Shown: piece after piece, positions 1-64,000 of the stretch
Layout: every line of letters starts with the position of its first letter
Numbering within the stretch: the stretch's first letter is position 1
Source: Thermodesulfobacteriota bacterium
GTDB taxonomy: Bacteria > Desulfobacterota_D > UBA1144 > Nemesobacterales > CSP1-2
DNA length: 64,000 nt
NCBI GenBank assembly: GCA_035559815.1
Contig: DATMAT010000033.1
Location: 1-64,000, forward strand
Direction of reading: 5' to 3'
The notes under the pieces: model-generated
What the model was told of the DNA's origin: nothing
Database searches by the model: none
What the model saw: only the letters and a program-made list of their open reading frames with translations
Made by a program: the position numbers and the translations under genes

Positions 1-243
1 CGTATTATCTCGGATATATCCAAGCAGGATGTATTACACAACTTTGGCTTTTTGAAAAAGCTACGCATTTCATTGGCACTGGTTCTAGGCTTGGGCATAG
101 ACGGGGTGGGACAATTTGTCGGATATTCTCTCGGTGCCGGAGATTCCGAAGAAAGGTTATCGAAGTACGAGTTCCACCGCTACCTTCATCTCTCCAAATC
201 GGATAAGAAGATGTTAATTTGTGGGGGAAACGAGTTAAAATGA
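1..243 (+). CDS. Glycosyltransferase family 2, C-terminal end (partial)
   Basis: The frame is open from the first base and stops at 241-243, so this is the 3' end of a gene that begins outside the window. The visible 80 residues match the C-terminal tails of the next two genes. They share a short hydrophobic helix, a G-Y-x-L/F-G-x-G segment (here GYSLGAGDSEE) and a closing YEFHR...H motif. It is therefore very likely a third member of the same GT2 set, acting at the cytoplasmic face of the membrane in surface-glycan assembly. The stop codon overlaps the ATG of the next gene (ATGA, 240-243), which indicates translational coupling. The catalytic domain is not in the window. Confidence 0.75.
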   Translation, partial: RIISDISKQDVLHNFGFLKKLRISLALVLGLGIDGVGQFVGYSLGAGDSEERLSKYEFHRYLHLSKSDKKMLICGGNELK

Positions 244-1220
244 ATGATCCTCATTCCCCAGAAATTTCAGTTGTTATAGTCACCCCGGATCACTATAATA
301 CGATTCGGAAGACGATAAGACACCTGCGGACACAGACGGTCAGGGACAAGTTGGAGGTCGTAATCGTCGCCCCTTCAGCAGACCGGCTTGGCCTAGACCT
401 ATCGGAGATGAAGGATTTTCTTCGTTTTCTAGTGGTCGAGGTCGGGGAAATAAAGCTCGTGGCCAAAGCCAAGGCCATTGCGGTCAGGCAAGCTATTGCA
501 CCCATAGTAGCCTTTGCCGAGGATCACTGTTATCCGGACCCGGATTGGGCTGAGGCATTGATAGCCGCGCATCAGCAGGGTTTCGCCGCTGTCGGGCCGG
601 CGATGGGAAATGCCAATCCGAACACCATGGTTAGCTGGGCCGGGATGTTTATGGGGTTTGGCCCCTATTTCGAGCCGGCCAGAGCAAGAGAAACCCTCGG
701 ACTTCCCTGGCACAACATCTCCTATAAGCGTCAGGTCTTGATGGATTACGGCGATAAGCTCGATTCCATGATAGTGGTGGAGGGCATGCTACTCGACGAA
801 TTGCGGGTGAAAGGATATGGGATATACCTCGAGGCGGCGGCTAAGACCTATCATGTGAACATATCTTTACTCTCCTCATGGGTAAGGCAGGCCTTTTGGG
901 GTGGGTGGTTGTTTGCCGCAGTTCGTGCCCGCCAAAAGAGATGGCCACTGTGGCGTCGGTTGCTCTATATAGGGGGCGCACCGCTGATCCCCCTGGTGCG
1001 GCTCCGGCGCACGATAAGGGAAATTAAACGCTCCGGCAGAGAACAGAAACTTATCCCCAAAATTTTTCCGGCGCTCATCTCCGGGTTAGTCTCACATGCA
1101 ACGGGCGAGCTGGCCGGCTACGCCTTCGGCCTGGGTAAAGCAGATGAGCATTATTCCTATTACGAAATGGCCCGTATACGCCATGTCGTCCCCGAAGACC
1201 GTGACTTATTAACCTTATAA
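240..1220 (+). CDS. Glycosyltransferase family 2
   Basis: About 326 residues. The N-terminal half has the GT-A layout: a first beta strand (EISVVIVTPDH), a nucleotide-binding region, and an acidic motif AEDHCYPDPDW where the GT2 DxD usually lies. The C-terminal quarter carries basic amphipathic and hydrophobic stretches (LLYIGGAPLIPLVRL, then a GELAGYAFGLG helix) suggesting membrane association. I chose ATG 240 over an upstream TTG because GGGGGAAA lies about 10 bases before it and it overlaps the previous stop. It is closely related to the following gene and to the truncated gene before it. The sugar donor and acceptor cannot be read from the sequence; a role in surface-glycan synthesis follows from the neighbours. 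Confidence 0.85.
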   Translation: MNDPHSPEISVVIVTPDHYNTIRKTIRHLRTQTVRDKLEVVIVAPSADRLGLDLSEMKDFLRFLVVEVGEIKLVAKAKAIAVRQAIAPIVAFAEDHCYPDPDWAEALIAAHQQGFAAVGPAMGNANPNTMVSWAGMFMGFGPYFEPARARETLGLPWHNISYKRQVLMDYGDKLDSMIVVEGMLLDELRVKGYGIYLEAAAKTYHVNISLLSSWVRQAFWGGWLFAAVRARQKRWPLWRRLLYIGGAPLIPLVRLRRTIREIKRSGREQKLIPKIFPALISGLVSHATGELAGYAFGLGKADEHYSYYEMARIRHVVPEDRDLLTL

Positions 1221-1250
1221 TCAATTTACCCTCTTAAACCAGGGCCAGAA

Positions 1251-2246
1251 ATGGGCTATCTTCCTTCTCCCGAAATTTCGGTAGTGATTGTCACCCCGGA
1301 TAGCTTCACCACAATCCGTAACACGATAGCATGTCTAAGTAAACAGACCGCCAAGGACCAAATGGAAGTCGTTATCGTATCACCATCGGCTGAGTGCATA
1401 AATACTAACAGTCCCGAGCTGAGTGCTTTCCGGTGGGTAAAAATAGTGGAGTTAAGAAATATAGAGTCCATAGCCCAGGGAAACGCAGCGGGGATTCGTA
1501 GGGCAACCGCACCGGTCGTTGTCCTAGCCGAAGACCATTCATTCCCCACACCGGACTGGGCTCAAGCTCTCATTGAGGCACATCAGCAACCCTGGGCCGC
1601 GGTAGGGCCGGTAGTGTATAACGCCAACCCAGGCAGCGCAATTAGCTGGGCAGATTTTCTGATCGGCTATGGGCATTGGATTGACCCAGGCCGAAAAGGA
1701 ACCGTAGATCACCTACCCGGCCACAATAGCAGTTACAAAAGTAAGGTCCTGCTTGAATATGGCTCCAAGCTCGAAGGGATGCTTGAGGCCGAGTCTGTGC
1801 TTCATTGGGATTTAAGGAAAAAGGGATATCAGCTTTACCTCGATCCGGCGGCAAAGATATATCACGTCAATTTCGGATTAATGTCCTCATGGATACCAGT
1901 CCAGTTTCATGGTGGGCGAATGTTTGCGGCAACCCGCGCACAATACTGGTCAATACCGAGACGATTGCTCTATGCCGCCTGCTCCCCGCTCATTCCGGCC
2001 GTGCGCTTTAGCCGTATTGTTAGAAAGTTGAAAGGCTCTGAAAGCCCTCACAACATTCCCCGGGGCACATTTCCGGCACTGGCTATAGGCTTGCTGGTGA
2101 GTGCATTGGGTGAAATGCTCGGTTACGCTCTTGGTGCGGGAGAGGCAAAGCAAAAGCTGGCTGATTTGGAATTCCATCGAATACGGCACATCTCTGAGCG
2201 GGACCGGCTGTTCATAGAAGATAATGAAGCTCTCAAAGGTCTGTAG
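1251..2246 (+). CDS. Glycosyltransferase family 2 (paralogue)
   Basis: 331 residues, colinear with the previous gene over its whole length. Shared features include the EISVVIVTPDS first strand, the acidic AEDHSFPTPDW motif, an AVGPVVYNANPGS segment, a YHVNFGLMSSW segment and the C-terminal GEMLGYALGAG helix. This makes three consecutive paralogues at the left edge of the glycan locus, which suggests tandem duplication followed by divergence of acceptor or donor specificity. ATG 1251 lies 30 bases after the previous stop, so the genes are probably co-transcribed. Substrates are unknown. Confidence 0.85.
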   Translation: MGYLPSPEISVVIVTPDSFTTIRNTIACLSKQTAKDQMEVVIVSPSAECINTNSPELSAFRWVKIVELRNIESIAQGNAAGIRRATAPVVVLAEDHSFPTPDWAQALIEAHQQPWAAVGPVVYNANPGSAISWADFLIGYGHWIDPGRKGTVDHLPGHNSSYKSKVLLEYGSKLEGMLEAESVLHWDLRKKGYQLYLDPAAKIYHVNFGLMSSWIPVQFHGGRMFAATRAQYWSIPRRLLYAACSPLIPAVRFSRIVRKLKGSESPHNIPRGTFPALAIGLLVSALGEMLGYALGAGEAKQKLADLEFHRIRHISERDRLFIEDNEALKGL

Positions 2247-2351
2247 CCTGAATGGAGTATGGCAACGCCATTGACACCAGGCCACTGACAATGCCGTCGT
2301 ATACTTTCGCCAACTGTGATTACTTGGCGACGTATTAACCACACAATCAGG

Positions 2352-3302
2352 ATGAGATTCATAGGAGTAAGAGACCTTTATTTACTTTCCGTGATGGTAT
2401 TAATTCAAGTATTAAGTTGGTTCTCCTCGCCTGGAATAAAACAGTTCTTCAAAAAGGGCATCACATCCATGGCCTATCAATTTTCCAGGAGAAAAAGACG
2501 TATTAGCGAAAAAAATATTTCAACGGTTTTTGGCCAAGACCTCAGCGAAGTCCGGAAAAAGGAGATTGTCAAAGGGAACTTCTACGAATTCTGGAACGAG
2601 GTTTTTTCCTTGTTCGTTTCCAGTGCAGAAAAACAATCCCTGAAAGGAGCCGAGATCCGTGGACTAGACCATCTGCACACCGCACTCAAAAAAGGGAATG
2701 GAGTAATTCTATGGGAGAGTAACAGTTTTGGGGGAAGGAGCTTGGCAAAACGAATCCTTCATGAAAATGGATTTTCCCTATACCAGGTGCACGCTAGGTC
2801 CCACATTGGAGGGTTTGCCAATGTTATGGCCCCAGAAACATGGGTGCGCCATCATATCATTAGGCCATTTTTTGAAAAACTTGAAAAAGAATTTATCGAA
2901 GAGATCATATACCTGCCTAATTCGTCCTCCCTTGCTTTTACCAGACAGCTCTGGGGCATGTTGGCGCAAAACAAGATCATATGTATCACCGGCGACGGCA
3001 GATTAGGGCAAAAACTGATACCTCTCCAATTTCTTGGTCACACTCAGTTATTCTCTACCGGAATGGTTAGCCTGGCCAGGTTATCCGGGGCCCCGATTCT
3101 ACCGATATTTTGTATTCAAAATAGGAGCGGAAATACGTGCCTGGTCATCGAGCCGCCTATAAATATAGAGGGAAACGAGGACAGAGACCAAGGGTTGAAA
3201 AATAGCGTCGCAGAATACGCCGGCTTATTGGAATCGTACATCAGAAAATATCCAGAGAAGTACCGTAGCTGGCACCATCTCGAATCGGGCGGCAAAAACT
3301 AA
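2352..3302 (+). CDS. LpxL/HtrB-like acyltransferase family protein, catalytic dyad missing
   Basis: 316 residues from ATG 2352; an in-frame GTG at 2316 is an alternative start. The fold signature is that of lipid A late acyltransferases: a hydrophobic N-terminal anchor, then GNGVIL before the active-site loop, a central ITGDGRLGQ segment, a QFLGHTQLFSTG segment and LSGAPILPIF. In the family the loop reads H-x4-D/E (HFGNWE type). Here the corresponding positions are N124 and R129 (ESNSFGGRS), so the catalytic dyad is absent. It may be an inactive homologue, or it may use different chemistry or carrier lipids. Its place between glycosyltransferases and the Mur-like genes suggests a role in modifying the glycan or its lipid carrier, but that is inference. 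Confidence 0.75.
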   Translation: MRFIGVRDLYLLSVMVLIQVLSWFSSPGIKQFFKKGITSMAYQFSRRKRRISEKNISTVFGQDLSEVRKKEIVKGNFYEFWNEVFSLFVSSAEKQSLKGAEIRGLDHLHTALKKGNGVILWESNSFGGRSLAKRILHENGFSLYQVHARSHIGGFANVMAPETWVRHHIIRPFFEKLEKEFIEEIIYLPNSSSLAFTRQLWGMLAQNKIICITGDGRLGQKLIPLQFLGHTQLFSTGMVSLARLSGAPILPIFCIQNRSGNTCLVIEPPINIEGNEDRDQGLKNSVAEYAGLLESYIRKYPEKYRSWHHLESGGKN

Positions 3303-3384
3303 CACCAAGATCATGTTCACTGCAAAGTCGAAGGGACAAAGGATTGGTCTTTTGAAGAGTTTATCCTTCAACCCTCCGACTTAG

Positions 3385-3594
3385 CTCCAGGGTGAAAGCA
3401 TGGCGTTACTGTGAGTTTCACAGAGCTCTTCATGGTGCGTTCTTCGACAATCTGGGCAGGCTCAGCGTGAAGTGGTATTTAGAATGAGTTATCCCCTACT
3501 TCATGGTGAGCGTTTCGGTTAAGTTTATGCTGAGGAATCCAAGCACTCAAGATAAACTCCGTCGAACCATGAGCCCTTCGATAGTTCACCGATT
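3385..3594. repeat. Degenerate interspersed repeat (CTTCGACA...CTCAG family)
   Basis: Segments such as TTCTTCGACAATCTGGGCAG and TTCATGGTGAGCG, and a later TCGAACCATGAGCCCTTCGA, are degraded relatives of the repeats at 10579-10812 and 63347-63541. Similar repeats are scattered in many bacterial genomes. No coding capacity. Confidence 0.5.
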
Positions 3595-3894
3595 AAATCG
3601 GGGACCAGCTCACTACTCCGGACGAAAGGGGTCTTTTATTGCTCATTAACAGCGAATGTAAATCCGCTCATGCTGGGCCTGGTAGAGGGATGCCTATATG
3701 GTTGTTCCTGATACTATCCGGCAAGTCGAATTGCCCGCCAGAGGACTGCCTCACAATAACCAGAATAGTAGACATTGATTTCTTCTACGTCATTGCGAAT
3801 CAATCTCTTATTTTGTGCAAGTTTGACCGGACATAAAAATCAACAACCCTGCATCAAGCTGCACGGTATGATCTTATATTGACACCATCTCAGC

Positions 3895-3963
3895 TGTCAT
3901 TGCGAGGAGGATAGCGACGAAGCAATCTAAAAACGAGATTGCTTCACTACGTTCGCAATGACA
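3895..3963. repeat. Imperfect palindromic repeat (TGTCATTGCGAGGAG...CGCAATGACA)
   Basis: The two arms TGTCATTGCGAGGAG...GAAGCAATCT and AGATTGCTTC...CGCAATGACA are inverted copies separated by about six bases, so the element can fold into a long hairpin. Repeats with this sequence are widespread intergenic elements in environmental bacteria. It lies 60 bases upstream of the first Mur-like gene. A half-related string (AGATTGCTTCG) occurs near 7431. Confidence 0.8.
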
Positions 3964-4023
3964 ATATAGTGGTAACCCTGTGGCCAGCCACAGGGGACTC
4001 TCAAGTTAAATCGAAGCGAACTG

Positions 4024-5340
4024 GTGATGCGTAGTCCGTGGAAAGATATACCGGTACTCCTAAGAACCCCGATTGGACGCTCGGAGCTCATTCATGGCAT
4101 TTGGCATCGATCCTGGCCTATTCTTTCACGACTGGCTGCTCTATACCGAGGTACGGTCGTTCGAAATACCGGCGTTGTGGCTGTAGTAGGTTCATTCGGA
4201 AAGTCAACCACAGCCCGGGCGATAGCGGCTGCTCTAGGTGTGCATACTCACCCGCGTTTTCAATTCAATGCATTCAGCTCCGTGGCTCGCGCGGTTCTTC
4301 GCATCCGGCCTTATGATCGCCACGCCGTGATTGAGGTAGGAATTAATGGCCCCGGTCAGATGGAGGTCTACGCACGCCTGGTTAAACCGGACATCACAGT
4401 GGTTACATCTATTGGAAGCGAGCACAACCGTTCACTGGGAACCCTCGAAGCTACGCGAACGGAAAAATCGAAGATGGTAAGAGCACTCAAGCCAGCAGGC
4501 ATAGCAGTACTGAACGGCGATGACCCCAACGTTCTCTGGATGAAGAGTGAAACCGTGGCAAAGGTTATAACCTTTGGTATCGATAGCACAAACGATATAT
4601 GGGCGAGTGACATATCCCTCGATTGGCCTAACGGAACGCGGTTCAAACTGCATACACTAGAAGAGACACGCGACTTACGAATCAGGCTTATCGGCAGGCA
4701 TATGGTACACCCAATTCTGGCTTCGGTGGCGGTTTCCCTTGCCCGAGGATTTACCCTTGATCAAGTAATTCCAGCGCTGGAAGCTCTAGCTCCGACGCCC
4801 GGTCGAATGCAGACCGTCCCGCTTCCAAACGGAGCGTTTATTCTACGTGATGACTACAAGTCCCACCTGGAAACTATTGAAACCGGGCTCGACATTTTAT
4901 CAGAAATACCGGCACGGCGACGAATAGTAGTGCTTGGAGATATCGAGGAACCACCCGGAGAGAAGTATCCGCTATATCAACTGATTGGAGAACGCATCGC
5001 CAAAGTTGCTTCCCGAGCTATCTTCGTCGGCGGTCATAGTTGCAGAAAGTACGCTACCGGCGCAAAGCACGGCGGGATGCCTCGAGAAAGCATCAGTTAT
5101 GTCGGAGAAAACACGTTTAAAGCTATAGAGTTGCTCCGCCAGGAGATCGGGCCCGGAGACGTCGTGCTAATCAAGGGACGCGGTACCCAGCGTTTCGACC
5201 GGGTAGCCCTTTCGCTTATGGGTAAAAAGGTACGCTGCCGTATTAACTATTGTAACGTGAAGAGGCGTTGCGAACACTGCCCCATGCTGGAGCGAGGATG
5301 GAATAGCGCTACGCTAGGTCTGGAGCAGCCGAAGAGCTAA
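4024..5340 (+). CDS. Mur-ligase-like amide ligase with C-terminal Cys motif (copy 1)
   Basis: 438 residues (GTG 4024; ATG 4027 also possible). Mur ligases join an amino acid or peptide to a carboxylate using ATP. The ATP-binding loop GSFGKSTT is at residues 56-63, followed by IEVGINGPGQM and a TSIGSEHNRSLGTLEATRTEK block that matches the MurF/CapB central domain, then NGDDPNV. The P-loop is only about 55 residues from the start, so the UDP-MurNAc-binding N-terminal domain of MurF (normally about 100 residues) is missing. The C-terminal ligase domain ends in four cysteines, C405-x4-C410-x5-C416-x2-C419, then PMLERGW. Copies at 9145 and 14168 share this layout. A metal or Fe-S site is likely but not proven. 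The substrate is unknown. Confidence 0.85.
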   Translation: MMRSPWKDIPVLLRTPIGRSELIHGIWHRSWPILSRLAALYRGTVVRNTGVVAVVGSFGKSTTARAIAAALGVHTHPRFQFNAFSSVARAVLRIRPYDRHAVIEVGINGPGQMEVYARLVKPDITVVTSIGSEHNRSLGTLEATRTEKSKMVRALKPAGIAVLNGDDPNVLWMKSETVAKVITFGIDSTNDIWASDISLDWPNGTRFKLHTLEETRDLRIRLIGRHMVHPILASVAVSLARGFTLDQVIPALEALAPTPGRMQTVPLPNGAFILRDDYKSHLETIETGLDILSEIPARRRIVVLGDIEEPPGEKYPLYQLIGERIAKVASRAIFVGGHSCRKYATGAKHGGMPRESISYVGENTFKAIELLRQEIGPGDVVLIKGRGTQRFDRVALSLMGKKVRCRINYCNVKRRCEHCPMLERGWNSATLGLEQPKS

Positions 5341-5377
5341 AAATAACGGCTCGTGCCGCATAACCATATACTTTAAG

Positions 5378-6022
5378 ATGACCCGTTTATCACCCCTAAC
5401 TAGAACTAGCAATTTATTTGTGCGGGCCATTACAGTACTTCGAGAAGAAGGTATTAAAAGCTTCTGGTTCAAGTCGCTGGGAGAAATGGGCTATCGCCGG
5501 TATCTTCTGCTAGAGCGGTTGCTTGACGACCCTATACCGCATACAGAGCCCCGAGTGCCCATAACAATAGACCTGCTTAAAAAGACCGAGGCCGAGGAAT
5601 ACTCCATGTTTAGAGCAGGAGTCCAGCAGTCTGAAATCATAGCCCGGATTGACTCCGGCCATCGGTGTTTTGTGGCTCGGCATCGAGGGAAGATAATTTC
5701 CGTCACCTGGGCGACTGCAAATATGACCGTTCGTAGCTACTATCTCAATCGGGAAATTCGTTTAGGACAGGACGAGGTTTACACCTATGCTTCGTTCACC
5801 GAGCCAGACTTTCGAGGCCTATCCGTCTCGCCGGCCTTGAAGGCGGAGATGATCCGGTACTTCCGCTCGGCCGGCTACCGAAGAATGATCTGCTGGGTTC
5901 TGCCAGAAAACAGCTCTAGCTTAAAAGCGCTTCACAAAGCTGGTTTTCATACCCTGGGAATGATGGGCTACGTCCGGGTCGGACCGTGGCGAAAGGACTT
6001 TTACAGGGTTATCAATCCATGA
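5378..6022 (+). CDS. GNAT-family acyltransferase (tandem copy 1)
   Basis: 214 residues. GNAT proteins transfer an acyl group from acyl-CoA or a related thioester to an amine. The N-terminal third is a poorly recognisable helical region. The C-terminal part has the GNAT core: a beta strand GHRCFVARHRGKIIS, the acyl-CoA loop region FRGLSVSPALKAEMIRYF and then NSSSLKALHKAGF, the usual last-motif pattern. It follows the first Mur-like gene by 38 bases and its TGA overlaps the ATG of a paralogue. In this setting it could acylate an amino sugar or an amino group installed by the ligases. The acceptor is unknown. Confidence 0.85.
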   Translation: MTRLSPLTRTSNLFVRAITVLREEGIKSFWFKSLGEMGYRRYLLLERLLDDPIPHTEPRVPITIDLLKKTEAEEYSMFRAGVQQSEIIARIDSGHRCFVARHRGKIISVTWATANMTVRSYYLNREIRLGQDEVYTYASFTEPDFRGLSVSPALKAEMIRYFRSAGYRRMICWVLPENSSSLKALHKAGFHTLGMMGYVRVGPWRKDFYRVINP

Positions 6023-6687
6023 GAAATATAACCAGTCTGAATCGGGCAGGAGGAGACTCGATTAAACTGCATTCACTAAAACGAGCAGTCAAAATATTAA
6101 AAGATGACGGTATCAAGAGTTTGTCCTTAAAACTGCTGGACGAAACGCGCATTTACCGACGGGTGCTCTTGCTTGAACGCCCACTGGATCAAATCACTCC
6201 GAATATAAAACCTAGAATTCCGGTGAAAATAGACCTACTGAAAGAAACTGAGATAGATGAGTATCTCGCATTATACACCGGGCCAAATCCCTCCCCTGCT
6301 CCTGGTCGGTTTAGCTCCGGCCATTTGTGTTTCGTTGCACGCTATGATGGACAAATTATTTCCGCTTCTTGGGCTGCTACTGATAAAGCCTGGAGCCACT
6401 ATCTTTCTAGAGAAATTCTGCTGAAACAGGATGAAGTCTACATCTTCGACTCTTTTACCAAGCCTGATTTTCGCGGACTATCTATCTCACCACTAGTAAG
6501 AGCGGAGATGATTCGATATTTTCGCTCTGCCGGCTATAGACGAATGATTATAGCGGTAATACCGGAAAACAGGCCAAACATCCGGGCAGTTCAAAAAGTA
6601 GGTTTCAGTCCTTTTGGTATTATGGGCTATATTAAGTTAGGGCCCTGGCGATGGGACTTTCATAAGGCAAATAAAATCGAGGGGTGA
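6019..6687 (+). CDS. GNAT-family acyltransferase (tandem copy 2)
   Basis: 222 residues from ATG 6019, chosen over an upstream in-frame GTG because it overlaps the preceding TGA (ATGA). It is colinear with the previous gene: GHLCFVARYDGQIIS, FRGLSISPLVRAEMIRYF and NIRAVQKVGF are all shared. The two are tandem duplicates that have diverged, so they probably act on different positions or acceptors of the same molecule. The stop is followed by GAGGGG and then the ATG of the next gene, so the run from 5378 to 7399 looks like one transcript. Confidence 0.85.
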   Translation: MRNITSLNRAGGDSIKLHSLKRAVKILKDDGIKSLSLKLLDETRIYRRVLLLERPLDQITPNIKPRIPVKIDLLKETEIDEYLALYTGPNPSPAPGRFSSGHLCFVARYDGQIISASWAATDKAWSHYLSREILLKQDEVYIFDSFTKPDFRGLSISPLVRAEMIRYFRSAGYRRMIIAVIPENRPNIRAVQKVGFSPFGIMGYIKLGPWRWDFHKANKIEG

Positions 6688-6691
6688 TTAC

Positions 6692-7399
6692 ATGCATAAA
6701 ATAGACCTAGGCTCACTCAAAATATACCAGGACCTCACTGACTGGAACGAAGACCGCACACTTACCGACCAGGTTAAGACTTGTATCGAGGCTCAAAAAA
6801 GGGCGGCAGCGGTTTTTTTTCAAAACAGTTTTAAGCCGGACCCTAATGCCGGTGCTGCCGCTGTCTCCGAGGAAGCACTCCAATCCATCCTCCAATCAGG
6901 ACGGGACGTGCATGGAATAGCTAAGGAAAGGGATATATCCAATGTTATTGTTTTCAATGCCAGAAACATCGGAGACTCGGTATTAAGCACACAGGTAGTG
7001 ACATTTAGGAAGTCGGTGGACGCCCTTATCTTTAAAAAGATAAAGCAAAACCTCAGGGCCAACGGAAGCTTATCGGTGGCTGCCAGCGGGCATTTCTGGT
7101 ACCCCCCTGGTGCCTATATGGGCTGGCACACAAACAGCGGAGCCCCGGGATGGAGAATGTATATAAGCCATGCAGAAGAACCGGGTAAGTCTTTCTTCAG
7201 ATACCGCGACCCTGATACGCAAAAAATCATAACCTCCTTGGACGATGAATGGAACGTACGCCTTTTTGAAATACGGAGAGACAAGCCCCTATGGCACGCT
7301 GTATACTCCGATACCAATAGATTCAGCCTGGGATACGTGCTTTATAAAAGCTCATATGCCGAATCACTTCGTCGATTAGTGAAGATGGTTCTTAAATAG
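6692..7399 (+). CDS. Putative Fe(II)/2-oxoglutarate oxygenase-like protein
   Basis: 235 residues; GAGGGG at 6679-6684 supports ATG 6692. The C-terminal half has the look of a double-stranded beta-helix oxygenase: a first metal motif H146-T-N148 (MGWHTNSGAP), a second histidine at 202 (LWHAVYSD) and a R210-x-S212 pair (TNRFSLGY) of the type that binds 2-oxoglutarate C5. The usual HxD/E carboxylate is Asn here, as in some halogenase-like or inactive members, so activity is uncertain. If active it could hydroxylate an amino acid or sugar made by the neighbouring enzymes. The family assignment is by motif only. Confidence 0.55.
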   Translation: MHKIDLGSLKIYQDLTDWNEDRTLTDQVKTCIEAQKRAAAVFFQNSFKPDPNAGAAAVSEEALQSILQSGRDVHGIAKERDISNVIVFNARNIGDSVLSTQVVTFRKSVDALIFKKIKQNLRANGSLSVAASGHFWYPPGAYMGWHTNSGAPGWRMYISHAEEPGKSFFRYRDPDTQKIITSLDDEWNVRLFEIRRDKPLWHAVYSDTNRFSLGYVLYKSSYAESLRRLVKMVLK

Positions 7400-7721
7400 A
7401 TATTCATCAACAAACTTGTACAAATAAGAGATTGCTTCGTGCCAAAAGAAGGCGATTTGTCATGACGCCTCAGGCCTTGTCATTTGTGGGAGTTAAACAA
7501 CGGAATAATCTATTCAAATTCATCACTGCTAGTTAGCCATTGCTTAAACTAAGATAGACTGCACATAGGTGAAAAGAGTTGCAATATGTTCCGATAAACC
7601 ACTTTGGCACGAAGTATATTCTGATATCAACTGGTCCAGCCAAGCACATTAGGGTATATGGTTTATCCGAGCCCCTCTCCTGAATTAATTTCTTCAGTAT
7701 CACAACGTGATTTTTCAATAC
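7400..7721. other. Intergenic spacer, no gene seen
   Basis: About 320 bases separating the oxygenase-like gene from the FemAB-like gene. An AGATTGCTTCG string near 7431 is a half copy of the palindromic repeat at 3895-3963. No credible open frame or terminator hairpin was recognised. Confidence 0.5.
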
Positions 7722-8954
7722 ATGGTTGAATCCAATCAAAAATCAAAACGGTTGGTAGAAATTGCCTGGAGTTTGTATGAACGATTGCCATTAGCAGCTG
7801 ATGACGTCCTGAAATGGGGATTTCGCTATGTTCTGCCGTTCAAAAATCTCAATATGTCAGTTGCAATCCTACGTGGTCCGACCCAACTCAACGGCCGCCT
7901 TGGAACCGTGATTATTGCCGGCTCCGAACATGAAGCCGGGTACTTAATTCACCGCTTCTTTGAGGCTGAATATCAACGTGAGCCGCTAGGTAAGGTGCCA
8001 TTATGGGACTTGGGTAACACCCTAAAACAGTTGCGGACATCGGCTGACTTGACGATCGCTCACGTAGACCAGTTTTATGCCCGGATGTTCCTTAGTGCGG
8101 ATTATCTAGCTGTGCCGGAATGGGTGGGTTCCTCACTGGCTTTACCCGAAGATATTAACGAACTGGCCAATAAAAACTATAAACTTAGGAGGGAACTAAA
8201 AAGGGTATCAGGCAACAATTTCACATACGAACTGAGTCGAGTTGAAGAAGCCTTTGAACGATTTTATTGTACAATGTTTATTCCTTTCATACGGAAGCGA
8301 TACGGAGAACAAAGTGTTATCAGGAATATCCACCAGATGCGTCGGATGTTTCATCAGGGTGGTCTGTTCTTCATAAAACGTAATAACCAGCCTGTCGCCG
8401 GTCTTCTATTTGAACAACGAAACGAACAACTCAGGTCCATTGCTTTCGGCACAATCAATGGAGAATCGAAGCCTGTGGAAGAAGGCGCCTTCGCTTCGCT
8501 ATACTTACTTCTTGTCAAACACGCTTATGTCAGCGGCTGTAAGCTCGTTGACTTTGGTGGGTGCCGTCCTTCTCTGAGCGATGGTGTGCTGCGCTATAAG
8601 CACAAATGGGGCGTAAGTCTAAGAGAAAAACCTGATACGTGGTATGACTTCCTGGTATATTGGAACCGCTTTAACGGACCGATAATCTCTTTCTTTTCAA
8701 AAACACCGCTCATATTCCGAGACCATAAAGGTTTGTCTGGTTTATGTGTGATGGATCAAAAAGAACCTGCAACAAATGCTCAGGTGCGGAAGATTCATCA
8801 TTCCGTATGGATGCCAGGGCTGAAATGGCTTTATCTTATCAGCGCATCCGGCTGGCGGGCAAATATCAGCAGTCCACCACAAACATGTCTAATCGACCTT
8901 AAAAGCTCTGAAAATTTGACTCCACACAAACTCAAATTAAACGGGCTACTGTGA
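7722..8954 (+). CDS. FemAB/CelD-like GNAT acyltransferase (copy 1)
   Basis: 410 residues from ATG 7722 (an in-frame GTG lies at 7707). Features include an N-terminal region with WGFRYVLPFKNL, a long middle domain, and a C-terminal GNAT core of the Acetyltransf_6/FemAB type: QPVAGLLFEQRN, then KLVDFGGCRP and LRYKHKWGVSL near residues 275-300. The D-x-G...YK-x-K-W-G pattern is typical of BioF2/CelD-like proteins in exopolysaccharide loci. Relatives include Fem enzymes that use aminoacyl-tRNA to add amino acids, and others that use acyl-CoA; the sequence does not decide which. A paralogue lies at 10978, with the second Mur-like gene between them. Confidence 0.8.
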   Translation: MVESNQKSKRLVEIAWSLYERLPLAADDVLKWGFRYVLPFKNLNMSVAILRGPTQLNGRLGTVIIAGSEHEAGYLIHRFFEAEYQREPLGKVPLWDLGNTLKQLRTSADLTIAHVDQFYARMFLSADYLAVPEWVGSSLALPEDINELANKNYKLRRELKRVSGNNFTYELSRVEEAFERFYCTMFIPFIRKRYGEQSVIRNIHQMRRMFHQGGLFFIKRNNQPVAGLLFEQRNEQLRSIAFGTINGESKPVEEGAFASLYLLLVKHAYVSGCKLVDFGGCRPSLSDGVLRYKHKWGVSLREKPDTWYDFLVYWNRFNGPIISFFSKTPLIFRDHKGLSGLCVMDQKEPATNAQVRKIHHSVWMPGLKWLYLISASGWRANISSPPQTCLIDLKSSENLTPHKLKLNGLL

Positions 8955-9144
8955 TTGAATATAGCTATGTCTCTCTAATCACTAAAAGAAATATTAATGT
9001 AAAGATTAACGTGCTCTATGCACATCATGACATCGAGTAAAGTATGAATATGTCTATGACCAGATAATTTTGTTAGCCTAGATAGAAACGTCACTCTCAT
9101 TTTTTGAGGAAGAACAGGCTTTTTTAACGTCGAGGAGAAAAGAG

Positions 9145-10446
9145 TTGCCATATAAATGGCGCGAGATACCGGCTCTATTATCCACACCCCTGGGGCGATT
9201 TCACCTTATGCACAGTATGTACCGAAGTACCTGGCCGATTCTATCCCGTATCGCCTATACCTATCGGAGCACACTTGTCCGAAACACCCGCATCATCGCT
9301 GTTGTCGGTTCCTACGGGAAGTCAACCACGGCGCGCGCTCTAATCTCTGCGTTAGGTAAACAATATCATCCGAGCTTCCAGCGGAACTCCTGGACTGGTG
9401 TAGCCCGGGGGATTCTGCGCATTCGACCATTTGACCGACATGCCGCAATAGAGGTCGGGATCCATGGCCCTGGCGAGATGGATATATATGCCCGACTCAT
9501 CCGGCCGGACATCACCGTCGTCACCTCGATCGGGAGTGAGCACAACCGCTCCCTGGGCACGCTGGAAACGACGCGGTCAGAGAAATCGGCTATGGTAAAA
9601 ATACTCCGTGAATCGGGCCTAGCCGTGCTTAACGGCGACGACCCGAATGTTCTCTGGATGAAGAACCAGACTTCTGCCCGGGTTATAACCTTCGGCATAG
9701 GGGAAACCAACGACGTAATCGCTAGAGATATACAACTTGACTGGCCGAATGGTATGCGGTTCAAACTCCATGCTGGCGGCGAGACAAGGGCTTTAAGCAC
9801 CCGCCTTATAGGCAAGCACATGGTATATCCCATCCTGGCTACACTGGCTGTAGCCATTGCCGAGGGTCTTGACCTCGACCAGGTGATTAGGGCACTCGAA
9901 TCACTGCCTCCGACATCCGGCCGCTTACAACCGGTCAGGCTGGCAAACGGTGCTTTTATCCTGAGAGACGACCACAAATCGGGGCTGGAGACGATCGAGA
10001 CCGCACTGGACGCGCTATCGGAAATACCGGCAAAACGGCGTATCGTGGTGCTGGGAGAAGTAGAAGAGCCTCCGGGAAGCCAAGGTCCTATCTACCGGGC
10101 TATTGGTGAGCGCATTGCTCAAATCGCCTGGCAGGCTATTTTCTTGGGCGGAGATACCGGCTGTAAAAGCTATGCTACCGGAGCAAAACGCGGGGGGTTG
10201 CCGCCGGAACGAATAATAAACGCTGGAAGAAACTTATTCAAAGCGATTGAGGTTCTGCGTGAAGACCTTAAACCAGAAGACGTAGTACTGATCAAAGGTA
10301 GAGACAGCCAGAGACTGGAGCGGGTGGCCTTTTCTCTCATGGGTCTTCCCGTTCGTTGCGATATCAGCTTCTGTAATGCAAAGGTAAACTGTGAACACTG
10401 TCCCATGCTGGAGAGAGGCTGGAGAGGACGGAAAGTGGCGATGTAA
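9145..10446 (+). CDS. Mur-ligase-like amide ligase with C-terminal Cys motif (copy 2)
   Basis: 433 residues with a TTG start at 9145, supported by GAGGAGA at 9132-9138. It is colinear with copy 1 from end to end: P-loop GSYGKSTT, IEVGIHGPGEM, TSIGSEHNRSLGTLE, NGDDPNVLWMKN and VLIKGRDSQR. The terminal cysteines C405, C410, C416 and C419 have the same spacing, followed again by PMLERGW. As in copy 1, there is no room for a UDP-MurNAc-binding domain. The strong similarity indicates duplication, and keeping both copies suggests two different amide couplings. It sits between the two FemAB-like genes. Confidence 0.85.
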   Translation: MPYKWREIPALLSTPLGRFHLMHSMYRSTWPILSRIAYTYRSTLVRNTRIIAVVGSYGKSTTARALISALGKQYHPSFQRNSWTGVARGILRIRPFDRHAAIEVGIHGPGEMDIYARLIRPDITVVTSIGSEHNRSLGTLETTRSEKSAMVKILRESGLAVLNGDDPNVLWMKNQTSARVITFGIGETNDVIARDIQLDWPNGMRFKLHAGGETRALSTRLIGKHMVYPILATLAVAIAEGLDLDQVIRALESLPPTSGRLQPVRLANGAFILRDDHKSGLETIETALDALSEIPAKRRIVVLGEVEEPPGSQGPIYRAIGERIAQIAWQAIFLGGDTGCKSYATGAKRGGLPPERIINAGRNLFKAIEVLREDLKPEDVVLIKGRDSQRLERVAFSLMGLPVRCDISFCNAKVNCEHCPMLERGWRGRKVAM

Positions 10447-10578
10447 AGCCGGAAAGGATCGTACGGTGATTTCCGTAGAATATGGTCGAAGGCTACCCTG
10501 AGCGTGCTTGATAAACCAGTCTAAACTCCACTCAGGGAATTAGCAGATGTGTGCATACGCGGGCAATAAGAAATAAAA

Positions 10579-10812
10579 CCCTCGTCCGTCCTGAGCCTAG
10601 CCTGCCCTGAGTTATACCGAAGGATCGAAGGACCAACACCGGTCTTACTAATCAAAAGACCATGCTTCGACAGGCTCAGCATGAGCGGAATAGCACCCGC
10701 TGGAAAGAAAAATAAAAAACCCTTTCACACTGAGCTTGCCGAACTACTCACCACGAAGATGGATAAACCTCACGGTAACATCCCTTCACCCTGAGCGAAG
10801 ACGAAGGGTGTG
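10579..10812. repeat. Interspersed repeat cluster (CTTCGACAGGCTCAG family)
   Basis: This contains a GTCCTGAGCCTAGCCTGCC block followed by ATCGAAGGACC, then GCTTCGACAGGCTCAGCATG with an ATAGCACCCGCTGG tail, then CTTCACCCTGAGCGAAGACG. The same blocks in the same order occur at 63347-63541 on the same strand. It fills most of the 530-base space between the second Mur-like gene and the second FemAB-like gene. Confidence 0.75.
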
Positions 10813-10977
10813 TGGCAAAGTTGCAGGCCTGACCGGCTAAGTCGAGTGGTTAGGACAGCGCTAGCGTAGCAAGCATAAAAGAGGAAAACTTTTTATCTAT
10901 CTAAAGGCCCTGTTTTTCGAACTTGAACCATTGGTTTCTGATTATTTTGAACAGCAGTGAGGAAGAATGATTATTAA

Positions 10978-12216
10978 ATGACACACCCTCGGAGTAAAGC
11001 GAGCCAGTGGTTTTTGAGAGGAGCCTGGTGGCTTTATGGTTATTTGCCCGACGGCGTCGGGGATTTTCTTAAAAAGCACTACAGGTATTTACTACCTTTT
11101 AAAAATTTGCGTATAACTGTATCCATTCTACGTGGTAAAACCCATTTAAGCAGCCAAGAAGTGACCATTCTATTTGCCAATAGAGAGAACGCCGAGACTG
11201 ACTACATGACCGACCACTTTTTTGACGGTCAGTACAAGCTGGAGATAGTGGAAAATGTTTGGTCTTGGAATCTAGCTTCCACCCTGAGACTGTTGAGACA
11301 GTCCACCGATTTGACTATAGCTCGTATAGACCGGGTCTCCGCCCGTCTATTCTTCAGCCAGGATTATATTGCCGTCCCGGAATGGGTTTGCTTATCGCTC
11401 CCGGTGTCTGAGGGTCTGAAGATACCCCCTCGCCGAAGCCGCAGCTTGAAGGATGACCTGCGTATAGTGCGACGGAGTAATCTTCATCCTCATTACACCC
11501 AGAACATTTCGGACTTTGATACGTTTTACAATGAGATGTACGTTCCCTCTATTCAAAGACGATATGGTGAAAAGGCATATATACGAAACTTTTACCAGTT
11601 GAGACGAAGCCTCAAGCAAGGCGGGTTACTCTGGGTAATGCAAAACAATAAACCGATCGCCGGGCTTCTCTTTAAACGACGGGGCCAGCTCCTTCAAATA
11701 TTAGCCCTGGGCACTTTAAACGGAGAACGGACCCTGGTGAAAACAGGCGCGCTTACGGCGTGTTATTTGTTCATAATAGAACATGCCAGTAAACTGGGGT
11801 GCGAACTTGTTGACTTCGGCGGCTGCCGCCCCTTGCTCAACGACGGCTTGCTGCGGTATAAGCGCAAATGGGGAATGATCATTAATGAAAAACACGACAC
11901 CTATTATGACTATTTGGTGTACATCAATAATTTCAGCAGAGAGGTAATTTCACTGCTCTCCAATAACCCATTAATATTCAGAGACAATGGCGGCTTATCC
12001 GCCATATCTCTGATGGACGGTGAAAACCCGGCGGCGGAGACCGAAGTCGAGAGAGCGCACCATTATATGTGGATAGCGGGTTTAAGACAGCTCTATCTGG
12101 TTTCGGCTTCAGGTTGGAAAGAGAACATCAGAACCCCGGTAAAGACACGGCTGGTCGATACAAAAACACTTGAGGATTGTAAAGGTCGTCTATTCGAGGA
12201 ATATCATGACCGGTAA
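10978..12216 (+). CDS. FemAB/CelD-like GNAT acyltransferase (copy 2)
   Basis: 412 residues, colinear with the protein at 7722. Shared landmarks are YRYLLPFKNL, AVPEWV, the KPIAGLLFKRRG strand, LVDFGGCRP and LRYKRKWG, plus a common C-terminal block ending in YLVSASGW. Like its paralogue it should transfer an acyl or aminoacyl group in the cytoplasm. The next gene, the asparagine synthetase homologue, starts 45 bases later, so the two are probably co-transcribed. Two FemAB-like and three Mur-like copies alternate here, which suggests a stepwise build-up of an amide-linked structure. Confidence 0.8.
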   Translation: MTHPRSKASQWFLRGAWWLYGYLPDGVGDFLKKHYRYLLPFKNLRITVSILRGKTHLSSQEVTILFANRENAETDYMTDHFFDGQYKLEIVENVWSWNLASTLRLLRQSTDLTIARIDRVSARLFFSQDYIAVPEWVCLSLPVSEGLKIPPRRSRSLKDDLRIVRRSNLHPHYTQNISDFDTFYNEMYVPSIQRRYGEKAYIRNFYQLRRSLKQGGLLWVMQNNKPIAGLLFKRRGQLLQILALGTLNGERTLVKTGALTACYLFIIEHASKLGCELVDFGGCRPLLNDGLLRYKRKWGMIINEKHDTYYDYLVYINNFSREVISLLSNNPLIFRDNGGLSAISLMDGENPAAETEVERAHHYMWIAGLRQLYLVSASGWKENIRTPVKTRLVDTKTLEDCKGRLFEEYHDR

Positions 12217-12261
12217 AGACTACGGAACGATTTCGGTGCACGAAATAGGAAAGGTTGCCTG

Positions 12262-14157
12262 ATGTGCGGAATTTGCGGGGTAGTTTATTCCCATCCGGAA
12301 AGGCCGGTTGATAGGGAAATGCTCCGTCAGATGACCGAGATTATGGCCCATCGCGGCCCGGACAGCCAGGGTTTTCATATTGCGCCCGGGGTCGGCCTGG
12401 GAATTAGGCGCCTGAGTATTATAGACCTGGAAGCCGGGGACCAGCCGATTTTTAACGAAGACGGGTCCATAATCGTCGTTTGTAATGGAGAGATTTATAA
12501 TTTCAAAGAGCTCAGGCAAGAGCTACTGGCCCGCGGCCACCGTTTTAAAACCCACTCGGACATAGAGGTAATCGTTCATCTTTATGAAGACCATGGTGAA
12601 GAATGCGTCAGCTATTTAAGAGGTATGTTCGGCTTTGCCTTATGGGATAGAAACCGCCGCCAGCTTATGCTCGCCCGAGACCGTCTCGGCATAAAACCGC
12701 TATTTTACTCTACGAACATGGAAGGGATATACTTTGGCTCGGAGATAAAGTCCATACTGATGAGCGGCGGTATAGAAAGGGAAATGGACGTGAAGGCACT
12801 CAAGGATTTGTTCAACCTGGGTTTTGTCCTTTCACCCAAGACCCTATTTACCCGGATTCGTCGGCTGTTGCCCGGACATTATCTTCTTTATCGGGACGGC
12901 AAATCATCCATTCGCCAATATTGGGACGTTCGCTTTCCGACGCGGGGTGAAGATACGCCTCGAAGAAGCCAGCAGGAATGGGCCGAATTACTCAGGTATA
13001 AGCTAGAGGAATCCGTAAGAATTCATTTACGGAGCGACGTTCCCGTCGGGGCATGGCTAAGCAGCGGAATCGACTCTAGCTCCATCGCTTCCCTGATGAG
13101 CTTAAATAGCGATCGCCCTATAGAGACCTTCTCTCTCGCATTCGAGAACCAGCGGTTTGACGAGATAAGCCAGCAGAAAACCTTGAATCACTTTAAGTTC
13201 TATAATCTCGATAACCGACAGGCGCTATGTACTGCTAAGGACTTTGAGATTCTGCCCAAGGCTGTATGGCACTGCGAGGACCCATTCACCACCGGCGTCG
13301 AGATTCCTCAAATGATCCTCTCTCAGTTGGCGTCAAATAGCGTCAAGGTAGTACTGACCGGAGAAGGTTCCGACGAAATCTTCGGGGGCTATCCCTGGTT
13401 CATAACCCACAAGCTATTACAGCCCTTCACAAAGCTCCCCAGGGGGATGCAAAGATTCTTGGCCCGGATGCCGGCGGTCAGAAGAAGATGGCCGCGGGCA
13501 AGCCGAATACTCAGCGCTCCATCCGAGATGAACCTGGCTCGATATAAATTTGTCATCGACTCCGGAATTGCCGAGTTTGATGACCAAATCTTTTCCGACG
13601 ACCTGAGATACAAACTATCCGACCAATCTAGTGCCGAAGACTCCCTAAGCCTCCCCCGAGAGTTCAATAGCTGGCATACCTTTGCACAACTGCAATACCT
13701 GGAACTGAAGGTGCGTCTCCCGGACTATATTACTAGACACTTAGATGCAGCCTCCATGGCCTATTCACTGGAAGCGCGAGTGCCCTTCCTGGACCATGAA
13801 CTCGTGGAGTTCTCCACTCAAATCCCACCCTCTTTGAAAATGCGAGGCGTTCAGGAAAAACACATACTCCGCCAAGCTATGCGCGACGTTTTACCCAGGG
13901 AAATTGCCCAGCGAAAGAAGCGCGGACTCTCCGCCCCGTACGCACAATGGGTGGACGAGCTACCGGCATTTGCCTCGGAATTAATGTCCGAAAACTGTCT
14001 CAGAGAAAAAGGATATTTTAACCCCGAGTTTATGACCCAGTTGGCTGGGCAACACGGACTTAGGAAGACCGTCCACAGTAAGTATTTGATGGGCGTCCTC
14101 GGAATTCAGCTTTGGGACGACCTTTTCATGAAAGGCTGTAAGCCTCGGAATCAATAA
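12262..14157 (+). CDS. asnB: Asparagine synthetase (glutamine-hydrolysing) family amidotransferase
   Basis: 631 residues, full length for class B asparagine synthetases. Cys2 of MCGICG is the glutaminase nucleophile; HRGPDS (30-35) and CNGEIYN (74-80) are the other glutaminase-domain motifs. The synthetase domain has the ATP pyrophosphatase loop LSSGIDSS at 266-273, where the usual SGG reads SSG, and GEGSDEIFGGYPWF further on. AGGAAAGG precedes the ATG. In surface-glycan loci, homologues amidate uronic acids or other carboxylates rather than free aspartate, and the setting among Mur-like ligases favours such a specialised role. The symbol denotes the family, not proven asparagine synthesis. 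Confidence 0.9.
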   Translation: MCGICGVVYSHPERPVDREMLRQMTEIMAHRGPDSQGFHIAPGVGLGIRRLSIIDLEAGDQPIFNEDGSIIVVCNGEIYNFKELRQELLARGHRFKTHSDIEVIVHLYEDHGEECVSYLRGMFGFALWDRNRRQLMLARDRLGIKPLFYSTNMEGIYFGSEIKSILMSGGIEREMDVKALKDLFNLGFVLSPKTLFTRIRRLLPGHYLLYRDGKSSIRQYWDVRFPTRGEDTPRRSQQEWAELLRYKLEESVRIHLRSDVPVGAWLSSGIDSSSIASLMSLNSDRPIETFSLAFENQRFDEISQQKTLNHFKFYNLDNRQALCTAKDFEILPKAVWHCEDPFTTGVEIPQMILSQLASNSVKVVLTGEGSDEIFGGYPWFITHKLLQPFTKLPRGMQRFLARMPAVRRRWPRASRILSAPSEMNLARYKFVIDSGIAEFDDQIFSDDLRYKLSDQSSAEDSLSLPREFNSWHTFAQLQYLELKVRLPDYITRHLDAASMAYSLEARVPFLDHELVEFSTQIPPSLKMRGVQEKHILRQAMRDVLPREIAQRKKRGLSAPYAQWVDELPAFASELMSENCLREKGYFNPEFMTQLAGQHGLRKTVHSKYLMGVLGIQLWDDLFMKGCKPRNQ

Positions 14158-14167
14158 ACGAAGTTGA

Positions 14168-15445
14168 ATACAGTTCATAAATTCAAGCATAAAAAAAAAT
14201 GTCTTTCTCTGGGAATGCTTCCTGAGGCTCCTGTATTTACTCGCATACCTATGGCGTCTATTTCTTTTCCGAACAACCTTTATAGCCATAACCGGAAGCG
14301 TAGGAAAAACGACAACCAAAGAGTGTCTAGGGGCCATACTCTCCGCTCATTTTCCTACCGCTATGACTCAATACAATCAAAATGATGCTTACGGTGTCCC
14401 CCGTACCATACTTCGAATAAGACCATGGCACCGATTTGCCGTGGTGGAAATCGGAACCAGCCGACCGGGGCGGGTCGGTAAATTAGCTAGACTGGTGAGG
14501 CCTCATATCGCTATCGTGCTGGCAGTGGCCAGGACACACATCAACTTCTTCAAGACACTAGAAGAAACAGCCAGAGAGAAGGCCCGGATTTTGGAGCCTC
14601 TTTCCTCCGACGGATTGGCCATTCTGAACGCTGACGACCCACGCGTGCTAAGAATGGCCGACAACTGCAAGTGCAAAGTGAAGACGTTTGGTCTATCGAA
14701 AGAGTATAATCTATGGGCCGATGAGATATCGTCAAAATGGCCCGAACATCTGACCCTTAGGGTGCATACCCGGTCTCAGGCCGAATGGATTAAGACTAAT
14801 TTGGTCGGGGAGCACTGGGTGAGCTCGATTTTGGCCGCTGTCCTTGCGGCCCTTTCCTGCGGAATTTCGCTCAAAGATGCAGCCGCGGCACTGGAGAAAG
14901 TCAACCCGGCTATGGGTCGTATGCAGCCGGTAGTTGTTCCTTCCGGAGCTATTATTCTACGGGATGAAGAAAACGGCTCGTCGGATACTTTGCTGCCGGC
15001 ACTGAAGGTCTTGAAAGAAGCCGAAGCTAAGCGTCGGGTACTGGTTATGAGTGATATCTCCGATTCTCGTGATAAGCCCCGTGACCGGCTTAAGAAATTG
15101 GGAAAGACTGCCTCACAAATAGCCGACCTAGCAGTCTTTATCGGTGAACACGGGCATCACGCTGTAAAGACGGCCATCGCGTCCGGGATGAAACCGGAGC
15201 AGGCTCTTCATTTTAAAGACCTATACCGAGCGGCTCTATACCTACGGTCAGAGCTTCGGAGTGGAGACCTGGTGTTGCTGAAGGGACGAATTACCGACCA
15301 TCTCTCCAGGTTATTCCTGGCCCAGTTTGGACCAATCGGCTGCTGGAAGACTAAGTGTGGGAAGACTTTTCTTTGCGATATCTGTAAGGAGTTAAAACCA
15401 GAGTTCGACCTGGGCGGTTTAGAATCAAGACTATTTATTCAATGA
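14168..15445 (+). CDS. Mur-ligase-like amide ligase with C-terminal Cys motif (copy 3), start unresolved
   Basis: The frame is open from 14168. The first in-frame ATG (14363) lies after the ATP-binding loop, since codons 14291-14320 encode TGSVGKTTTK and belong to the protein. Upstream, hydrophobic residues (LLYLLAYLWRLFLF) match the other copies. No standard start exists in this frame before the P-loop. A TTG at 14164 would read into it if the A9 run at 14191-14199 lost one A, so a frameshift, transcriptional slippage or sequencing error is likely. Downstream, VVEIGTSRPGR, NADDPR and the final C-x4-C-x5-C-x2-C (15341-15385) match copies 1 and 2, but the protein is more diverged and the PMLERGW tail is absent. 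Confidence 0.75.
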   Translation: MQFINSSIKKNVFLWECFLRLLYLLAYLWRLFLFRTTFIAITGSVGKTTTKECLGAILSAHFPTAMTQYNQNDAYGVPRTILRIRPWHRFAVVEIGTSRPGRVGKLARLVRPHIAIVLAVARTHINFFKTLEETAREKARILEPLSSDGLAILNADDPRVLRMADNCKCKVKTFGLSKEYNLWADEISSKWPEHLTLRVHTRSQAEWIKTNLVGEHWVSSILAAVLAALSCGISLKDAAAALEKVNPAMGRMQPVVVPSGAIILRDEENGSSDTLLPALKVLKEAEAKRRVLVMSDISDSRDKPRDRLKKLGKTASQIADLAVFIGEHGHHAVKTAIASGMKPEQALHFKDLYRAALYLRSELRSGDLVLLKGRITDHLSRLFLAQFGPIGCWKTKCGKTFLCDICKELKPEFDLGGLESRLFIQ

Positions 15446-15522
15446 AGGAAAATCATTGGTAGGGAACCATGTTATCCAACCCGTAGATAACATTTTAAGG
15501 TACCCTGGCAGAGAGTAAAATC

Positions 15523-16872
15523 GTGATTTCCCCACTAGACCAACTATTAACACTATACACATTACTGCGTCACCAATATGTCACAAGAGAGGAGGTCGTT
15601 GCGTTCCGGAATAAGAGGCTCCGGGACCTGATAGCTCATGCCTATAATAATGTCCCTTACTACCGTAAATTGCTCGACCGTGCAGGTCTTGGGCCCGGCG
15701 ACATCAAAACCACAGACGACCTCGGCAAAATCCCGGTCACCTCGAAGAACGACCTACGGTCTTTACCAGAAGAAGAAATTGTTGCACGCGGTGTAAACCC
15801 AAAAAATCTTGTTGTACGGAGGACCAGCGGCTCCTCAGGCGAACCCCTTATTATTCGCCGCACCTGGTTCGAAGAGAGGCTTCTCGGTACGATTATACTG
15901 CGTTCCCGGCAAGACTTTGGGGTGCGAATGACCGACACCACAGCCAGTATAGGGCTTGTCCGGCCAATTCTGCTCAAAGACCGCCTAACTCCGACGCATT
16001 TTCTTCAGGCGCTTGGTTTATACCGTAGGGTCGGGATTAGCTGTCTATTACCCCCAGACCGTATTTTGTCCAAACTAGAGCGTACTCGTCCCGATGCCCT
16101 GGCCGGGTTTCCCGGAGTGATTTCGCATCTGGCTCGGGTCATCTGCAACGAGGGGCGCTTCTCAATCACCCCTCGCATAGTCATGGTAGGAGGAGAAGTA
16201 CTTACCCCACTAATGCGAACACAGATTAGCAAAGCCTTCTCAGCCCCGGTTTTCGAGACTTACGGCAGCCACGAATTCAACCAGATTGCCAGACAATGTA
16301 AAGAGACGGGAGAACTGCACGTATGTGATGACAGTGTGATCCTCGAGGTTGTTAAAGACGGCCGCCCCGTCGAAATCGGCGAGAGAGGCGAGGTCGTTTG
16401 CACAGGCCTCCACTCCTTTGCTATGCCCTTCATCCGGTACAGGTTAGGGGACATTGTCACCAAAGGATTAGAAATTTGCCGATGCGGACAGCCTTTTTCG
16501 ACGATAAGCACGGTACAGGGGCGTATGCTAGATTATTTTTCTCTCCCGGGAGGACGAATGGTGCATCCTTACGAGATTATACGCATTATCGTCAGCGACA
16601 TAGCCCCGTGGGTTAGCCAATACCAACTGATACAGGAGAGTGTGGACCGGATTACCTGTCTTGTAGTACCCTCTGCCAATCCTACTCCCTCTCAAGTGGC
16701 AGTAGTAGAGGATTCCGCAACCAAATTGCTAGGACCGGGAGTGGAATTCCGGATAGTTCTGGTCCTCGAGATACAATTCGATTCAAACGGAAAGTTCCGT
16801 GTGGCCCGTTCGATGGTGAAGTCCGATTACGACGAAATCGACTGGAATCACCCAGAAAAGGTTAGTCCCTGA
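15523..16872 (+). CDS. Phenylacetate-CoA ligase/CapK-like adenylate-forming enzyme
   Basis: 449 residues, GTG start with GAGAG upstream. The ANL superfamily activates a carboxylic acid as an acyl-adenylate. The AMP-binding loop TSGSSGEP is at 101-108, YGSHEF at 247-252, and YRLGD at 306-310. Four cysteines near CRCGQP and ARQC...HVC could bind zinc, as in some PaaK relatives. CapK-like members are common in capsule loci, where their acid substrate is usually unknown. Here it could activate an acid for transfer by the GNAT or FemAB-like proteins. No acyl-carrier protein gene is seen nearby. Confidence 0.85.
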   Translation: MISPLDQLLTLYTLLRHQYVTREEVVAFRNKRLRDLIAHAYNNVPYYRKLLDRAGLGPGDIKTTDDLGKIPVTSKNDLRSLPEEEIVARGVNPKNLVVRRTSGSSGEPLIIRRTWFEERLLGTIILRSRQDFGVRMTDTTASIGLVRPILLKDRLTPTHFLQALGLYRRVGISCLLPPDRILSKLERTRPDALAGFPGVISHLARVICNEGRFSITPRIVMVGGEVLTPLMRTQISKAFSAPVFETYGSHEFNQIARQCKETGELHVCDDSVILEVVKDGRPVEIGERGEVVCTGLHSFAMPFIRYRLGDIVTKGLEICRCGQPFSTISTVQGRMLDYFSLPGGRMVHPYEIIRIIVSDIAPWVSQYQLIQESVDRITCLVVPSANPTPSQVAVVEDSATKLLGPGVEFRIVLVLEIQFDSNGKFRVARSMVKSDYDEIDWNHPEKVSP

Positions 16873-16882
16873 GCTTTCAACT

Positions 16883-18286
16883 ATGTATATGACCGAATTC
16901 GACCGAGATAATGATATAAGCTCCATAGTCGAAACCTTGGGTGACTCCAATGTTACCCAAATATTCGTACACAGCGTCACCTCGCTTAAGAACATCGGCG
17001 AGTATATCAAAATTAAGCCGGAATTAGCCAAATATTCGGAAAGAGCCCTGGTATTGGCAAGGCCTGACGATTTGGTCTGCGTTCCGTACGATGTAGACAA
17101 CCAGCATCTTCAATTCCTCTCCGGACTGGCTGTAGGCACTAAAAAAGAAAAAGTAATAGTTGCTTCTGGTGGCGTTAATACCGGCGTCGGGGCAAGTCTA
17201 TCTGACCTAGTAGCTGCTAATCCTGATGCGCTTTTGACAATTAGAAGGCTGATTAAGCCCAACAAGAAAATTATCCTGAACCCTTACATAACAACCCACC
17301 GAGAAATTAGGCTGGCTTCCACTTTAGAGAAGGTTCTAGCCACGAAAATCCATCTCGATGGTGGAGCCCCGGAGGCAGTCTGCTATGCCGACCAAAAGTG
17401 CAAGGTCAGAAATAAAGCACTCGCACTCGGAATACCGGTTCCCCAAGGCGAAGTTATAGAAATCATGCGGGGAGAAGATGGAAGGCCCTTAAGCATGACA
17501 CCGATCGAGTCCGGCGTAGGCCGCCACATCCATAGAACCGGTAGAGTGGTTATCAAAGGAACTCATGGGACATCCGGAGATTCAACCTTCATCGTAGAAA
17601 AAGGTGCTCCTAGCATAAAGCAAGCTCTAAACGAGATTGCGGAGAAAGACTACAACACCACATATATCGTAGAGTCTATGATTGATTTTACCGTCTCTCC
17701 AAACGTTCTGATGTATATAGAGCCCGGCAAGGGCGATATTTTCTGCGTGGGCATCACCGACCAGGTCCTTAATGAAAACCTGATGCACGAGGGCAACATT
17801 TACCCATCCGTAGCTAACACGTTAAAAGATATGGTACTTTCAGCCAGGACGCTATCAAGGTGGCTGCAGGCGAAGGGATACAGCGGTTTACTGGGGTTCG
17901 ATTTCATAGAGTATTTTGACCGGGAAAAGGGTCTATACCAGCACTATCTTGCCGAAATCAACCCGAGAACCAACGCCGCCACCTATCCCCGAGCACTCAT
18001 GGAACACCTTAATAAAGAGCAGAAAAGAAAAGGACGGCCGATTATCCAGGCATTTCTCTCACTCAACGTCAGGACGAAGGCGATTTCGTTCGCAGACATC
18101 GAGAAATTATATGACCACTCATTCTTTGACCCGGAAACCGGCAAAGGATTGGTTCCTTTCAATATCGGCTGCCTGGAATACGGCAAGTTTACCGCGGCTC
18201 TTTTTGGAAAAACCAGAAACGAGGTTTTGAACATTTATAAGGACCTCTCTATACTGTCACAAAAGGAAGAAGAACAATTAAAGTAG
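16883..18286 (+). CDS. ATP-grasp carboxylate-amine ligase-like protein
   Basis: 467 residues (ATG 16883; ATG 16889 also possible). The N-terminal 130 residues look like a pre-ATP-grasp domain (VASGGVNTGVGAS near 94-105). The ATP-grasp part has a glycine-rich lid with a lysine (VVIKGTHGTSGDST, 222-235), GLLGFDFIEY (335-344) and the metal-binding E358-I-N360-P-R362 motif followed by a Thr/Ala-rich turn. That last motif recalls PGM1-type peptide ligases and other preATP-grasp proteins. Such enzymes make an acyl phosphate and couple it to an amine. It begins 10 bases after the PaaK-like gene and ends 3 bases before a glycosyltransferase, so it belongs to the same operon. The substrates are unknown. 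Confidence 0.75.
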   Translation: MYMTEFDRDNDISSIVETLGDSNVTQIFVHSVTSLKNIGEYIKIKPELAKYSERALVLARPDDLVCVPYDVDNQHLQFLSGLAVGTKKEKVIVASGGVNTGVGASLSDLVAANPDALLTIRRLIKPNKKIILNPYITTHREIRLASTLEKVLATKIHLDGGAPEAVCYADQKCKVRNKALALGIPVPQGEVIEIMRGEDGRPLSMTPIESGVGRHIHRTGRVVIKGTHGTSGDSTFIVEKGAPSIKQALNEIAEKDYNTTYIVESMIDFTVSPNVLMYIEPGKGDIFCVGITDQVLNENLMHEGNIYPSVANTLKDMVLSARTLSRWLQAKGYSGLLGFDFIEYFDREKGLYQHYLAEINPRTNAATYPRALMEHLNKEQKRKGRPIIQAFLSLNVRTKAISFADIEKLYDHSFFDPETGKGLVPFNIGCLEYGKFTAALFGKTRNEVLNIYKDLSILSQKEEEQLK

Positions 18287-18289
18287 ATT

Positions 18290-19393
18290 ATGATGAACAT
18301 GCAATACTCTACCCCCTCGTTTCAAAATAAGACGCCCTTCATCTCGATTATTATTCCAGTGCATAATGGGGAGAACTATATCGATAAGTGTTTAGATTCA
18401 ATACTTGCCTCTACTTATAACCCTTATGAAATCATAGTCGTCGACGATGCCTCTACAGACAAAAGCGCTGAAATCAGCAGGGGAAAAGGTGCGTCGGTAC
18501 TTCGACTGGACCGCCAATCCGGTCCGGCGGCCGCGCGCAATTTTGGCGCTGAGAAAGCAAAGGGAGAAATACTCTTTTTCGTCGATTCCGACATAGTAGT
18601 CAAGCCTGATACCATTACTCGCATAGCTGAAGACTTTATGAAGAATCCAGAAATTGTGGCTGTCTTCGGCTCTTATGATGACAGTCCTGCTGCCTCTGAC
18701 CTGTTGTCCCAGTATCGGAATCTTTTTCACCACTACATACACCAAAATTCTCAATCGGAAGCAAAAACCTTCTGGGCGGGCTGCGGCGCTATTTATCGGG
18801 AGATCTTCCATCAACTCAATGGTTTCGATGAATATCTCTACACTAAACCGTCCATCGAGGATATAGAACTGGGGCTACGGATGTGGAAAAGAGGCTACCG
18901 AATTCTTCTAGACAAAGAGCTTCAGGTTAAACACCTGAAGCACTGGAAATGGCGAAGTTGTCTGAAAACAGACATCTTTGACCGCGCCATCCCCTGGTCC
19001 AGGTTGATTCTGGAGAGCGGTTTATTACCGCGTGATTTAAACCTCCAAATCCCCCACCGGATAAGCGCTTTATTAGTAGGGATATTAGTTCTCACGGTTA
19101 TCGTCTCGCTTTTAGGCGCTCTTAATCTGTTCAAATTCCCCGCAGATAATTTTTTCATAGCTTCTTTGGCGCTAATCGCCACGCTCCTAATCCTTAATCG
19201 AAAGGTATACGGGTTTTTCTATCGGGAGAGGGGACTAAAATTCACTGTCACGGCTATACCACTTCATTTCCTCTACTATTTTTACAGCGGCACTTCTTTT
19301 GCCGCATGCTGGCTTCTTCATAGGTTTCCGATTTTACGCTCGGTCTTGCACAAGGCCAATGCTTTCGCCCAAAGTCTTCTTCAAAGAAATTGA
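18290..19393 (+). CDS. Glycosyltransferase family 2, membrane-anchored
   Basis: 367 residues. Classic GT2 motifs are present: ISIIIPVHNGENYI, EIIVVDDASTD, GPAAARNFGAEKAKGE and FFVDSDI (DxD). After an acceptor-side block (GCGAIYREIF, then EDIELGLRMWKRGY), the C-terminal 110 residues hold two or three hydrophobic helices, so the catalytic domain is held at the membrane. The layout resembles polyprenyl-phosphate glycosyltransferases or chain-extending GT2 enzymes with helical tails. It begins 3 bases after the ATP-grasp gene. The next gene is a paralogue. Confidence 0.9.
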   Translation: MMNMQYSTPSFQNKTPFISIIIPVHNGENYIDKCLDSILASTYNPYEIIVVDDASTDKSAEISRGKGASVLRLDRQSGPAAARNFGAEKAKGEILFFVDSDIVVKPDTITRIAEDFMKNPEIVAVFGSYDDSPAASDLLSQYRNLFHHYIHQNSQSEAKTFWAGCGAIYREIFHQLNGFDEYLYTKPSIEDIELGLRMWKRGYRILLDKELQVKHLKHWKWRSCLKTDIFDRAIPWSRLILESGLLPRDLNLQIPHRISALLVGILVLTVIVSLLGALNLFKFPADNFFIASLALIATLLILNRKVYGFFYRERGLKFTVTAIPLHFLYYFYSGTSFAACWLLHRFPILRSVLHKANAFAQSLLQRN

Positions 19394-19550
19394 CCGATGC
19401 CACGGACTAATACTAATATTATACTCGCTGTCATGCTTTCCGAGCTGGGCTTATATAATAAACCCAAGGGGCTAAAGTATATTGGTCATGGTACGAAAAG
19501 GGAGCCGAACAACGCCTTAGACGGCGATGAATAGAGGAGTTCTTGGTCAA

Positions 19551-20561
19551 ATGATGAACCCGGATATCTTAGTTTCAATCATCATCCCGGTTTACAACTC
19601 ACAAAAAACCATCTTTGAGTGTCTTAAATCGGTATACGATTCCGATTTTCAGAATTTTGAGGTCATAGTCATCGATGATAACTCATCAGATAATTCCCTA
19701 AATGCAATCGGTCAATTCCCCTGCAGGTTAATTAGGATGAGTTACAATTTAGGACCCGCCGCTGCCAGAAATAGAGGGGCGGAAGCATCGGGCGGTGAGA
19801 TTTTATTCTTTTTGGATTCGGACATTATTATCCAGAAAGACACGATAGGACAGATAGTAGAAACTTTTCGGGGCAGGCCGGAGATATCTGCTCTATTCTG
19901 CTCCTATCAAAAAGACACCGTTCCCTCCAATTTCTACTCCCAGTATAAAAACCTGGTACATCACTACACCCATCAAAATTCCCTGGAAGATGCGGCCACC
20001 TTTTGCGGCGGTTTTGGAGCGATAAAAAGGGATATATTTTTCAAACTAGGGGGTTTCGATGAAAACTATAGAAGTCTGGAGGATATGGAATTTGGGTACA
20101 GACTTTATCAGTTGGGCTATAAGATATTTCTTAATAAAGAGATACAACTTACCCACTGCAAGGAATATACCTTTCTTAGCCTGCTTAGGTCCGATGTTAT
20201 GAATAGGGCCATTCCCTGGACTAGGTTGATGCTGGAGAAAAGGATATTCCGTAAAGATTTGAATTTAAGGATGAACAACGTGCTGAGTGTTCCCCTGGCG
20301 TTCTTGATGTTATTCAACTTGCCATTGATCTATTTTTTGCCCAAAAGCGGATTTCTTTTTTTACCTCTTTTAGTGTCATTCCTGATTTTAAACCAGCGCT
20401 TTTATCGCCTTGCTTGGAAAGAAAAAGGCACCCTGTTCACGGTGAAAACGATTTTGATGAACTGGTTTAGCTACCTGTACAGCGGGGTCGGCTTGGCTCT
20501 CGGGATTGTTTCTTATTTCAAGGATTTGCACCCTAAGACCAGGTTCCGAGCCTGGACGTGA
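19551..20561 (+). CDS. Glycosyltransferase family 2, membrane-anchored (paralogue)
   Basis: 336 residues from ATG 19551, chosen because GAGGAG lies 11 bases upstream; an in-frame ATG at 19527 is possible. It is colinear with the previous gene: VSIIIPVYNSQ, VIVIDDNSSD, GPAAARNRGAEASGGE, FFLDSDI, FGAIKRDIF, LEDMEFGYRLYQLGY and a hydrophobic C-terminal region. A tandem duplication of a membrane-tethered GT2 is the simplest reading. The specificity is unknown. Confidence 0.88.
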   Translation: MMNPDILVSIIIPVYNSQKTIFECLKSVYDSDFQNFEVIVIDDNSSDNSLNAIGQFPCRLIRMSYNLGPAAARNRGAEASGGEILFFLDSDIIIQKDTIGQIVETFRGRPEISALFCSYQKDTVPSNFYSQYKNLVHHYTHQNSLEDAATFCGGFGAIKRDIFFKLGGFDENYRSLEDMEFGYRLYQLGYKIFLNKEIQLTHCKEYTFLSLLRSDVMNRAIPWTRLMLEKRIFRKDLNLRMNNVLSVPLAFLMLFNLPLIYFLPKSGFLFLPLLVSFLILNQRFYRLAWKEKGTLFTVKTILMNWFSYLYSGVGLALGIVSYFKDLHPKTRFRAWT

Positions 20562-20926
20562 TAGAAGGCTAGGTTTCTGGGGACGGTTCAATACGATAAA
20601 GACCATGAGCAGAATAACTCAAAGCATATTCAAGAACGATTCTCAAAAAGTGGTTTTTTGGATAGAAACCGCATCATAAACGTGCGGCCCTCTCCTCACA
20701 GATACGTGACCTCGTGGGAACAATTGAAGCTCATTTTAGCCCGAAACCAATTAGAACTTATGACTATTTTTAGGGGTTCCAAGGAAATGCTTTCGCCGGA
20801 TGTTAAACCCTCTTACATTGTCAAAACCGTTTCCGGGATTATTCCAATTCTGGGTCAAGAAAGGGGCCTCCGATTTAGCCGGTCATTCTAGAATTATTAT
20901 TACTCCATTCCTGGAAACATACATAC
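20562..20926. other. Intergenic region, no gene recognised
   Basis: About 365 bases between a GT2 and a GT4 gene. An open frame at 20658-20891 would encode 77 residues without a recognisable domain or ribosome-binding site; it could be a gene remnant. No repeat, terminator or promoter was identified with confidence. Confidence 0.4.
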
Positions 20927-22153
20927 ATGAAAATACTATTTGTTACACTCGGTCTTCCCTACCCTCCCGACTGCGGGGCGAGAATACACGATTATAACCT
21001 CATCAAAAATATCTCTGGGCATCATTCTGTTTTCCTACTGAGCCTTATTACCGAAGAAAAGCAGGTGAGACAAGTAGACCACCTGAGAAAACTCTGCCAT
21101 TATCTAGATTTTGTCCTGGCAAACTCCCTTTCTGTCAAAGAGCACCTTTTCAGCATTGCGCATACTATTTTGAACGGAAGACCACTAGCGACTCATCCCT
21201 TCATATATGATGAAATGATGAATAAGATCAGCAAGGTAATCGGCAAGTATGACCCGGATATCGTCCAGATAGAGCATTCTTTCCTTGCCCCTTACGTTGA
21301 GGCCATTCCGACGGATAGCCGGTGTAAGAAGATACTGTCTTTTCATAACCTCGCATTCAACCAATACAAACGGATGTTCTTTCTCAAGACCCCGATTAAG
21401 GAGAAATTCCTTTTTTTGGTAAAATGGATGCTGATGCACGGCTGGGAGGCCCGGTATGCCCAAATGTTTGATCATTGTCTTGTCGTCTCGCCTATCGAGA
21501 AAGAAGCACTGGGATCAGCTAACCCGAACGTTCCTATCTCGATCGTCGATAACGGCGTCGATACCACGCTTTATCAACCTCTCGGAGAGGGTCCCCAGGA
21601 AAATACTTTAATATTTGTCGGAGTAATGGGGTACCCTCCAAACATCGATGCAGTTCTTTACTTTTGCAACTCCATCATGCCTCTTATCCAAAACCGAATA
21701 CCGGATTTAAAACTGGTTGTAGTGGGACATGAACCGGCTCCGGAAATAAGAGAGCTGGCTGAGCGAGGAAACGTGACCGTTACCGGCTACGTCGAAAATG
21801 TAATTCCCTATTATCAGCAATCGCAGGTAACAATAGTTCCCCTGAGAGGAGGCGGAGGAACCAGACTCAAAATCTTAGAGTCAATGGCACTGGGAAGACC
21901 GATAGTATCCACGACTCTCGGCTGTGAGGGGTTGAACGTAACTGATGGAGAGAACATTATGATTTCCGATTCACCGAGGGAGTTTTCAGAGCGCGTAATT
22001 CAGCTACTTACGGATAAAGGGCTTAGGGAAAGGATAGCCCGTAATGCCCGGCGCTTGGTCGAGACGCATTATGATTGGGCAGTGATTAGCCGAAAACTGA
22101 TGAAGGTATATGAGAATATATCAGATTACTCCAAAGTGAGGATGTTGGATTAA
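20927..22153 (+). CDS. Glycosyltransferase family 4 (GT-B)
   Basis: 408 residues. The N-terminal Rossmann half starts MKILFVTLGLPYPPDCGARI, a loop typical of GT4 enzymes of the PEP-CTERM/exosortase-associated and capsule type. The second half has FVGVMGYPPNIDAV, then the donor-site region PLRGGGGTRLKILESMALG with the conserved Glu, and VSTTLGCEGL. It probably adds one nucleotide-activated sugar to a lipid-linked glycan. It is separated from the upstream GT2 by 365 bases and followed by the broken Stealth gene. Confidence 0.92.
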   Translation: MKILFVTLGLPYPPDCGARIHDYNLIKNISGHHSVFLLSLITEEKQVRQVDHLRKLCHYLDFVLANSLSVKEHLFSIAHTILNGRPLATHPFIYDEMMNKISKVIGKYDPDIVQIEHSFLAPYVEAIPTDSRCKKILSFHNLAFNQYKRMFFLKTPIKEKFLFLVKWMLMHGWEARYAQMFDHCLVVSPIEKEALGSANPNVPISIVDNGVDTTLYQPLGEGPQENTLIFVGVMGYPPNIDAVLYFCNSIMPLIQNRIPDLKLVVVGHEPAPEIRELAERGNVTVTGYVENVIPYYQQSQVTIVPLRGGGGTRLKILESMALGRPIVSTTLGCEGLNVTDGENIMISDSPREFSERVIQLLTDKGLRERIARNARRLVETHYDWAVISRKLMKVYENISDYSKVRMLD

Positions 22154-22172
22154 ATATTTTAGAGAAGAAAGT

Positions 22173-23040
22173 ATGAACAGCACTGATATAAGTAAACCAA
22201 GGGCTGTTGTAAACTCGGGCAAATTACCTGTTGACAAGTCATACCTTGAGGAGAGTATTGATGTTGTATACACCTGGGTTGATGGAACTAAACCGAAATT
22301 TAAAGAACGTTTAAAGACATACTGGCACGATGCCTTATCGGTTCTGCCTGAAAGTATCAGTTCGCAGAGATTCCGCAATAACGATGAGCTAAGATACTCA
22401 TTGCGATCGCTTGAAGCCTTCGCCCCATGGGCCGGCAATATTTATATAGTCACCAATGGTGACATCCCTAATTGGTTAGATACATCACACAACCGTATCT
22501 CGATAATCACCCATGATGAAATCTTTTTAGATAAATCCTATCTACCGACGTTTAATTTAAACGCTATTGAACTTCAGCTTCGACGTCTTCCTTAGCAGGG
22601 CTGTCTCTGAAGGTGATTTTATAACAGAGTCCGGCGGGTAGTATATCTACTTTCAAAAAAACCTTTTGCGGAGTAAAACCGACAGAGGACCGGTTCAAGA
22701 TCGGGCATATGCGTATACACAAAAGGTCATCAATATGCTTTGGGGCAAAAAACGCTCCCGCCTTTTGCCCGCACATGCTCCTCAGCTCTATGATAAGGAA
22801 ATACTGGTTTATTTAGAGAACATGATCCCCGAAGAGTTTCAAAAAACCTCCTCACACAGATTTCGTTCCGCAGATGATCTGGTTTTAAGGGTACTTTACT
22901 TTTTCTTCCTAATTGAATCTTATAAAGGAGATCAGATACATGAGACTGTTACCCTGAATTGGGGGCGTAACACTTATTTTAAGAGTTTAAATACATTAAC
23001 TGGGAAAGAAAGAATGAGCATGTTGTGTGAGTTTAATTAG
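22173..23040 (+). pseudogene. Stealth-family sugar-phosphate transferase, disrupted
   Basis: The first open frame (22173-22595) carries Stealth conserved regions 1 and 2: DVVYTWVDG, NDELRYSLRSLEAFAPW, IYIVTNGDIPNWL and LPTFNLNAIE. The matching continuation is in another frame: DVFLSRAVSEGDF begins near 22582, is interrupted by a TAG at 22639, and continues into 22666-23040 with AHAPQLYDKE (conserved region 3). About 15 residues of the expected junction, including the first part of the catalytic NDD, are also missing. A frameshift, a small deletion and a stop codon therefore inactivate it. Intact relatives transfer hexose-1-phosphate to make phosphodiester-linked capsules. Sequencing error could explain one change but hardly all three. 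Confidence 0.85.
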
Positions 23041-23064
23041 TTATAGACTTATCAAATGTCACAT

Positions 23065-24231
23065 ATGAAAAAAGTCTTATTTGTCCAAACCACTCTTGAA
23101 CCTCCTGGGGGCGCAAGGATGGTTGCGGCATGGATGATAGAAGCGCTGAAAAAGGATAATTCCGTCTCCATCTTGACCTGGAAACATCCTGATTTCGAAG
23201 AGGTAAACCGATTTTATGGCACTTCGTTAAACGAGTCTGAACTCGGTGTCCACTCCGTCAACCCTGCTTTACGTAGCATTATAGACTTAGACCCTGATCC
23301 CGCAACTATTCAGAGGCAGAGCTACCTGATGCGCTTATCCAAGAAATTGAACAGCAAATATGATGTAGTAATTTCCGCCGAGAATGAAATAGACCTGGGG
23401 TGTCGGGGAATACAGTATTTTCACTATCCTTATTTGTACGGAAAGATTAAGCCAGATATTGATTTGCCACGTCATCGAAGGTTCTGGGAAACTTTGAAGG
23501 GCAGTTACAGGCCCTGGATGCTGCTCTCCGGGTTTTCCTATAGTCGAATGGTAAATAATCTTACACTTGTTAACTCAGATTGGACTGGGAATAAGGTTAG
23601 GGAATTTTACGGGATTAGCCCTATAACACTTTATCCTCCGATTCCTGGTACATTCCCCGATATTCATTGGAATAATAGGGAAAACGGATTTGTCTGTATC
23701 GGGAGATTCTGCCCCGGGAAGAATTTTGAAACGATAATAAAGATTCTTACGAAGGTCAGAGCGAGAATTCCGGATATTCATTTACATGTCATTGGAACCC
23801 CTAGCCCATTCGCAGGTGAGAATGAATATTACTCAAAGCTTATGAGAGTTGTGAGAGAAAATTCACCTTGGGTTCTTTTACACGAAAACTTATCGAGAGA
23901 GAAGCTTATAAATCTGATTTCCAGGCACAGGTACGGAATTCACGCAAACATAGAGGAACATTTTGGGATTGCAGTAGGGGAGATGATCAAAGCGGGGTGT
24001 ATAGTCTTTGTTCATAACAGCGGGGGACAGGTGGAGATTGTTGGAGGGGATGAACGTTTGGTTTATAGGACTGAAGGGGAAGCAGTCGAGAAGATTGTGC
24101 GCGTGATGGGCAATCCGGATGAGCAAATGTCATTAATTGATTACTTGAACTCAAGGAAAGAAATGTTCTCAACAGAGAGATTCATGCGTGATATTCAGGA
24201 AATCGTAAGGCAATTCCAGGGGGATAAATGA
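23065..24231 (+). CDS. Glycosyltransferase family 4 (tandem-type copy 1)
   Basis: 388 residues from ATG 23065, chosen to match the start of its paralogue at 25137; ATG 23056 is in frame. It begins MKKVLFVQTTLEPPGGARMV. Later landmarks are LVNSDWTGNKVREFYGI, GFVCIGRFCPGKNFETIIKIL, IHLHVIGTP and the donor-site block GIAVGEMIKAGCIVF with its Glu. The layout is the GT-B fold seen in ALG11-like GT4 enzymes, several of which extend mannose-type chains on lipid carriers. The stop overlaps the start of the next gene. Confidence 0.9.
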   Translation: MKKVLFVQTTLEPPGGARMVAAWMIEALKKDNSVSILTWKHPDFEEVNRFYGTSLNESELGVHSVNPALRSIIDLDPDPATIQRQSYLMRLSKKLNSKYDVVISAENEIDLGCRGIQYFHYPYLYGKIKPDIDLPRHRRFWETLKGSYRPWMLLSGFSYSRMVNNLTLVNSDWTGNKVREFYGISPITLYPPIPGTFPDIHWNNRENGFVCIGRFCPGKNFETIIKILTKVRARIPDIHLHVIGTPSPFAGENEYYSKLMRVVRENSPWVLLHENLSREKLINLISRHRYGIHANIEEHFGIAVGEMIKAGCIVFVHNSGGQVEIVGGDERLVYRTEGEAVEKIVRVMGNPDEQMSLIDYLNSRKEMFSTERFMRDIQEIVRQFQGDK

Positions 24232-24962
24232 TGACTTTAGAAAAGGTGACCATATCGGGCTTTATGATATTGAAAAACGCCGTATCGCAGGGATACCCAT
24301 TTTTAGAGGCAATCGTGGCTGCGTTCCCCATATGTGATGAGTTCCTTATATCCGATGGCTATTCTTCAGATGAAACATGGGAGGCCTTGCAGAGTTTAAA
24401 AAGTAGATACCCGGGCAAAGTCAGACTTTTCAGAGACGAATGGGGAGACAAAACGGAGAGGGGCGAAATCCTTGCGACGATGACCAATCTTTTAAAGGAG
24501 AGATGTACTGGCATTTACTGTCTTTATGTTCAAGCCAACGAGATAATACATGAATCATCACTAGAAGAACTCAGGAACCTCCCCGTTCTTTACCCTGACG
24601 TGGAGATGTTCAGGTTGCCGTTCTATAACGTCATGGGGGGCAGGCTGCTTTGGATTGTGGATTTTAGGAGGAGGCTGTTTAAAAACAAGGAATATATAAT
24701 CTCAAAAGGCGATGCCTATGATGTCGGTTACGACCCCAAGCGTTTTATGTTTCGCCCGCGTAAACTAATGGATTATTTGCTGTACGCGAAGGGGGAGCAC
24801 ACCTACTACTTACCCCAGCCGTTCTACAGGTATCGGGCGATTTTTCCTGTGAACTACTTGAATAAGCTCGAATCAAGGGCGGGTTTATATAAGAGAAATA
24901 ACCTGGCTTATATGTGGAATAAGGAGTATCTCCATGCCAAAAATGCCTTTGAAGGGAGTTAA
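24228..24962 (+). CDS. GT2-like glycosyltransferase, possibly 3' frameshifted
   Basis: 244 residues starting ATGATGA over the previous stop. It looks like a GT-A fold protein: SGFMILKNAVSQGYPFLEAI, then DEFLISDGYSSDETW and LRLFRDEWGD-like segments, as in 'glycosyl transferase family 2, low-specificity' proteins. The DxD position is unusual (QANEIIHE). After the stop, another frame continues for about 35 codons (near 24954-25068) with a coding-like sequence, NPEIMNHLLDKWEYDLQDN, that ends in TGA. This suggests a recent frameshift close to 24955 that removed the natural C-terminus. The donor is unknown. Confidence 0.7.
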   Translation: MMTLEKVTISGFMILKNAVSQGYPFLEAIVAAFPICDEFLISDGYSSDETWEALQSLKSRYPGKVRLFRDEWGDKTERGEILATMTNLLKERCTGIYCLYVQANEIIHESSLEELRNLPVLYPDVEMFRLPFYNVMGGRLLWIVDFRRRLFKNKEYIISKGDAYDVGYDPKRFMFRPRKLMDYLLYAKGEHTYYLPQPFYRYRAIFPVNYLNKLESRAGLYKRNNLAYMWNKEYLHAKNAFEGS

Positions 24963-25136
24963 CCGACAACCCAGAAATCATGAACCATCTACTGGATAAG
25001 TGGGAATACGATTTACAGGATAATTTGAATATGCTGCGTTCTGCGCAGGGCGATATATCTACTGGTTGAAGTGATGAGATATGGGGATTTGGAATTGCCC
25101 GGTATAAGCGCATAGCTAATTTCATAAACATCCCCA

Positions 25137-26285
25137 ATGAAGAAAGTTCTACTTGTCCAATCCACACTGCAACCCCCGGGCGGCGGTAACGCAGTTGCCG
25201 TCTGGATCATCGAGGCACTAAAGGGGGAGTATGATATATCGGTACTGACCAGTGCCCCGCCCAATGTTGACCTGCTTAATCGGTATTATGGGACATCTCT
25301 CAGCCCGTCCGATTTCAAGGTTTACTGTGTGCCTCGGCTCTTGCGCCGTCTGGCTGATCTCGATCGCTTCGGTGTACAAAGGATCTCTCTTCTCATGCGT
25401 ATCTGTAAGATTGTGAAGGATAGATTTGACGTTGTCATCACCGCAAGTAACGAGATTGACTTTGGACGCAAAGGAATCCAGTACGTTCACTATCCCTGGC
25501 TACATATACATGAGAAAAGACGCCCATCGGCTGTCGATCTTCCATGGTATCAACACCTATGGACCCTAGTCTGTGGACGATACCAGCCCTGGAGAGTCAT
25601 ATCCGGCTATTCATTTGAGAGTATGAAAAAGAACCTCACCTTGGTAAATTCCGACTGGACCGGAAGCAAGTGCAGAGAATTTTATGGAATTGAGACGATG
25701 ACGGTATATCCTCCAGTTCCCGGTCTCTTTCCGGATGTGCCCTGGGAGGATAGAGAGAATGGTTTTGTATGCATTGGGAGGATTTCTGGTGAGAAGAGAT
25801 TAGAGAATATAATAGATATATTGTCGGAAGTGAGGTCGCATGGTGAGGATATTCATTTACACATCATTGGAACCCCGGGTTATGACATGAGTTACTACAA
25901 ACGGGTAGTTAAGAAGGTACGAGATAATGCATCTTGGGTTTTTCTAAATGAGAATCTATCGCGTGAGGAACTCATACGACTCATCTCAGGGCACAGGTAT
26001 GGGATTCATGGAATGCCACGTGAGCACTTTGGTATTGCCGTTGCCGAGATGCTAAAGGCGGGCTGTATTGTATTTGTTCCTAATTGTGGCGGACAGGTGG
26101 AAATCGTAGGAAGGGATGATCGGCTGTTATACGAGACAGACAAGGAGGCAGTCGAAAAGATCTTATGTGTAATGGGCAATTCGGATGAGCAGAAATCGCT
26201 CCGCGATTATCTAACTTCGAGAAAGGAGATGTTTTCCTCAGAGACATTCATGTGCCGCATCCGGGAAATAGTAAGGCGATCCTAG
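25137..26285 (+). CDS. Glycosyltransferase family 4 (tandem-type copy 2)
   Basis: 382 residues, colinear with the protein at 23065: MKKVLLVQSTLQPPGGGNAV, LVNSDWTGSKCREFYGI, GFVCIGRISGEKRLENII, IHLHIIGTPGYD, and the GIAVAEMLKAGCIVF donor-site block. The two genes with their GT2-like neighbour look like a duplicated unit. Both probably act one after another on the same lipid-linked glycan, with different linkage or acceptor preferences. Confidence 0.9.
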   Translation: MKKVLLVQSTLQPPGGGNAVAVWIIEALKGEYDISVLTSAPPNVDLLNRYYGTSLSPSDFKVYCVPRLLRRLADLDRFGVQRISLLMRICKIVKDRFDVVITASNEIDFGRKGIQYVHYPWLHIHEKRRPSAVDLPWYQHLWTLVCGRYQPWRVISGYSFESMKKNLTLVNSDWTGSKCREFYGIETMTVYPPVPGLFPDVPWEDRENGFVCIGRISGEKRLENIIDILSEVRSHGEDIHLHIIGTPGYDMSYYKRVVKKVRDNASWVFLNENLSREELIRLISGHRYGIHGMPREHFGIAVAEMLKAGCIVFVPNCGGQVEIVGRDDRLLYETDKEAVEKILCVMGNSDEQKSLRDYLTSRKEMFSSETFMCRIREIVRRS

Positions 26286-26311
26286 AGCCTTTCTCAAATT
26301 ATGCAAAGAGG

Positions 26312-27115
26312 ATGAAGAGTGTAAAAGAAATCAAGGTTAAGTTCCGGGGTTTTATAGAGGATCATTTCTATCTGCTCAATGCAAGGTGGAGCCTTAAAAA
26401 GAAAATTTATCTAATATCCTATTTCCGTTCCGGCAGTACTTTATTAAGAACTTACTTCTCTATACTTCAAGGCCGACCTCAGTTAAGCATATATAAGGGA
26501 GACGTGATACGTCAGGAGGATAAACCCCTAACGAACGCCTTAGATCATATTAACTTAATTAAAAGCCATACATTTAATCCCGAATATATAGATATAGTGT
26601 ATATCATCAGGGACGGACGCAATGCCATGATCTCTAACCTTTATATGGAGTTTCTTTGGGGAGGTCATAATTTCTCCAAACCGAGGGATATATATGAAGG
26701 AATACGTTATCTATCCGAGAAGGGACATTTCTGGGGAGACCACGTTAGAGAAGCACTATATGAGTCTGCCAAAAAGAACGTGTTATTTATTAGATACGAG
26801 GACTTAATAAATAACCCTTCAGATACACTGAAGAAGATATTAAATTTCATGGATGTGGATTTGCCCAATGATACCATCGGTAGATGTATCGGGCTTGCTA
26901 AAGAGAGAAAATCCTATTTTGAAAATCCTCATAATGGATATGTGTATGAACCGGAAGAGGATTCAATATATTACCTCTTGAAGAAACACAGGGCTCAGGA
27001 TTATTGGAAAGTTATATTTGACGATAAAACAAAAAGGTATTTCCATGAAAGGGGAGGCACAGAGTTTCTGCTGAGATTTGGATATGAAAAGTCGGAGGAT
27101 TGGTGGAAACGCTAA
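26312..27115 (+). CDS. Sulfotransferase-like protein
   Basis: 267 residues from ATG 26312; an in-frame upstream start at 26252 would overlap the preceding gene. The PAPS 5'-phosphosulfate loop is SYFRSGST at residues 36-43, with Arg39 where many members have Lys. The 3'-phosphate motif is VYIIRDGRNAMIS. A later RYEDLINNP and the helix DTLKKILNF fit the family too. It should transfer sulfate from PAPS to a hydroxyl of a sugar or lipid. Two sulfotransferase remnants lie further downstream (28337 and 30429), so sulfation genes have been gained or duplicated and lost here more than once. Confidence 0.8.
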   Translation: MKSVKEIKVKFRGFIEDHFYLLNARWSLKKKIYLISYFRSGSTLLRTYFSILQGRPQLSIYKGDVIRQEDKPLTNALDHINLIKSHTFNPEYIDIVYIIRDGRNAMISNLYMEFLWGGHNFSKPRDIYEGIRYLSEKGHFWGDHVREALYESAKKNVLFIRYEDLINNPSDTLKKILNFMDVDLPNDTIGRCIGLAKERKSYFENPHNGYVYEPEEDSIYYLLKKHRAQDYWKVIFDDKTKRYFHERGGTEFLLRFGYEKSEDWWKR

Positions 27116-27116
27116 A

Positions 27117-28175
27117 ATGGTTTCAGAAGCATATTACAATGTAGCGCTCCTTAAATGGGATGATAGTCCCGGGGATATAGAATCCGCGATCCACTACGAA
27201 TTAACTAATCTAGGACATCGAACGGTTTATTTCAAATTCGACGAGGCGATTCCTCGGGGCGTAGATGTCGTATTCTCATTTGCGCCATATCGTGAATTCT
27301 TACAAATTCCGCGCCAGCTCGACGGTGTGCCTAGTAAGGAACGACCGACCTTCGTGCACTGGAATACAGAGGGACTCGTTAATCTCAGCATACCGTACCG
27401 GGTGGGTATGGTAATCGGGGCCTTCCGTTCCTGGGTAGGGCGGTTAAATGATTCCAACAGAAGCTTGGCTAAAACCCTGTTGCGTTATTCGCCTCTGTAT
27501 TTAATAAACTCTGGCATGCGGGGGTCTCTGCGTTTAGGAGACTACTATTATGCCCATCGGAGGGGTTGGCTCGACGTTTTTGCGGACATATCCGCCGTAT
27601 ATGCCAGGGGGTTTTCCGAGCACGGCTTGCCCGCGATCCATGCCCCTTTCGGTGCGTCTCCGCTCTGGTATGCGGATCTCAACCTTGAACGGGATATAGA
27701 TGTCCTATGGATGGGTATGCGTGGAACGAGGCGCCGGAGTAAAATACTCGACCAATTGCAGGAGAAGCTAAATACCTGTGGTGTGCGGTTTCATATAGCC
27801 GATGGAATCAAAAACCCCTTTATTTTCGGAGAAGCACGCACCCGACTTTTGAACCGCGCAAAAATCACAGTAAACATCCTCAGAACCTGGTGGTCTGAGA
27901 ATTCACTCAGGTTTGCTTTTGCCGCTCCAAACAGGTCTCTGATTGTTTCAGAGAGGGTTCTACCGCACTCCCCCGCCTATAAGCCGGGCATCCATTATGT
28001 CTCGGTGCCTGTGGAGAAGCTGGCGGAGTCCATACTTTACTATCTGGATCACCAGGAAGAGAGGCTTCGTATCGTCGAGAACGCCTACCATTTTGCTACA
28101 AAGGAAATGACGTTCGGAAACAGCATCAGGGTCATCATGGAGGCCGTGAATAAGAAGCGAGTGGCTATAGCTTAG
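27117..28175 (+). CDS. CgeB-like glycosyltransferase (GT-B, glycosyl transferases group 1)
   Basis: 352 residues from ATG 27117, which follows the previous stop directly. The C-terminal half has a DVLWMGMRGTRRRSKIL strand-loop, a region of stacked helices, and a SLRFAFAAPNRSLIVSE donor-site-like block ending in YHFATKEMTFGNSI. This is the pattern of the Glyco_trans_1_2 (CgeB-like) group, in which the last third reads 'R.FE..A.G...l.t'. The N-terminal half is weakly conserved. Its assignment as a glycosyltransferase is firm enough, but sugar specificity cannot be inferred. Confidence 0.65.
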   Translation: MVSEAYYNVALLKWDDSPGDIESAIHYELTNLGHRTVYFKFDEAIPRGVDVVFSFAPYREFLQIPRQLDGVPSKERPTFVHWNTEGLVNLSIPYRVGMVIGAFRSWVGRLNDSNRSLAKTLLRYSPLYLINSGMRGSLRLGDYYYAHRRGWLDVFADISAVYARGFSEHGLPAIHAPFGASPLWYADLNLERDIDVLWMGMRGTRRRSKILDQLQEKLNTCGVRFHIADGIKNPFIFGEARTRLLNRAKITVNILRTWWSENSLRFAFAAPNRSLIVSERVLPHSPAYKPGIHYVSVPVEKLAESILYYLDHQEERLRIVENAYHFATKEMTFGNSIRVIMEAVNKKRVAIA

Positions 28176-28336
28176 GATACTTTTCTGAACCTCAGCCCAA
28201 CCGATCAATCCGTCGGCGGAAGAATGACACAATGCCGCAAGATACATATTAAAGCATCGCCTGAATGGAGCTAAGTGATTGAGCGTAATTGGTGGTCGAA
28301 AATGCAGATATTAAACTGTATTTATAATATTACATG

Positions 28337-28596
28337 ATGAGAATGCCTAACTTTCTTATTTTATAGGAGCGCCGAGATCCGGCACGACGACTTTCTATAA
28401 GGTTTGGGACTTGATTTTAGGAGAGTTTAGACAAAGAAATCTAAGAAAGCCAGAGCTTCAGACTGAGATGCGTGAGTGGTTGATTGAATATTACCGGGAC
28501 GATATATTACGGACTCAGGACATTCTGAGGTGCGATCTTTCGCACCAGCTGGAGAAACCCGTAAGGACAAATAAAAATAATCCTGAGGCTTCATAA
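28337..28596 (+). pseudogene. Sulfotransferase remnant (internal deletion plus frameshift)
   Basis: ATG 28337 gives MRMPNFLIL and then a stop. Shifting frame at about 28361 continues with IGAPRSGTTTFYKVWD, the PAPS-binding loop. It then jumps to LRKPELQTEMREWLIEYYRDD and DLSHQLE, the C-terminal end of the same family, before TAA at 28594. The central two-thirds of the gene are missing, so it cannot be functional. Its stop directly abuts the next remnant, the same junction as at 30485/30487. Confidence 0.8.
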
Positions 28597-28840
28597 ATGC
28601 TATTTCGCATTCTTATACCGACTCTCGAGAACAGAAAGGAACAATTTCATAGATTGTATGAGAAACTGAGTAATCAGATAAATGGCACTTCTCTTGGTGG
28701 TGTTAAGCGTATTCTTCGGTAGGCTGCAAAGGTGCCTTCCGAATGGATTACTTACCCTATATTTGCATACAGCGCTTCTGTCCTGGACATATTTCGTCAA
28801 TGTATTGACACAGTCAAGCAACAGTGATATATCCTCTGCT
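28597..28840 (+). pseudogene. Fused remnants of a GT2 gene and an ABC permease gene
   Basis: Codons from ATG 28597 give FRILIPTLENRKEQFHRLYEK, matching the N-terminus of the GT2 at 30487 (FSILIPTLEDRKEQFDKLYGK). Near 28683 the sequence switches to VVLSVFFGRLQ and, after two small frame changes, WTYFVNVLTQSSNS. Both match the Wzm-like permease at 31226 (VVLSLFFGKLA; WTYFVNVLTQSSNS). About 0.8 kb that separates these parts in the intact locus is gone. It is a decayed, internally deleted relative of the 30.4-31.6 kb block, too diverged to be a recent copy. Confidence 0.8.
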
Positions 28841-28890
28841 CTTAAAAACAACCACTCATTTTTCATGAGAATGGAGGAGGGTAGGCGGCT

Positions 28891-29760
28891 ATGGAATATA
28901 GAGATAGAGTTCTCATATTAACCCCGGTAAAAGATGCCGAGGGGTTCTTAGAAACCTATGTTCGATCCCTCTATCAATTAACCTATCCCCATGGATTGAT
29001 CTCGATTGGATTCTTGGAAAGCGATAGCGTAGACAATACCTATATTGAGCTGGAGAAAAGACTCCCTGAGTTAAGAAGGAACTTCCGGTCGGCTGGATTA
29101 TGGAAAAAGGATTTTGGATTTCATATACCACTTGGCACTCCCAGGTGGGCTGGGCACATCCAAATAGAGAGAAGAACTATACTCGCAAGGAGCCGAAACC
29201 GCCTCCTTTTTCACGCACTTGATGACGAGGATTGGGTCCTGTGGATAGATGTTGATGTGATTGAGTATCCTCCTGATATTATAGAAAGACTTTTAGCAAC
29301 CGGCAAAGATATTGTACAGCCAAACTGTGTCAAGCAGTATGGTGGCATAAGCCATGATTTGAACGCCTGGAGAGATAAAGGAAAATTACACATGCATGAC
29401 CTAAGAAATGAGGGTGATCTTGTAAAATTACACGCTGTGGGTGGGACCATGCTTTTAATAAAAGCGGATATTCATAGAGACGGGCTGATTTTCCCTCCAT
29501 TTCTATATGGCAAGAAAAATCCACTTATTAGAAGAAACAATTATTTTCTAAGAAAAAGAGACATACTAAAGAGAGCTTTACTAAACGCCCTAGACCGGAT
29601 AAGAGAAAAGAACATGTCGCCAGTAAAAAGAGACATTCTACATATACTGAGCGGAGGATATATGGGAGAGATAGAAACAGAGGGTTTAGGGATGATGGCT
29701 CATGATATGGGGTATGAGTGTTGGGGGATGCCGAATCTGGAGATTAGGCACAGAGATTAA
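28891..29760 (+). CDS. Anp1-like (GT62) glycosyltransferase
   Basis: 289 residues; GGAGGAGGG precedes the ATG. The GT-A core includes ARSRNRLLFHALDDEDWVLW, the D120-V-D122 motif followed by IEYPPDIIERLL, IVQPNCV, DLNAW, VGGTMLLIKADIHRDGLIF and ETEGLGMMAHDMGYECWG. Each block matches the Anp1/Van1/Mnn9 family, the fungal Golgi alpha-1,6-mannosyltransferases that build mannan backbones; bacterial members are known but little studied. By analogy it may add mannose or a similar sugar to a growing chain. It is intact, although degraded genes lie on both sides. Confidence 0.8.
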   Translation: MEYRDRVLILTPVKDAEGFLETYVRSLYQLTYPHGLISIGFLESDSVDNTYIELEKRLPELRRNFRSAGLWKKDFGFHIPLGTPRWAGHIQIERRTILARSRNRLLFHALDDEDWVLWIDVDVIEYPPDIIERLLATGKDIVQPNCVKQYGGISHDLNAWRDKGKLHMHDLRNEGDLVKLHAVGGTMLLIKADIHRDGLIFPPFLYGKKNPLIRRNNYFLRKRDILKRALLNALDRIREKNMSPVKRDILHILSGGYMGEIETEGLGMMAHDMGYECWGMPNLEIRHRD

Positions 29761-29819
29761 TCAGGAATCCTTAATGGACCTTGTGTTAAGAAAATCCTAA
29801 TAGTGAGAAAGCTATCGAT

Positions 29820-29980
29820 ATGACGTTGGTGCACATGGTCAAAGATTGGAGTTGGCCTGATCTAATGCGGCGAACCCCCGGGCAGAAAGGAGCCTGGGGG
29901 CGTTTCACCAGACACCTGGCCGCTGGGCATGGATACGCGAGCAAGGTGGCTAGCGGCGTAAAAACGGCGGTAGTTAAATG
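29820..29980 (+). pseudogene. Possible glycosyltransferase N-terminal fragment
   Basis: A short coding-like stretch (VKDWSWPDLMRRTPGQKGAWG) resembles N-termini of some surface-glycan glycosyltransferases that begin with a W-x-W-P-D-L-x-R-x-T-P-G motif. The frame loses meaning after about 45 codons and no matching remainder is present. I treat it as a remnant; the family guess is weak. Confidence 0.35.
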
Positions 29981-30401
29981 GCACCTTTTTTCCCGATGCT
30001 GCTTTCCTTGTTTGAAGTATCTGGAATAGACCCGTTAGATGGAGTAAGATGGCTCAACGCTTTTTCATTCGGGGCGAATATTCTGTTGGTTGGATTTCTG
30101 CTTCACTATTTCACGAAAGGATCCATCTACACTTCGATTCTGAGCTCCCTCTTGATGTTGACCTCAACCGTTATGCTTCGATGGCTTGGACCGAGCTTTT
30201 TTTATTTTCTCCGGCTTTCTGGGGTTATTTCTGCTAACTCTTTATAGTCAAGGTAAAAGCCTTTCCCGTCTGATTGTCGGCTCTCTGGCGATTGCCCTCG
30301 CCTGCTTGGATTGGCTTTATATAGGAATCGCCCTAGTTGCTACAGGAATCCTCTTTATAGCCTTCATCAGTGACCAAGAAGTATCATCAAAGAATCATTG
30401 A
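29978..30401 (+). pseudogene. Membrane glycosyltransferase (GT39/ArnT-like) fragment, frameshifted
   Basis: Two overlapping frames give a continuous hydrophobic sequence: PMLLSLFEVSGIDPLDGVRW and GFLLHYFTKGSIYTSIL, then, after a frameshift near 30186-30200, FIFSGFLGLFLLTLYSQGK and LIVGSLAIALACLDWLYIG. The pattern of a multi-pass protein with an R-W-L-N loop fits polyprenyl-phosphate-sugar-dependent glycosyltransferases. Both ends are missing. It is a decayed gene in the same remnant-rich stretch as the sulfotransferase fragments. Confidence 0.6.
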
Positions 30402-30428
30402 TTCCTTGCTATTTGTCGCTATAATCGA

Positions 30429-30485
30429 ATGAAGATGCCGAATTTTCTTATCATGGAATCACCCCGGTCGGGTAGGACTGATTAA
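30429..30485 (+). pseudogene. Sulfotransferase N-terminal remnant
   Basis: ATG 30429 gives MKMPNFLIMESPRSGRTD and then TAA. The first nine residues match the start of the sulfotransferase remnant at 28337 (MRMPNFLIL), and SPRSGRT corresponds to its APRSGTT loop. The gene breaks off inside the PAPS loop and the GT2 start follows two bases later. Confidence 0.7.
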
Positions 30486-30486
30486 A

Positions 30487-31188
30487 ATGAAGGTAATTAT
30501 CAACGACGATCGACAAATACTCTTCAGTATTCTGATTCCCACCCTGGAAGACAGAAAAGAACAGTTCGATAAATTGTATGGGAAATTGAGCAAACAAATA
30601 ACCGATAATCTTCTCCAGGACGAGGTTGAGATTGTATTCTTACTGGACGATAAGCAGCAATCGATCGGATCAAAAAGAAACAAGCTCATTGAGCTAGCAA
30701 AAGGGACATTTGTCGCTTTTATCGACGACGATGACGACGTTAGCAATGACTACGTTCGCATCATATGCACTGCTATAAAAGAAAACCCGGCTATTGACTG
30801 CATCGGAATTAAGGGCATAACTACCTTTTTAGGAAGGAAAAATCACCACATTTTCATACACTCACTCCAGTATAAGAGTTATTTCTCGAAAGGAGGCGTG
30901 TATTTCAGACCGCCATATCATCTCAATCCGATAAAGCGTGAAATTGCTCGTCTATACAAATTCGAGGAAGTAAACTACTATGAAGATATTGATTGGGCAA
31001 TGAGAATCTCGAGAGACCAGGCTTTGAAAAAAGAATATTTTATAGATAGTGTTATCTATTATTATAATTCACGGAGACCCTGGGTTTATCAGTTTCTGCT
31101 GGACGTTTCTGAGCCTATACGCCATAGGCTGGGCTTACAGCTAGCAAACGTCGTTAGGCTGAAACGGTGGATTAAATCCGTATTATAA
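30487..31188 (+). CDS. Glycosyltransferase family 2
   Basis: 233 residues. FSILIPTLEDRKEQFDKLYG, then EIVFLLDDKQQSIGSKRNKL and FVAFIDDDDDVSNDY (DxD region) show a GT-A fold protein; DxD is followed by a middle block with EDIDWAMR, the usual acceptor-side acidic motif. It is short and lacks membrane helices. The gene starts right after a truncated sulfotransferase start. A decayed relative of its N-terminus lies at 28597. The next gene encodes the exporter permease, 37 bases on. Confidence 0.85.
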   Translation: MKVIINDDRQILFSILIPTLEDRKEQFDKLYGKLSKQITDNLLQDEVEIVFLLDDKQQSIGSKRNKLIELAKGTFVAFIDDDDDVSNDYVRIICTAIKENPAIDCIGIKGITTFLGRKNHHIFIHSLQYKSYFSKGGVYFRPPYHLNPIKREIARLYKFEEVNYYEDIDWAMRISRDQALKKEYFIDSVIYYYNSRRPWVYQFLLDVSEPIRHRLGLQLANVVRLKRWIKSVL

Positions 31189-31225
31189 TAAAGCGAGTAC
31201 GGTTCCGTAGGGCTTATATGCAATC

Positions 31226-32107
31226 ATGAAAAAGGAAGACAACTTTCGAGTCGATTTTAGCCAGCCGATTACAGCTTCTGAATCAGATATACCCTCGATC
31301 GTCATTCGTCCGCCCGATGGCTGGGCTAATCTCGGATTGCGCGAGTTGTGGGATTATCGCGACTTGCTCTACCTATTGGTCTGGCGGGATATTAAGGTAC
31401 GCTATAAACAGACATTCGTGGGTACATCTTGGGCCATATTCCAGCCTTTTATTGCCATGGTTGTCTTGAGCCTGTTTTTTGGGAAACTGGCCAAGGTGCC
31501 CTCGGAAGGGGTTCCTTACCCTATATTTGCCTACAGCGCTTTGGTGCCGTGGACCTATTTCGTGAACGTACTGACCCAGTCTAGCAATAGCGTAGTGCTC
31601 AACCGAGCGGTGATTACCAGAATTTACTTTCCGCGTCTAATCGTACCCATGACCGCAGTCATGACCGGGTTATTGGATTTCGCCATCGCCTTTCTCATTC
31701 TGCTCGGGATGATGGTGTTTTACGGTATTATGCCGACGATAGCCATCCTTACCCTGCCTTTTTTCGTTTTACTGAGTATTGCCACCGCTCTAGGTTTAGG
31801 GCTCTGGCTTGCAGCCCTGAATGTTCAGTATCGGGATATAGGATTCGTCCTTCCCTTCCTCACTCAAATATGGCTCTTCGTAACCCCCATTGCCTACCCG
31901 AGCAGCTTGGTTCCGGAAAAATGGCGTGCATTATATGGTTTAAACCCCATGGCCGGTGTGGTAGAAGGTTTTAGGTGGGCGCTTCTAGGCAAATCTCAAG
32001 CCCCGGGTATGATGCTGGCAATCTCGGTTCTGGTGGTAGTGGCATTGCTTTTGGGAGGTATCTTTTTCTTCCGAAATAGGGAAGATACGTTCTCCGACGT
32101 GATTTGA
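31226..32107 (+). CDS. wzm: ABC-2 type polysaccharide export permease (Wzm-like)
   Basis: 293 residues with about six transmembrane helices and an N-terminal cytoplasmic segment including LVWRDIKVRYKQTFVG, the standard start of the ABC2 polysaccharide permease domain. PWTYFVNVLTQSSNSVV and a final hydrophobic pair before FFFRNREDTFSDVI are also typical. It forms the membrane channel that flips or exports a finished lipid-linked glycan (O-antigen or capsule type) from the cytoplasm, with the ATPase encoded 3 bases downstream. Its presence means chain assembly is probably completed in the cytoplasm rather than by a Wzy polymerase. Confidence 0.93.
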   Translation: MKKEDNFRVDFSQPITASESDIPSIVIRPPDGWANLGLRELWDYRDLLYLLVWRDIKVRYKQTFVGTSWAIFQPFIAMVVLSLFFGKLAKVPSEGVPYPIFAYSALVPWTYFVNVLTQSSNSVVLNRAVITRIYFPRLIVPMTAVMTGLLDFAIAFLILLGMMVFYGIMPTIAILTLPFFVLLSIATALGLGLWLAALNVQYRDIGFVLPFLTQIWLFVTPIAYPSSLVPEKWRALYGLNPMAGVVEGFRWALLGKSQAPGMMLAISVLVVVALLLGGIFFFRNREDTFSDVI

Positions 32108-32110
32108 GCT

Positions 32111-32914
32111 ATGAATAGAATTGCGATTCGAGTTGTGGGCTTGAGTAAACGCTTCCGTATCGACCGACCGAGGCCGGGAAATGCCACCCGTGAGTTTCTG
32201 GAAAATGTGATGCGCGCTCCGTTTCGAAGTATTTCATCTATTATCCAACAGACCATTCTCGACCGGAACGGGGACCAAGCCAGGAATGATAAATATGTTT
32301 GGGCTTTAAAAGAGGTCACTTTTGAAGTCAGGCGGGGTGAATCCCTAGGAATAATCGGCTCTAATGGAGCGGGTAAATCCGTGCTATTAAAAATCCTCTC
32401 CCGCGTCACCAAACCGACGGAGGGCCGCGCCGAGATCTACGGTAAGATAGGTTCGATGCTGGAGGTGGGCACCGGTTTCCATCCGGAATTGACCGGGCGG
32501 GAAAATATTTATCTGAGCGGAGCAATTTTGGGGATGAAGAAGTCCGAGATCAACCGCAAGTTCGACGAGATCGTCGCTTTTTCAGAGGTAGAGAAGTTTT
32601 TGGATACGCCGATTAAGCACTTCTCGAGCGGCATGAACGTGCGCTTGGCTTTTGCTATAGCCTCCCACCTGGAGCCCGAAATCATGCTCATGGACGAGGT
32701 ACTGGCAGTGGGAGACGATGCATTCAAGCAAAAATGTCTTAACAAGATGAAAGAGGCGGCATCGGAGGGGCGAACGGTACTATTTGTAAGCCATGATATG
32801 AAAGCGGTGGAAGAACTGTGTGATCGAGCGGTTTTTCTGAGAAATGGGAGGATTGTAATCTTTGGTGACACCCATGAGGTAGTCTCTCAGTATTTAGCCA
32901 AGGAGCCCCGGTAA
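32111..32914 (+). CDS. wzt: ABC transporter ATP-binding protein, polysaccharide export (Wzt-like)
   Basis: 267 residues. Walker A is GSNGAGKS, the signature region reads HFSSGMNVRLAFAIA, Walker B is IMLMDEVLAVGD, and the H-loop is LFVSHD. A long insertion before Walker A (FLENVMRAPFRS... to ALKEVTFEVRRGE) is typical of polysaccharide exporters. The protein ends about 35 residues after the H-loop, so there is no C-terminal carbohydrate-binding domain of the O9a/O8 Wzt type. It powers the permease encoded just upstream. Confidence 0.93.
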   Translation: MNRIAIRVVGLSKRFRIDRPRPGNATREFLENVMRAPFRSISSIIQQTILDRNGDQARNDKYVWALKEVTFEVRRGESLGIIGSNGAGKSVLLKILSRVTKPTEGRAEIYGKIGSMLEVGTGFHPELTGRENIYLSGAILGMKKSEINRKFDEIVAFSEVEKFLDTPIKHFSSGMNVRLAFAIASHLEPEIMLMDEVLAVGDDAFKQKCLNKMKEAASEGRTVLFVSHDMKAVEELCDRAVFLRNGRIVIFGDTHEVVSQYLAKEPR

Positions 32915-33071
32915 AATCCACTCTGCCCGCTCCCTGGTAAAAATTTGCCTATCGTGAGTTAGAGCGGGTAAAGCGATCCTTCGAACGGATTCATATCGAT
33001 TACTTCCAACATCAATAATAAAACCAGAATTAATTAGCAATGCTGTGTTAGCTACCAAAAAGCCCGGAATA

Positions 33072-34589
33072 ATGAAAGGTTATCTAATTGACACTCTTTA
33101 TAGTATCGTAACCAACCCGGCAATAATAGCGGTCTTTATATTTTCTTTACTTATAATTGCCTCCCTCGGTGAATACATGGTCAACGACGAGGGAATTTGG
33201 AACTATATAGCATTCTTATGGATTAAATACGGTATTCCTCCGTACAGCGAAGCCATCGAGAACAAGACCCCGGGCATTTATTTTATATTCACCATTTCCA
33301 ACCTCCTGTTCGGATTAAATATCTGGTTCCCCCGGCTTCTGGGAAGCCTTTCCATGGTCGCAACCTCAGCCTTACTTTACTTTATAGGGCGAAAATTATC
33401 AGACCATTTGGCTGGAATTATCGCCATGATTATTTTCGGTCTAAGCGTGTCCTGGAGGTTTATGAATGGGACTTATACGGCACAGACCGAGTCATTCATG
33501 ATTTTATTCTCCACCCTCTCTTTCTTTTTTTTGATAGCTTCCCGCAACACTAGGCGCTTACGGTCATACGTTCTTTATATCTTGATTGCCGGGTTCTCCA
33601 TGGGTATCGCCATCTGCTTTAAGCAAACGGCGATATTCAGCGCGGTCGCATTGCTTGCCTTCTTGCTGAGCCTAAGTCAGGAGAAGGATTGCCCAATACC
33701 TACCAGTGTTACCAAAGACTTACTCCTTTTATTAGCCGGCGCTATTTTACCCCTATGTCTCTGCTTAATCGTACTAATAGCAAGTGGGACTACTGTTACC
33801 GAATTTCTACACCAGGCATGGCTGGTTTTGCTCCAGGAGGGAGGGGGCGCTGAATTAAAAATAACCAAGAGGGTTTGGAATTTCATCTCCGCATGGAGAT
33901 ACTCCGAAATGATTTTATTCTATCCGCTAGTGCTGCTATTTATTATTCAGAAAAAAAGAATCGAGGATAATAAAATACCATTTTGGGGAATTATTTTCTG
34001 GATCATATTCGACTTTATAGGCGTGAATGCCTCCGGCTTTTATTTCGGACACCAATTCAAACAGCTCGTGCCCCCACTTTCGCTAGCCTCCGGGATAGCA
34101 ATCAGCGTGCTCCTAAAAAGCACCTCGACCAGCACAAAAGACATGCGTAGATATTTAGTGCAGATTATAGTCGTATTAGCAATATTATGGGCACCTTATC
34201 AAACCCTTCTTAGGTCATACAACATGAACTTCAAGGGTGGGGTAAATGACGAATACAAGCAATACCAGGAACTAGGCTTATGGCTCAGGACAAACACGAA
34301 AGAAGCCGATTTCGTATACCTCATAGGGGGACACACAAACCCGGCTTTAGCATATTCTCAGAGAAGGTCGGCAAGCCGATATTTTAGTTTGCTTTTCATC
34401 GAGAGGGATGACGCTAGAAAAGAGATATTAGGAGACCTAACCGAAAAAAAGCCCAAATATATAATAATCGATCAAAGCTTAGGAGATAGTTCCGTGCGGA
34501 TTTTGCCGGGCCTTGAGGTAATTTTAGAGCAATCTTACCGACACAAGATGACCAACTATAATGTCGAGATTTATGAAAGAAAGGGCTAA
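33072..34589 (+). CDS. Polytopic membrane glycosyltransferase (GT39/ArnT-like)
   Basis: 505 residues from ATG 33072; an in-frame GTG at 33045 is possible. About ten hydrophobic helices. The first periplasmic loop has VNDEGIWNYIAF and YSEAIENKTPG, the acidic pair and following K-T-P-G seen in PMT_2/ArnT-like enzymes that use polyprenyl-phosphate sugars. A soluble C-terminal tail follows the last helix. It could add a sugar to the exported glycan, to lipid A or to a protein on the periplasmic side. It closes the glycan locus; the following gene is convergent. Confidence 0.85.
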   Translation: MKGYLIDTLYSIVTNPAIIAVFIFSLLIIASLGEYMVNDEGIWNYIAFLWIKYGIPPYSEAIENKTPGIYFIFTISNLLFGLNIWFPRLLGSLSMVATSALLYFIGRKLSDHLAGIIAMIIFGLSVSWRFMNGTYTAQTESFMILFSTLSFFFLIASRNTRRLRSYVLYILIAGFSMGIAICFKQTAIFSAVALLAFLLSLSQEKDCPIPTSVTKDLLLLLAGAILPLCLCLIVLIASGTTVTEFLHQAWLVLLQEGGGAELKITKRVWNFISAWRYSEMILFYPLVLLFIIQKKRIEDNKIPFWGIIFWIIFDFIGVNASGFYFGHQFKQLVPPLSLASGIAISVLLKSTSTSTKDMRRYLVQIIVVLAILWAPYQTLLRSYNMNFKGGVNDEYKQYQELGLWLRTNTKEADFVYLIGGHTNPALAYSQRRSASRYFSLLFIERDDARKEILGDLTEKKPKYIIIDQSLGDSSVRILPGLEVILEQSYRHKMTNYNVEIYERKG

Positions 34590-34718
34590 AAGCTTAACCG
34601 AATGGAAAAAGTATGAAATATAGATTATGTCCGGAAAGCATATCTCCGACCCGCCAAGCGATGTTAGGATCGAGAACAGGTAGAGGTGCTTTCCCAGTTC
34701 GGTTATTTTTATTAAAGA

Positions 34719-35753
34719 TTATCCCGGAACAAGCACTATTTTCCCAAAAACATCCCTATTTTCGATGAGCCGGTGACCTTCCACCACTCTAGACATAGGA
34801 AGAACCCGGTGAATGACTGCCTTGAGCTTCCCGGTTTCAAACTGCTTCACAATCTCAAACAACTCCGCCTTGCCGCCCAAAGTAGAACCCAGTATGGAAA
34901 GGTTTCTGAAGAAAATGTGTCTCAGGTCGGTCTTACCTTCATATCCGGACGTTGAACCGCATATAACCATCCTTCCGCCGTTTGTGAGCGCAAGGATGTT
35001 CTTTTCCCAGTTAACCACCCCGGTATGGTCTACTATGATGTCCACTCCTCTTCTCTGAGTTATCTTCTTTACCTCGGACAGGAAATCCTGTGCCTGGTAA
35101 TTGATCGCGTAGTCGACCCCAAGGAGCGTCTTCGCCTTCTCCGTCTTTTCCTCCGTCCCGGCAGTGGCGATTACTGTCGCCCCAAAAAGCTTGGCAATCT
35201 GTATAGCCGCAATTCCCACCCCGCTTCCGGCTGCATGAACCAAAACCGTGTCCCCCGGCCGGATACTGGCGCGGTTTACCAGCATGTGCCATGAAGTGTG
35301 GAAAACGACCGGTATGGAGGCAGCTTCTTCAAAAGAAATGTTATCGGGCATCGGGATAACATTTTCCTTTGGGACAGACAGGAACTCACAACATCCCCCA
35401 GGGTGATTCTCCCCCAGAATCTTTAACTCCCTGCACAGGTTATCCTGGCCGCCTATGCAATGAATGCATCTCCCACAGGTTATTGCCGCTGATACAATGA
35501 CCGGTGTTCCTATTTCGATGCCGCGAACGTCGGCTCCCAGCTTCGCCACAACCCCCGCTACGTCGGTACCCAGGACATGAGGGTACTTGAGCTTGAGATG
35601 GGGGAGGCCCTTTCTAATCCACACGTCGAGATGGTTCATGGCACAAGCCTTTACCTGAATAAGAACATCGCTAGCGCGAACTTCGGGTTCGGGAATCTCG
35701 TCGTATTTTAGCCTATCAACTCCACCGTGCTCGTATATTACTACCGCTTTCAA
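34719..35753 (-). CDS. Zinc-dependent alcohol dehydrogenase/quinone oxidoreductase-like protein (MDR family)
   Basis: 344 residues with a TTG start supported by GAGGAGG nine bases upstream on the minus strand. The catalytic domain carries GTDVAGVV, then a structural zinc cluster C-x2-C-x2-C-x7-C (CGRCIHCIGGQDNLC). The nucleotide-binding loop is HAAGSGVGIAAIQIAKLFG. Members oxidise alcohols or reduce enones with NAD(P)H. It has its own long upstream space (35754-35904) and no clear operon partner, so the substrate cannot be inferred. It runs convergent with the glycan locus. Confidence 0.9.
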   Translation of the reverse strand: MKAVVIYEHGGVDRLKYDEIPEPEVRASDVLIQVKACAMNHLDVWIRKGLPHLKLKYPHVLGTDVAGVVAKLGADVRGIEIGTPVIVSAAITCGRCIHCIGGQDNLCRELKILGENHPGGCCEFLSVPKENVIPMPDNISFEEAASIPVVFHTSWHMLVNRASIRPGDTVLVHAAGSGVGIAAIQIAKLFGATVIATAGTEEKTEKAKTLLGVDYAINYQAQDFLSEVKKITQRRGVDIIVDHTGVVNWEKNILALTNGGRMVICGSTSGYEGKTDLRHIFFRNLSILGSTLGGKAELFEIVKQFETGKLKAVIHRVLPMSRVVEGHRLIENRDVFGKIVLVPG

Positions 35754-35904
35754 GTCAGCAACCTCCTCAGGAATTTGGGCTGGTGCATTATACCTAAATT
35801 TTTATGAAGAAGTTATAGAGATTATGCTAAATTTATGACTTTAGATGATGGTCAGCCATCAACAGTCAAGAACGTATAGAGAGGAACTAAAACGCAAGAT
35901 TTTG

Positions 35905-36489
35905 CTAGGTATATGTTCCGGAGAGTTTTTTTACCTTTTCCACTTCCTCGGGTGCATCTAAAATCTCCCCTTTCCCCATTTCGTATAGATAATTGGCATT
36001 ATCCCTGGGCGCTCTGCTCTTCACATTCGGGTCGAAAAACACCTCTTTCGTATGCACCAACCCTGCCCGGTTATACGAGGAGAGTTCATACTTCATCCCC
36101 ATTCTCAGCGCATCACAGGGACAAGCCTCCACACAAAAACCGCAAAAGACACAACGCATAAAATCTATGTTGTACACTTTTGGCCTCCTCTCGATACCGT
36201 ATTCATCGGCTGGTTCGGCCACTATGGATATGGCCTGCGTAGGACAGGCCACCTCACATAATTTGCAGGCAACGCACCTTATTTCTCCCTGGTCATCCGC
36301 AGGAAGAATATGGAGGCCTCTATACCGGGGAGGAAGCTCCTTTACCTCTTCCGGATACTGGACGGTCACCGGCTTAAAGTTAAGAATGTGGGAGAGGGTT
36401 ATTTTGAGCCCTTTAAGTATCTCCGGGATATATAACCTTTCCAGAAAGTTAAGCTTTGGTGGTTCTATAACTTTTACCTTTATGGCCAT
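35905..36489 (-). CDS. nuoI: NADH-quinone oxidoreductase subunit I (8Fe ferredoxin-like)
   Basis: 194 residues. Two [4Fe-4S] motifs are present: CVACKLCEVACP and CVFCGFCVEACP, each C-x2-C-x2-C-x3-C-P, with the conserved ELPPRYRGLHIL segment before the first, as in NuoI/TYKY. The N-terminus has an amphipathic helix that anchors NuoI to the membrane arm. No other nuo gene is adjacent; flanking genes are an alcohol dehydrogenase and a toxin-antitoxin-like pair. The remaining complex I genes must lie elsewhere, or this is an extra copy. Confidence 0.92.
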   Translation of the reverse strand: MAIKVKVIEPPKLNFLERLYIPEILKGLKITLSHILNFKPVTVQYPEEVKELPPRYRGLHILPADDQGEIRCVACKLCEVACPTQAISIVAEPADEYGIERRPKVYNIDFMRCVFCGFCVEACPCDALRMGMKYELSSYNRAGLVHTKEVFFDPNVKSRAPRDNANYLYEMGKGEILDAPEEVEKVKKLSGTYT

Positions 36490-36600
36490 CGCAATTTTAC
36501 CAACAGAATATACTCTAACACATACGGGAGGTTTTTAAAGCTTGAAAAGGCTATAAGATAAGAATCAGTAGTTATTACCTATGGTTTATCTTTGAAAACG

Positions 36601-37035
36601 TCAACTTCGATCATATGCTTTTAACCATTCAATCTCTCTGAAATCCTTGTCAAACGTAGCAATCTCTTCTATTCCCTCATCCTTCATAGTGATGCTTATC
36701 AAGGCATCGTGATAATTTAGCCTTCCGTTAGTTTTTACCATAACTTCGATTATCCTATTATGAAGCTTAGTTACTAAAGGGTAAGCTTTTATTATTTCAA
36801 AGCTCTCCAGTTCGTTTTTGATCTTGCCCACTATTTCTGAAAATCTATAACCTCTCTCATGACTTCTCCTAGCAATAACCGTATATATCTCATTCAGAAT
36901 ACAATCCATCAGCGACAAATCCCTACCATCATTCTCAAGGCTTAATACAAGATTTAAGGCTTTATTGTGGTGTATGTCAGAAACATCTAAAAGAGCGACT
37001 ACTACATTAGTATCTACGATAATCTTATTATTCAT
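36601..37035 (-). CDS. PIN-domain ribonuclease (VapC-like toxin)
   Basis: 144 residues. The PIN fold acidic residues are visible: IVDTNVVVALLD (first Asp), LNEIYTVIARR (Glu), NYHDALI (Asp) and ATFDKDF (Asp). VapC-type toxins cut tRNA or rRNA. The start overlaps the end of the upstream gene by 8 bases, the usual antitoxin-toxin order. It could also be a stand-alone PIN nuclease. Confidence 0.8.
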   Translation of the reverse strand: MNNKIIVDTNVVVALLDVSDIHHNKALNLVLSLENDGRDLSLMDCILNEIYTVIARRSHERGYRFSEIVGKIKNELESFEIIKAYPLVTKLHNRIIEVMVKTNGRLNYHDALISITMKDEGIEEIATFDKDFREIEWLKAYDRS

Positions 37036-37384
37036 AATAATCTTCGGAATCCCTTATGCTGTCTCCTCCAAGGGATATTACACCGGCAAGACTAGACAGT
37101 TTCTTACTCCTCGGTTTAATTTCCTTCTTACTTACGGTCTTGAATCCTAGCCTTCTTAGAATTCTTACTGCATCCATAGTAGTGAAATCCATTCTGGTAA
37201 AAACCTCTCCATTCTCTTCAAACTTGGAGCTTAATAATTCAAGAACTACATCCTTAGGTGGATAATAATTCCCTTCTATTTCCACCGCATACTTTCTACC
37301 CCAGCCTTTTGTAAGGTTTTTTACGGCCTCTCTGACCTCACCAGGACTTACTTTAAATTCCACACCCCTCAATTTAGTCCTCAT
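37028..37384 (-). CDS. Small protein paired with the PIN nuclease (putative antitoxin)
   Basis: 118 residues, upstream of and overlapping the PIN gene. It does not look like VapB, Phd or MazE antitoxins. A block with AVEIEGNYYPPKDVV and later MDAVRILRRLGF resembles the small N-terminal domain found in some HNH or ScoMcrA-like nucleases. The C-terminus is basic, then acidic. The antitoxin role is inferred from position and overlap only. Confidence 0.6.
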   Translation of the reverse strand: MRTKLRGVEFKVSPGEVREAVKNLTKGWGRKYAVEIEGNYYPPKDVVLELLSSKFEENGEVFTRMDFTTMDAVRILRRLGFKTVSKKEIKPRSKKLSSLAGVISLGGDSIRDSEDYYE

Positions 37385-37516
37385 ACATGAATCTCCAGTA
37401 AAACATACTACTATTAATATAAGCTAAAGTAGTAGTCCGTCAAGGTTGCTTCAAAAATGAACTAAACATATACCGGCTGAATCTGTTTTAATCGACAGGA
37501 TACTTACTATTTAAGC

Positions 37517-39283
37517 CTAAAAATCCGTTCTCATCCTCACATAAATCGCAACCCCCGAACAGATAGAGATAAAAACCATGACCGTGCCCAGGAGAGTCGC
37601 ACCCAGTAGAATCTTACCAATCCCTATCATCAGGAAGAAAATAAATAAAACTCCGAGAACCCAGTTTATAACTACCGGTAAAAAAGGTGTGCACTCCACT
37701 CCTGGATTCATCCTTGCAACGGGGCCCCAAAAGCCCCAGGGACGAATCTTTTTGTAGAAACTGGCCAGGGTTTCTTTCGGTTCCGGTTTTGTCAGATAGG
37801 TAACAAACAGCCAAGAGATTATAGAAACCGGAACAACTATGATCTGATGCTTGAGCTCTAGAGGTACTTTCATGATTTTTGTATAGAGACTCAAAAACAG
37901 CATGGTTAAGAGGGATGCGGCCAGAGCAGAAATTTCAGACCATGCGTTTATCCGCCACCAGAACCACCTGAGTATCAAAACTAGTCCGATCCCGGCGCTC
38001 ATAGCCCAGAGGTAAATCCATGCCTTGCCGATGTTATTAATATGGTATGCAAAATATCCGGCCAGAAGGGTTAGTGCCAGGGTACAAAGCCTGGAGACGA
38101 AAATATAATGGGCTTCACTCTCGTTCCTTTTGATAAAACGCTTATAAATATCGTTCATCAAATAGGAAGCCCCCCAGTTGAGTTGGGTAGAAAGAGTGGA
38201 CATGAATGCAGCCAGGAAGCAAACAAAAAGTAGCCCCTTGAGCCCTGGCTCGAGAAAATCCTTGACCATAACGATATAGATAGACTCTTGGTCGCCACCG
38301 GTAATCTTGGCGGTGGGATAAACTATCAAAGAGGCGACCGCAACCAGCACCCAAGGCCAGAGGCGCACAACATAATGGTTTATCGAAAACCATGCCATTC
38401 CCAATACGGCATGACGTTCGTTTTTTGCCGAACACATTCTTTGGATGAAATACCCTCCGCCGTCTGCATTGTGTGAAGACCACCATATAAGCGTGACGTA
38501 AACTAGAAAAACAAAAAAACTCGAAGACCAAAACCCTTCACTGACCGGCACTCCCTCGGAGGGTGTCATGAAAAAGGATAGATGGCTGTCAAGCCTATCT
38601 ATCTTTTCAAGAAATCCACGAAATCCGCCGATTTCAGGGGAACCGACGACAACCCACGCTAGTAATGCTGTTCCTATGAGTGCAACGAAGTATTGGAAAA
38701 AATCCGTCAGCGCCACACCCCAAAGCCCGGACATCATCGTGTAAAAAAACGCAATGGAGACGCAGATAATGATGGCAAGCGTAGTATCAAACCCGAAAAA
38801 GACCTTGAAGACCTTGGCCATAGCGCTCATAACCCAGCCCATGACGATAAAATTGAAAAGGGTAGAAAAGTAAAAAGCCTTAAAGCCCCTTAGGAATGCT
38901 GCCGGTTTCCCGCTGTAGCGTAGTTCTATGAGCTCATTATCGGTAATTACCTCCGCTCTTCTCCAGAGCCTGGAAAAAACGAATACTATGAACACATGGC
39001 TGAAGAGATAGTTCCACCAGAACCAGTTCTTCCAGATTCCGTCTGTGCGTATCCACCCGGTCACTACCAATGGAGTATCTGCGGCGAACGTCGTCGCCAC
39101 CATCGAAGTCCCGATGATCCACCAGGAGAGATCTCTTCCGGAGACGAAGTAATCGTACATGCTCCTGCTGGCGCGTTTCGTGAAGTAAATACCGATTCCA
39201 AGGGAGATAAGAAGGTAAGCGAGAACGATGAGCCAGTCCAAAGGGCTTAGCGCAGACAAGAAAGCGTGAATGGATTCGGGCAT
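37517..39283 (-). CDS. Sodium:solute symporter (SSS family)
   Basis: 588 residues with about 13-14 transmembrane helices. The N-terminal region DWLIVLAYLLISLGIGIYFT, then SGRDLSWWIIGTSMVATTFAADTP, is the standard start of SSS transporters, with the Na+-site serine-threonine stretch on helix 1-2. It is encoded downstream of murQ-anmK-nagZ on the same strand and separated from nagZ by 92 bases. That neighbourhood suggests uptake of an amino sugar or muropeptide-derived sugar, but SSS substrates (sugars, sialic acids, amino acids, proline) cannot be told from sequence. Confidence 0.88.
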   Translation of the reverse strand: MPESIHAFLSALSPLDWLIVLAYLLISLGIGIYFTKRASRSMYDYFVSGRDLSWWIIGTSMVATTFAADTPLVVTGWIRTDGIWKNWFWWNYLFSHVFIVFVFSRLWRRAEVITDNELIELRYSGKPAAFLRGFKAFYFSTLFNFIVMGWVMSAMAKVFKVFFGFDTTLAIIICVSIAFFYTMMSGLWGVALTDFFQYFVALIGTALLAWVVVGSPEIGGFRGFLEKIDRLDSHLSFFMTPSEGVPVSEGFWSSSFFVFLVYVTLIWWSSHNADGGGYFIQRMCSAKNERHAVLGMAWFSINHYVVRLWPWVLVAVASLIVYPTAKITGGDQESIYIVMVKDFLEPGLKGLLFVCFLAAFMSTLSTQLNWGASYLMNDIYKRFIKRNESEAHYIFVSRLCTLALTLLAGYFAYHINNIGKAWIYLWAMSAGIGLVLILRWFWWRINAWSEISALAASLLTMLFLSLYTKIMKVPLELKHQIIVVPVSIISWLFVTYLTKPEPKETLASFYKKIRPWGFWGPVARMNPGVECTPFLPVVINWVLGVLFIFFLMIGIGKILLGATLLGTVMVFISICSGVAIYVRMRTDF

Positions 39284-39375
39284 GATAATAGGAGCAATAG
39301 TTTATAGCTAATCGAGAATAAATCCACCTTTTAGCTTGTCATTGGACGACTACAAATAAGGCCATGAATGAATAA

Positions 39376-40923
39376 TCACGACTTACTATTATGTAATTTC
39401 ACAGGCAACCGTCCCCGAGCCAGAAGCCGTCCTAAAAGAACGTCTGCTACTGCGCGTTGACAAGAGTCCATGCGGTCGAAAGCGCAAAGAACCGTATCGA
39501 AATTTTCAAAACCTCGAAGGACGTATGGAGACCCGAAAGAAACCAAAATCTTCTCCGAATGCAGTCCGCTGGCTTTATCTAAGAATTTTTTATAGGATTC
39601 AGGCAAAGATGAATGATGTTTCCATGCGGCAACGGATGTATAGACCAGGCAAATCACTGCGGTGTCGCCGTTTTCTTCACGCGGTATGGACTTCAGATTA
39701 TCTTGATAGGTTATAACTTGTTTCTGACAAGTTACTCCCGCTTCTTTCAGTGACCGAAGAAAAGGTCTTGAAATATCCCCACCAGATTGTGTTACATCCA
39801 GGACGTAAACGATTGCTTTCTCCGAGCGTAGCCTTCTGCCTTTAATACAACACACAGAACGGCGGGCGATTTCTTCGACTAGATTCTCACCGTAACCTTC
39901 GTCCAGGGAGTTTCGATGAGGTTTATCATAAAACCACTTTTTCTTGACCTTTGTTATGTCATCAACAGCTTTATCTAAAAGGGATTCAGGAATATCTCCG
40001 GTTTCTATCATCTCAACCAACCTTTCGATGAGAGTTACAGGCTCTTTTGGGTCTAGAATGATATGGCAACCGGCAAGAATGGAAAGTCGGGCAATCTTCT
40101 CTTGTTCCTTACCTAACCCGGATAAAGCGTCCATGATGAACGAATCGGTTACGATCAAACCTTTAAATTCCAAATCGCCCACAAGAAGATTCTGAATAAT
40201 TTCAACAGAAATAGTAGCGGGAACCCCGGTAGGATCAATCTGTGGCACAGCAAGATGAGCCACCATAACCGAGGAGACCCCGGTCCTTATCGCTTCCATG
40301 AAGGGAATTAAATCACACCTCCAGAAATCTTCACGGTTTTGAGAAGAGCTGGGCAGGGTTACATGCGAATCAACGGCGACCCCTCCATGCCCGGGAAAGT
40401 GTTTGGCGCAAGCTAGGACGCCTTCTTCTTGACAGCCCTTTATAAAAGCGGTTCCCAATCGTGATACAAGTGAAGGGTCATCGCCATAGGAGCGGATATT
40501 TATAATCGGGTTCTCCCTATTGGTGTTGACATCCACAACCGGAGCAAATACTAGATTTAGCCCACAGCCTTTCATCTCCCTTGCAATAAAGCCGGCTTGC
40601 CTATAAACAAGCTCCTCATCTCCTATCGCGCCAAGGGACATAGCAAAGGGAAAAAGAGTGGCGCCTGAAACTATTTGCCCCACTCCTCTCTCTGCATCGC
40701 AGGCAAAGAAAAGAGGAATAGGAGAAATAGATTGAAGCCTGTCGGTAGCACTTATTATCCGTTCGCGCTCACCGCCAAATACGATGAAACCGCCGATATG
40801 AAAATTCTTAACCAGTCCCTCTGCGTAAGGCAAAGCATCTTCATTTCGGAAATCCAACCTGGGCATGACTATCTGCCCGATTTTTTCTGTTATTGATAGC
40901 TCTTCTGGTTTAACACTGCGCAT
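39376..40923 (-). CDS. nagZ: Beta-N-acetylhexosaminidase (NagZ-type, GH3)
   Basis: 515 residues, longer than the ~340-residue E. coli NagZ because a second alpha/beta domain follows (about 350-515), as in many Gram-positive and environmental NagZ proteins. The GH3 core has FACDAERGVGQ, the KHFPGHGGVAVDSH loop with the catalytic His-Asp pair of the NagZ class, and VTDSFIMDAL with the nucleophile Asp. No signal peptide is seen, so it is cytoplasmic and removes GlcNAc from GlcNAc-anhydroMurNAc (peptides). It is the third gene of a recycling operon. Confidence 0.9.
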   Translation of the reverse strand: MRSVKPEELSITEKIGQIVMPRLDFRNEDALPYAEGLVKNFHIGGFIVFGGERERIISATDRLQSISPIPLFFACDAERGVGQIVSGATLFPFAMSLGAIGDEELVYRQAGFIAREMKGCGLNLVFAPVVDVNTNRENPIINIRSYGDDPSLVSRLGTAFIKGCQEEGVLACAKHFPGHGGVAVDSHVTLPSSSQNREDFWRCDLIPFMEAIRTGVSSVMVAHLAVPQIDPTGVPATISVEIIQNLLVGDLEFKGLIVTDSFIMDALSGLGKEQEKIARLSILAGCHIILDPKEPVTLIERLVEMIETGDIPESLLDKAVDDITKVKKKWFYDKPHRNSLDEGYGENLVEEIARRSVCCIKGRRLRSEKAIVYVLDVTQSGGDISRPFLRSLKEAGVTCQKQVITYQDNLKSIPREENGDTAVICLVYTSVAAWKHHSSLPESYKKFLDKASGLHSEKILVSFGSPYVLRGFENFDTVLCAFDRMDSCQRAVADVLLGRLLARGRLPVKLHNSKS

Positions 40924-40941
40924 TTTTCTTTGGCAAAGGAT

Positions 40942-40969
40942 GTAGGGGCACGCTGCAACGTGCCCCTAC
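40942..40969. repeat. 28-bp palindrome between anmK and nagZ
   Basis: GTAGGGGCACG at 40942-40952 and CGTGCCCCTAC at 40959-40969 form a near-perfect inverted repeat with one central mismatch pair. The same element occurs at 42213-42240. It lies in the 49-base spacer between anmK and nagZ and could fold into a strong RNA hairpin within the operon transcript. Confidence 0.85.
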
Positions 40970-40972
40970 GAT

Positions 40973-42157
40973 TTATGAATTTCTAACCCCTAAAACAATC
41001 TTTCCCAAAGGCACAGGCCGCCTTGCCCCAGTAACCGACGGCAGATTGGTATAATTACCGGAAAGAAGCTCATTCGCCAGAACGGCAAAGGCTAGAGCCT
41101 CCTTTGCATCCACTGGAATTCCATACTTATCCGATGTCGAGAACTCTATATCTTTCAGTCTTTTTCTTAATCCCTCCACTAGGGCAGGATTCCTTACACC
41201 CCCACCGCTCAGAATCACCTCGTTTACACGCGTTTGAGGAATGATAAACCGCTCATAGGAACGAGCAATGGACTCCACAGTAAGCGCCAGAAGTGTCGCC
41301 ATCAAATCGGCGAGCGAAATCCTTTTCTTCTCAACCAAAGTGTAAAGTTCCCTGGCTTTTTCATTACCAAAAAGCTCCGCCCCGGTGGACTTTGGCGGCG
41401 GCTGGTCAAAGAACGGATTAGATAAAAGCCGGTCAAGTAATTTTTCATCAACAACCCCCCGTGATGCCAGTTTGCCGTCCCGGTCGTACTTTTCCTTTCC
41501 ATTCGTAGCCAAACTCAGAACCTTATCCATCAGCATATTCCCGGGCCCGCTATCAAAAGCAATTACATCTTCTATTCTCTCCGAAACCACCGTGACATTG
41601 GAAATGCCGCCTATATTTTGAGCGGCCGTAACCCTTCCCGGCCTGCCAAATAATAGAAAATCCACATAGGGAACTAGCGGAGCACCTTCACCGCCTGCGG
41701 CTATATCGCGGGGCCTAAAGTCGCCTATTGTGGTCAGTCCGGTAAGCTCTGCAATAACGTCTAACTCTCCTATCTGCATGGTGGAAGGAATGCCCTTCTT
41801 TGAAGAGGGCGGATTGTGATAAATAGTCTGGCCGTGAGAGCCAACTAAATCAACTTCTTTAACAGATAATCCAGCCTCAGCGATTACAGCCAAAGCCGCC
41901 TGGGCAAAAGCCTCGCCCACCAGAAAATTAAGCTCGGAGATTTCCCAGGTTAACCCCTTTGAACTAACCCCTTCTAGTCTCGCCCGAAGAGAAGAATCAT
42001 AAGGTATGCATAGATACTCGATTAATTGCACTTTCGTCCCCAAACCATTTCCTTTGATTCTTGCCAGAACAGCGTCCACCCCGTCCATGGATGTTCCGGA
42101 CATTAAGCCAACAACCAGTCGCTCCTCCTTGCTAATTATTGTGTTTAAAAATTTCAT
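40973..42157 (-). CDS. anmK: Anhydro-N-acetylmuramic acid kinase
   Basis: 394 residues. GLMSGTSMDGVDAVL is the family hallmark with the ATP/sugar-binding loop; NIGGISNVTV, FDSGPGNMLMD and the later LSGGGVRNP complete the actin-like ATPase fold. It opens the 1,6-anhydro bond and phosphorylates anhydroMurNAc to MurNAc-6-phosphate, the substrate of MurQ. The order murQ-anmK-nagZ on one strand places it in peptidoglycan recycling. The two 28-bp palindromes lie in the spacers before and after it. Confidence 0.95.
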   Translation of the reverse strand: MKFLNTIISKEERLVVGLMSGTSMDGVDAVLARIKGNGLGTKVQLIEYLCIPYDSSLRARLEGVSSKGLTWEISELNFLVGEAFAQAALAVIAEAGLSVKEVDLVGSHGQTIYHNPPSSKKGIPSTMQIGELDVIAELTGLTTIGDFRPRDIAAGGEGAPLVPYVDFLLFGRPGRVTAAQNIGGISNVTVVSERIEDVIAFDSGPGNMLMDKVLSLATNGKEKYDRDGKLASRGVVDEKLLDRLLSNPFFDQPPPKSTGAELFGNEKARELYTLVEKKRISLADLMATLLALTVESIARSYERFIIPQTRVNEVILSGGGVRNPALVEGLRKRLKDIEFSTSDKYGIPVDAKEALAFAVLANELLSGNYTNLPSVTGARRPVPLGKIVLGVRNS

Positions 42158-42212
42158 TCTTGCGTTTTAGTTATCTAATCACCTTAACGTTGCCTACACA
42201 TCAAGCACCATT

Positions 42213-42240
42213 GTAGGGGCACGCTGCAGCGTGCCCCTAC
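42213..42240. repeat. 28-bp perfect palindrome between murQ and anmK
   Basis: GTAGGGGCACGCTG and CAGCGTGCCCCTAC are perfectly complementary. It differs by one base from the copy at 40942-40969. It sits in the 125-base spacer between murQ and anmK. The sequence has no T-run, so it is not a typical Rho-independent terminator. Confidence 0.9.
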
Positions 42241-42282
42241 TGAATTCTCTTTGGAGTATACCAAACAGTAAAATCACATTCT

Positions 42283-43182
42283 TCATTTCTCTAGGGCGTT
42301 ACGCAAAAACCCGTTATGCATCGTCAGCAACCGACTGGCTTCCTTATAGCTTAGCCCTTTCCTTCCCATAAGCACAGCGACCTTTACGTTCCATTTGGAT
42401 TCTCTCAGTAGCTTTTCCGCCTTCTTACGGTCAGCACCCATAATCTCCATGACTATTCGCACCGCCCTATCCCTTAGTTTTTGGGAATTTGGCCTAACCT
42501 CCACCATTAGGTTCCCGTATGTTTTGCCTAACCTTACCATGGAGGCGGTGGTTAGCATGTTCAAAACCATTTTTGTCGCCGTACCCGCCTTCATCCTGGT
42601 AGAGCCGGCGAGAACTTCCGGCCCCACCAAGAGATTAATAGTAATATCCGCTAATCCGGATTTAATTGGATTGCAGGTGATCAGAATACGCCCGGAACCC
42701 TTCTTTTTGGCGTAAGCTAATCCTGCCTCCACGAATGGCGTTGTCGCACTGGCGGCTATGCCCACCACGACGTCGTGTTTGTTCAGGTGTAGACTACTTA
42801 AGGCGTTTTGAGCCTCTCTCTTTGAATCCTCTGATCCCTCTATGGAACGCCGTAGAGCCTTTTTCCCGCCGGCGATGATGCCCTGGATTAAACTCGGCAT
42901 CGTCCCAAAGGTCGGCGGACATTCGGCCGCTTCCATAACCCCCAGCCGTCCACTCGTACCGGCTCCTACAAAAAATAAACGTCCGCCTTTGGCAAGCCTC
43001 TTCACAACTAAATCAACCGCTTCGGCTATCTTTTTCTTTGCCCTGGCTACAACTTCGGCAACTTTTTTATCCTCTTCCGAGATTAACTCGATAATTTCAA
43101 GAGTAGAGCACATATCCAGGTGGGAGGTTTTAGGATTTATTTTCTCTGTGAGAAGGTGCTCAGTAATACGGCGCTTTTTCAC
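42283..43182 (-). CDS. murQ: N-acetylmuramic acid 6-phosphate etherase
   Basis: 299 residues, the usual length. The SIS domain has FVGAGTSGRLGVMEAAECPPTFG, the family signature with the GTSGR sugar-phosphate loop, followed by SEDSK and STRMKAGTATKMVLN. It removes D-lactate from MurNAc-6-phosphate to give GlcNAc-6-phosphate, linking wall recycling to amino-sugar metabolism. It is the first gene of the minus-strand recycling block. Confidence 0.95.
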   Translation of the reverse strand: MKKRRITEHLLTEKINPKTSHLDMCSTLEIIELISEEDKKVAEVVARAKKKIAEAVDLVVKRLAKGGRLFFVGAGTSGRLGVMEAAECPPTFGTMPSLIQGIIAGGKKALRRSIEGSEDSKREAQNALSSLHLNKHDVVVGIAASATTPFVEAGLAYAKKKGSGRILITCNPIKSGLADITINLLVGPEVLAGSTRMKAGTATKMVLNMLTTASMVRLGKTYGNLMVEVRPNSQKLRDRAVRIVMEIMGADRKKAEKLLRESKWNVKVAVLMGRKGLSYKEASRLLTMHNGFLRNALEK

Positions 43183-43330
43183 GCTAGGTATTATACTTTT
43201 TATCTTTGGAGCTTCATAGCACTTAACGCTATCGATAAAATTACTTTGGGGAGCGGGCTGGCTGAGTGTAAGATATACATCCCGGCATGAAAGTTATTCA
43301 GTTATAGATTAAGTCCAATATACCTATTTA

Positions 43331-43359
43331 TTGACTTTTACAATAGGCTCGAATAAATT
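43331..43359 (+). promoter_or_regulatory. Candidate sigma-70 promoter of tRNA-Gly
   Basis: TTGACT at 43331-43336 and TAAATT at 43354-43359 are separated by 17 bases; transcription would begin a few bases before the tRNA. The -10 box is a weak match. Confidence 0.55.
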
Positions 43360-43370
43360 AGTTTAAACTA

Positions 43371-43446
43371 GCGGGTGTAACTCAGTTGGTAGAGTGCAAG
43401 CTTCCCAAGCTTGAGGTCGCGGGTTCGAGTCCCGTCACCCGCTCCA
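43371..43446 (+). tRNA. tRNA-Gly (anticodon CCC)
   Basis: The cloverleaf is complete. The acceptor stem GCGGGTG pairs with CACCCGC, the D-arm contains AGTTGGTAGAGT, the anticodon stem CAAGC/GCTTG encloses the loop TTCCCAA (anticodon CCC), and the T-arm GCGGG-TTCGAGT-CCCGT closes perfectly. The 3' CCA is encoded (43444-43446). It reads GGG codons. Confidence 0.97.
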
Positions 43447-43584
43447 TATTCAGCTCGATCAGCTACAGATAATCAAACAACCATATTGCTGGATTAGTTT
43501 CTATTTTATTTATAGATACACGATTCACGATGTATGATTTGTACTTTATCCTGCATCATGCATCATATATCCTAAATTCGGGAC

Positions 43585-44622
43585 TTACTGCGTTTGGTTG
43601 GTATCTTTGCGCTGATTTTCGATCAGATATTGCACCGCAGCACGAACAAACCTGCTCCTTTCCGCTTCACCCAAGACCCCCTTTAAATTATCGTATACCG
43701 TGGGGTCATTTATTAGCGCCCCAAGAGTGCCTTCCCCACCTTCTAGCCTTTCTGATATTTCTCTAAAATTTGATACAGTCTCCTTTAGCTGGGGAAGTAT
43801 ACCGTCTTCGCTATTAATTTCTGTGGTCACCTCATCAATATTGGTGAGCGCGCTGTCTAGTTTTTCCTTAAGCTTTTCATCATAAATTAAAGCGGTGAGC
43901 ACACCCTCTTCATTCTTGATATCCTTGAGCAATACATTCAAAGTAGTTAAGGTCTCATCGAGTTTATCCAGCGTATTTTCAAGGTCTTTGCCTGACTTGT
44001 CCCTCCTTCCATAGATGAGGGTGTGAAGAAGCCCGGGTCTGCTCTCGATAGCCTCTACGCTTCTTCTTATCGAGGCTATTGTCCTGGATATATTCTCGAT
44101 ATTCTCCTCTTTGCCAAACGCCTTCACGATTTTGTCCAGGCTTTTTGAAATGTCTATAATATTGTCGATTAACTCTTCAGATTGGCCCAGAAGCTTTTGA
44201 AACTCCGGAGGAGTATAGCTGCTTATTTGCAGTGTTTCTGGAATTTCCTTGGGAGGCTCCTTTGACCCCCTTAATATTTCTATATACTTATCGCCGAGAA
44301 GCCCTTCCGTCCGAATCGTCGCCACAGCATCGGGGCCTATTCTCTTTATCCCTTCCTCTCTTACCTCCATTACCACTACTATAAAATCTTTATCCGGCTC
44401 TTCCGGAAATTGAATCTCTTTAACACTGCCTATTTTCAACCCGGAGAGCCTAACTGCAGCTCCTTCAGCTAGTCCGGCAACGTTGGTGAATGATGTCTGA
44501 ATTTTATAGGTTTTCTTGAAGAAATTCTGCTCGCCGCCGAGGACAAAAACGAAAATGAAAAAAATGACAACCGAGGTTATTACAAATAAACCAACCTTTA
44601 GATTCAAGGCTCTAGCACCCAT
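43585..44622 (-). CDS. mlaD: MlaD/MCE-family lipid transport protein
   Basis: 345 residues. An N-terminal membrane helix (VGLFVITSVVIFFIFVFVLG) is followed by one MCE domain: AGLAEGAAVRLSGLKIGSVKEI and then LLGDKYIEIL. The C-terminal 200 residues are helical and coiled-coil-like. MlaD-type proteins form periplasmic hexamers that carry phospholipids between membranes with an ABC transporter (MlaE/MlaF). No mlaE or mlaF is adjacent, so the partner genes must be elsewhere. The upstream gene purH is divergent. Confidence 0.88.
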   Translation of the reverse strand: MGARALNLKVGLFVITSVVIFFIFVFVLGGEQNFFKKTYKIQTSFTNVAGLAEGAAVRLSGLKIGSVKEIQFPEEPDKDFIVVVMEVREEGIKRIGPDAVATIRTEGLLGDKYIEILRGSKEPPKEIPETLQISSYTPPEFQKLLGQSEELIDNIIDISKSLDKIVKAFGKEENIENISRTIASIRRSVEAIESRPGLLHTLIYGRRDKSGKDLENTLDKLDETLTTLNVLLKDIKNEEGVLTALIYDEKLKEKLDSALTNIDEVTTEINSEDGILPQLKETVSNFREISERLEGGEGTLGALINDPTVYDNLKGVLGEAERSRFVRAAVQYLIENQRKDTNQTQ

Positions 44623-44755
44623 TTGTAAACTCGCCTAATCAGTTAATCCCGTCTCAAAACCGGGACTTTTATAAGCCAAAGATTATACGTAAGAATTGAC
44701 AATTTCTCAAAAGCTATGTTAATTTTCATTACTAATCCTCCGAGGAGCAAATCGA

Positions 44756-46315
44756 ATGAGAAAAATAGAAAGGGCTCTAATAAGCGTATCGAAAAAAGAC
44801 GGCATAAGTAACTTTACAAAGGAATTAAAGGATTTCGATATTGAAATAATATCGACCGGCGGCACGGCTAAGCAAATCCGGGACGCCGGAGTTCCGGTTA
44901 CGGAGATCTCCGACTACACTTTACTGCCGGAGATGTTAGGCGGCAGGGTAAAAACCCTTCATCCCAAGATACATGCCGGCATACTGGCAGTGCGTGACGA
45001 TGAAGAACATGTTAGGGATATGAAACAACAAGATATAAAACCAATAGATATGGTAGTGGTCAACTTCTATCCATTCGAGGAAGTGATCAAAAACGAACGG
45101 GTGGAATTAGCAGAGGCAATAGAAAATATCGACATAGGCGGGCCCACTTTACTTCGAGCCGCTGCAAAGAACTATAAATATGTAACTGTAGTATCCAGCC
45201 CCGAGGATTACAAAACCGTGATTAACGAATTAAAGAAAAATAAAGGCTCCATATCCCTGGAGACTAATTTCCGGCTTGCAGTGAAAGCCTTCTCTTACGT
45301 GGCGCGTTACGATGCGGCGATATCCAATTTTTTAGGCTCCCTCGATGGAGGCCAAAGAACCAAATTTCCGGCCAGCCTGACCTTGCATCTCGAAAAAAAG
45401 ATGAAACTCCGGTACGGAGAAAACCCCCATCAAGAAGGAGCCTTTTATACTCAACCCGGAATAGAGGAGCCCTGCATCTCAAACTCCACCCAGCTCCAAG
45501 GAAAAGAACTTTCGCTCAACAACATCTATGATGCAGACGCGGCCCTGGAGACCGTGAAGGAATTTTCGGAAATCGCTTGCGTCATAGTTAAGCATAATAA
45601 CCCTTGCGGCGTAGCTTTAGGAGATAATCCTCTTCAGGCTTTTCTTAAAGCAAAGGAATGCGACCCGGAAAGCGCCTTTGGTGGAATTGTAGCCTTCAAC
45701 ACCGAAGTGGACGAAAGCACAGCTTCCGAGCTTTCAGCTATGTTCCTCGAAGTGGTAATAGCCCCGGCATATACGGAAAAGGCCCTCTATTTGCTCTCAA
45801 CCAAAGCCAACCTGAGGGTTATGAGAACTCCGCCCTTCGTAAATAATAAAAAAGAAGGCCTTGATTTTAAAAAGGTAGTAGGCGGTGCCTTAATTCAAGA
45901 CAGAGACGTAAGAGCCGACGAAGATTTTAACGACTTCAAGGTAGTAACCAAACGTCAACCCACGGATGAAGAACTCCAGGTGCTTAAATTTGCTTGGAAG
46001 GTTTGTAAGAACGTAAAATCAAACGCCATTGTACTCGCCCGTGATGGACAGACCATCGGTATCGGTGCGGGACAGATGAGCCGGGTAGACTCGGTCAAAA
46101 TTGCGGCAATGAAAGCAAGAATTCCGACAAAGGGAGCGGTATTAGCTTCAGATGCCTTTTTCCCCTTCCGGGACGGTATAGACGAAGCTGCTAAATCGGG
46201 AATCACGGCCATCGTCCAGCCGGGGGGTTCAGTTAGAGACAAAGACACCATTTCTGCCGCGGACGAGCATGGAATGTCGATGATATTCACCGGAATAAGG
46301 CATTTCAGGCATTGA
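44756..46315 (+). CDS. purH: Bifunctional AICAR transformylase/IMP cyclohydrolase
   Basis: 519 residues, full length. The N-terminal MGS-like IMP cyclohydrolase domain has EIISTGGTAKQIRDAG and GRVKTLHPKIHAGIL. The C-terminal transformylase domain has VIVKHNNPCGVALG with the catalytic Lys-His pair, SAFGGIVAFN, and the closing QPGGSVRD...DEHGMSMIFTG. It catalyses the last two steps of IMP synthesis in the cytoplasm. GAGGAG at 44742-44747 precedes the ATG. A TTGACA at 44696-44701 may be the -35 box, but no good -10 match follows. Confidence 0.97.
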   Translation: MRKIERALISVSKKDGISNFTKELKDFDIEIISTGGTAKQIRDAGVPVTEISDYTLLPEMLGGRVKTLHPKIHAGILAVRDDEEHVRDMKQQDIKPIDMVVVNFYPFEEVIKNERVELAEAIENIDIGGPTLLRAAAKNYKYVTVVSSPEDYKTVINELKKNKGSISLETNFRLAVKAFSYVARYDAAISNFLGSLDGGQRTKFPASLTLHLEKKMKLRYGENPHQEGAFYTQPGIEEPCISNSTQLQGKELSLNNIYDADAALETVKEFSEIACVIVKHNNPCGVALGDNPLQAFLKAKECDPESAFGGIVAFNTEVDESTASELSAMFLEVVIAPAYTEKALYLLSTKANLRVMRTPPFVNNKKEGLDFKKVVGGALIQDRDVRADEDFNDFKVVTKRQPTDEELQVLKFAWKVCKNVKSNAIVLARDGQTIGIGAGQMSRVDSVKIAAMKARIPTKGAVLASDAFFPFRDGIDEAAKSGITAIVQPGGSVRDKDTISAADEHGMSMIFTGIRHFRH

Positions 46316-46348
46316 TATTTTTAGCTTCAGGGAACCCAAATTCTGAGA

Positions 46349-46400
46349 GTAGGAGCGGCTTCTAGCCGCGATTTGGTCGCGCCAAAGATGGCACTCCTAC
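46349..46400. repeat. Palindromic repeat (GTAGGAGCGGCTTCTAGCCGCG family)
   Basis: The ends GTAGGAGCGGC and GGCACTCCTAC are near-inverted copies around an inner GCGGCT/AGCCGC arm. It resembles widespread short palindromic repeats of many bacterial genomes. It lies in the spacer after purH; there is no T-run. Confidence 0.7.
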
Positions 46401-46470
46401 GGAGGATTCTATAGAGTCCATCTTTCGGCGTAAACATGTGTTCGTTGGCGACTAGTTGTTATATTGGATT

Positions 46471-47073
46471 ATGATGAAAGTAACCGTATTTTATGATTAT
46501 AATTGCCCCTTCTGTTTTGTGGGAATAAAACGCCTAGAGCTTTTGGAGAGAGAATTTCCACTGAAGGTCGACTCAAAAGGGATTGAAATTCATCCGGAAA
46601 TACCGCTACGCGGTATAAAACGTTCAAATACATTAAAACGAAGCTACATGATACGAAATTTAAAGCAATTGTGTGATGAGGACGGCTTAGAGCTAAAGCT
46701 TCCGGGAATCCTAGCAAACTCCAGGCTTAGCCTAGAGGCCTCCGAATTCGCCAAGACCAAGAACAAGTTCAGGGACTTCCATCTAGGAATATACAAGGCC
46801 TATTTCCAAGAAGGTGAAAATATAGGTGAACCCGAAGTGATCCTCAAGGTTGGGCAGGAGTCCGGGCTTCAATTGGACGAGCTAAGAGAATGCCTAATTA
46901 AGAGGACAATGCTGGAAAAGATCGAGGATAATGAGATGGAAGCCGAGGGCCATCAGGTTTTTGGCGTACCGACATTTATTTTCGATAAATTTTTAGTTCA
47001 CGGCGTTCAATCGTTCGAATCACTGAGAAGCATACTGAGTAGAGCGATCAGACAGCGACAAGCATCGTCATGA
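46471..47073 (+). CDS. DsbA-family thioredoxin-like oxidoreductase (FrnE type)
   Basis: About 200 residues from ATG 46471 (ATG 46474 also possible). The thioredoxin fold starts VTVFYDYNCPFCFVGIKRL with the active-site CPFC, has the helical insertion, and ends with FGVPTFIFDKFLVHGVQSFESL, the cis-proline region (VPTF) typical of DSBA/2-hydroxychromene-2-carboxylate isomerase-like proteins. No signal peptide is seen, so it is probably cytoplasmic like FrnE. Likely role: disulfide exchange or isomerisation under oxidative stress. It follows purH by about 155 bases. Confidence 0.88.
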   Translation: MMKVTVFYDYNCPFCFVGIKRLELLEREFPLKVDSKGIEIHPEIPLRGIKRSNTLKRSYMIRNLKQLCDEDGLELKLPGILANSRLSLEASEFAKTKNKFRDFHLGIYKAYFQEGENIGEPEVILKVGQESGLQLDELRECLIKRTMLEKIEDNEMEAEGHQVFGVPTFIFDKFLVHGVQSFESLRSILSRAIRQRQASS

Positions 47074-47320
47074 ACTCAGCCGAACGGACATAGACGGTCT
47101 TTAATAGAGACACCATTTTGCGTGGTCTCCCGAAAAATCCCCACCCAACAAATGACCCTAAGCCCAACTACGCTCGAAGTAACGGAAATGTTGACCTACC
47201 GGGATTGGCTAAAAAGCAAATGATTTCAGTAGGTTAAAGGCTAGCTGGTTTCCCTTACTGGTATTACTAGTAATTGTATAAGCCTCTAAATCTAAAAAAT
47301 TAAAAAACTTGCTGTAAATG

Positions 47321-47361
47321 AAAAACCCCATCTGCTACTTTGTGGAGTAACAGATGGGGTT
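47321..47361 (-). terminator. Rho-independent terminator of the minus-strand outer-membrane gene
   Basis: AACCCCATCTG (47324-47334) and CAGATGGGGTT (47351-47361) form an 11-bp stem; on the minus strand the stem is followed by a T-run (AAAAA at 47321-47325 on +). It lies 51 bases past the stop of the gene at 47412. Confidence 0.85.
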
Positions 47362-47411
47362 CATTGTCAGTACGTGGGGAGACCCTAATTAATCTCCCTG
47401 TCTATCAGATA

Positions 47412-48983
47412 CTATTTAAAGAACTGGTCGATGTAAATTATCATTCTTGCCTGAGCCGTCCAAGCTACACTCTCGGCATCCGGATCTACAGCGCCAGCAT
47501 TAGCAGCCTGTGTTTCAATGAGGTCTTCCATACCAGACCCGAGGAACACCAGACCACCTATAATGTCTAGGTTAACGCCGGGAACCACATTAACAGTCAG
47601 CGTTCCCTCAACCTCGGTTCCAAGGTACCTGCTTACATCGCCAGCGTTTGCTATTGGGTTATCTGTTTCTTCATTCCAGGCAACAACCACTTGGGGGGTG
47701 AAGGAAAGGTTGTCAAGAAGTTTAACCGTGCCCCAAGCCCGGGCATAGAAGGCATTTATTACGCTGCCCTCGATCTGGTATATGGTCGGTATCATGTGCT
47801 TGAACATAAGGTTGTCGAGGTTATATGCCGGGTTAAATACAAGCCCTCCTTCGTTACCTCCCTTAACGTCACCGTCAGTTACATCACCACCATCTGCCCA
47901 GCCAAACTCAGCCGATATATTCTTTATGGGCCATCCGGGATAAACTTCGCCACGAACCGCAAAAATTATGTTGTTTTCGATATCTATCGTAGTGCCTGCT
48001 GCATCTATCTCTCCAAACTCCCCTTGTATTTCGCCTACGAGCCGGAAGCGGTCTGTCTTAAAGTCGATAAGACCGGCATAAAGGTTAGCCCAGTCCAGGT
48101 CTACACCAAAACCGCAGTCAGGAGGTGCACCTGATCCCTCGCCGAACGGAGCACCTGGACAAACCGTACCTAAATTGTTCTGATGAATATAGGGAAAGTC
48201 ATACACACCAACCGTCAGATTACCACCGCCTACGTTGGTATTATAAATAAGTGCCACAGCTCCAATATCATAACCATTACCGTTAGCGGTAACTACGCTG
48301 TTGCCCTGTGTAAAGATATCAGAAACGAACACGAACGTGAATGTTCCCGCCCCGATTGGGAAGGACTTAAGATAAAGGAACCGGTCCAGGACGAAACCAA
48401 GGTCTGATAGTGGGTCCCAACCGCCGTTTGCCAGAATTCCAAGACCCCAGTCGAACGGCTGACGCCCTATTCTGACGAATCCCAAGTTGGATGGAAGAAC
48501 AATGTCGGCATGGAGCATACGAACATTGAAAAACTGGACATCATCTGTTGAGTCCGATTCGCCTATTCCACGGTCAATCGCATTTGCTCCTATCAGAAGC
48601 GCTCCTCTGAATCTGTCACCGGTGGTTATGGATGAATTTACCAGGGTGCTTCGGCCACCTAAAAGAGCAGAAGTAGTTCCGCCCCAAATTACGTTATCAA
48701 AAACGTCCACCTGTGCCCTAATGGTCACTGCGTCGCTGAGTACAAGTTGAGGGGTTAGACGGAGCCTTGTATCAACGAAAAAGATATTGTCATCTGCATT
48801 GCTAAACCCAAGCGCCTCCGCCTGAGCATCGGTTATTGAACTAAGAAAAGTTGCATTACCAAAGTAACGAGCTCTGGTACGCATATAGCTGGGAAAGCCA
48901 CCCAGAGAAAGCTCTACTGCATAAGCAGGAATGGCTGTGCATATAGCCACTAAAAATAGCAAAAGCCATTTGGCCTTACTCAT
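47412..48983 (-). CDS. Outer-membrane beta-barrel protein (porin-like)
   Basis: 523 residues. A signal peptide MSKAKWLLLFLVAICTAIPA is cleaved near AYA-V (about residue 22). The rest alternates polar and hydrophobic residues in short strands with Gly/Asn/Asp-rich turns, as in 16-22-strand porins or alginate-export-like barrels. The C-terminus ends DQFFK, close to the terminal-Phe rule. Two Cys residues (TVCPG, PPDCG) may form a loop disulfide. The SD is strong (AAGGAGG on the minus strand). No specific substrate is recognisable. Confidence 0.8.
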   Translation of the reverse strand: MSKAKWLLLFLVAICTAIPAYAVELSLGGFPSYMRTRARYFGNATFLSSITDAQAEALGFSNADDNIFFVDTRLRLTPQLVLSDAVTIRAQVDVFDNVIWGGTTSALLGGRSTLVNSSITTGDRFRGALLIGANAIDRGIGESDSTDDVQFFNVRMLHADIVLPSNLGFVRIGRQPFDWGLGILANGGWDPLSDLGFVLDRFLYLKSFPIGAGTFTFVFVSDIFTQGNSVVTANGNGYDIGAVALIYNTNVGGGNLTVGVYDFPYIHQNNLGTVCPGAPFGEGSGAPPDCGFGVDLDWANLYAGLIDFKTDRFRLVGEIQGEFGEIDAAGTTIDIENNIIFAVRGEVYPGWPIKNISAEFGWADGGDVTDGDVKGGNEGGLVFNPAYNLDNLMFKHMIPTIYQIEGSVINAFYARAWGTVKLLDNLSFTPQVVVAWNEETDNPIANAGDVSRYLGTEVEGTLTVNVVPGVNLDIIGGLVFLGSGMEDLIETQAANAGAVDPDAESVAWTAQARMIIYIDQFFK

Positions 48984-49232
48984 CTCTCCTTACCTCCTTG
49001 TTGATTTTTTAAGGTCTGTGCTTACTGTATATAAATTATAAAAGTTTGTCAAGAGGTTTTTTTCCAACTTTTTTCTGTAAAGTATTTCGGACATTAAGAT
49101 TAGTTTTCACATGGGTCTATATACATAAGTGCCGCAGGACATTAATAAAAAGACCATACAAACTTGGGTTATGGATATGCCTTAATTTCCCGCTCAAAAA
49201 TTACTGATTCCAGCCCATTTCTCTAACATTAT
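48984..49232. other. Divergent intergenic region
   Basis: About 250 bases between divergent genes. It is AT-rich with a TTTTTTTCCAACTTTTTT stretch near 49059. No other feature was identified except the direct repeat listed next. Confidence 0.4.
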
Positions 49233-49249
49233 CTTAACTTTTGCTTAAT
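49233..49249 (+). promoter_or_regulatory. Candidate Pho box (CTTAAC-N5-CTTAAT)
   Basis: CTTAAC (49233-49238) and CTTAAT (49244-49249) repeat at 11-base spacing, preceded by a weaker CTAACA at 49223-49228. The same arrangement, on the other strand, lies upstream of the OprP-like porin at 51646-51662. TAATAA at 49257-49262 could be the -10 box. The assignment is by shared pattern and neighbouring genes only. Confidence 0.5.
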
Positions 49250-49284
49250 AGGTGGTTAATAAATGCTTGTTAAATTATGCCCAG

Positions 49285-50031
49285 ATGAAAACCCTAATTC
49301 TTTCAGACATACATGCCAACTGGCACGCGCTAGAAGCCATATTAGCCAAGGAGCCCTACGATTACCTTATATTCCTCGGAGATGCGGTGGACTTTGGACC
49401 TAACCCCAGGGAATGCATAAGATTTCTCATGAACTCCTTCAACAAAGGACGTTTTTCCGGGGTAAGAGGTGACCATGACAACGCACTAGCATATGGTATT
49501 AGATGCCAGTGTTCCGATGAACTGAGCAGGCTTTCCACAGCTACCAGGGAATGGGGAGAGGATATTCTTGCCAGTAAGGATGTCGGCTTCCTCAGGAGAC
49601 TGCCTCTCGATAGCAGCTTTACTCTAGATGGTCTCAGTTTCCATATAGCACATGACTTGTACAGGAACAAGACGAATACTAGAGTGAATGACGACGAAAT
49701 ATCAGAATTCGACCTGGAGAATCAGTTCAGCAGTGTTACCAGCGATTTCATACTGGTTGGTCATTCCCATAAACCCTTTATAAGGCACCTTGGTAAAACG
49801 ATAGTTTTAAACCCGGGTTCGGTAGGACAACCGATGGATTTTAACCCGCGGGCATCCTACGCCCTGATAGAGGATGGGATGGCCACCTTAAGAAGGGTCA
49901 GATACGACATCGAAAAAACGGTCAAGGACCTGGAAAAAACCACTCTCCCCAGGGATGTAATAGGCAGACTGGTTTCTATACTGGTAGTGGGCGGACTGGT
50001 AGGGGAAAGGCAGTATCTTAACCCGAGTTAA
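49285..50031 (+). CDS. Metallophosphoesterase (calcineurin-like, YfcE/Apah-type fold)
   Basis: 248 residues from ATG 49285; an in-frame GTG at 49252 would overlap the candidate operator. The metal-binding motifs are in order: LSDIHANWHAL (D-x-H), FLGDAVDFGPNP (G-D), VRGDHDNALA (G-D-H-D), AHD, and VGHSHKPF (G-H-x-H), then NPGSVGQP. It should hydrolyse phosphate mono- or diesters with Mn2+ or Fe2+. The Pho-like direct repeat upstream and the neighbouring porin and phoBR genes suggest a role when phosphate is scarce. No signal peptide is seen. Confidence 0.88.
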   Translation: MKTLILSDIHANWHALEAILAKEPYDYLIFLGDAVDFGPNPRECIRFLMNSFNKGRFSGVRGDHDNALAYGIRCQCSDELSRLSTATREWGEDILASKDVGFLRRLPLDSSFTLDGLSFHIAHDLYRNKTNTRVNDDEISEFDLENQFSSVTSDFILVGHSHKPFIRHLGKTIVLNPGSVGQPMDFNPRASYALIEDGMATLRRVRYDIEKTVKDLEKTTLPRDVIGRLVSILVVGGLVGERQYLNPS

Positions 50032-50121
50032 TACAATTCCATAAAGCTTCTCTTATCAACCTTATTAAATTTCCCCACATGGATAACGATTGCGGACTTT
50101 CCGTCTGTTTAGTACTTCCGC

Positions 50122-50167
50122 ATAAAAAATAAAAACCCGATACAGTGGTTTTTACTGTATCGGGTTT
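50122..50167 (-). terminator. Rho-independent terminator of the OprP-like porin gene
   Basis: AAACCCGATACAGT (50133-50146) pairs with ACTGTATCGGGTTT (50154-50167), a 14-bp stem with a 7-base loop. On the minus strand the stem is followed by a T-rich run (complement of the A-rich 50122-50135). It ends transcription of the gene at 50214. Confidence 0.9.
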
Positions 50168-50213
50168 GGGGGCCTAGGAGAAGGGATGAGAAAGATCTAA
50201 TTTATCGAACTTC

Positions 50214-51575
50214 TTAGAAGTAAAGCTGAAGCTGGGCCCTGAATATGTTCTCGTCTATATCATCGCTATCGGTAAATTCATTCCTGATGAATGAGTAATC
50301 GAGCTGGATTTTGTACTTGTGGCTCTTGGACAGATAGAAGTTTATCCCAGGCGTTAGTTGCCATGTGGTATCCCTACCCGCCACGTCCGTGTCGTACCAG
50401 ATCTGAGCGTATCTTGCGGCAACTTCGATGAAATCAGGCATTAGAAAAAGACCGGTCTGAGCTCTTACTCCATAGTCGTTGACCTTAGGAAGACCAGACT
50501 CTTCCGGAGCTATCCGCCTATAGTCAAATTCCCCCTCTATGCTGAAGATCGAGTATTTAAAATTAGCGTCTGCAGTAAGGGAAAACACATCTGCATCCGT
50601 AGTCCCTATCTCTGCAAATCTCTCATCTATATCGCTGTCCGGGGTTTTTTGGTCGATGTTAAGTCCGGGGATACCGGCAAGGCCGACTCCGAACGCGAAA
50701 AGGGGCTTGTCTTCCCCAAAGTTGGGCTCTATCTTGTAATCTCCGCCTGCAGGGAAAGAAGAGTTGGAATATTTCAGCTCTCCGCAACACGGGGTTAGCA
50801 TCACCCTACCGGCATATAACATGTTAGAATCAACACTGAGGCCGTTTCTTCCGTCGCCGTTAAATACTCCTGCCCCATAGACCAGGAAGTTCCCCAGTAC
50901 TCCGTAAATCGATACGCCCCTGTCCCGGCCGTATGCGAACTCATCGTTTACAATCGACCTCTCTACAAGCTGAAGCTCCGAGGATGAAGTAAGCTCCTCT
51001 CTGTTGAACGGAACCTTGTACTGTCCGGGCCTTGGGACAAACATGGTATTGTATGCGAAATCAAAATAGGCGTCCCTAAGCGTAAATTCACCGTTGTTAT
51101 CGCCACTAATTTGAATGTAATAAAGTAGCCAGGGGGTGAAGGCGTTGCCGTCAAAATAAAGCCTTAACCTTCTTACATTAAAATCGGTAGCTACATCCTC
51201 ATCGTCCGTGTCATTGATGGAAAACTGAAACTGGGTGCGTAGCCTGGTTCTTAAGGAAAAAAGTCCATCCTTGGACTTAACCGTAAAACCATCTCCCGGT
51301 TTCTTATAGCCTACCTCTACCTTCTTGTACCAGGCATCCTCGTCCTCTTTGGTCAGCTCCTCGATCTTCTTCTGGTCGGCTTCCTTCTGAGCCTCTAAGG
51401 CCTCAATCTTCTGTCTAAGCTCCTCTAATTGTTGCTGATTTTGCTGCTGTATTATCTCCATCTGCTTCTTTAGCTCCTCTATCTGGGCACTGGTAGATTG
51501 CGCCCGTGAATTCAAGCTCAGAAGCGGCATGAGGAGTAAGACTGTGAATACCACGTGAACAAACTTATTCATCAC
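50214..51575 (-). CDS. Phosphate-selective porin OprO/OprP-like
   Basis: 453 residues. The signal peptide ends near SRAQS (about 26). A coiled coil of about 50 residues follows (QIEELKKQMEIIQQQNQQQL), then the porin domain: GLFSLRTRLRTQFQF, DFNVRRLRLYFDG, and RPGQYKVPFNREELTSSSE. The C-terminus ends in F (LQLYF), as barrels usually do. OprP-like porins import phosphate or polyphosphate across the outer membrane. The SD AAGGAGG lies close to the ATG. A direct-repeat operator lies 71 bases upstream and phoB is divergent, which fits control by phosphate limitation. Confidence 0.9.
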   Translation of the reverse strand: MMNKFVHVVFTVLLLMPLLSLNSRAQSTSAQIEELKKQMEIIQQQNQQQLEELRQKIEALEAQKEADQKKIEELTKEDEDAWYKKVEVGYKKPGDGFTVKSKDGLFSLRTRLRTQFQFSINDTDDEDVATDFNVRRLRLYFDGNAFTPWLLYYIQISGDNNGEFTLRDAYFDFAYNTMFVPRPGQYKVPFNREELTSSSELQLVERSIVNDEFAYGRDRGVSIYGVLGNFLVYGAGVFNGDGRNGLSVDSNMLYAGRVMLTPCCGELKYSNSSFPAGGDYKIEPNFGEDKPLFAFGVGLAGIPGLNIDQKTPDSDIDERFAEIGTTDADVFSLTADANFKYSIFSIEGEFDYRRIAPEESGLPKVNDYGVRAQTGLFLMPDFIEVAARYAQIWYDTDVAGRDTTWQLTPGINFYLSKSHKYKIQLDYSFIRNEFTDSDDIDENIFRAQLQLYF

Positions 51576-51645
51576 TCTATCCTCCTTTTAAGTGAGTTTT
51601 GCAGGGAATGTTAAAGAGCAAAAATTAATTTTCGATGAAAAAAAT

Positions 51646-51662
51646 GTTAAGATTTAGTTAAG
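51646..51662 (-). promoter_or_regulatory. Candidate Pho box between oprP-like gene and phoB
   Basis: GTTAAG occurs at 51646-51651 and 51657-51662 with 11-base spacing; on the minus strand it reads CTTAAC-N5-CTTAAC, the same pattern as at 49233. A related GTTAAAG lies at 51610-51616. It is placed to control the divergent porin and phoBR genes. Needs binding or comparative evidence. Confidence 0.5.
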
Positions 51663-51677
51663 CAAACCGTGTTCGGG

Positions 51678-51705
51678 TTGCCAGAAAAGAGCCAGAAACT
51701 ATAAT
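51678..51705 (+). promoter_or_regulatory. Candidate sigma-70 promoter of phoBR
   Basis: TTGCCA (51678-51683) and a perfect TATAAT (51700-51705) are 16 bases apart, 23 bases before the phoB ATG. The candidate Pho box lies just upstream, consistent with autoregulation. Confidence 0.65.
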
Positions 51706-51728
51706 ATGTTGTAAACCGAGAGCACGCT

Positions 51729-52418
51729 ATGAGTGAAAATATAATAGCCATAGTAGACGATGAAGAAGACATAGTAGAGCTGGTAAGCCATCACCTGAAA
51801 AGAGAAGGGTACAAGGTAAAGGAGTTTTACAATGGCCGGGATTTTCTTTCCTTCATAGAATCGGTTGTACCCGACCTCGCCGTGCTTGACATAATGCTCC
51901 CGGGAATCGACGGGTTAGAGATATGCCGAATCCTCAAGAGCAAGACCCGTACATCTTCAGTTCCCATAATAATGCTCACCGCAAAAGCCACCGAAGCGGA
52001 CGTCGTGGTAGGCCTCGAACTCGGAGCCGACGATTATATGGTGAAGCCCTTCAGCCCTAGAGAACTCGTAGCCAGGGTAAAAACCATCCTGAGAAGGGTA
52101 AGCACGAAAGACGACGATAAAAGGGTACTAAAGCTCGGTCCTCTCTCCATAGATACAGAGAAATTTGAAGCTTCGCTCGACGGCAAGAAAATAGAGCTTA
52201 CTACGACCGAGTTTAAGATACTGGAAGTCCTTGCCGAAGGCAGGGGCAGGGTGTATACGAGGGACCAACTCCTCAAGAAAAAAAGACTCTGGGGGGACGA
52301 TAAGCTTGTTTTCGACAGGACCATCGACGTCCACATAAAAAACCTCAGGGAGAAACTGGGCAAAGCCGGGAACATGATTAAAACAATAAGAGGCATAGGC
52401 TATAAGTTAGAAATGTGA
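51729..52418 (+). CDS. phoB: Phosphate regulon response regulator PhoB-type
   Basis: 229 residues. The receiver domain has the acidic pocket DDEED (10-14), the phospho-accepting D54 (AVLDIMLPG), T and the conserved Lys in KPFSPRELVARV. A winged-helix OmpR/PhoB DNA-binding domain follows (LTTTEFKILEVLAE, then RTIDVHIKNLREKLG and IRGIGYKL). Its stop overlaps the GTG of the histidine kinase gene. Identification as PhoB rests on the PhoB/PhoR-type partner and the adjacent porin; other OmpR-family assignments are possible. Confidence 0.9.
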   Translation: MSENIIAIVDDEEDIVELVSHHLKREGYKVKEFYNGRDFLSFIESVVPDLAVLDIMLPGIDGLEICRILKSKTRTSSVPIIMLTAKATEADVVVGLELGADDYMVKPFSPRELVARVKTILRRVSTKDDDKRVLKLGPLSIDTEKFEASLDGKKIELTTTEFKILEVLAEGRGRVYTRDQLLKKKRLWGDDKLVFDRTIDVHIKNLREKLGKAGNMIKTIRGIGYKLEM

Positions 52419-54184
52419 GAATATTCGGCAAACAATTCCTTTCCTACCTTTTCATCATATCTTTGGTTTTAGCCCTATTTACTATATTTGTAACCAATGA
52501 ATTCAAGAAATACGAGGTATCCCTAACAAAGAAGGAATTACTCTTCGCGGCTAACCTGCTTAGCACATTCCTAAAGAACCCGGTCTCCCATGGAAACAGG
52601 GAAGAAGTAAACCGCCTGATCTCCAACCTAGGCATAAAAAATAGCATCAGGGTTACGGTAATTGAAAGGGATGGGGTGGTGATTGGAGATTCAGACAAAG
52701 ACCCGAAAGTGATGGAAAACCACGCCGGAAGACCGGAAGTGATAGATGCTATTTCCAAGGGGATGGGTGAAGCCAGACGTTACAGCACAACCGTTGGAAA
52801 GGAGATGCTCTATATAGCAATCCCGCTAAAAGATGAACATGGCGAGATCTTAGCCATAGTTCGCACCGCCCTGCCCTTGAGTTCGATCGAGGAAACCCTT
52901 GGTTCCGTGAAATCCGGCGTAATTTACCTGGGTCTAATCCTCACTGCTATAGCCTTAGCGCTTTCCTTTGCTTTGTCCAAAGCCTTCACCAAACCGTATG
53001 AAAAAACTATCCGATTGCTAGATGAAATCGCCAAGGGGAACTTCAAAGTCAACATACCCCTCTCCGATTCCGGCGGAGAAACCGGGAAGCTTAATCTGGC
53101 CCTGGGCGAAATGGCTGAAAAATTAGACGAACTCTTCAGGCAGGTCTCCGTGGAGAAAAGTCAGCTCGAAGCGGTACTCACCGCTATGAGCGAGGGAGTA
53201 ATGGTTGTCACCAGCGACGGCAGAGTAAACCTGATGAACCACGCTTTGATGGACATGCTGGGGATAAAGGACAGCCCTCAGGGAAGACCTTATTGGGAGG
53301 TTTTAAGAAACAGAGAGATTATGGAACTCATAGAGAAAGTGATTCAAAAACGCGAGACCGGGAAAAAAGAGATATCATTCCTATATCCGGACGAGAGATA
53401 TTACCTAGTAAGCGCAATTCCCCTGGATTCCGTGGGCAGGGAAACAATAGTGGTGATGTTCGATATAACGGAATTCAAGAGATTGGAAAAGATCAAGGCA
53501 GATATAGTCGCAAATGTATCTCATGAGCTCAGAACCCCCCTTACCGCTATCAAAGGCTACGTAGAGACACTGTCCGAAGGGGCATATGAGAACCCTGAGG
53601 ACAGGAGCCACTTCCTTAACATAATCAGTAGGCATACCGACCGGTTAATAAACATAGTATCAGACCTGCTACTTCTTTCGGATATCGAGCGAAAGAGTGC
53701 CCCTTTAGGAGAAGATACGAAGGCCACATTCGAGGAGATTGACTTTAAAGAGATCGTGTATTCCTCGCTCGAAGCGCTCAAGACCAAGTTAGAAGAAAAG
53801 AACCTGCGAGTCTCGGTGTATATAAAGGCAGATATGCCCCGTTTTAAAGGAGACGGGTTCCTGCTAGGACAGATGTTCATAAACCTGATAGACAATGCGG
53901 TGAAGTACACCCCGGAGGGAGGGGCCATAGGGGTGGAGGTTTACTATCCGGACTCCCAGTTTAGGATAGAGGTCATCGATACAGGCATCGGGATTCCCAA
54001 GGAACACCTAGCCAGAATTTTCGAGCGGTTTTACCGGGTGGATAAAACCAGGTCAAGAAAAATAGGCGGCACCGGGCTGGGGCTCAGCATCGTAAAGCAC
54101 ATAGTAATAATGCATGGCGGGAAAATAGAGGTAGAAAGCGAGGTTGGTAAGGGGAGTAGATTCATGATTACCCTTCCGGCGTGA
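52415..54184 (+). CDS. phoR: Phosphate regulon sensor histidine kinase PhoR-type
   Basis: 589 residues with a GTG start that overlaps phoB (ATGTGA). Domains in order: TM1 about 7-27, a periplasmic sensor of about 135 residues, TM2 about 167-190, HAMP, a PAS domain about 250-350, HisKA with H370 (ANVSHELRTPLTA), and HATPase_c with NLIDNAVKYTPEG, DTGIGIPKE and GTGLGLSI. The periplasmic domain is longer than in E. coli PhoR and resembles PhoR of other phyla. No pstSCAB-phoU genes are in the window, so how it senses phosphate here is not visible. Confidence 0.9.
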   Translation: MRIFGKQFLSYLFIISLVLALFTIFVTNEFKKYEVSLTKKELLFAANLLSTFLKNPVSHGNREEVNRLISNLGIKNSIRVTVIERDGVVIGDSDKDPKVMENHAGRPEVIDAISKGMGEARRYSTTVGKEMLYIAIPLKDEHGEILAIVRTALPLSSIEETLGSVKSGVIYLGLILTAIALALSFALSKAFTKPYEKTIRLLDEIAKGNFKVNIPLSDSGGETGKLNLALGEMAEKLDELFRQVSVEKSQLEAVLTAMSEGVMVVTSDGRVNLMNHALMDMLGIKDSPQGRPYWEVLRNREIMELIEKVIQKRETGKKEISFLYPDERYYLVSAIPLDSVGRETIVVMFDITEFKRLEKIKADIVANVSHELRTPLTAIKGYVETLSEGAYENPEDRSHFLNIISRHTDRLINIVSDLLLLSDIERKSAPLGEDTKATFEEIDFKEIVYSSLEALKTKLEEKNLRVSVYIKADMPRFKGDGFLLGQMFINLIDNAVKYTPEGGAIGVEVYYPDSQFRIEVIDTGIGIPKEHLARIFERFYRVDKTRSRKIGGTGLGLSIVKHIVIMHGGKIEVESEVGKGSRFMITLPA

Positions 54185-54249
54185 TTCCTGATTTTCTCGA
54201 AAAATCACACCCTCATATTCAATTCTGCAATTTCGTTGAATTGACTCCC

Positions 54250-54699
54250 CTATTCTAGCGGAATCTCTCTGATGAACTCATCCCAGTGCTCGTCGGAGAT
54301 CTCCCTTATTTTTTTACCCAGTTTTCTATATCCGCCCTCACCGGGAAAGAGTTTATCGAATACCTCTTCCCTTTTTTCAAGCCACATATCTATTGCACTG
54401 TAGTTCTTGAATCGAACCACCGTCTTGAATGTCCATCTGGGCTTAAGCGTGTGAATCCTCTGGGAATACATCCTAATGTCTCCGTCAATCAAGCCCATCT
54501 TATTCATCTCTTTCCAGAAAGGAAAAACCCTGGTTTTATAAATCTCCAGAAATTTATCCTCGCTCTCCGGCTTTACCGCATAATAGCTTTCCTCTATGAC
54601 AACCAGGAATCTGGTCTCATCAGCCTGCAAAAGGGTCGCCGGAGAAAGCAAAGTAAAAGAGAAAACGAGAGAAAAAAATGCAAGCGTAAACCTTTTCAT
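54250..54699 (-). CDS. Exported protein of unknown function
   Basis: 149 residues. A clear signal peptide (RFTLAFFSLVFSFTLLSPATL) ends near QADE. The mature part has alternating strand-like segments with FLVVIEESYYAVKPE, KFLEIYKTRVFPFW, RWTFKTVVRFKNY and a charged C-terminal helix. The pattern is compatible with a dimeric alpha-beta barrel fold, but no family is recognisable. It is convergent with phoR and its own upstream region faces the exbB gene. Confidence 0.75.
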   Translation of the reverse strand: MKRFTLAFFSLVFSFTLLSPATLLQADETRFLVVIEESYYAVKPESEDKFLEIYKTRVFPFWKEMNKMGLIDGDIRMYSQRIHTLKPRWTFKTVVRFKNYSAIDMWLEKREEVFDKLFPGEGGYRKLGKKIREISDEHWDEFIREIPLE

Positions 54700-54938
54700 C
54701 GAACACCTCCGCAGGTTTCCTTGCCTTAATTTAACAAATCAATCATTATTTAACCAGCAACACCTATAAAGTTCCTCGCCCCCGAGCCCTTCAAAAATAA
54801 AACACTAGATAAGGGCATTATTTGATTTTGGGTGTTACCTATGGAAGAATTTATGATTAATGAAAATTTTTATTGATTTACTACTTCCGTTTTCTGTTTA
54901 AGCAAGTCCTATACTCCATAATTCAAGGGTAAATAAAC

Positions 54939-55703
54939 ATGATAAATTGGATATATTTTGTGTCTCAGGTCGCAGCAGTTCCGCAAGCTGAGCAGGTGAA
55001 GGTAATCTCCTTAATCACTACTGCCGGCCCCGTAGTTAAGGCTACCCTCTTATTGCTTATTTCGATGTCCGTAATCTCATGGATGATCATATTCTCGAAG
55101 CTCTTCACGCTAAGAAGAGCCACCAGGGAATCGGAGAGGTTTTTGGACTCATACCAGGTAAGCGGCAATTTTGGGAATCTGTTTTCATCGACCAGGCATT
55201 TAAGGGGCCCGATTGCCGAGATTTTTAGGGCCGGATACGGAGAACTGCTCAAGACCAGGAAGTCAAGAACAACCGCAACCGGCCATAACCCGGAGCCAAA
55301 AACAAGCCCGGAAATGGTTCCTGCCGAGCTGGGTGTGGTAGAACTGGTAGAAAGAGCGATGAAAAAAACCATGTCATCAGAAATATCCAAGCTTGAGGGT
55401 TCCCTCATTTTTCTGGCTACGACCGGAAGCACCGCCCCCTTCATCGGCCTATTCGGTACGGTCTGGGGAATAATGACCTCTTTTATAGGACTAGCCAGGA
55501 GTGAAGGTGTGCCCACCCTTCAGGCGGTGGCTCCGGGGATAGCCGAAGCACTGATAGCGACGGCGATAGGTCTTGCCGCTGCAATTCCGGCCGTTGTTGC
55601 TTATAATTATTTTGTAAACAGGGTAAGAAGAATAGCCGTGGAGATGGAGAACTTTTCCGCGGAATTTCTTAATATAGTGGAAAGATACCTGGCCAAGATG
55701 TAG
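54939..55703 (+). CDS. exbB: ExbB/TolQ-family proton channel subunit
   Basis: 254 residues. Three hydrophobic helices: one near residues 28-52 and a pair in the C-terminal half (FLATTGSTAPFIGLFGTVWG, then GLAAAIPAVVAYNYFV), with the cytoplasmic domain between the first and second. GTVWGIMTSF and the PGIAEALIATAIGLAAAIPA motif are typical of MotA/TolQ/ExbB. It uses the proton gradient to drive TonB or TolA. The operon order is exbB-exbD-tonB; there is no tolB or pal, which favours a Ton-like role. The ATG follows AAGGG at a reasonable distance. Confidence 0.92.
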   Translation: MINWIYFVSQVAAVPQAEQVKVISLITTAGPVVKATLLLLISMSVISWMIIFSKLFTLRRATRESERFLDSYQVSGNFGNLFSSTRHLRGPIAEIFRAGYGELLKTRKSRTTATGHNPEPKTSPEMVPAELGVVELVERAMKKTMSSEISKLEGSLIFLATTGSTAPFIGLFGTVWGIMTSFIGLARSEGVPTLQAVAPGIAEALIATAIGLAAAIPAVVAYNYFVNRVRRIAVEMENFSAEFLNIVERYLAKM

Positions 55704-55714
55704 GGAAACTTAAA

Positions 55715-56167
55715 ATGGGCATGAAGACAAACAATAACGAAGGACGCACCGTACTCTCAGAAATCAACGTTACCCCTTTCGTGGACGTTATGCTTGTTCT
55801 CCTGGTGATTTTTATGGTCACGGCTCCCATACTTTACCAGGGTGTTGACGTGAACCTGCCAAAGGTAGAGTCCAAGCCTATGCCCGCCGCGGAGAGGGAG
55901 AAAAAGGTCGTGATCACCCTCAACGAAAAGGGAGAGATATTCATAGAGAAAAAGCAATACTCTTTATCCGAGCTCAAAGTAGAGATCCGCACCCTTGTAA
56001 GGACCCACGGTAAAAGGATAGAAGACGAGGACGTATTTCTAAGAGCTGACTCTAATGTCCCTTATGGTACGGTGATGGAGGTGATGGCCGAGATTAAAAA
56101 GGCCGGCGTCAACAAGCTGGGACTGGTCACAGAACCTCCATCGGTAAACGGCTCTCTCGATAAATAA
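55715..56167 (+). CDS. exbD: ExbD/TolR-family proton channel subunit
   Basis: 150 residues. LSEINVTPFVDVMLVLLVIFMV contains the conserved membrane Asp of the ExbD/TolR helix; the periplasmic domain follows (VDVNLPKVESKPMP, then YSLSELKVEIRTLV). It completes the proton channel with ExbB. It starts 11 bases after exbB, and the next gene starts 4 bases after its stop. Confidence 0.93.
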   Translation: MGMKTNNNEGRTVLSEINVTPFVDVMLVLLVIFMVTAPILYQGVDVNLPKVESKPMPAAEREKKVVITLNEKGEIFIEKKQYSLSELKVEIRTLVRTHGKRIEDEDVFLRADSNVPYGTVMEVMAEIKKAGVNKLGLVTEPPSVNGSLDK

Positions 56168-56171
56168 GAAA

Positions 56172-57221
56172 ATGGGTCGTTCAAGCAGTATAGAATCGGG
56201 GCAATCTTCTTGGTTTTGGGGAGTCGTTCTTTCACTTTCCCTTCACGGGGTTATATTGCTTTTAGCCGTCTTCTGGGGGTTCGGAGCACCCCGGTATAGC
56301 GGAGAGCCGCAAACCATAGAGGGAAGGTTAGTATCACTTTCTGAGGTGGAGAGGATAGGCGGAGGCAGGGTAGAATCTGCCCCCGTGGAGAAGAAAGAAC
56401 GAGCACCCCAGACTAAGAAAGAAGAACCAGAGAAAGTAGAGGTAAAGAAAAAGGAGGAGCCTCCAGAGGTCAAGGAGAAAAAAGTAGCGATTACCAAGCC
56501 TGACAAAAAGGAACCCCCAAAAGAGACCAAGAAAGAGGAACCTAAAAAGGCGGAGGTAAAAAAGGAGGAACCACCCAAAGTAAAGGAAGAACCCAAGAAA
56601 AAAGATACCATCGTACTGGATTCCAAGGAGAAGAAAGAAGAGAAAAAAGAAATAGCCAAAAAACCGGAGCCAACGCCGCCTCCCAAAGCTACTTCACAAA
56701 AAGAACCTCCAAAGAAAAAGGAGCCCAGTTTTGAAGAAATAAGAAAGGGAGTTCTCGAAGACATGCAGAAAAGCGTGGCCGATAAGCAGAGACGAAGTGT
56801 AATAGAGGATATAGAGAAAAGCGTACACCAAGAGAAGCAGGTGGCGGAGGCAGAGTCTTCGACAATAGAGGGAACCAACAGCGATTACCAAACCGGGCGA
56901 GCAGGAAGTGGGGCTGTAAGCGGAGCGGTAATTAACCTGTTTATACAAAGAGTACGTGAGGAAATAAGAAACAGTTGGAAAGTCCCTCAGACCATTCCTA
57001 CAGATGGAAGCCTCGAGACCGTAGTGGTTTTTAAAGCTGACGAAAATGGAAGGGTCTATGATGTGAGAGTGGAGCAATCTTCGGGAAATCCGGCATTTGA
57101 CGATTTCTGCGTTAAGGCTATATATAAAGCTTCGCCTTTAACCCCTCCTCCCCCAGAACTAATAGAAGAGGCAAAAAGAGAGGGGTTGGAAATTAAGTTC
57201 GCCAACAATCCTTCATTATAA
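56172..57221 (+). CDS. tonB: TonB/TolA-like energy transducer
   Basis: 349 residues: one membrane helix near residues 16-35 (GVVLSLSLHGVILLLAVFWG), then a long Lys/Glu/Pro-rich periplasmic spacer (about 60-200), and a C-terminal TonB domain with IRNSWKVP, TVVVFKADENGRVYDVRVE and FDDFCVKAIYKASPLTPPP. The histidine in the membrane helix is a TonB/TolA feature. It couples the ExbB-ExbD motor to outer-membrane receptors or to the Tol complex. The low-complexity linker explains long antisense open frames here that are not genes. Confidence 0.88.
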   Translation: MGRSSSIESGQSSWFWGVVLSLSLHGVILLLAVFWGFGAPRYSGEPQTIEGRLVSLSEVERIGGGRVESAPVEKKERAPQTKKEEPEKVEVKKKEEPPEVKEKKVAITKPDKKEPPKETKKEEPKKAEVKKEEPPKVKEEPKKKDTIVLDSKEKKEEKKEIAKKPEPTPPPKATSQKEPPKKKEPSFEEIRKGVLEDMQKSVADKQRRSVIEDIEKSVHQEKQVAEAESSTIEGTNSDYQTGRAGSGAVSGAVINLFIQRVREEIRNSWKVPQTIPTDGSLETVVVFKADENGRVYDVRVEQSSGNPAFDDFCVKAIYKASPLTPPPPELIEEAKREGLEIKFANNPSL

Positions 57222-57237
57222 CGAGCACAGAATAAAG

Positions 57238-57861
57238 ATGAACCTCATCCTTGTTCGACATGGAGAGACCGACTGGAACCGAATAGGCCGATGCCAGGGG
57301 TTTTCCGATGTGGAATTAAACGGCAATGGAAGAAAACAAATAGAAGCACTGGCTAAATCACTTCGGGACGAAAACATTGGCGCCATCTATTCCAGCGACC
57401 TGAAAAGGGCAACGGACACTGCAAATGCCATAGCCAGATATCATAACCTTCCCGTGCGCCTGGAGCGTGGATTGAGAGAGATGGACCAGGGAGAGCTAGA
57501 AGGACTTACCTTCGTAGAAATAAGAGAAAGATATGCTGACCTGATGATGGAATGGAGGTTAAATACCGAGACGGTTAGACTCCCCGGCGGCGAATCTTTG
57601 AAAGAGGTTCAAGAAAGGGCTTGGAGGGTAATAGAAGGTATAGCGAACAGGCATTCGGATGAAACCGTCGTCACGGTCAGCCACAATCTTACGATCGTAG
57701 CACTTCTCTGCAAGTTCACCGGTGTCGGGCTTACCGAATTTACCAGGTTTAAGCTCCAGGCCACCTCAAAAAACCTGGTCCTCTTCAAAAACGGATACAC
57801 CAGGGTAGAAGTTATAAACGATATAGCACACCTTTCCCCCGACCTTATTACCGAAAAATAG
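57238..57861 (+). CDS. Histidine phosphatase (phosphoglycerate mutase-like)
   Basis: 207 residues. The RHGETDWNRIGRCQGFSD motif has the catalytic His after R-H-G; SDLKRATDTA, GLREMDQGELEG and TVSHNLTIVALLCK supply the other phosphate-pocket residues. Relatives include GpmB, CobC (alpha-ribazole phosphatase) and broad phosphatases, and the sequence does not separate them. It starts 17 bases after the tonB stop, but the link to TonB is probably only positional. Confidence 0.9.
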   Translation: MNLILVRHGETDWNRIGRCQGFSDVELNGNGRKQIEALAKSLRDENIGAIYSSDLKRATDTANAIARYHNLPVRLERGLREMDQGELEGLTFVEIRERYADLMMEWRLNTETVRLPGGESLKEVQERAWRVIEGIANRHSDETVVTVSHNLTIVALLCKFTGVGLTEFTRFKLQATSKNLVLFKNGYTRVEVINDIAHLSPDLITEK

Positions 57862-57944
57862 GATCACCGACTCGAGCTAAAAGCATTATGCTTCTTTGAA
57901 TTTATTGTAACTTCCACGCATATTATGTAATTTTAAAGCTGAGA

Positions 57945-59627
57945 ATGAAAGCAGAAATTCAAAGACTGGTTGCCCACTCTTTAGAAACCCTCAGAAAAGA
58001 AAGCGATATTGCGGATTTCGATACAGAAATAGAAATTGACACCCCTAAGAAGAGGGAATTCGGTGATTTCTCGACCAATATAGCTTTAATTCTGTCCAGG
58101 AAGCTTGGGAAAAAACCGAGAGAGGTAGCGGAGCTGATCATCCAGAATCTGCCCGGAGAAAGTAAAAACATACTCAAAAGGGTGGAGATTGCCGGAGCCG
58201 GTTTTATAAACTTCTTCATCCAAGAAGAAGCTATACTGAATAAGCTCCTCGAGATCGAAAAACTGGGAGAACGGTTCGGAAGGTCTCCGATTGGAAACGG
58301 ACTAAAAGTAATCGTCGAATTCGTGAGTGCAAACCCCACCGGTTATCTTCACATGGGACACGCCCGAAACGCCGCAGTAGGGGACGCAATCTCGAATATA
58401 CTAAATGCATGTGGCTTCGACGTTACCCGGGAGTTCTACATCAACGACGCGGGCAGACAGATGGAACTGCTCGGCCTCTCCGTCTACAGAAGATACCAGG
58501 AGCTTTTTGGGATTAACGATGAGATGCCGGAAGATGGCTACCATGGAGATTACATAAAAGAAATTGCAGTCGAATTAAAGGACAAAAAAAATATAGAGCC
58601 CCTTATTGAATTGCCGGAGCAAGAAGCTATTGATTACTGCAGAGAATACGCCGAGAACAGGCTTATGGAGGAGATAAAGAGGGATTTAAACACGCTCGGC
58701 GTGAAATTTGATAGCTGGTATAGTGAAAGAGAAAAAATTTATGCGCCCATGTCCGAACTCAGAGGAGAAAACAGGTTAAGCATAATCAAAAACAAATTAA
58801 ACGAGTTTGGGGCATTAGAAGAGAGAGATGGAGCGCTCTGGTTTAAAGCTTCTAACTTTGGAGATTCTCAGGATTGGGTGCTGGTAAAAAGAGACGGCAG
58901 TCCGACCTATTTTCTCTCCGACATCGCCTATCACTACGATAAAATCCAGAGGGGATTTAAAAGATTGATAAACGTGTGGGGGGCAGACCACTATAGCCAT
59001 GTGGCGCGGCTTAAAGCGGCACTAAGAGCATTGAGGTTCGATGACTCCTTTTTTCAGGCAGTGTTGATTCAGTTCGTCAGACTGGTCAAAGATGGAAAGG
59101 AAATTTCCATGTCCAAACGAGCCGGGAGCTACGTTACCATGCGCGAGGTTATAGAGGAGGTCGGATGTGATGTGATGAGGTTTTTTCTGCTGATGCGAAG
59201 CTCGGAAGCTCATCTTGATTTCGATTTGGATTTGGCCAAAAAGGAGTCTAGTGAAAACCCGGTTTACTATATTCAGTATGCCCATGCCCGGATCGGCAGC
59301 GTATTTGAGAAAGCGAGAGAGAGAAGGCTCGCTCCTTCTGAAGATTTTTTGCATCTCCTCAGTTTGCCCGAGGAGATAGAAATAGTGAAGAAGCTCTTGG
59401 TTTTTCCAGAGGTGGTAACAGACAGCGCCATATCGCTTTCGCCCCATAAAATAGCTTTTTACTTGCAGGAAATAGCTTCTGATTTTCACATCTATTATAA
59501 TAAAAACAGGGTAATCGGGGATGACCTCAAACTCAGCAGCGCTCGACTTTACCTTATAGGTTGTATTAAAACAGTCATAAAAAACGGGCTCAAATTACTC
59601 GGCGTTTCCGCGCCGGAGAGGATGTGA
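57945..59627 (+). CDS. argS: Arginyl-tRNA synthetase
   Basis: 560 residues. The N-terminal additive domain (EIDTPKKREFGDFSTNIAL) is followed by the class I HIGH-type motif GYLHMGHARNAAVGD, then VWGADHYSHVARLKAALRAL and the KMSKS-type loop EISMSKRAGSYVT. The C-terminal helical anticodon-binding domain closes the protein (YLQEIASDFHIYYNKNRV). It charges tRNA-Arg. The stop overlaps or abuts the next gene, which starts about 3 bases on. Confidence 0.97.
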   Translation: MKAEIQRLVAHSLETLRKESDIADFDTEIEIDTPKKREFGDFSTNIALILSRKLGKKPREVAELIIQNLPGESKNILKRVEIAGAGFINFFIQEEAILNKLLEIEKLGERFGRSPIGNGLKVIVEFVSANPTGYLHMGHARNAAVGDAISNILNACGFDVTREFYINDAGRQMELLGLSVYRRYQELFGINDEMPEDGYHGDYIKEIAVELKDKKNIEPLIELPEQEAIDYCREYAENRLMEEIKRDLNTLGVKFDSWYSEREKIYAPMSELRGENRLSIIKNKLNEFGALEERDGALWFKASNFGDSQDWVLVKRDGSPTYFLSDIAYHYDKIQRGFKRLINVWGADHYSHVARLKAALRALRFDDSFFQAVLIQFVRLVKDGKEISMSKRAGSYVTMREVIEEVGCDVMRFFLLMRSSEAHLDFDLDLAKKESSENPVYYIQYAHARIGSVFEKARERRLAPSEDFLHLLSLPEEIEIVKKLLVFPEVVTDSAISLSPHKIAFYLQEIASDFHIYYNKNRVIGDDLKLSSARLYLIGCIKTVIKNGLKLLGVSAPERM

Positions 59628-59629
59628 CC

Positions 59630-60409
59630 ATGAGAGAAAGAAAAAACGCAAATACCCATCAGACTCTTTATTTATTCCTGGGCTTCCTCTTTTTATTCAT
59701 GCTTTCGTTCAGCCTAGGTGTAATAGTGGGAAAAGGTCTCGGCGACCATGGGAAAGCCGAGATAGCCAAGGTAGAGAAGTCCAAGGAGCCCTCAGGCAAA
59801 GAAGTTGCCGAGCGGGAAAAAATAAGCGACGAGGCTAATGAAAATGAAGAAGAGCCCCCTAGAGAACAGACATCCGCACGAACTAAACCAGAGGAAGCGC
59901 TAATCGAGGTGAAAGAAATCGTCGAAGAGCCTATGGCTACTCCAATAACGACCCCGGCCGCACCAGAGGAGAAAGGAGCCGAGCAGACTGCGGTTTCCGC
60001 CAAGCCCGCAGAAACAAACGTAGAAACACAAACAGAAGCATCAACACCCCAAGAGCTTGCTCCAATTCCGGAAGGCAAAGAAGAAAAGAAAGAAACGGAG
60101 ACACTGAAAGAGATAGCCAAACCGCAAGAAGAGTTAGAGGCTCTACCCAAAATAGACCCGGAGGGGAAATACACGGTCCAAGTAGGGTCGTTTCAAGACG
60201 AGAAAAAGGCTAAAGAGCTTCTGGAAGCCCTAAGATTAAGGGGTTACCCCGTTTTTTTGAAGCAAGTGGACATCCCCGGTTCGGGTACCTGGTATAGAAC
60301 ACGTATAGGAACATTCAAAACCAGAGAAGATGCCCGACTCTATTCAAACAATATCAAGAATCGCGAGCCGGATATCATACGATTGGCGTTTGCAACCATA
60401 AACGACTGA
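59630..60409 (+). CDS. SPOR-domain membrane protein
   Basis: About 259 residues from ATG 59630, chosen because GGAGAGG lies 8-9 bases upstream (the GTG at 59624 is too close). One N-terminal membrane helix (LYLFLGFLFLFMLSFSLGVI) leads to a long Glu/Pro/Ala-rich periplasmic linker and a C-terminal SPOR domain (TVQVGSFQDEKKAKELLEAL, then GTWYRTRIGTFKTREDARL). SPOR domains bind denuded septal peptidoglycan, so it probably acts at the division site, like FtsN or DedD. It is coupled to argS. Confidence 0.88.
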   Translation: MRERKNANTHQTLYLFLGFLFLFMLSFSLGVIVGKGLGDHGKAEIAKVEKSKEPSGKEVAEREKISDEANENEEEPPREQTSARTKPEEALIEVKEIVEEPMATPITTPAAPEEKGAEQTAVSAKPAETNVETQTEASTPQELAPIPEGKEEKKETETLKEIAKPQEELEALPKIDPEGKYTVQVGSFQDEKKAKELLEALRLRGYPVFLKQVDIPGSGTWYRTRIGTFKTREDARLYSNNIKNREPDIIRLAFATIND

Positions 60410-60435
60410 TAAAATCCAGCCTGGTCGAGGGTTTT

Positions 60436-62286
60436 ATGAGCTTCTCTAGACTATTATCTATAATTTATTTTATTTTAGCCGTCTTGGCTCCCATTTCGGC
60501 GATTAGCCAGGAAGTTAAAGTGGAGATACTCCACGGCCTATATATAACCACGTTCAAGACTCCCGAAGGCGGTATTACAATCTTCCTCCCAGACGGCTTG
60601 GCATCGGGTGATAAAATTTCAGGCACGGTAGCTTTGGAGCCGACAGGCCATGATGAGTATGATAAGAACAGAAATAGAAAAAAATTAAGTGAGTATTTTA
60701 TTGAGTTAGAAAAAGACCGGATTCCCATTACGGAGAAAATTAAATGGACCATTCCCATCAGTTTGACCGGAAGTGCAACTTATATCATCGTTATGAACAA
60801 AGAAAACCACGAGCTAGCCCGGGCTATAGTCCCGGTTAGAGCCAATACCAGTTTACTTGAACAGGCCTCAAATCCTTCTCCTTGGGACTATCTATGTCCG
60901 ATGATAGGGCGAGGGGGAAAGCCGATTCAAATCATGGGCCCCTTCGACGGAGATTTCGATACCACTCTGCTAAAGATGGGGGGCAAACCGGTAAAAATAA
61001 TTGCGGAGTCTCCGAGGAAGCTTGTTTTTGAGAGCCCGGGCGACGTAGTTGGAATAACGGATATAGAGCTTAAAGAGGGAACAGTAATAGTAAAGCGAAG
61101 TTTTAACAACCTTCGCGTCGTCAAGATTAACGAAGAAAAAACTCTAGCCACCCGGAAACAGCCGGTCATATCCGATACAAGAGAAAAATCAAAAAAGGAT
61201 GAGGAAGAATGGGCTAAAGAGATGACCTTCACCCAAAAATTAAAAGAGACACCGGAAGTGTCCGTCTTACCCGACAAACAGACGGCCCTGGTGCCAACCC
61301 ATCCTAATGAATCTAGGGAAGTAGCTAAGACGGAGGAAGACAAAAAAATTGAGACGCCTATGCCCGCCAAAGCCTACCAAGTCCCTGACCAGGTCGAGCA
61401 GCTTCCTAAGATAGAGCCAACAGATAGACAGAAGAAAGAGATTCAACCTATAACCCCTCAGCAGCAAAAACAGTCGGGAGCACAGGTGCAAGTAAATAAA
61501 GAAGAGACGCAGGCTAAAGAAACGGTAGCCTTTTCCAAAAAGCCTGAGGAAGATACTGCGAAACCAATCTCAGGAGAAAAAAAAGAGCAGGTCTTCAGCG
61601 CGCCGCAGAGTAAAAAAGGGCTAAAAAGAGAAGGTGTGACCTCTCTAGGCTTTAGAAATGAGACTCCGGCCCCGCATATGAAAGCTTATATCGAAAAAGA
61701 AACCAAAGAGCAAAAACCTTCATCCATAACACCCGCCGGACAAAAGGCCCAGACCGGGGAAAAAGAGACCGCCAGGACAGAAACCTTGCCCGAACTTACT
61801 CCATCTCCTTCCGTAGCCAAAAAAGATTTGGAACCACGTATAAACACGGAGAAAGAGGAGACAAAAACTGATGAAAAAATAACCAGGGAGGACGAATCGT
61901 TATCCAATAATCAAACCGCTTCCTTATTCCCGGTTCAAACCCCAACACCTTTTATACGGGCAGAAGAAGAAGTAGATGCGGAGGCAAATACAGAAGACCC
62001 CGCTCCAAAGGAGATAGCATCCTTTATTCCAGTCGAGGCAAATACCCTATATACCGTCCAAGTAGCCGCTTTCAAGAGAGAAAGCGACGCCGTCGATTTC
62101 GCTAAGGCCCTTAAATCAAAGGGGTATCCGGCTTTTGTAAAAAAAGCTGGTGGCCTGGGGAAAGACACCTGGCACCGGGTCAGGGTTGGAATGTTCAGGA
62201 CTGAAGAGGATGCCAGGTTGTTAGGACTAGACTTGAGGCGGCAGGTAAAAGAGATACAGTCATGGTTTATCACTCTCAATGATTGA
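60436..62286 (+). CDS. Large exported SPOR-domain protein
   Basis: 616 residues. The signal peptide (LLSIIYFILAVLAPISA) ends near residue 25. The N-terminal region resembles a short beta domain (VEILHGLYITTFKTPEGGIT, then MNKENHELARAIVPVRA). A long low-complexity linker of Lys/Glu/Thr/Pro follows. The C-terminus is a second SPOR domain (LYTVQVAAFKRESDAVDFAK and WHRVRVGMFRTEEDARLL). It is probably a secreted or outer-membrane-associated septal peptidoglycan-binding protein. The N-terminal domain is not recognised. Confidence 0.8.
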   Translation: MSFSRLLSIIYFILAVLAPISAISQEVKVEILHGLYITTFKTPEGGITIFLPDGLASGDKISGTVALEPTGHDEYDKNRNRKKLSEYFIELEKDRIPITEKIKWTIPISLTGSATYIIVMNKENHELARAIVPVRANTSLLEQASNPSPWDYLCPMIGRGGKPIQIMGPFDGDFDTTLLKMGGKPVKIIAESPRKLVFESPGDVVGITDIELKEGTVIVKRSFNNLRVVKINEEKTLATRKQPVISDTREKSKKDEEEWAKEMTFTQKLKETPEVSVLPDKQTALVPTHPNESREVAKTEEDKKIETPMPAKAYQVPDQVEQLPKIEPTDRQKKEIQPITPQQQKQSGAQVQVNKEETQAKETVAFSKKPEEDTAKPISGEKKEQVFSAPQSKKGLKREGVTSLGFRNETPAPHMKAYIEKETKEQKPSSITPAGQKAQTGEKETARTETLPELTPSPSVAKKDLEPRINTEKEETKTDEKITREDESLSNNQTASLFPVQTPTPFIRAEEEVDAEANTEDPAPKEIASFIPVEANTLYTVQVAAFKRESDAVDFAKALKSKGYPAFVKKAGGLGKDTWHRVRVGMFRTEEDARLLGLDLRRQVKEIQSWFITLND

Positions 62287-62561
62287 AACAGGGCAAATGA
62301 ACCTTACTGGCTGGGGTTAATAACCCTGGGGCCGGCCTTCTTCCTTATTTAAATTTGCCTTTTTTACAGCTAAAATAATGAGTGGATTTGTAGCTTGCCT
62401 TAAAGTCGTTATTTAAAGGGATTGCGGATTCAACATGAAAATAAGACCCGTATATATATCTCTCTTCTCTAAGAGGCATGGCCGACGTCAAAAAAATGTA
62501 TTTTTGCCTTGTTGAGTAGTATAGAATCTAAATCTTATTCGAAAAACACGAGGAGTGCCGT
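62287..62561. other. Intergenic region, no gene recognised
   Basis: About 275 bases before the phosphatidyltransferase gene. A short GGGTTAATAACCC palindrome lies near 62315. GAGGAG with good spacing precedes the next ATG. No promoter was identified with confidence. Confidence 0.5.
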
Positions 62562-63266
62562 ATGTCCCTTCCCGAGGAAGTAGTAGACAGAGCCAAGGGT
62601 AAGAAAGAGCCGCCGTCATCAAAACTCTTGGGGGTTGGTATTAAGACCTGGTGGCTACTCATGATACGCCCTATCGAGGATTATCTGATCGAACAAAGGG
62701 TTCATCCCAATATTCTTACAATCACAACCTTGATCGTTTCTATCATAACCGGAATCTTTTTCCACCTGGGATGGATTTTTCTTGCCGGAATACTTCTCCT
62801 GGCCGGCTCGACCTTTGATATCTTCGATGGACGGGTAGCCAGGGCCCAGGGATTGAATAGTGAGCATGGGGCCTTTTTTGACTCCTGCCTGGATAGATTT
62901 TCGGAGGCGTTTATCTATCTGGGGATTCTCAGCTACTTTCACCATAGCCTTTTTTCCTATGTGGTCTTCCTTATCCTATGCATGACTATGATGGTCAGCT
63001 ACACCCGGGCCCGGGCCGAGGGTCTGGGGGTAGACTGCGAAGTAGGCATCATGCAGAGGACAGAAAGGGTGGTATATTTGGGCGTGCTCTCAGTATTTAA
63101 CTTTTTAGGCAACCTGGCGACTTCGGCACTGGGATTAAGACCCGACGATTATCTACTCCGGTTTGCACTGATTGTAATTCTCCTTTTCTCCACCTACACC
63201 GCCATACACAGGATGGTTCATGTGATGAAAAGGTTAAAGGAGAGGGGAAAAATTAGTAGTATTTGA
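62562..63266 (+). CDS. CDP-alcohol phosphatidyltransferase
   Basis: 234 residues with five or six membrane helices. The hallmark D-x2-D-G-x2-A-R...G-x3-D-x3-D is present: DIFDGRVARAQGLNSEHG and then FFDSCLDRFSEA. It transfers a phosphatidyl or phosphoryl group from a CDP-alcohol to another alcohol. The acceptor (inositol, glycerol-phosphate, choline and others) cannot be read. HPNILTITTLIVSIITG before the motif and YTRARAEGLG after it are also typical. It starts with GAGGAG. Confidence 0.92.
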   Translation: MSLPEEVVDRAKGKKEPPSSKLLGVGIKTWWLLMIRPIEDYLIEQRVHPNILTITTLIVSIITGIFFHLGWIFLAGILLLAGSTFDIFDGRVARAQGLNSEHGAFFDSCLDRFSEAFIYLGILSYFHHSLFSYVVFLILCMTMMVSYTRARAEGLGVDCEVGIMQRTERVVYLGVLSVFNFLGNLATSALGLRPDDYLLRFALIVILLFSTYTAIHRMVHVMKRLKERGKISSI

Positions 63267-63346
63267 GTTATGCGGCATAGAGACGGTTACATTCCCCCTT
63301 ATATTTCCACTACTGTCATTCCGAATACCATGACTTGTCAATAATA

Positions 63347-63541
63347 CCCCGTTCGTCCTGAGCCCAGCCTGTCCTGAGCTGTGCCGAAGGGTCGAAGGAC
63401 GAACTCCCTGCGTTCTAAATTCATACTTCGACCAGACTCGGTATGATGCTTCGACAAGCATGAGCGGTGGTTTATCCGCTGGTAAAGAGAAATAAAAATG
63501 CCCATTCATTCTGTAGCCACCCTTCGGCTGGCTCAGGGTAG
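63347..63541. repeat. Interspersed repeat cluster (same family as 10579-10812)
   Basis: GTTCGTCCTGAGCCCAGCCT, then GGGTCGAAGGACG, then GCTTCGACAAGCATGAGCGG with a TATCCGCTGG tail followed by AAATAAAAATGCCC. The blocks occur in the same order as at 10579-10812. It fills most of the 445 bases between the phosphatidyltransferase gene and rplS; no gene was found here. Confidence 0.75.
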
Positions 63542-63712
63542 ACTCAGCGGCGAAGAAGCTAAAAATATAGACTATATCGCGTTACTCAAGAGTGACATTT
63601 ATAAAGGTGAATATCATTCTATTAGATACGATTTGCTAAGACATTGTCTCTTTGATTAAGTTCTGGTTACCGTATAAGCCGGGACAGAACTACTAAGTTT
63701 TCTTTACTCCAT

Positions 63713-64000
63713 TCACTCAGCTTGTGCGTTTTCCTTCCCCTTTTTCTCAAAGCCGGTTCTCTCCTTTATCCTGCTTGCCTTCTTGGAGCGGCCTCTTAGG
63801 TAGTAGAGCTTTGCCCTTCTCACCTTTCCCTGTCTCTTGACCTCTATCATCTGGATCAAGGGAGAATGTAGGGGGAATATCCTTTCTACCCCCACCCCAT
63901 ACGAGACCTTCCTGACGATAAAGGTTTCTCTTACCCCGCCGCCCTTTTTCGCTATCACTACACCCTCGAAAACCTGAATCCTTTCCCGGTCCCCTTCCTT
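63713..64000 (-). CDS. rplS: Ribosomal protein L19 (5' end outside window)
   Basis: 95 residues are visible on the minus strand, open to the window edge. [20 protein letters not shown], then [14 protein letters not shown] and [11 protein letters not shown] are diagnostic of bL19. The start lies beyond base 64000. The tail after about residue 80 of the visible part ([20 protein letters not shown]) is typical of the variable C-terminus. Confidence 0.96.

Follow-up and report, generated by a model that had tools for sequence, protein, structure and literature searches.

MurF-derived ligases lacking the UDP-MurNAc-binding domain, and their FemAB-fold and AsnB-type neighbours, in a surface-glycan locus of a Thermodesulfobacteriota bacterium

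Among the genes of a surface-glycan locus in a Thermodesulfobacteriota bacterium are three Mur-like ligases which belong to a distinct clade derived from MurF; the catalytic core has been kept and the UDP-MurNAc-binding domain lost. They are part of a cassette of amide-forming and related enzymes in the window (the whole stretch of DNA that was analysed, 64,000 nucleotides in length). Because Mur and FemAB genes are repeatedly linked, and because a radical SAM protein is found with them in the same three genomes elsewhere, we regard Mur plus FemAB, with or without AsnB, as a real recurring module. Our leading reading, a tentative one which falls somewhat short of probable, is that this locus serves the synthesis and export of a surface glycan, one of whose sugars receives amino-acid or amide groups through the action of the cassette.

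Gene organization

Eleven genes, all on the plus strand, lie between positions 4024 and 18286, as the first-pass annotation had placed them (Table 1). It had listed three Mur-ligase-like proteins, two GNAT proteins, two FemAB-like proteins, an AsnB homolog, a PaaK/CapK enzyme and an ATP-grasp ligase, and all of these are present, with family or fold matches. The oxygenase-like protein which it also named is present as a gene with the expected motif, but no family match stands behind the motif.

Table 1. Genes of the cassette and the first glycosyltransferase gene beyond it
Gene product	Position	Strand	Remarks
Mur1: MurF-like ligase without UDP-binding domain, Cys4 tail	4024..5340	+	
GNAT1: GNAT-family acyltransferase	5378..6022	+	Over Pfam cut-off
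GNAT2: GNAT-family acyltransferase	5986..6687	+	Over Pfam cut-off; 53% identity with GNAT1; the two genes overlap
Oxygenase-like protein	6692..7399	+	Motif H-x-N ... H ... R; no Pfam family; remote phage homologs
FemAB1: FemAB-fold transferase	7707..8954	+	
Mur2: MurF-like ligase without UDP-binding domain, Cys4 tail	9145..10446	+	
FemAB2: FemAB-fold transferase	10978..12216	+	
AsnB-type glutamine-dependent amidotransferase	12262..14157	+	Over TIGR01536 cut-off
Mur3: most divergent MurF-like ligase, Cys4 tail	14171..15445	+	Frame open from ~14171
PaaK/CapK-type adenylate-forming ligase	15523..16872	+	
ATP-grasp ligase with pre-ATP-grasp domain	16883..18286	+	
GT2c: GT2 glycosyltransferase	18290..19393	+	3 bp past the ATP-grasp gene; 44%-identical homolog after FemAB in G102

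From FemAB2 onward the intergenic gaps are 3 to 77 bp; between the oxygenase-like gene, FemAB1, Mur2 and FemAB2 they are wider (190 to 531 bp). Mur1 and Mur2 share 66% identity, and FemAB1 and FemAB2 44%; since the paired genes are paralogs, the cassette holds duplicated Mur/FemAB units. The reading frame of Mur3 runs upstream of its first ATG (14363), and an intact P-loop is encoded at about 14288. No ATG, GTG or TTG start was found upstream in this frame; this could reflect the use of a rare start codon, or else a frameshift or an error of assembly in the run of nine A residues at 14191–14199.

That the cassette lies inside a surface-glycan locus, as previously proposed, is upheld by glycosyltransferase genes on both sides and an exporter downstream. 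On the upstream side (219–3302) are two GT2 genes and a gene for an LpxL-like acyltransferase; on the other, GT2 genes follow directly and are succeeded by a GT1 gene, a split Stealth gene, a sulfotransferase gene and an ABC-2/ABC transporter pair, the ABC-2-type exporter being 13 kb downstream of the cassette. As the window starts at the left end of its contig (C33), the locus may extend beyond it. Within the annotated part of the window there was no sign of genes for uronic-acid synthesis. Also missing from the window are the radical SAM and methyltransferase genes which accompany Mur in other genomes; the radical SAM gene is absent, too, from the class to which this genome belongs.

The Mur-like ligases

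The three proteins have in common with MurF (UDP-MurNAc-tripeptide:D-Ala-D-Ala ligase) the middle and C-terminal domains, the P-loop and the catalytic His and Lys; they differ from it in having no UDP-binding domain, in their basic helices, in the replacement of the Y-N-A-N-P motif, in the Cys4 tail and in forming a clade of their own. All three are over the Pfam cut-offs for Mur_ligase_M and Mur_ligase_C. The whole 3.97-Mb genome contains eight matches to Mur_ligase_M: four on contig C31 (this genome's confirmed MurF and three that are dcw-like by position), one on C42 with the appearance of FolC, and three in the cassette, a share which indicates that their clustering is not due to chance. 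Scores against TIGR01143 (murF) range from 174 to 197 bits and do not reach the cut-off of 288.6 bits; the profile match begins past domain 1 of MurF, the N-terminal UDP-MurNAc-binding domain being absent. The AlphaFold model of Mur2 (pLDDT 87) finds its best match in the PDB in MurF (4qf5, E 1e-28, TM 0.77), with three helices (residues 5–43) in the place of domain 1. All eight members of the clade have N-termini that are basic (charge +5 to +10) and whose amphipathic character is moderate to strong, from which we infer peripheral binding to the membrane.

Residues G55, S56, G58, K59, E103, H133, K147, R260, D275 and K384 are invariant and common to MurF; the P-loop, the Mg glutamate and the catalytic His and Lys are all kept. 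The Y-N-A-N-P motif of MurF becomes K-S-x-x-E-T in every clade member except the divergent Mur3, and all members end in a Cys4 tail (C-x4/5-C-x5/6-C-x2-C), which was modelled at low confidence in Mur2. The tail is not a unique marker, as the true MurFs of two other genomes (G277 and G136), which branch elsewhere, bear a similar one. In a maximum-likelihood tree the eight Mur-like members form one clade, with support of 100/99, apart from MurF, and the genome's own MurF groups with those of its relatives. We therefore rejected the possibility that these are paralogs of the peptidoglycan enzyme: they form a separate clade, and the genome already has a MurF on C31.

The accompanying enzymes

Both FemAB-like proteins fall below the Pfam cut-offs, and their fold matches FemX, Sbb17 and MprF. 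In the Foldseek results FemX and Sbb17 lead, with A-PGS, L-PGS and MprF, lipid-modifying enzymes that depend on aminoacyl-tRNA, within the top 20; the TM-scores are low (0.3–0.5), though the tandem GNAT fold of the FemX type is recovered. Their scores against TIGR03019 (16–23 bits) are those of remote relatives and lie below the cut-off. The AsnB protein is over the cut-off for asparagine synthase and scores highest against TIGR03108 (541 bits, the cut-off of 816.9 bits not being reached).

A PDB search matched the PaaK/CapK protein to phenylacetate-CoA ligases (E 3e-29), and the ATP-grasp protein is over the cut-offs for PreAtp-grasp and ATP-grasp_3. Among these accessory genes, separate surveys of distribution were made for the ATP-grasp and the oxygenase-like protein. 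Homologs of the former, all of them remote (26–31% identity), occur in 4 of 290 other genomes, and no common genes were found in the two neighbourhoods that were read. The latter has no homologs in 156 other genomes; across its three remote phage homologs H146, N148, H202 and R210 are invariant, with Asn standing for the Asp of the 2OG-Fe(II) triad (H-x-D/E ... H). Together with the GNATs and CapK, these two proteins look like local additions. The earlier proposal that all eleven genes serve a single pathway was not supported: no partner locus was found for the ATP-grasp and oxygenase-like genes in the genomes surveyed, and what is conserved beside Mur and FemAB elsewhere is a methyltransferase together with a radical SAM protein.

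Related loci in other genomes

A 55-position profile of the C-terminal region of the Mur-like proteins was used as the query. Across 387 genomes it recovered one other high-scoring locus (G102), besides the decayed copy of G005. When it was run on 82 genomes from G102's phylum, three matched (G102, G429 and G436). The Cys-tailed Mur clade is present in five sampled genomes, namely the window's own, G005 (decayed) and these three. The gene run in G102, G429 and G436 is alike (SAM methyltransferase, Mur, radical SAM/SPASM, FemAB), and in G429 an AsnB gene, whose product has 44% identity with that of the window, sits between the methyltransferase and Mur. By its own criterion the first-pass annotation would have been refuted had close homologs never been neighbours in other genomes, but they do occur together: Mur with FemAB in all three of the radical SAM-bearing genomes of another phylum, and AsnB in one of them.

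When the radical SAM protein was used as a separate query, it was found in the same three of 82 genomes, and in the same places, as the Mur tail; the probability of this overlap by chance is ~1e-5, a value which shared ancestry makes a guide only. The protein is SPASM-type, and its best NCBIfam match is the mycofactocin maturase, below cut-off. Glycan genes lie near the Mur run in two of the three genomes (G102 and G436), while the five-gene core of G429 is outside any glycan locus and an additional tandem Mur pair in G436 stands alone. Homologs of the GT2a/b type are also found in the G102 and G436 regions. Overall, three of the four intact loci holding both Mur and FemAB have a glycan-gene setting.

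In G005, which is of the same family as the window genome, Mur fragments (69% identity, in more than one frame) and AsnB fragments lie beside an intact CapK-type gene; this locus is a decayed relative of the cassette. This remnant (L009) was the sole match when the genome contigs were searched with Mur2, and intact Mur-like copies were not found in relatives from the window genome's class. Mur2 has 58% identity with one of the Mur-like proteins of G436, in another phylum, and this identity, set beside the lack of intact copies in its own class, makes lateral transfer likely. Neither of the carriers considered was retained: no plasmid match was obtained at E 1e-40, and the viral matches were three remote Mur proteins (22–33% identity).

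Alternative readings

The core (Mur-like, FemAB and AsnB, with radical SAM and methyltransferase elsewhere) might instead be a non-ribosomal route, one ligation at a time, to a small peptide-like metabolite, the glycan setting of the core being partly incidental. Mur ligases have been predicted within peptide-making operons (PMC2922099), and a compact run such as that of G429, away from glycan genes, would suit this purpose, as would a SPASM-type radical SAM protein whose nearest family is a mycofactocin maturase. We think it unlikely, however, given that most of the intact loci are among glycosyltransferases, with GT2 homologs in common, and that we saw neither a precursor peptide nor an NRPS or dedicated exporter next to the core.

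It may also be argued that Mur and FemAB, perhaps with AsnB, are alone the unit, and that the other genes are unrelated ones gathered in a variable glycan locus, each for a different sugar. The ATP-grasp and oxygenase-like genes, lacking a common locus in the genomes surveyed, would fit such a history, as would the many loci with FemAB homologs and no Mur, for example that of G264 with CapK, a flippase and a pyruvyl transferase (no Cys-tailed Mur was found in five genomes of the phylum of G264). The single strand, the overlap or close spacing of several genes and the decayed Mur, AsnB and CapK side by side in G005 speak against so loose an assemblage, which we again would not expect to be the case.

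MurT and CapB likewise have no UDP-binding domain; MurT, moreover, binds zinc through a Cys4 site, and its substrate is lipid II. The absence of that domain from a MurF fold would thus also suit accessory, MurT-like peptidoglycan enzymes directed at lipid II instead of a surface glycan, but with no Pfam MurT C-terminal domain, no adjacent GatD, a setting among GT2s and a clade confined to so few of the sampled genomes, this is very improbable.

That the cassette decorates a glycan is favoured by the separate Mur clade with its MurF fold, kept catalytic residues and basic N-termini, by the Mur-FemAB runs of G102, G429 and G436 with the GT2 homologs there, and by the ABC transporter genes of the window. 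Counting against it are the G429 core and the solitary Mur pair of G436, the partners missing from the window, the K-S-x-x-E-T motif, from which the amino substrate cannot be read, the lack of uronic-acid synthesis genes in the annotated part of the window, and the low TM-scores of the FemAB proteins, which weaken the case for their use of tRNA.

Relationship to known systems

In the Wbp/Vim linking-sugar pathway of Porphyromonas gingivalis and Tannerella forsythia the AsnB-type WbpS makes a uronamide and VimA, of the TIGR03019 FemAB family, presumably adds Ser or Gly to a sugar amine, the product being a 2-N-aminoacyl uronamide sugar (PMC7468200). The window resembles it in that enzymes of the AsnB and FemAB types share a glycan locus, and the chemistry of the cassette would be most like that of WbpS and VimA, the MurF-derived ligases being the new element. 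The likeness has its limits: relatives of WbpS match TIGR03108 and VimA is TIGR03019-like, whereas the window proteins are below those cut-offs; that pathway has no described counterpart of the Mur-like ligases, the GNAT pair, ATP-grasp or CapK; and the part of the window that was annotated showed neither the VimE deacetylase nor WbpA/B/D/E. The same two families link the window proteins, again as remote relatives below cut-off, to the EPS loci associated with the XrtA/PEP-CTERM exosortase. No exosortase was found in the window genome, G102, G429 or G436, so the system is not of the XrtA/PEP-CTERM kind and its product not the linker of that system.

Mur-domain ligases outside the core MurC-F set include MurT/GatD, CapB/PgsB and CphA (PMC11915815). 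Unlike these, the window proteins have no MurT C-terminal domain (by Pfam), no adjacent GatD and no fusion to ATP-grasp. In the open-access papers searched (most subscription papers lay outside this scope) we found none on a MurF-derived clade in glycan loci, on such an operon or on these gene combinations.

Proposed role of the cassette

The kinship of AsnB with TIGR03108 and WbpS, and of FemAB with TIGR03019 and VimA, together with the FemX-type fold, led us to place the Mur-like proteins as ligases on a lipid-linked glycan; the loss of the UDP-binding domain and the gain of basic helices fit a membrane substrate. The substrate, the amino acid and the order of the steps we infer as follows. 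At the membrane the Mur-like enzymes would catalyse the ATP-driven ligation of an amino acid (or amine) to the carboxyl of a lipid-linked sugar or, alternatively, to that of an aminoacyl chain already on it. FemAB, in the way presumed for VimA, may add aminoacyl groups to sugar amines, probably from aminoacyl-tRNA, and AsnB may cap the carboxylate as an amide, as WbpS does. CapK, the GNATs, the ATP-grasp and the oxygenase-like protein would provide strain-specific tailoring, namely acyl activation and transfer, a further amide bond and hydroxylation. The earlier suggestion of amino-acid or amide addition was right in kind for Mur, FemAB and AsnB, to which the Wbp/Vim chemistry is analogous; for the remaining genes it is unproven.

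With less assurance we put forward, as a possibility, that a new Mur branch, freed from the recognition of UDP-MurNAc and acting with FemAB (often with radical SAM and methyltransferase), aminoacylates membrane-bound intermediates of glycans other than peptidoglycan, having passed as a module from one phylum to another. The MurF-derived clade with its conserved partners is a variation on amino-acid-decorated glycan pathways and not a wholly new type of system. Surface sugars bearing amino acids occur in O-antigens, in capsules and in the linking sugar of the T9SS. The amide-forming enzymes of the linking sugar worked out so far are AsnB-like and FemAB-like (PMC7468200). If our proposal is true, the Mur branch would be a further class of enzyme for amino-acid-bearing sugars outside peptidoglycan, a cell-wall ligase would have been re-used through the loss of one domain, and the Cys4 tail taken with the K-S-x-x-E-T motif would serve as a sequence marker for finding aminoacylated glycans.

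Mur-like and oxygenase-like proteins

The reading frame of Mur3, the third and most divergent MurF-like ligase, holds an intact P-loop in its start region, yet lacks an ATG, GTG or TTG start there; a run of nine A residues lies within this region. A rare start codon, a frameshift or an assembly error are possible explanations. The Cys4-tailed true MurFs of two other genomes fall outside the Mur-like clade in the tree. The oxygenase-like protein belongs to a family that phages also carry, for which no Pfam or PHROG match was found, and in which an H-x-N ... H ... R pattern is invariant, with Asn where Asp or Glu is usual.

Coordinates of the features discussed
Feature	Location	Remarks
LpxL-like acyltransferase	window 2316-3302	GT2s on one side, cassette on the other
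Oxygenase-like protein	window 6692-7399	homologues in phage loci L104, L105, L106
Mur3 start region	window 14157-14363	A-run at 14191-14199
Stealth CR1/CR2 ORF	window 22173-22595	
Stealth CR3 ORF	window 22666-23040	next ORF
True MurF	L096 1471-2916	UDP-binding domain, C-terminal Cys4 tail
True MurF	L097 1492-3093	as L096
AsnB fragment, decayed Mur	L078 16211-17425	G005:C58
Five-gene run	L089 6051-12338	G429:C46
FemAB-flippase-CapK run	L079 2-4566	G264:C169

Related loci and neighbouring glycan genes

In a same-family relative (G005), an AsnB fragment and a decayed Mur, lying in several frames with its first third gone, adjoin an intact CapK-type gene. G429 carries a compact methyltransferase-AsnB-Mur-radical SAM-FemAB run, adjoining ArsR-like and permease genes and not inside any glycan locus. 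In G264, a FemAB homologue shares a single run with a polysaccharide flippase, CapK and a pyruvyl transferase; of six genomes tested, this one alone has an exosortase.

In the window, a Stealth-type sugar-phosphate transferase gene (22173-23040) is split in two ORFs. The LpxL-like acyltransferase may add lipid to the glycan or to its carrier.
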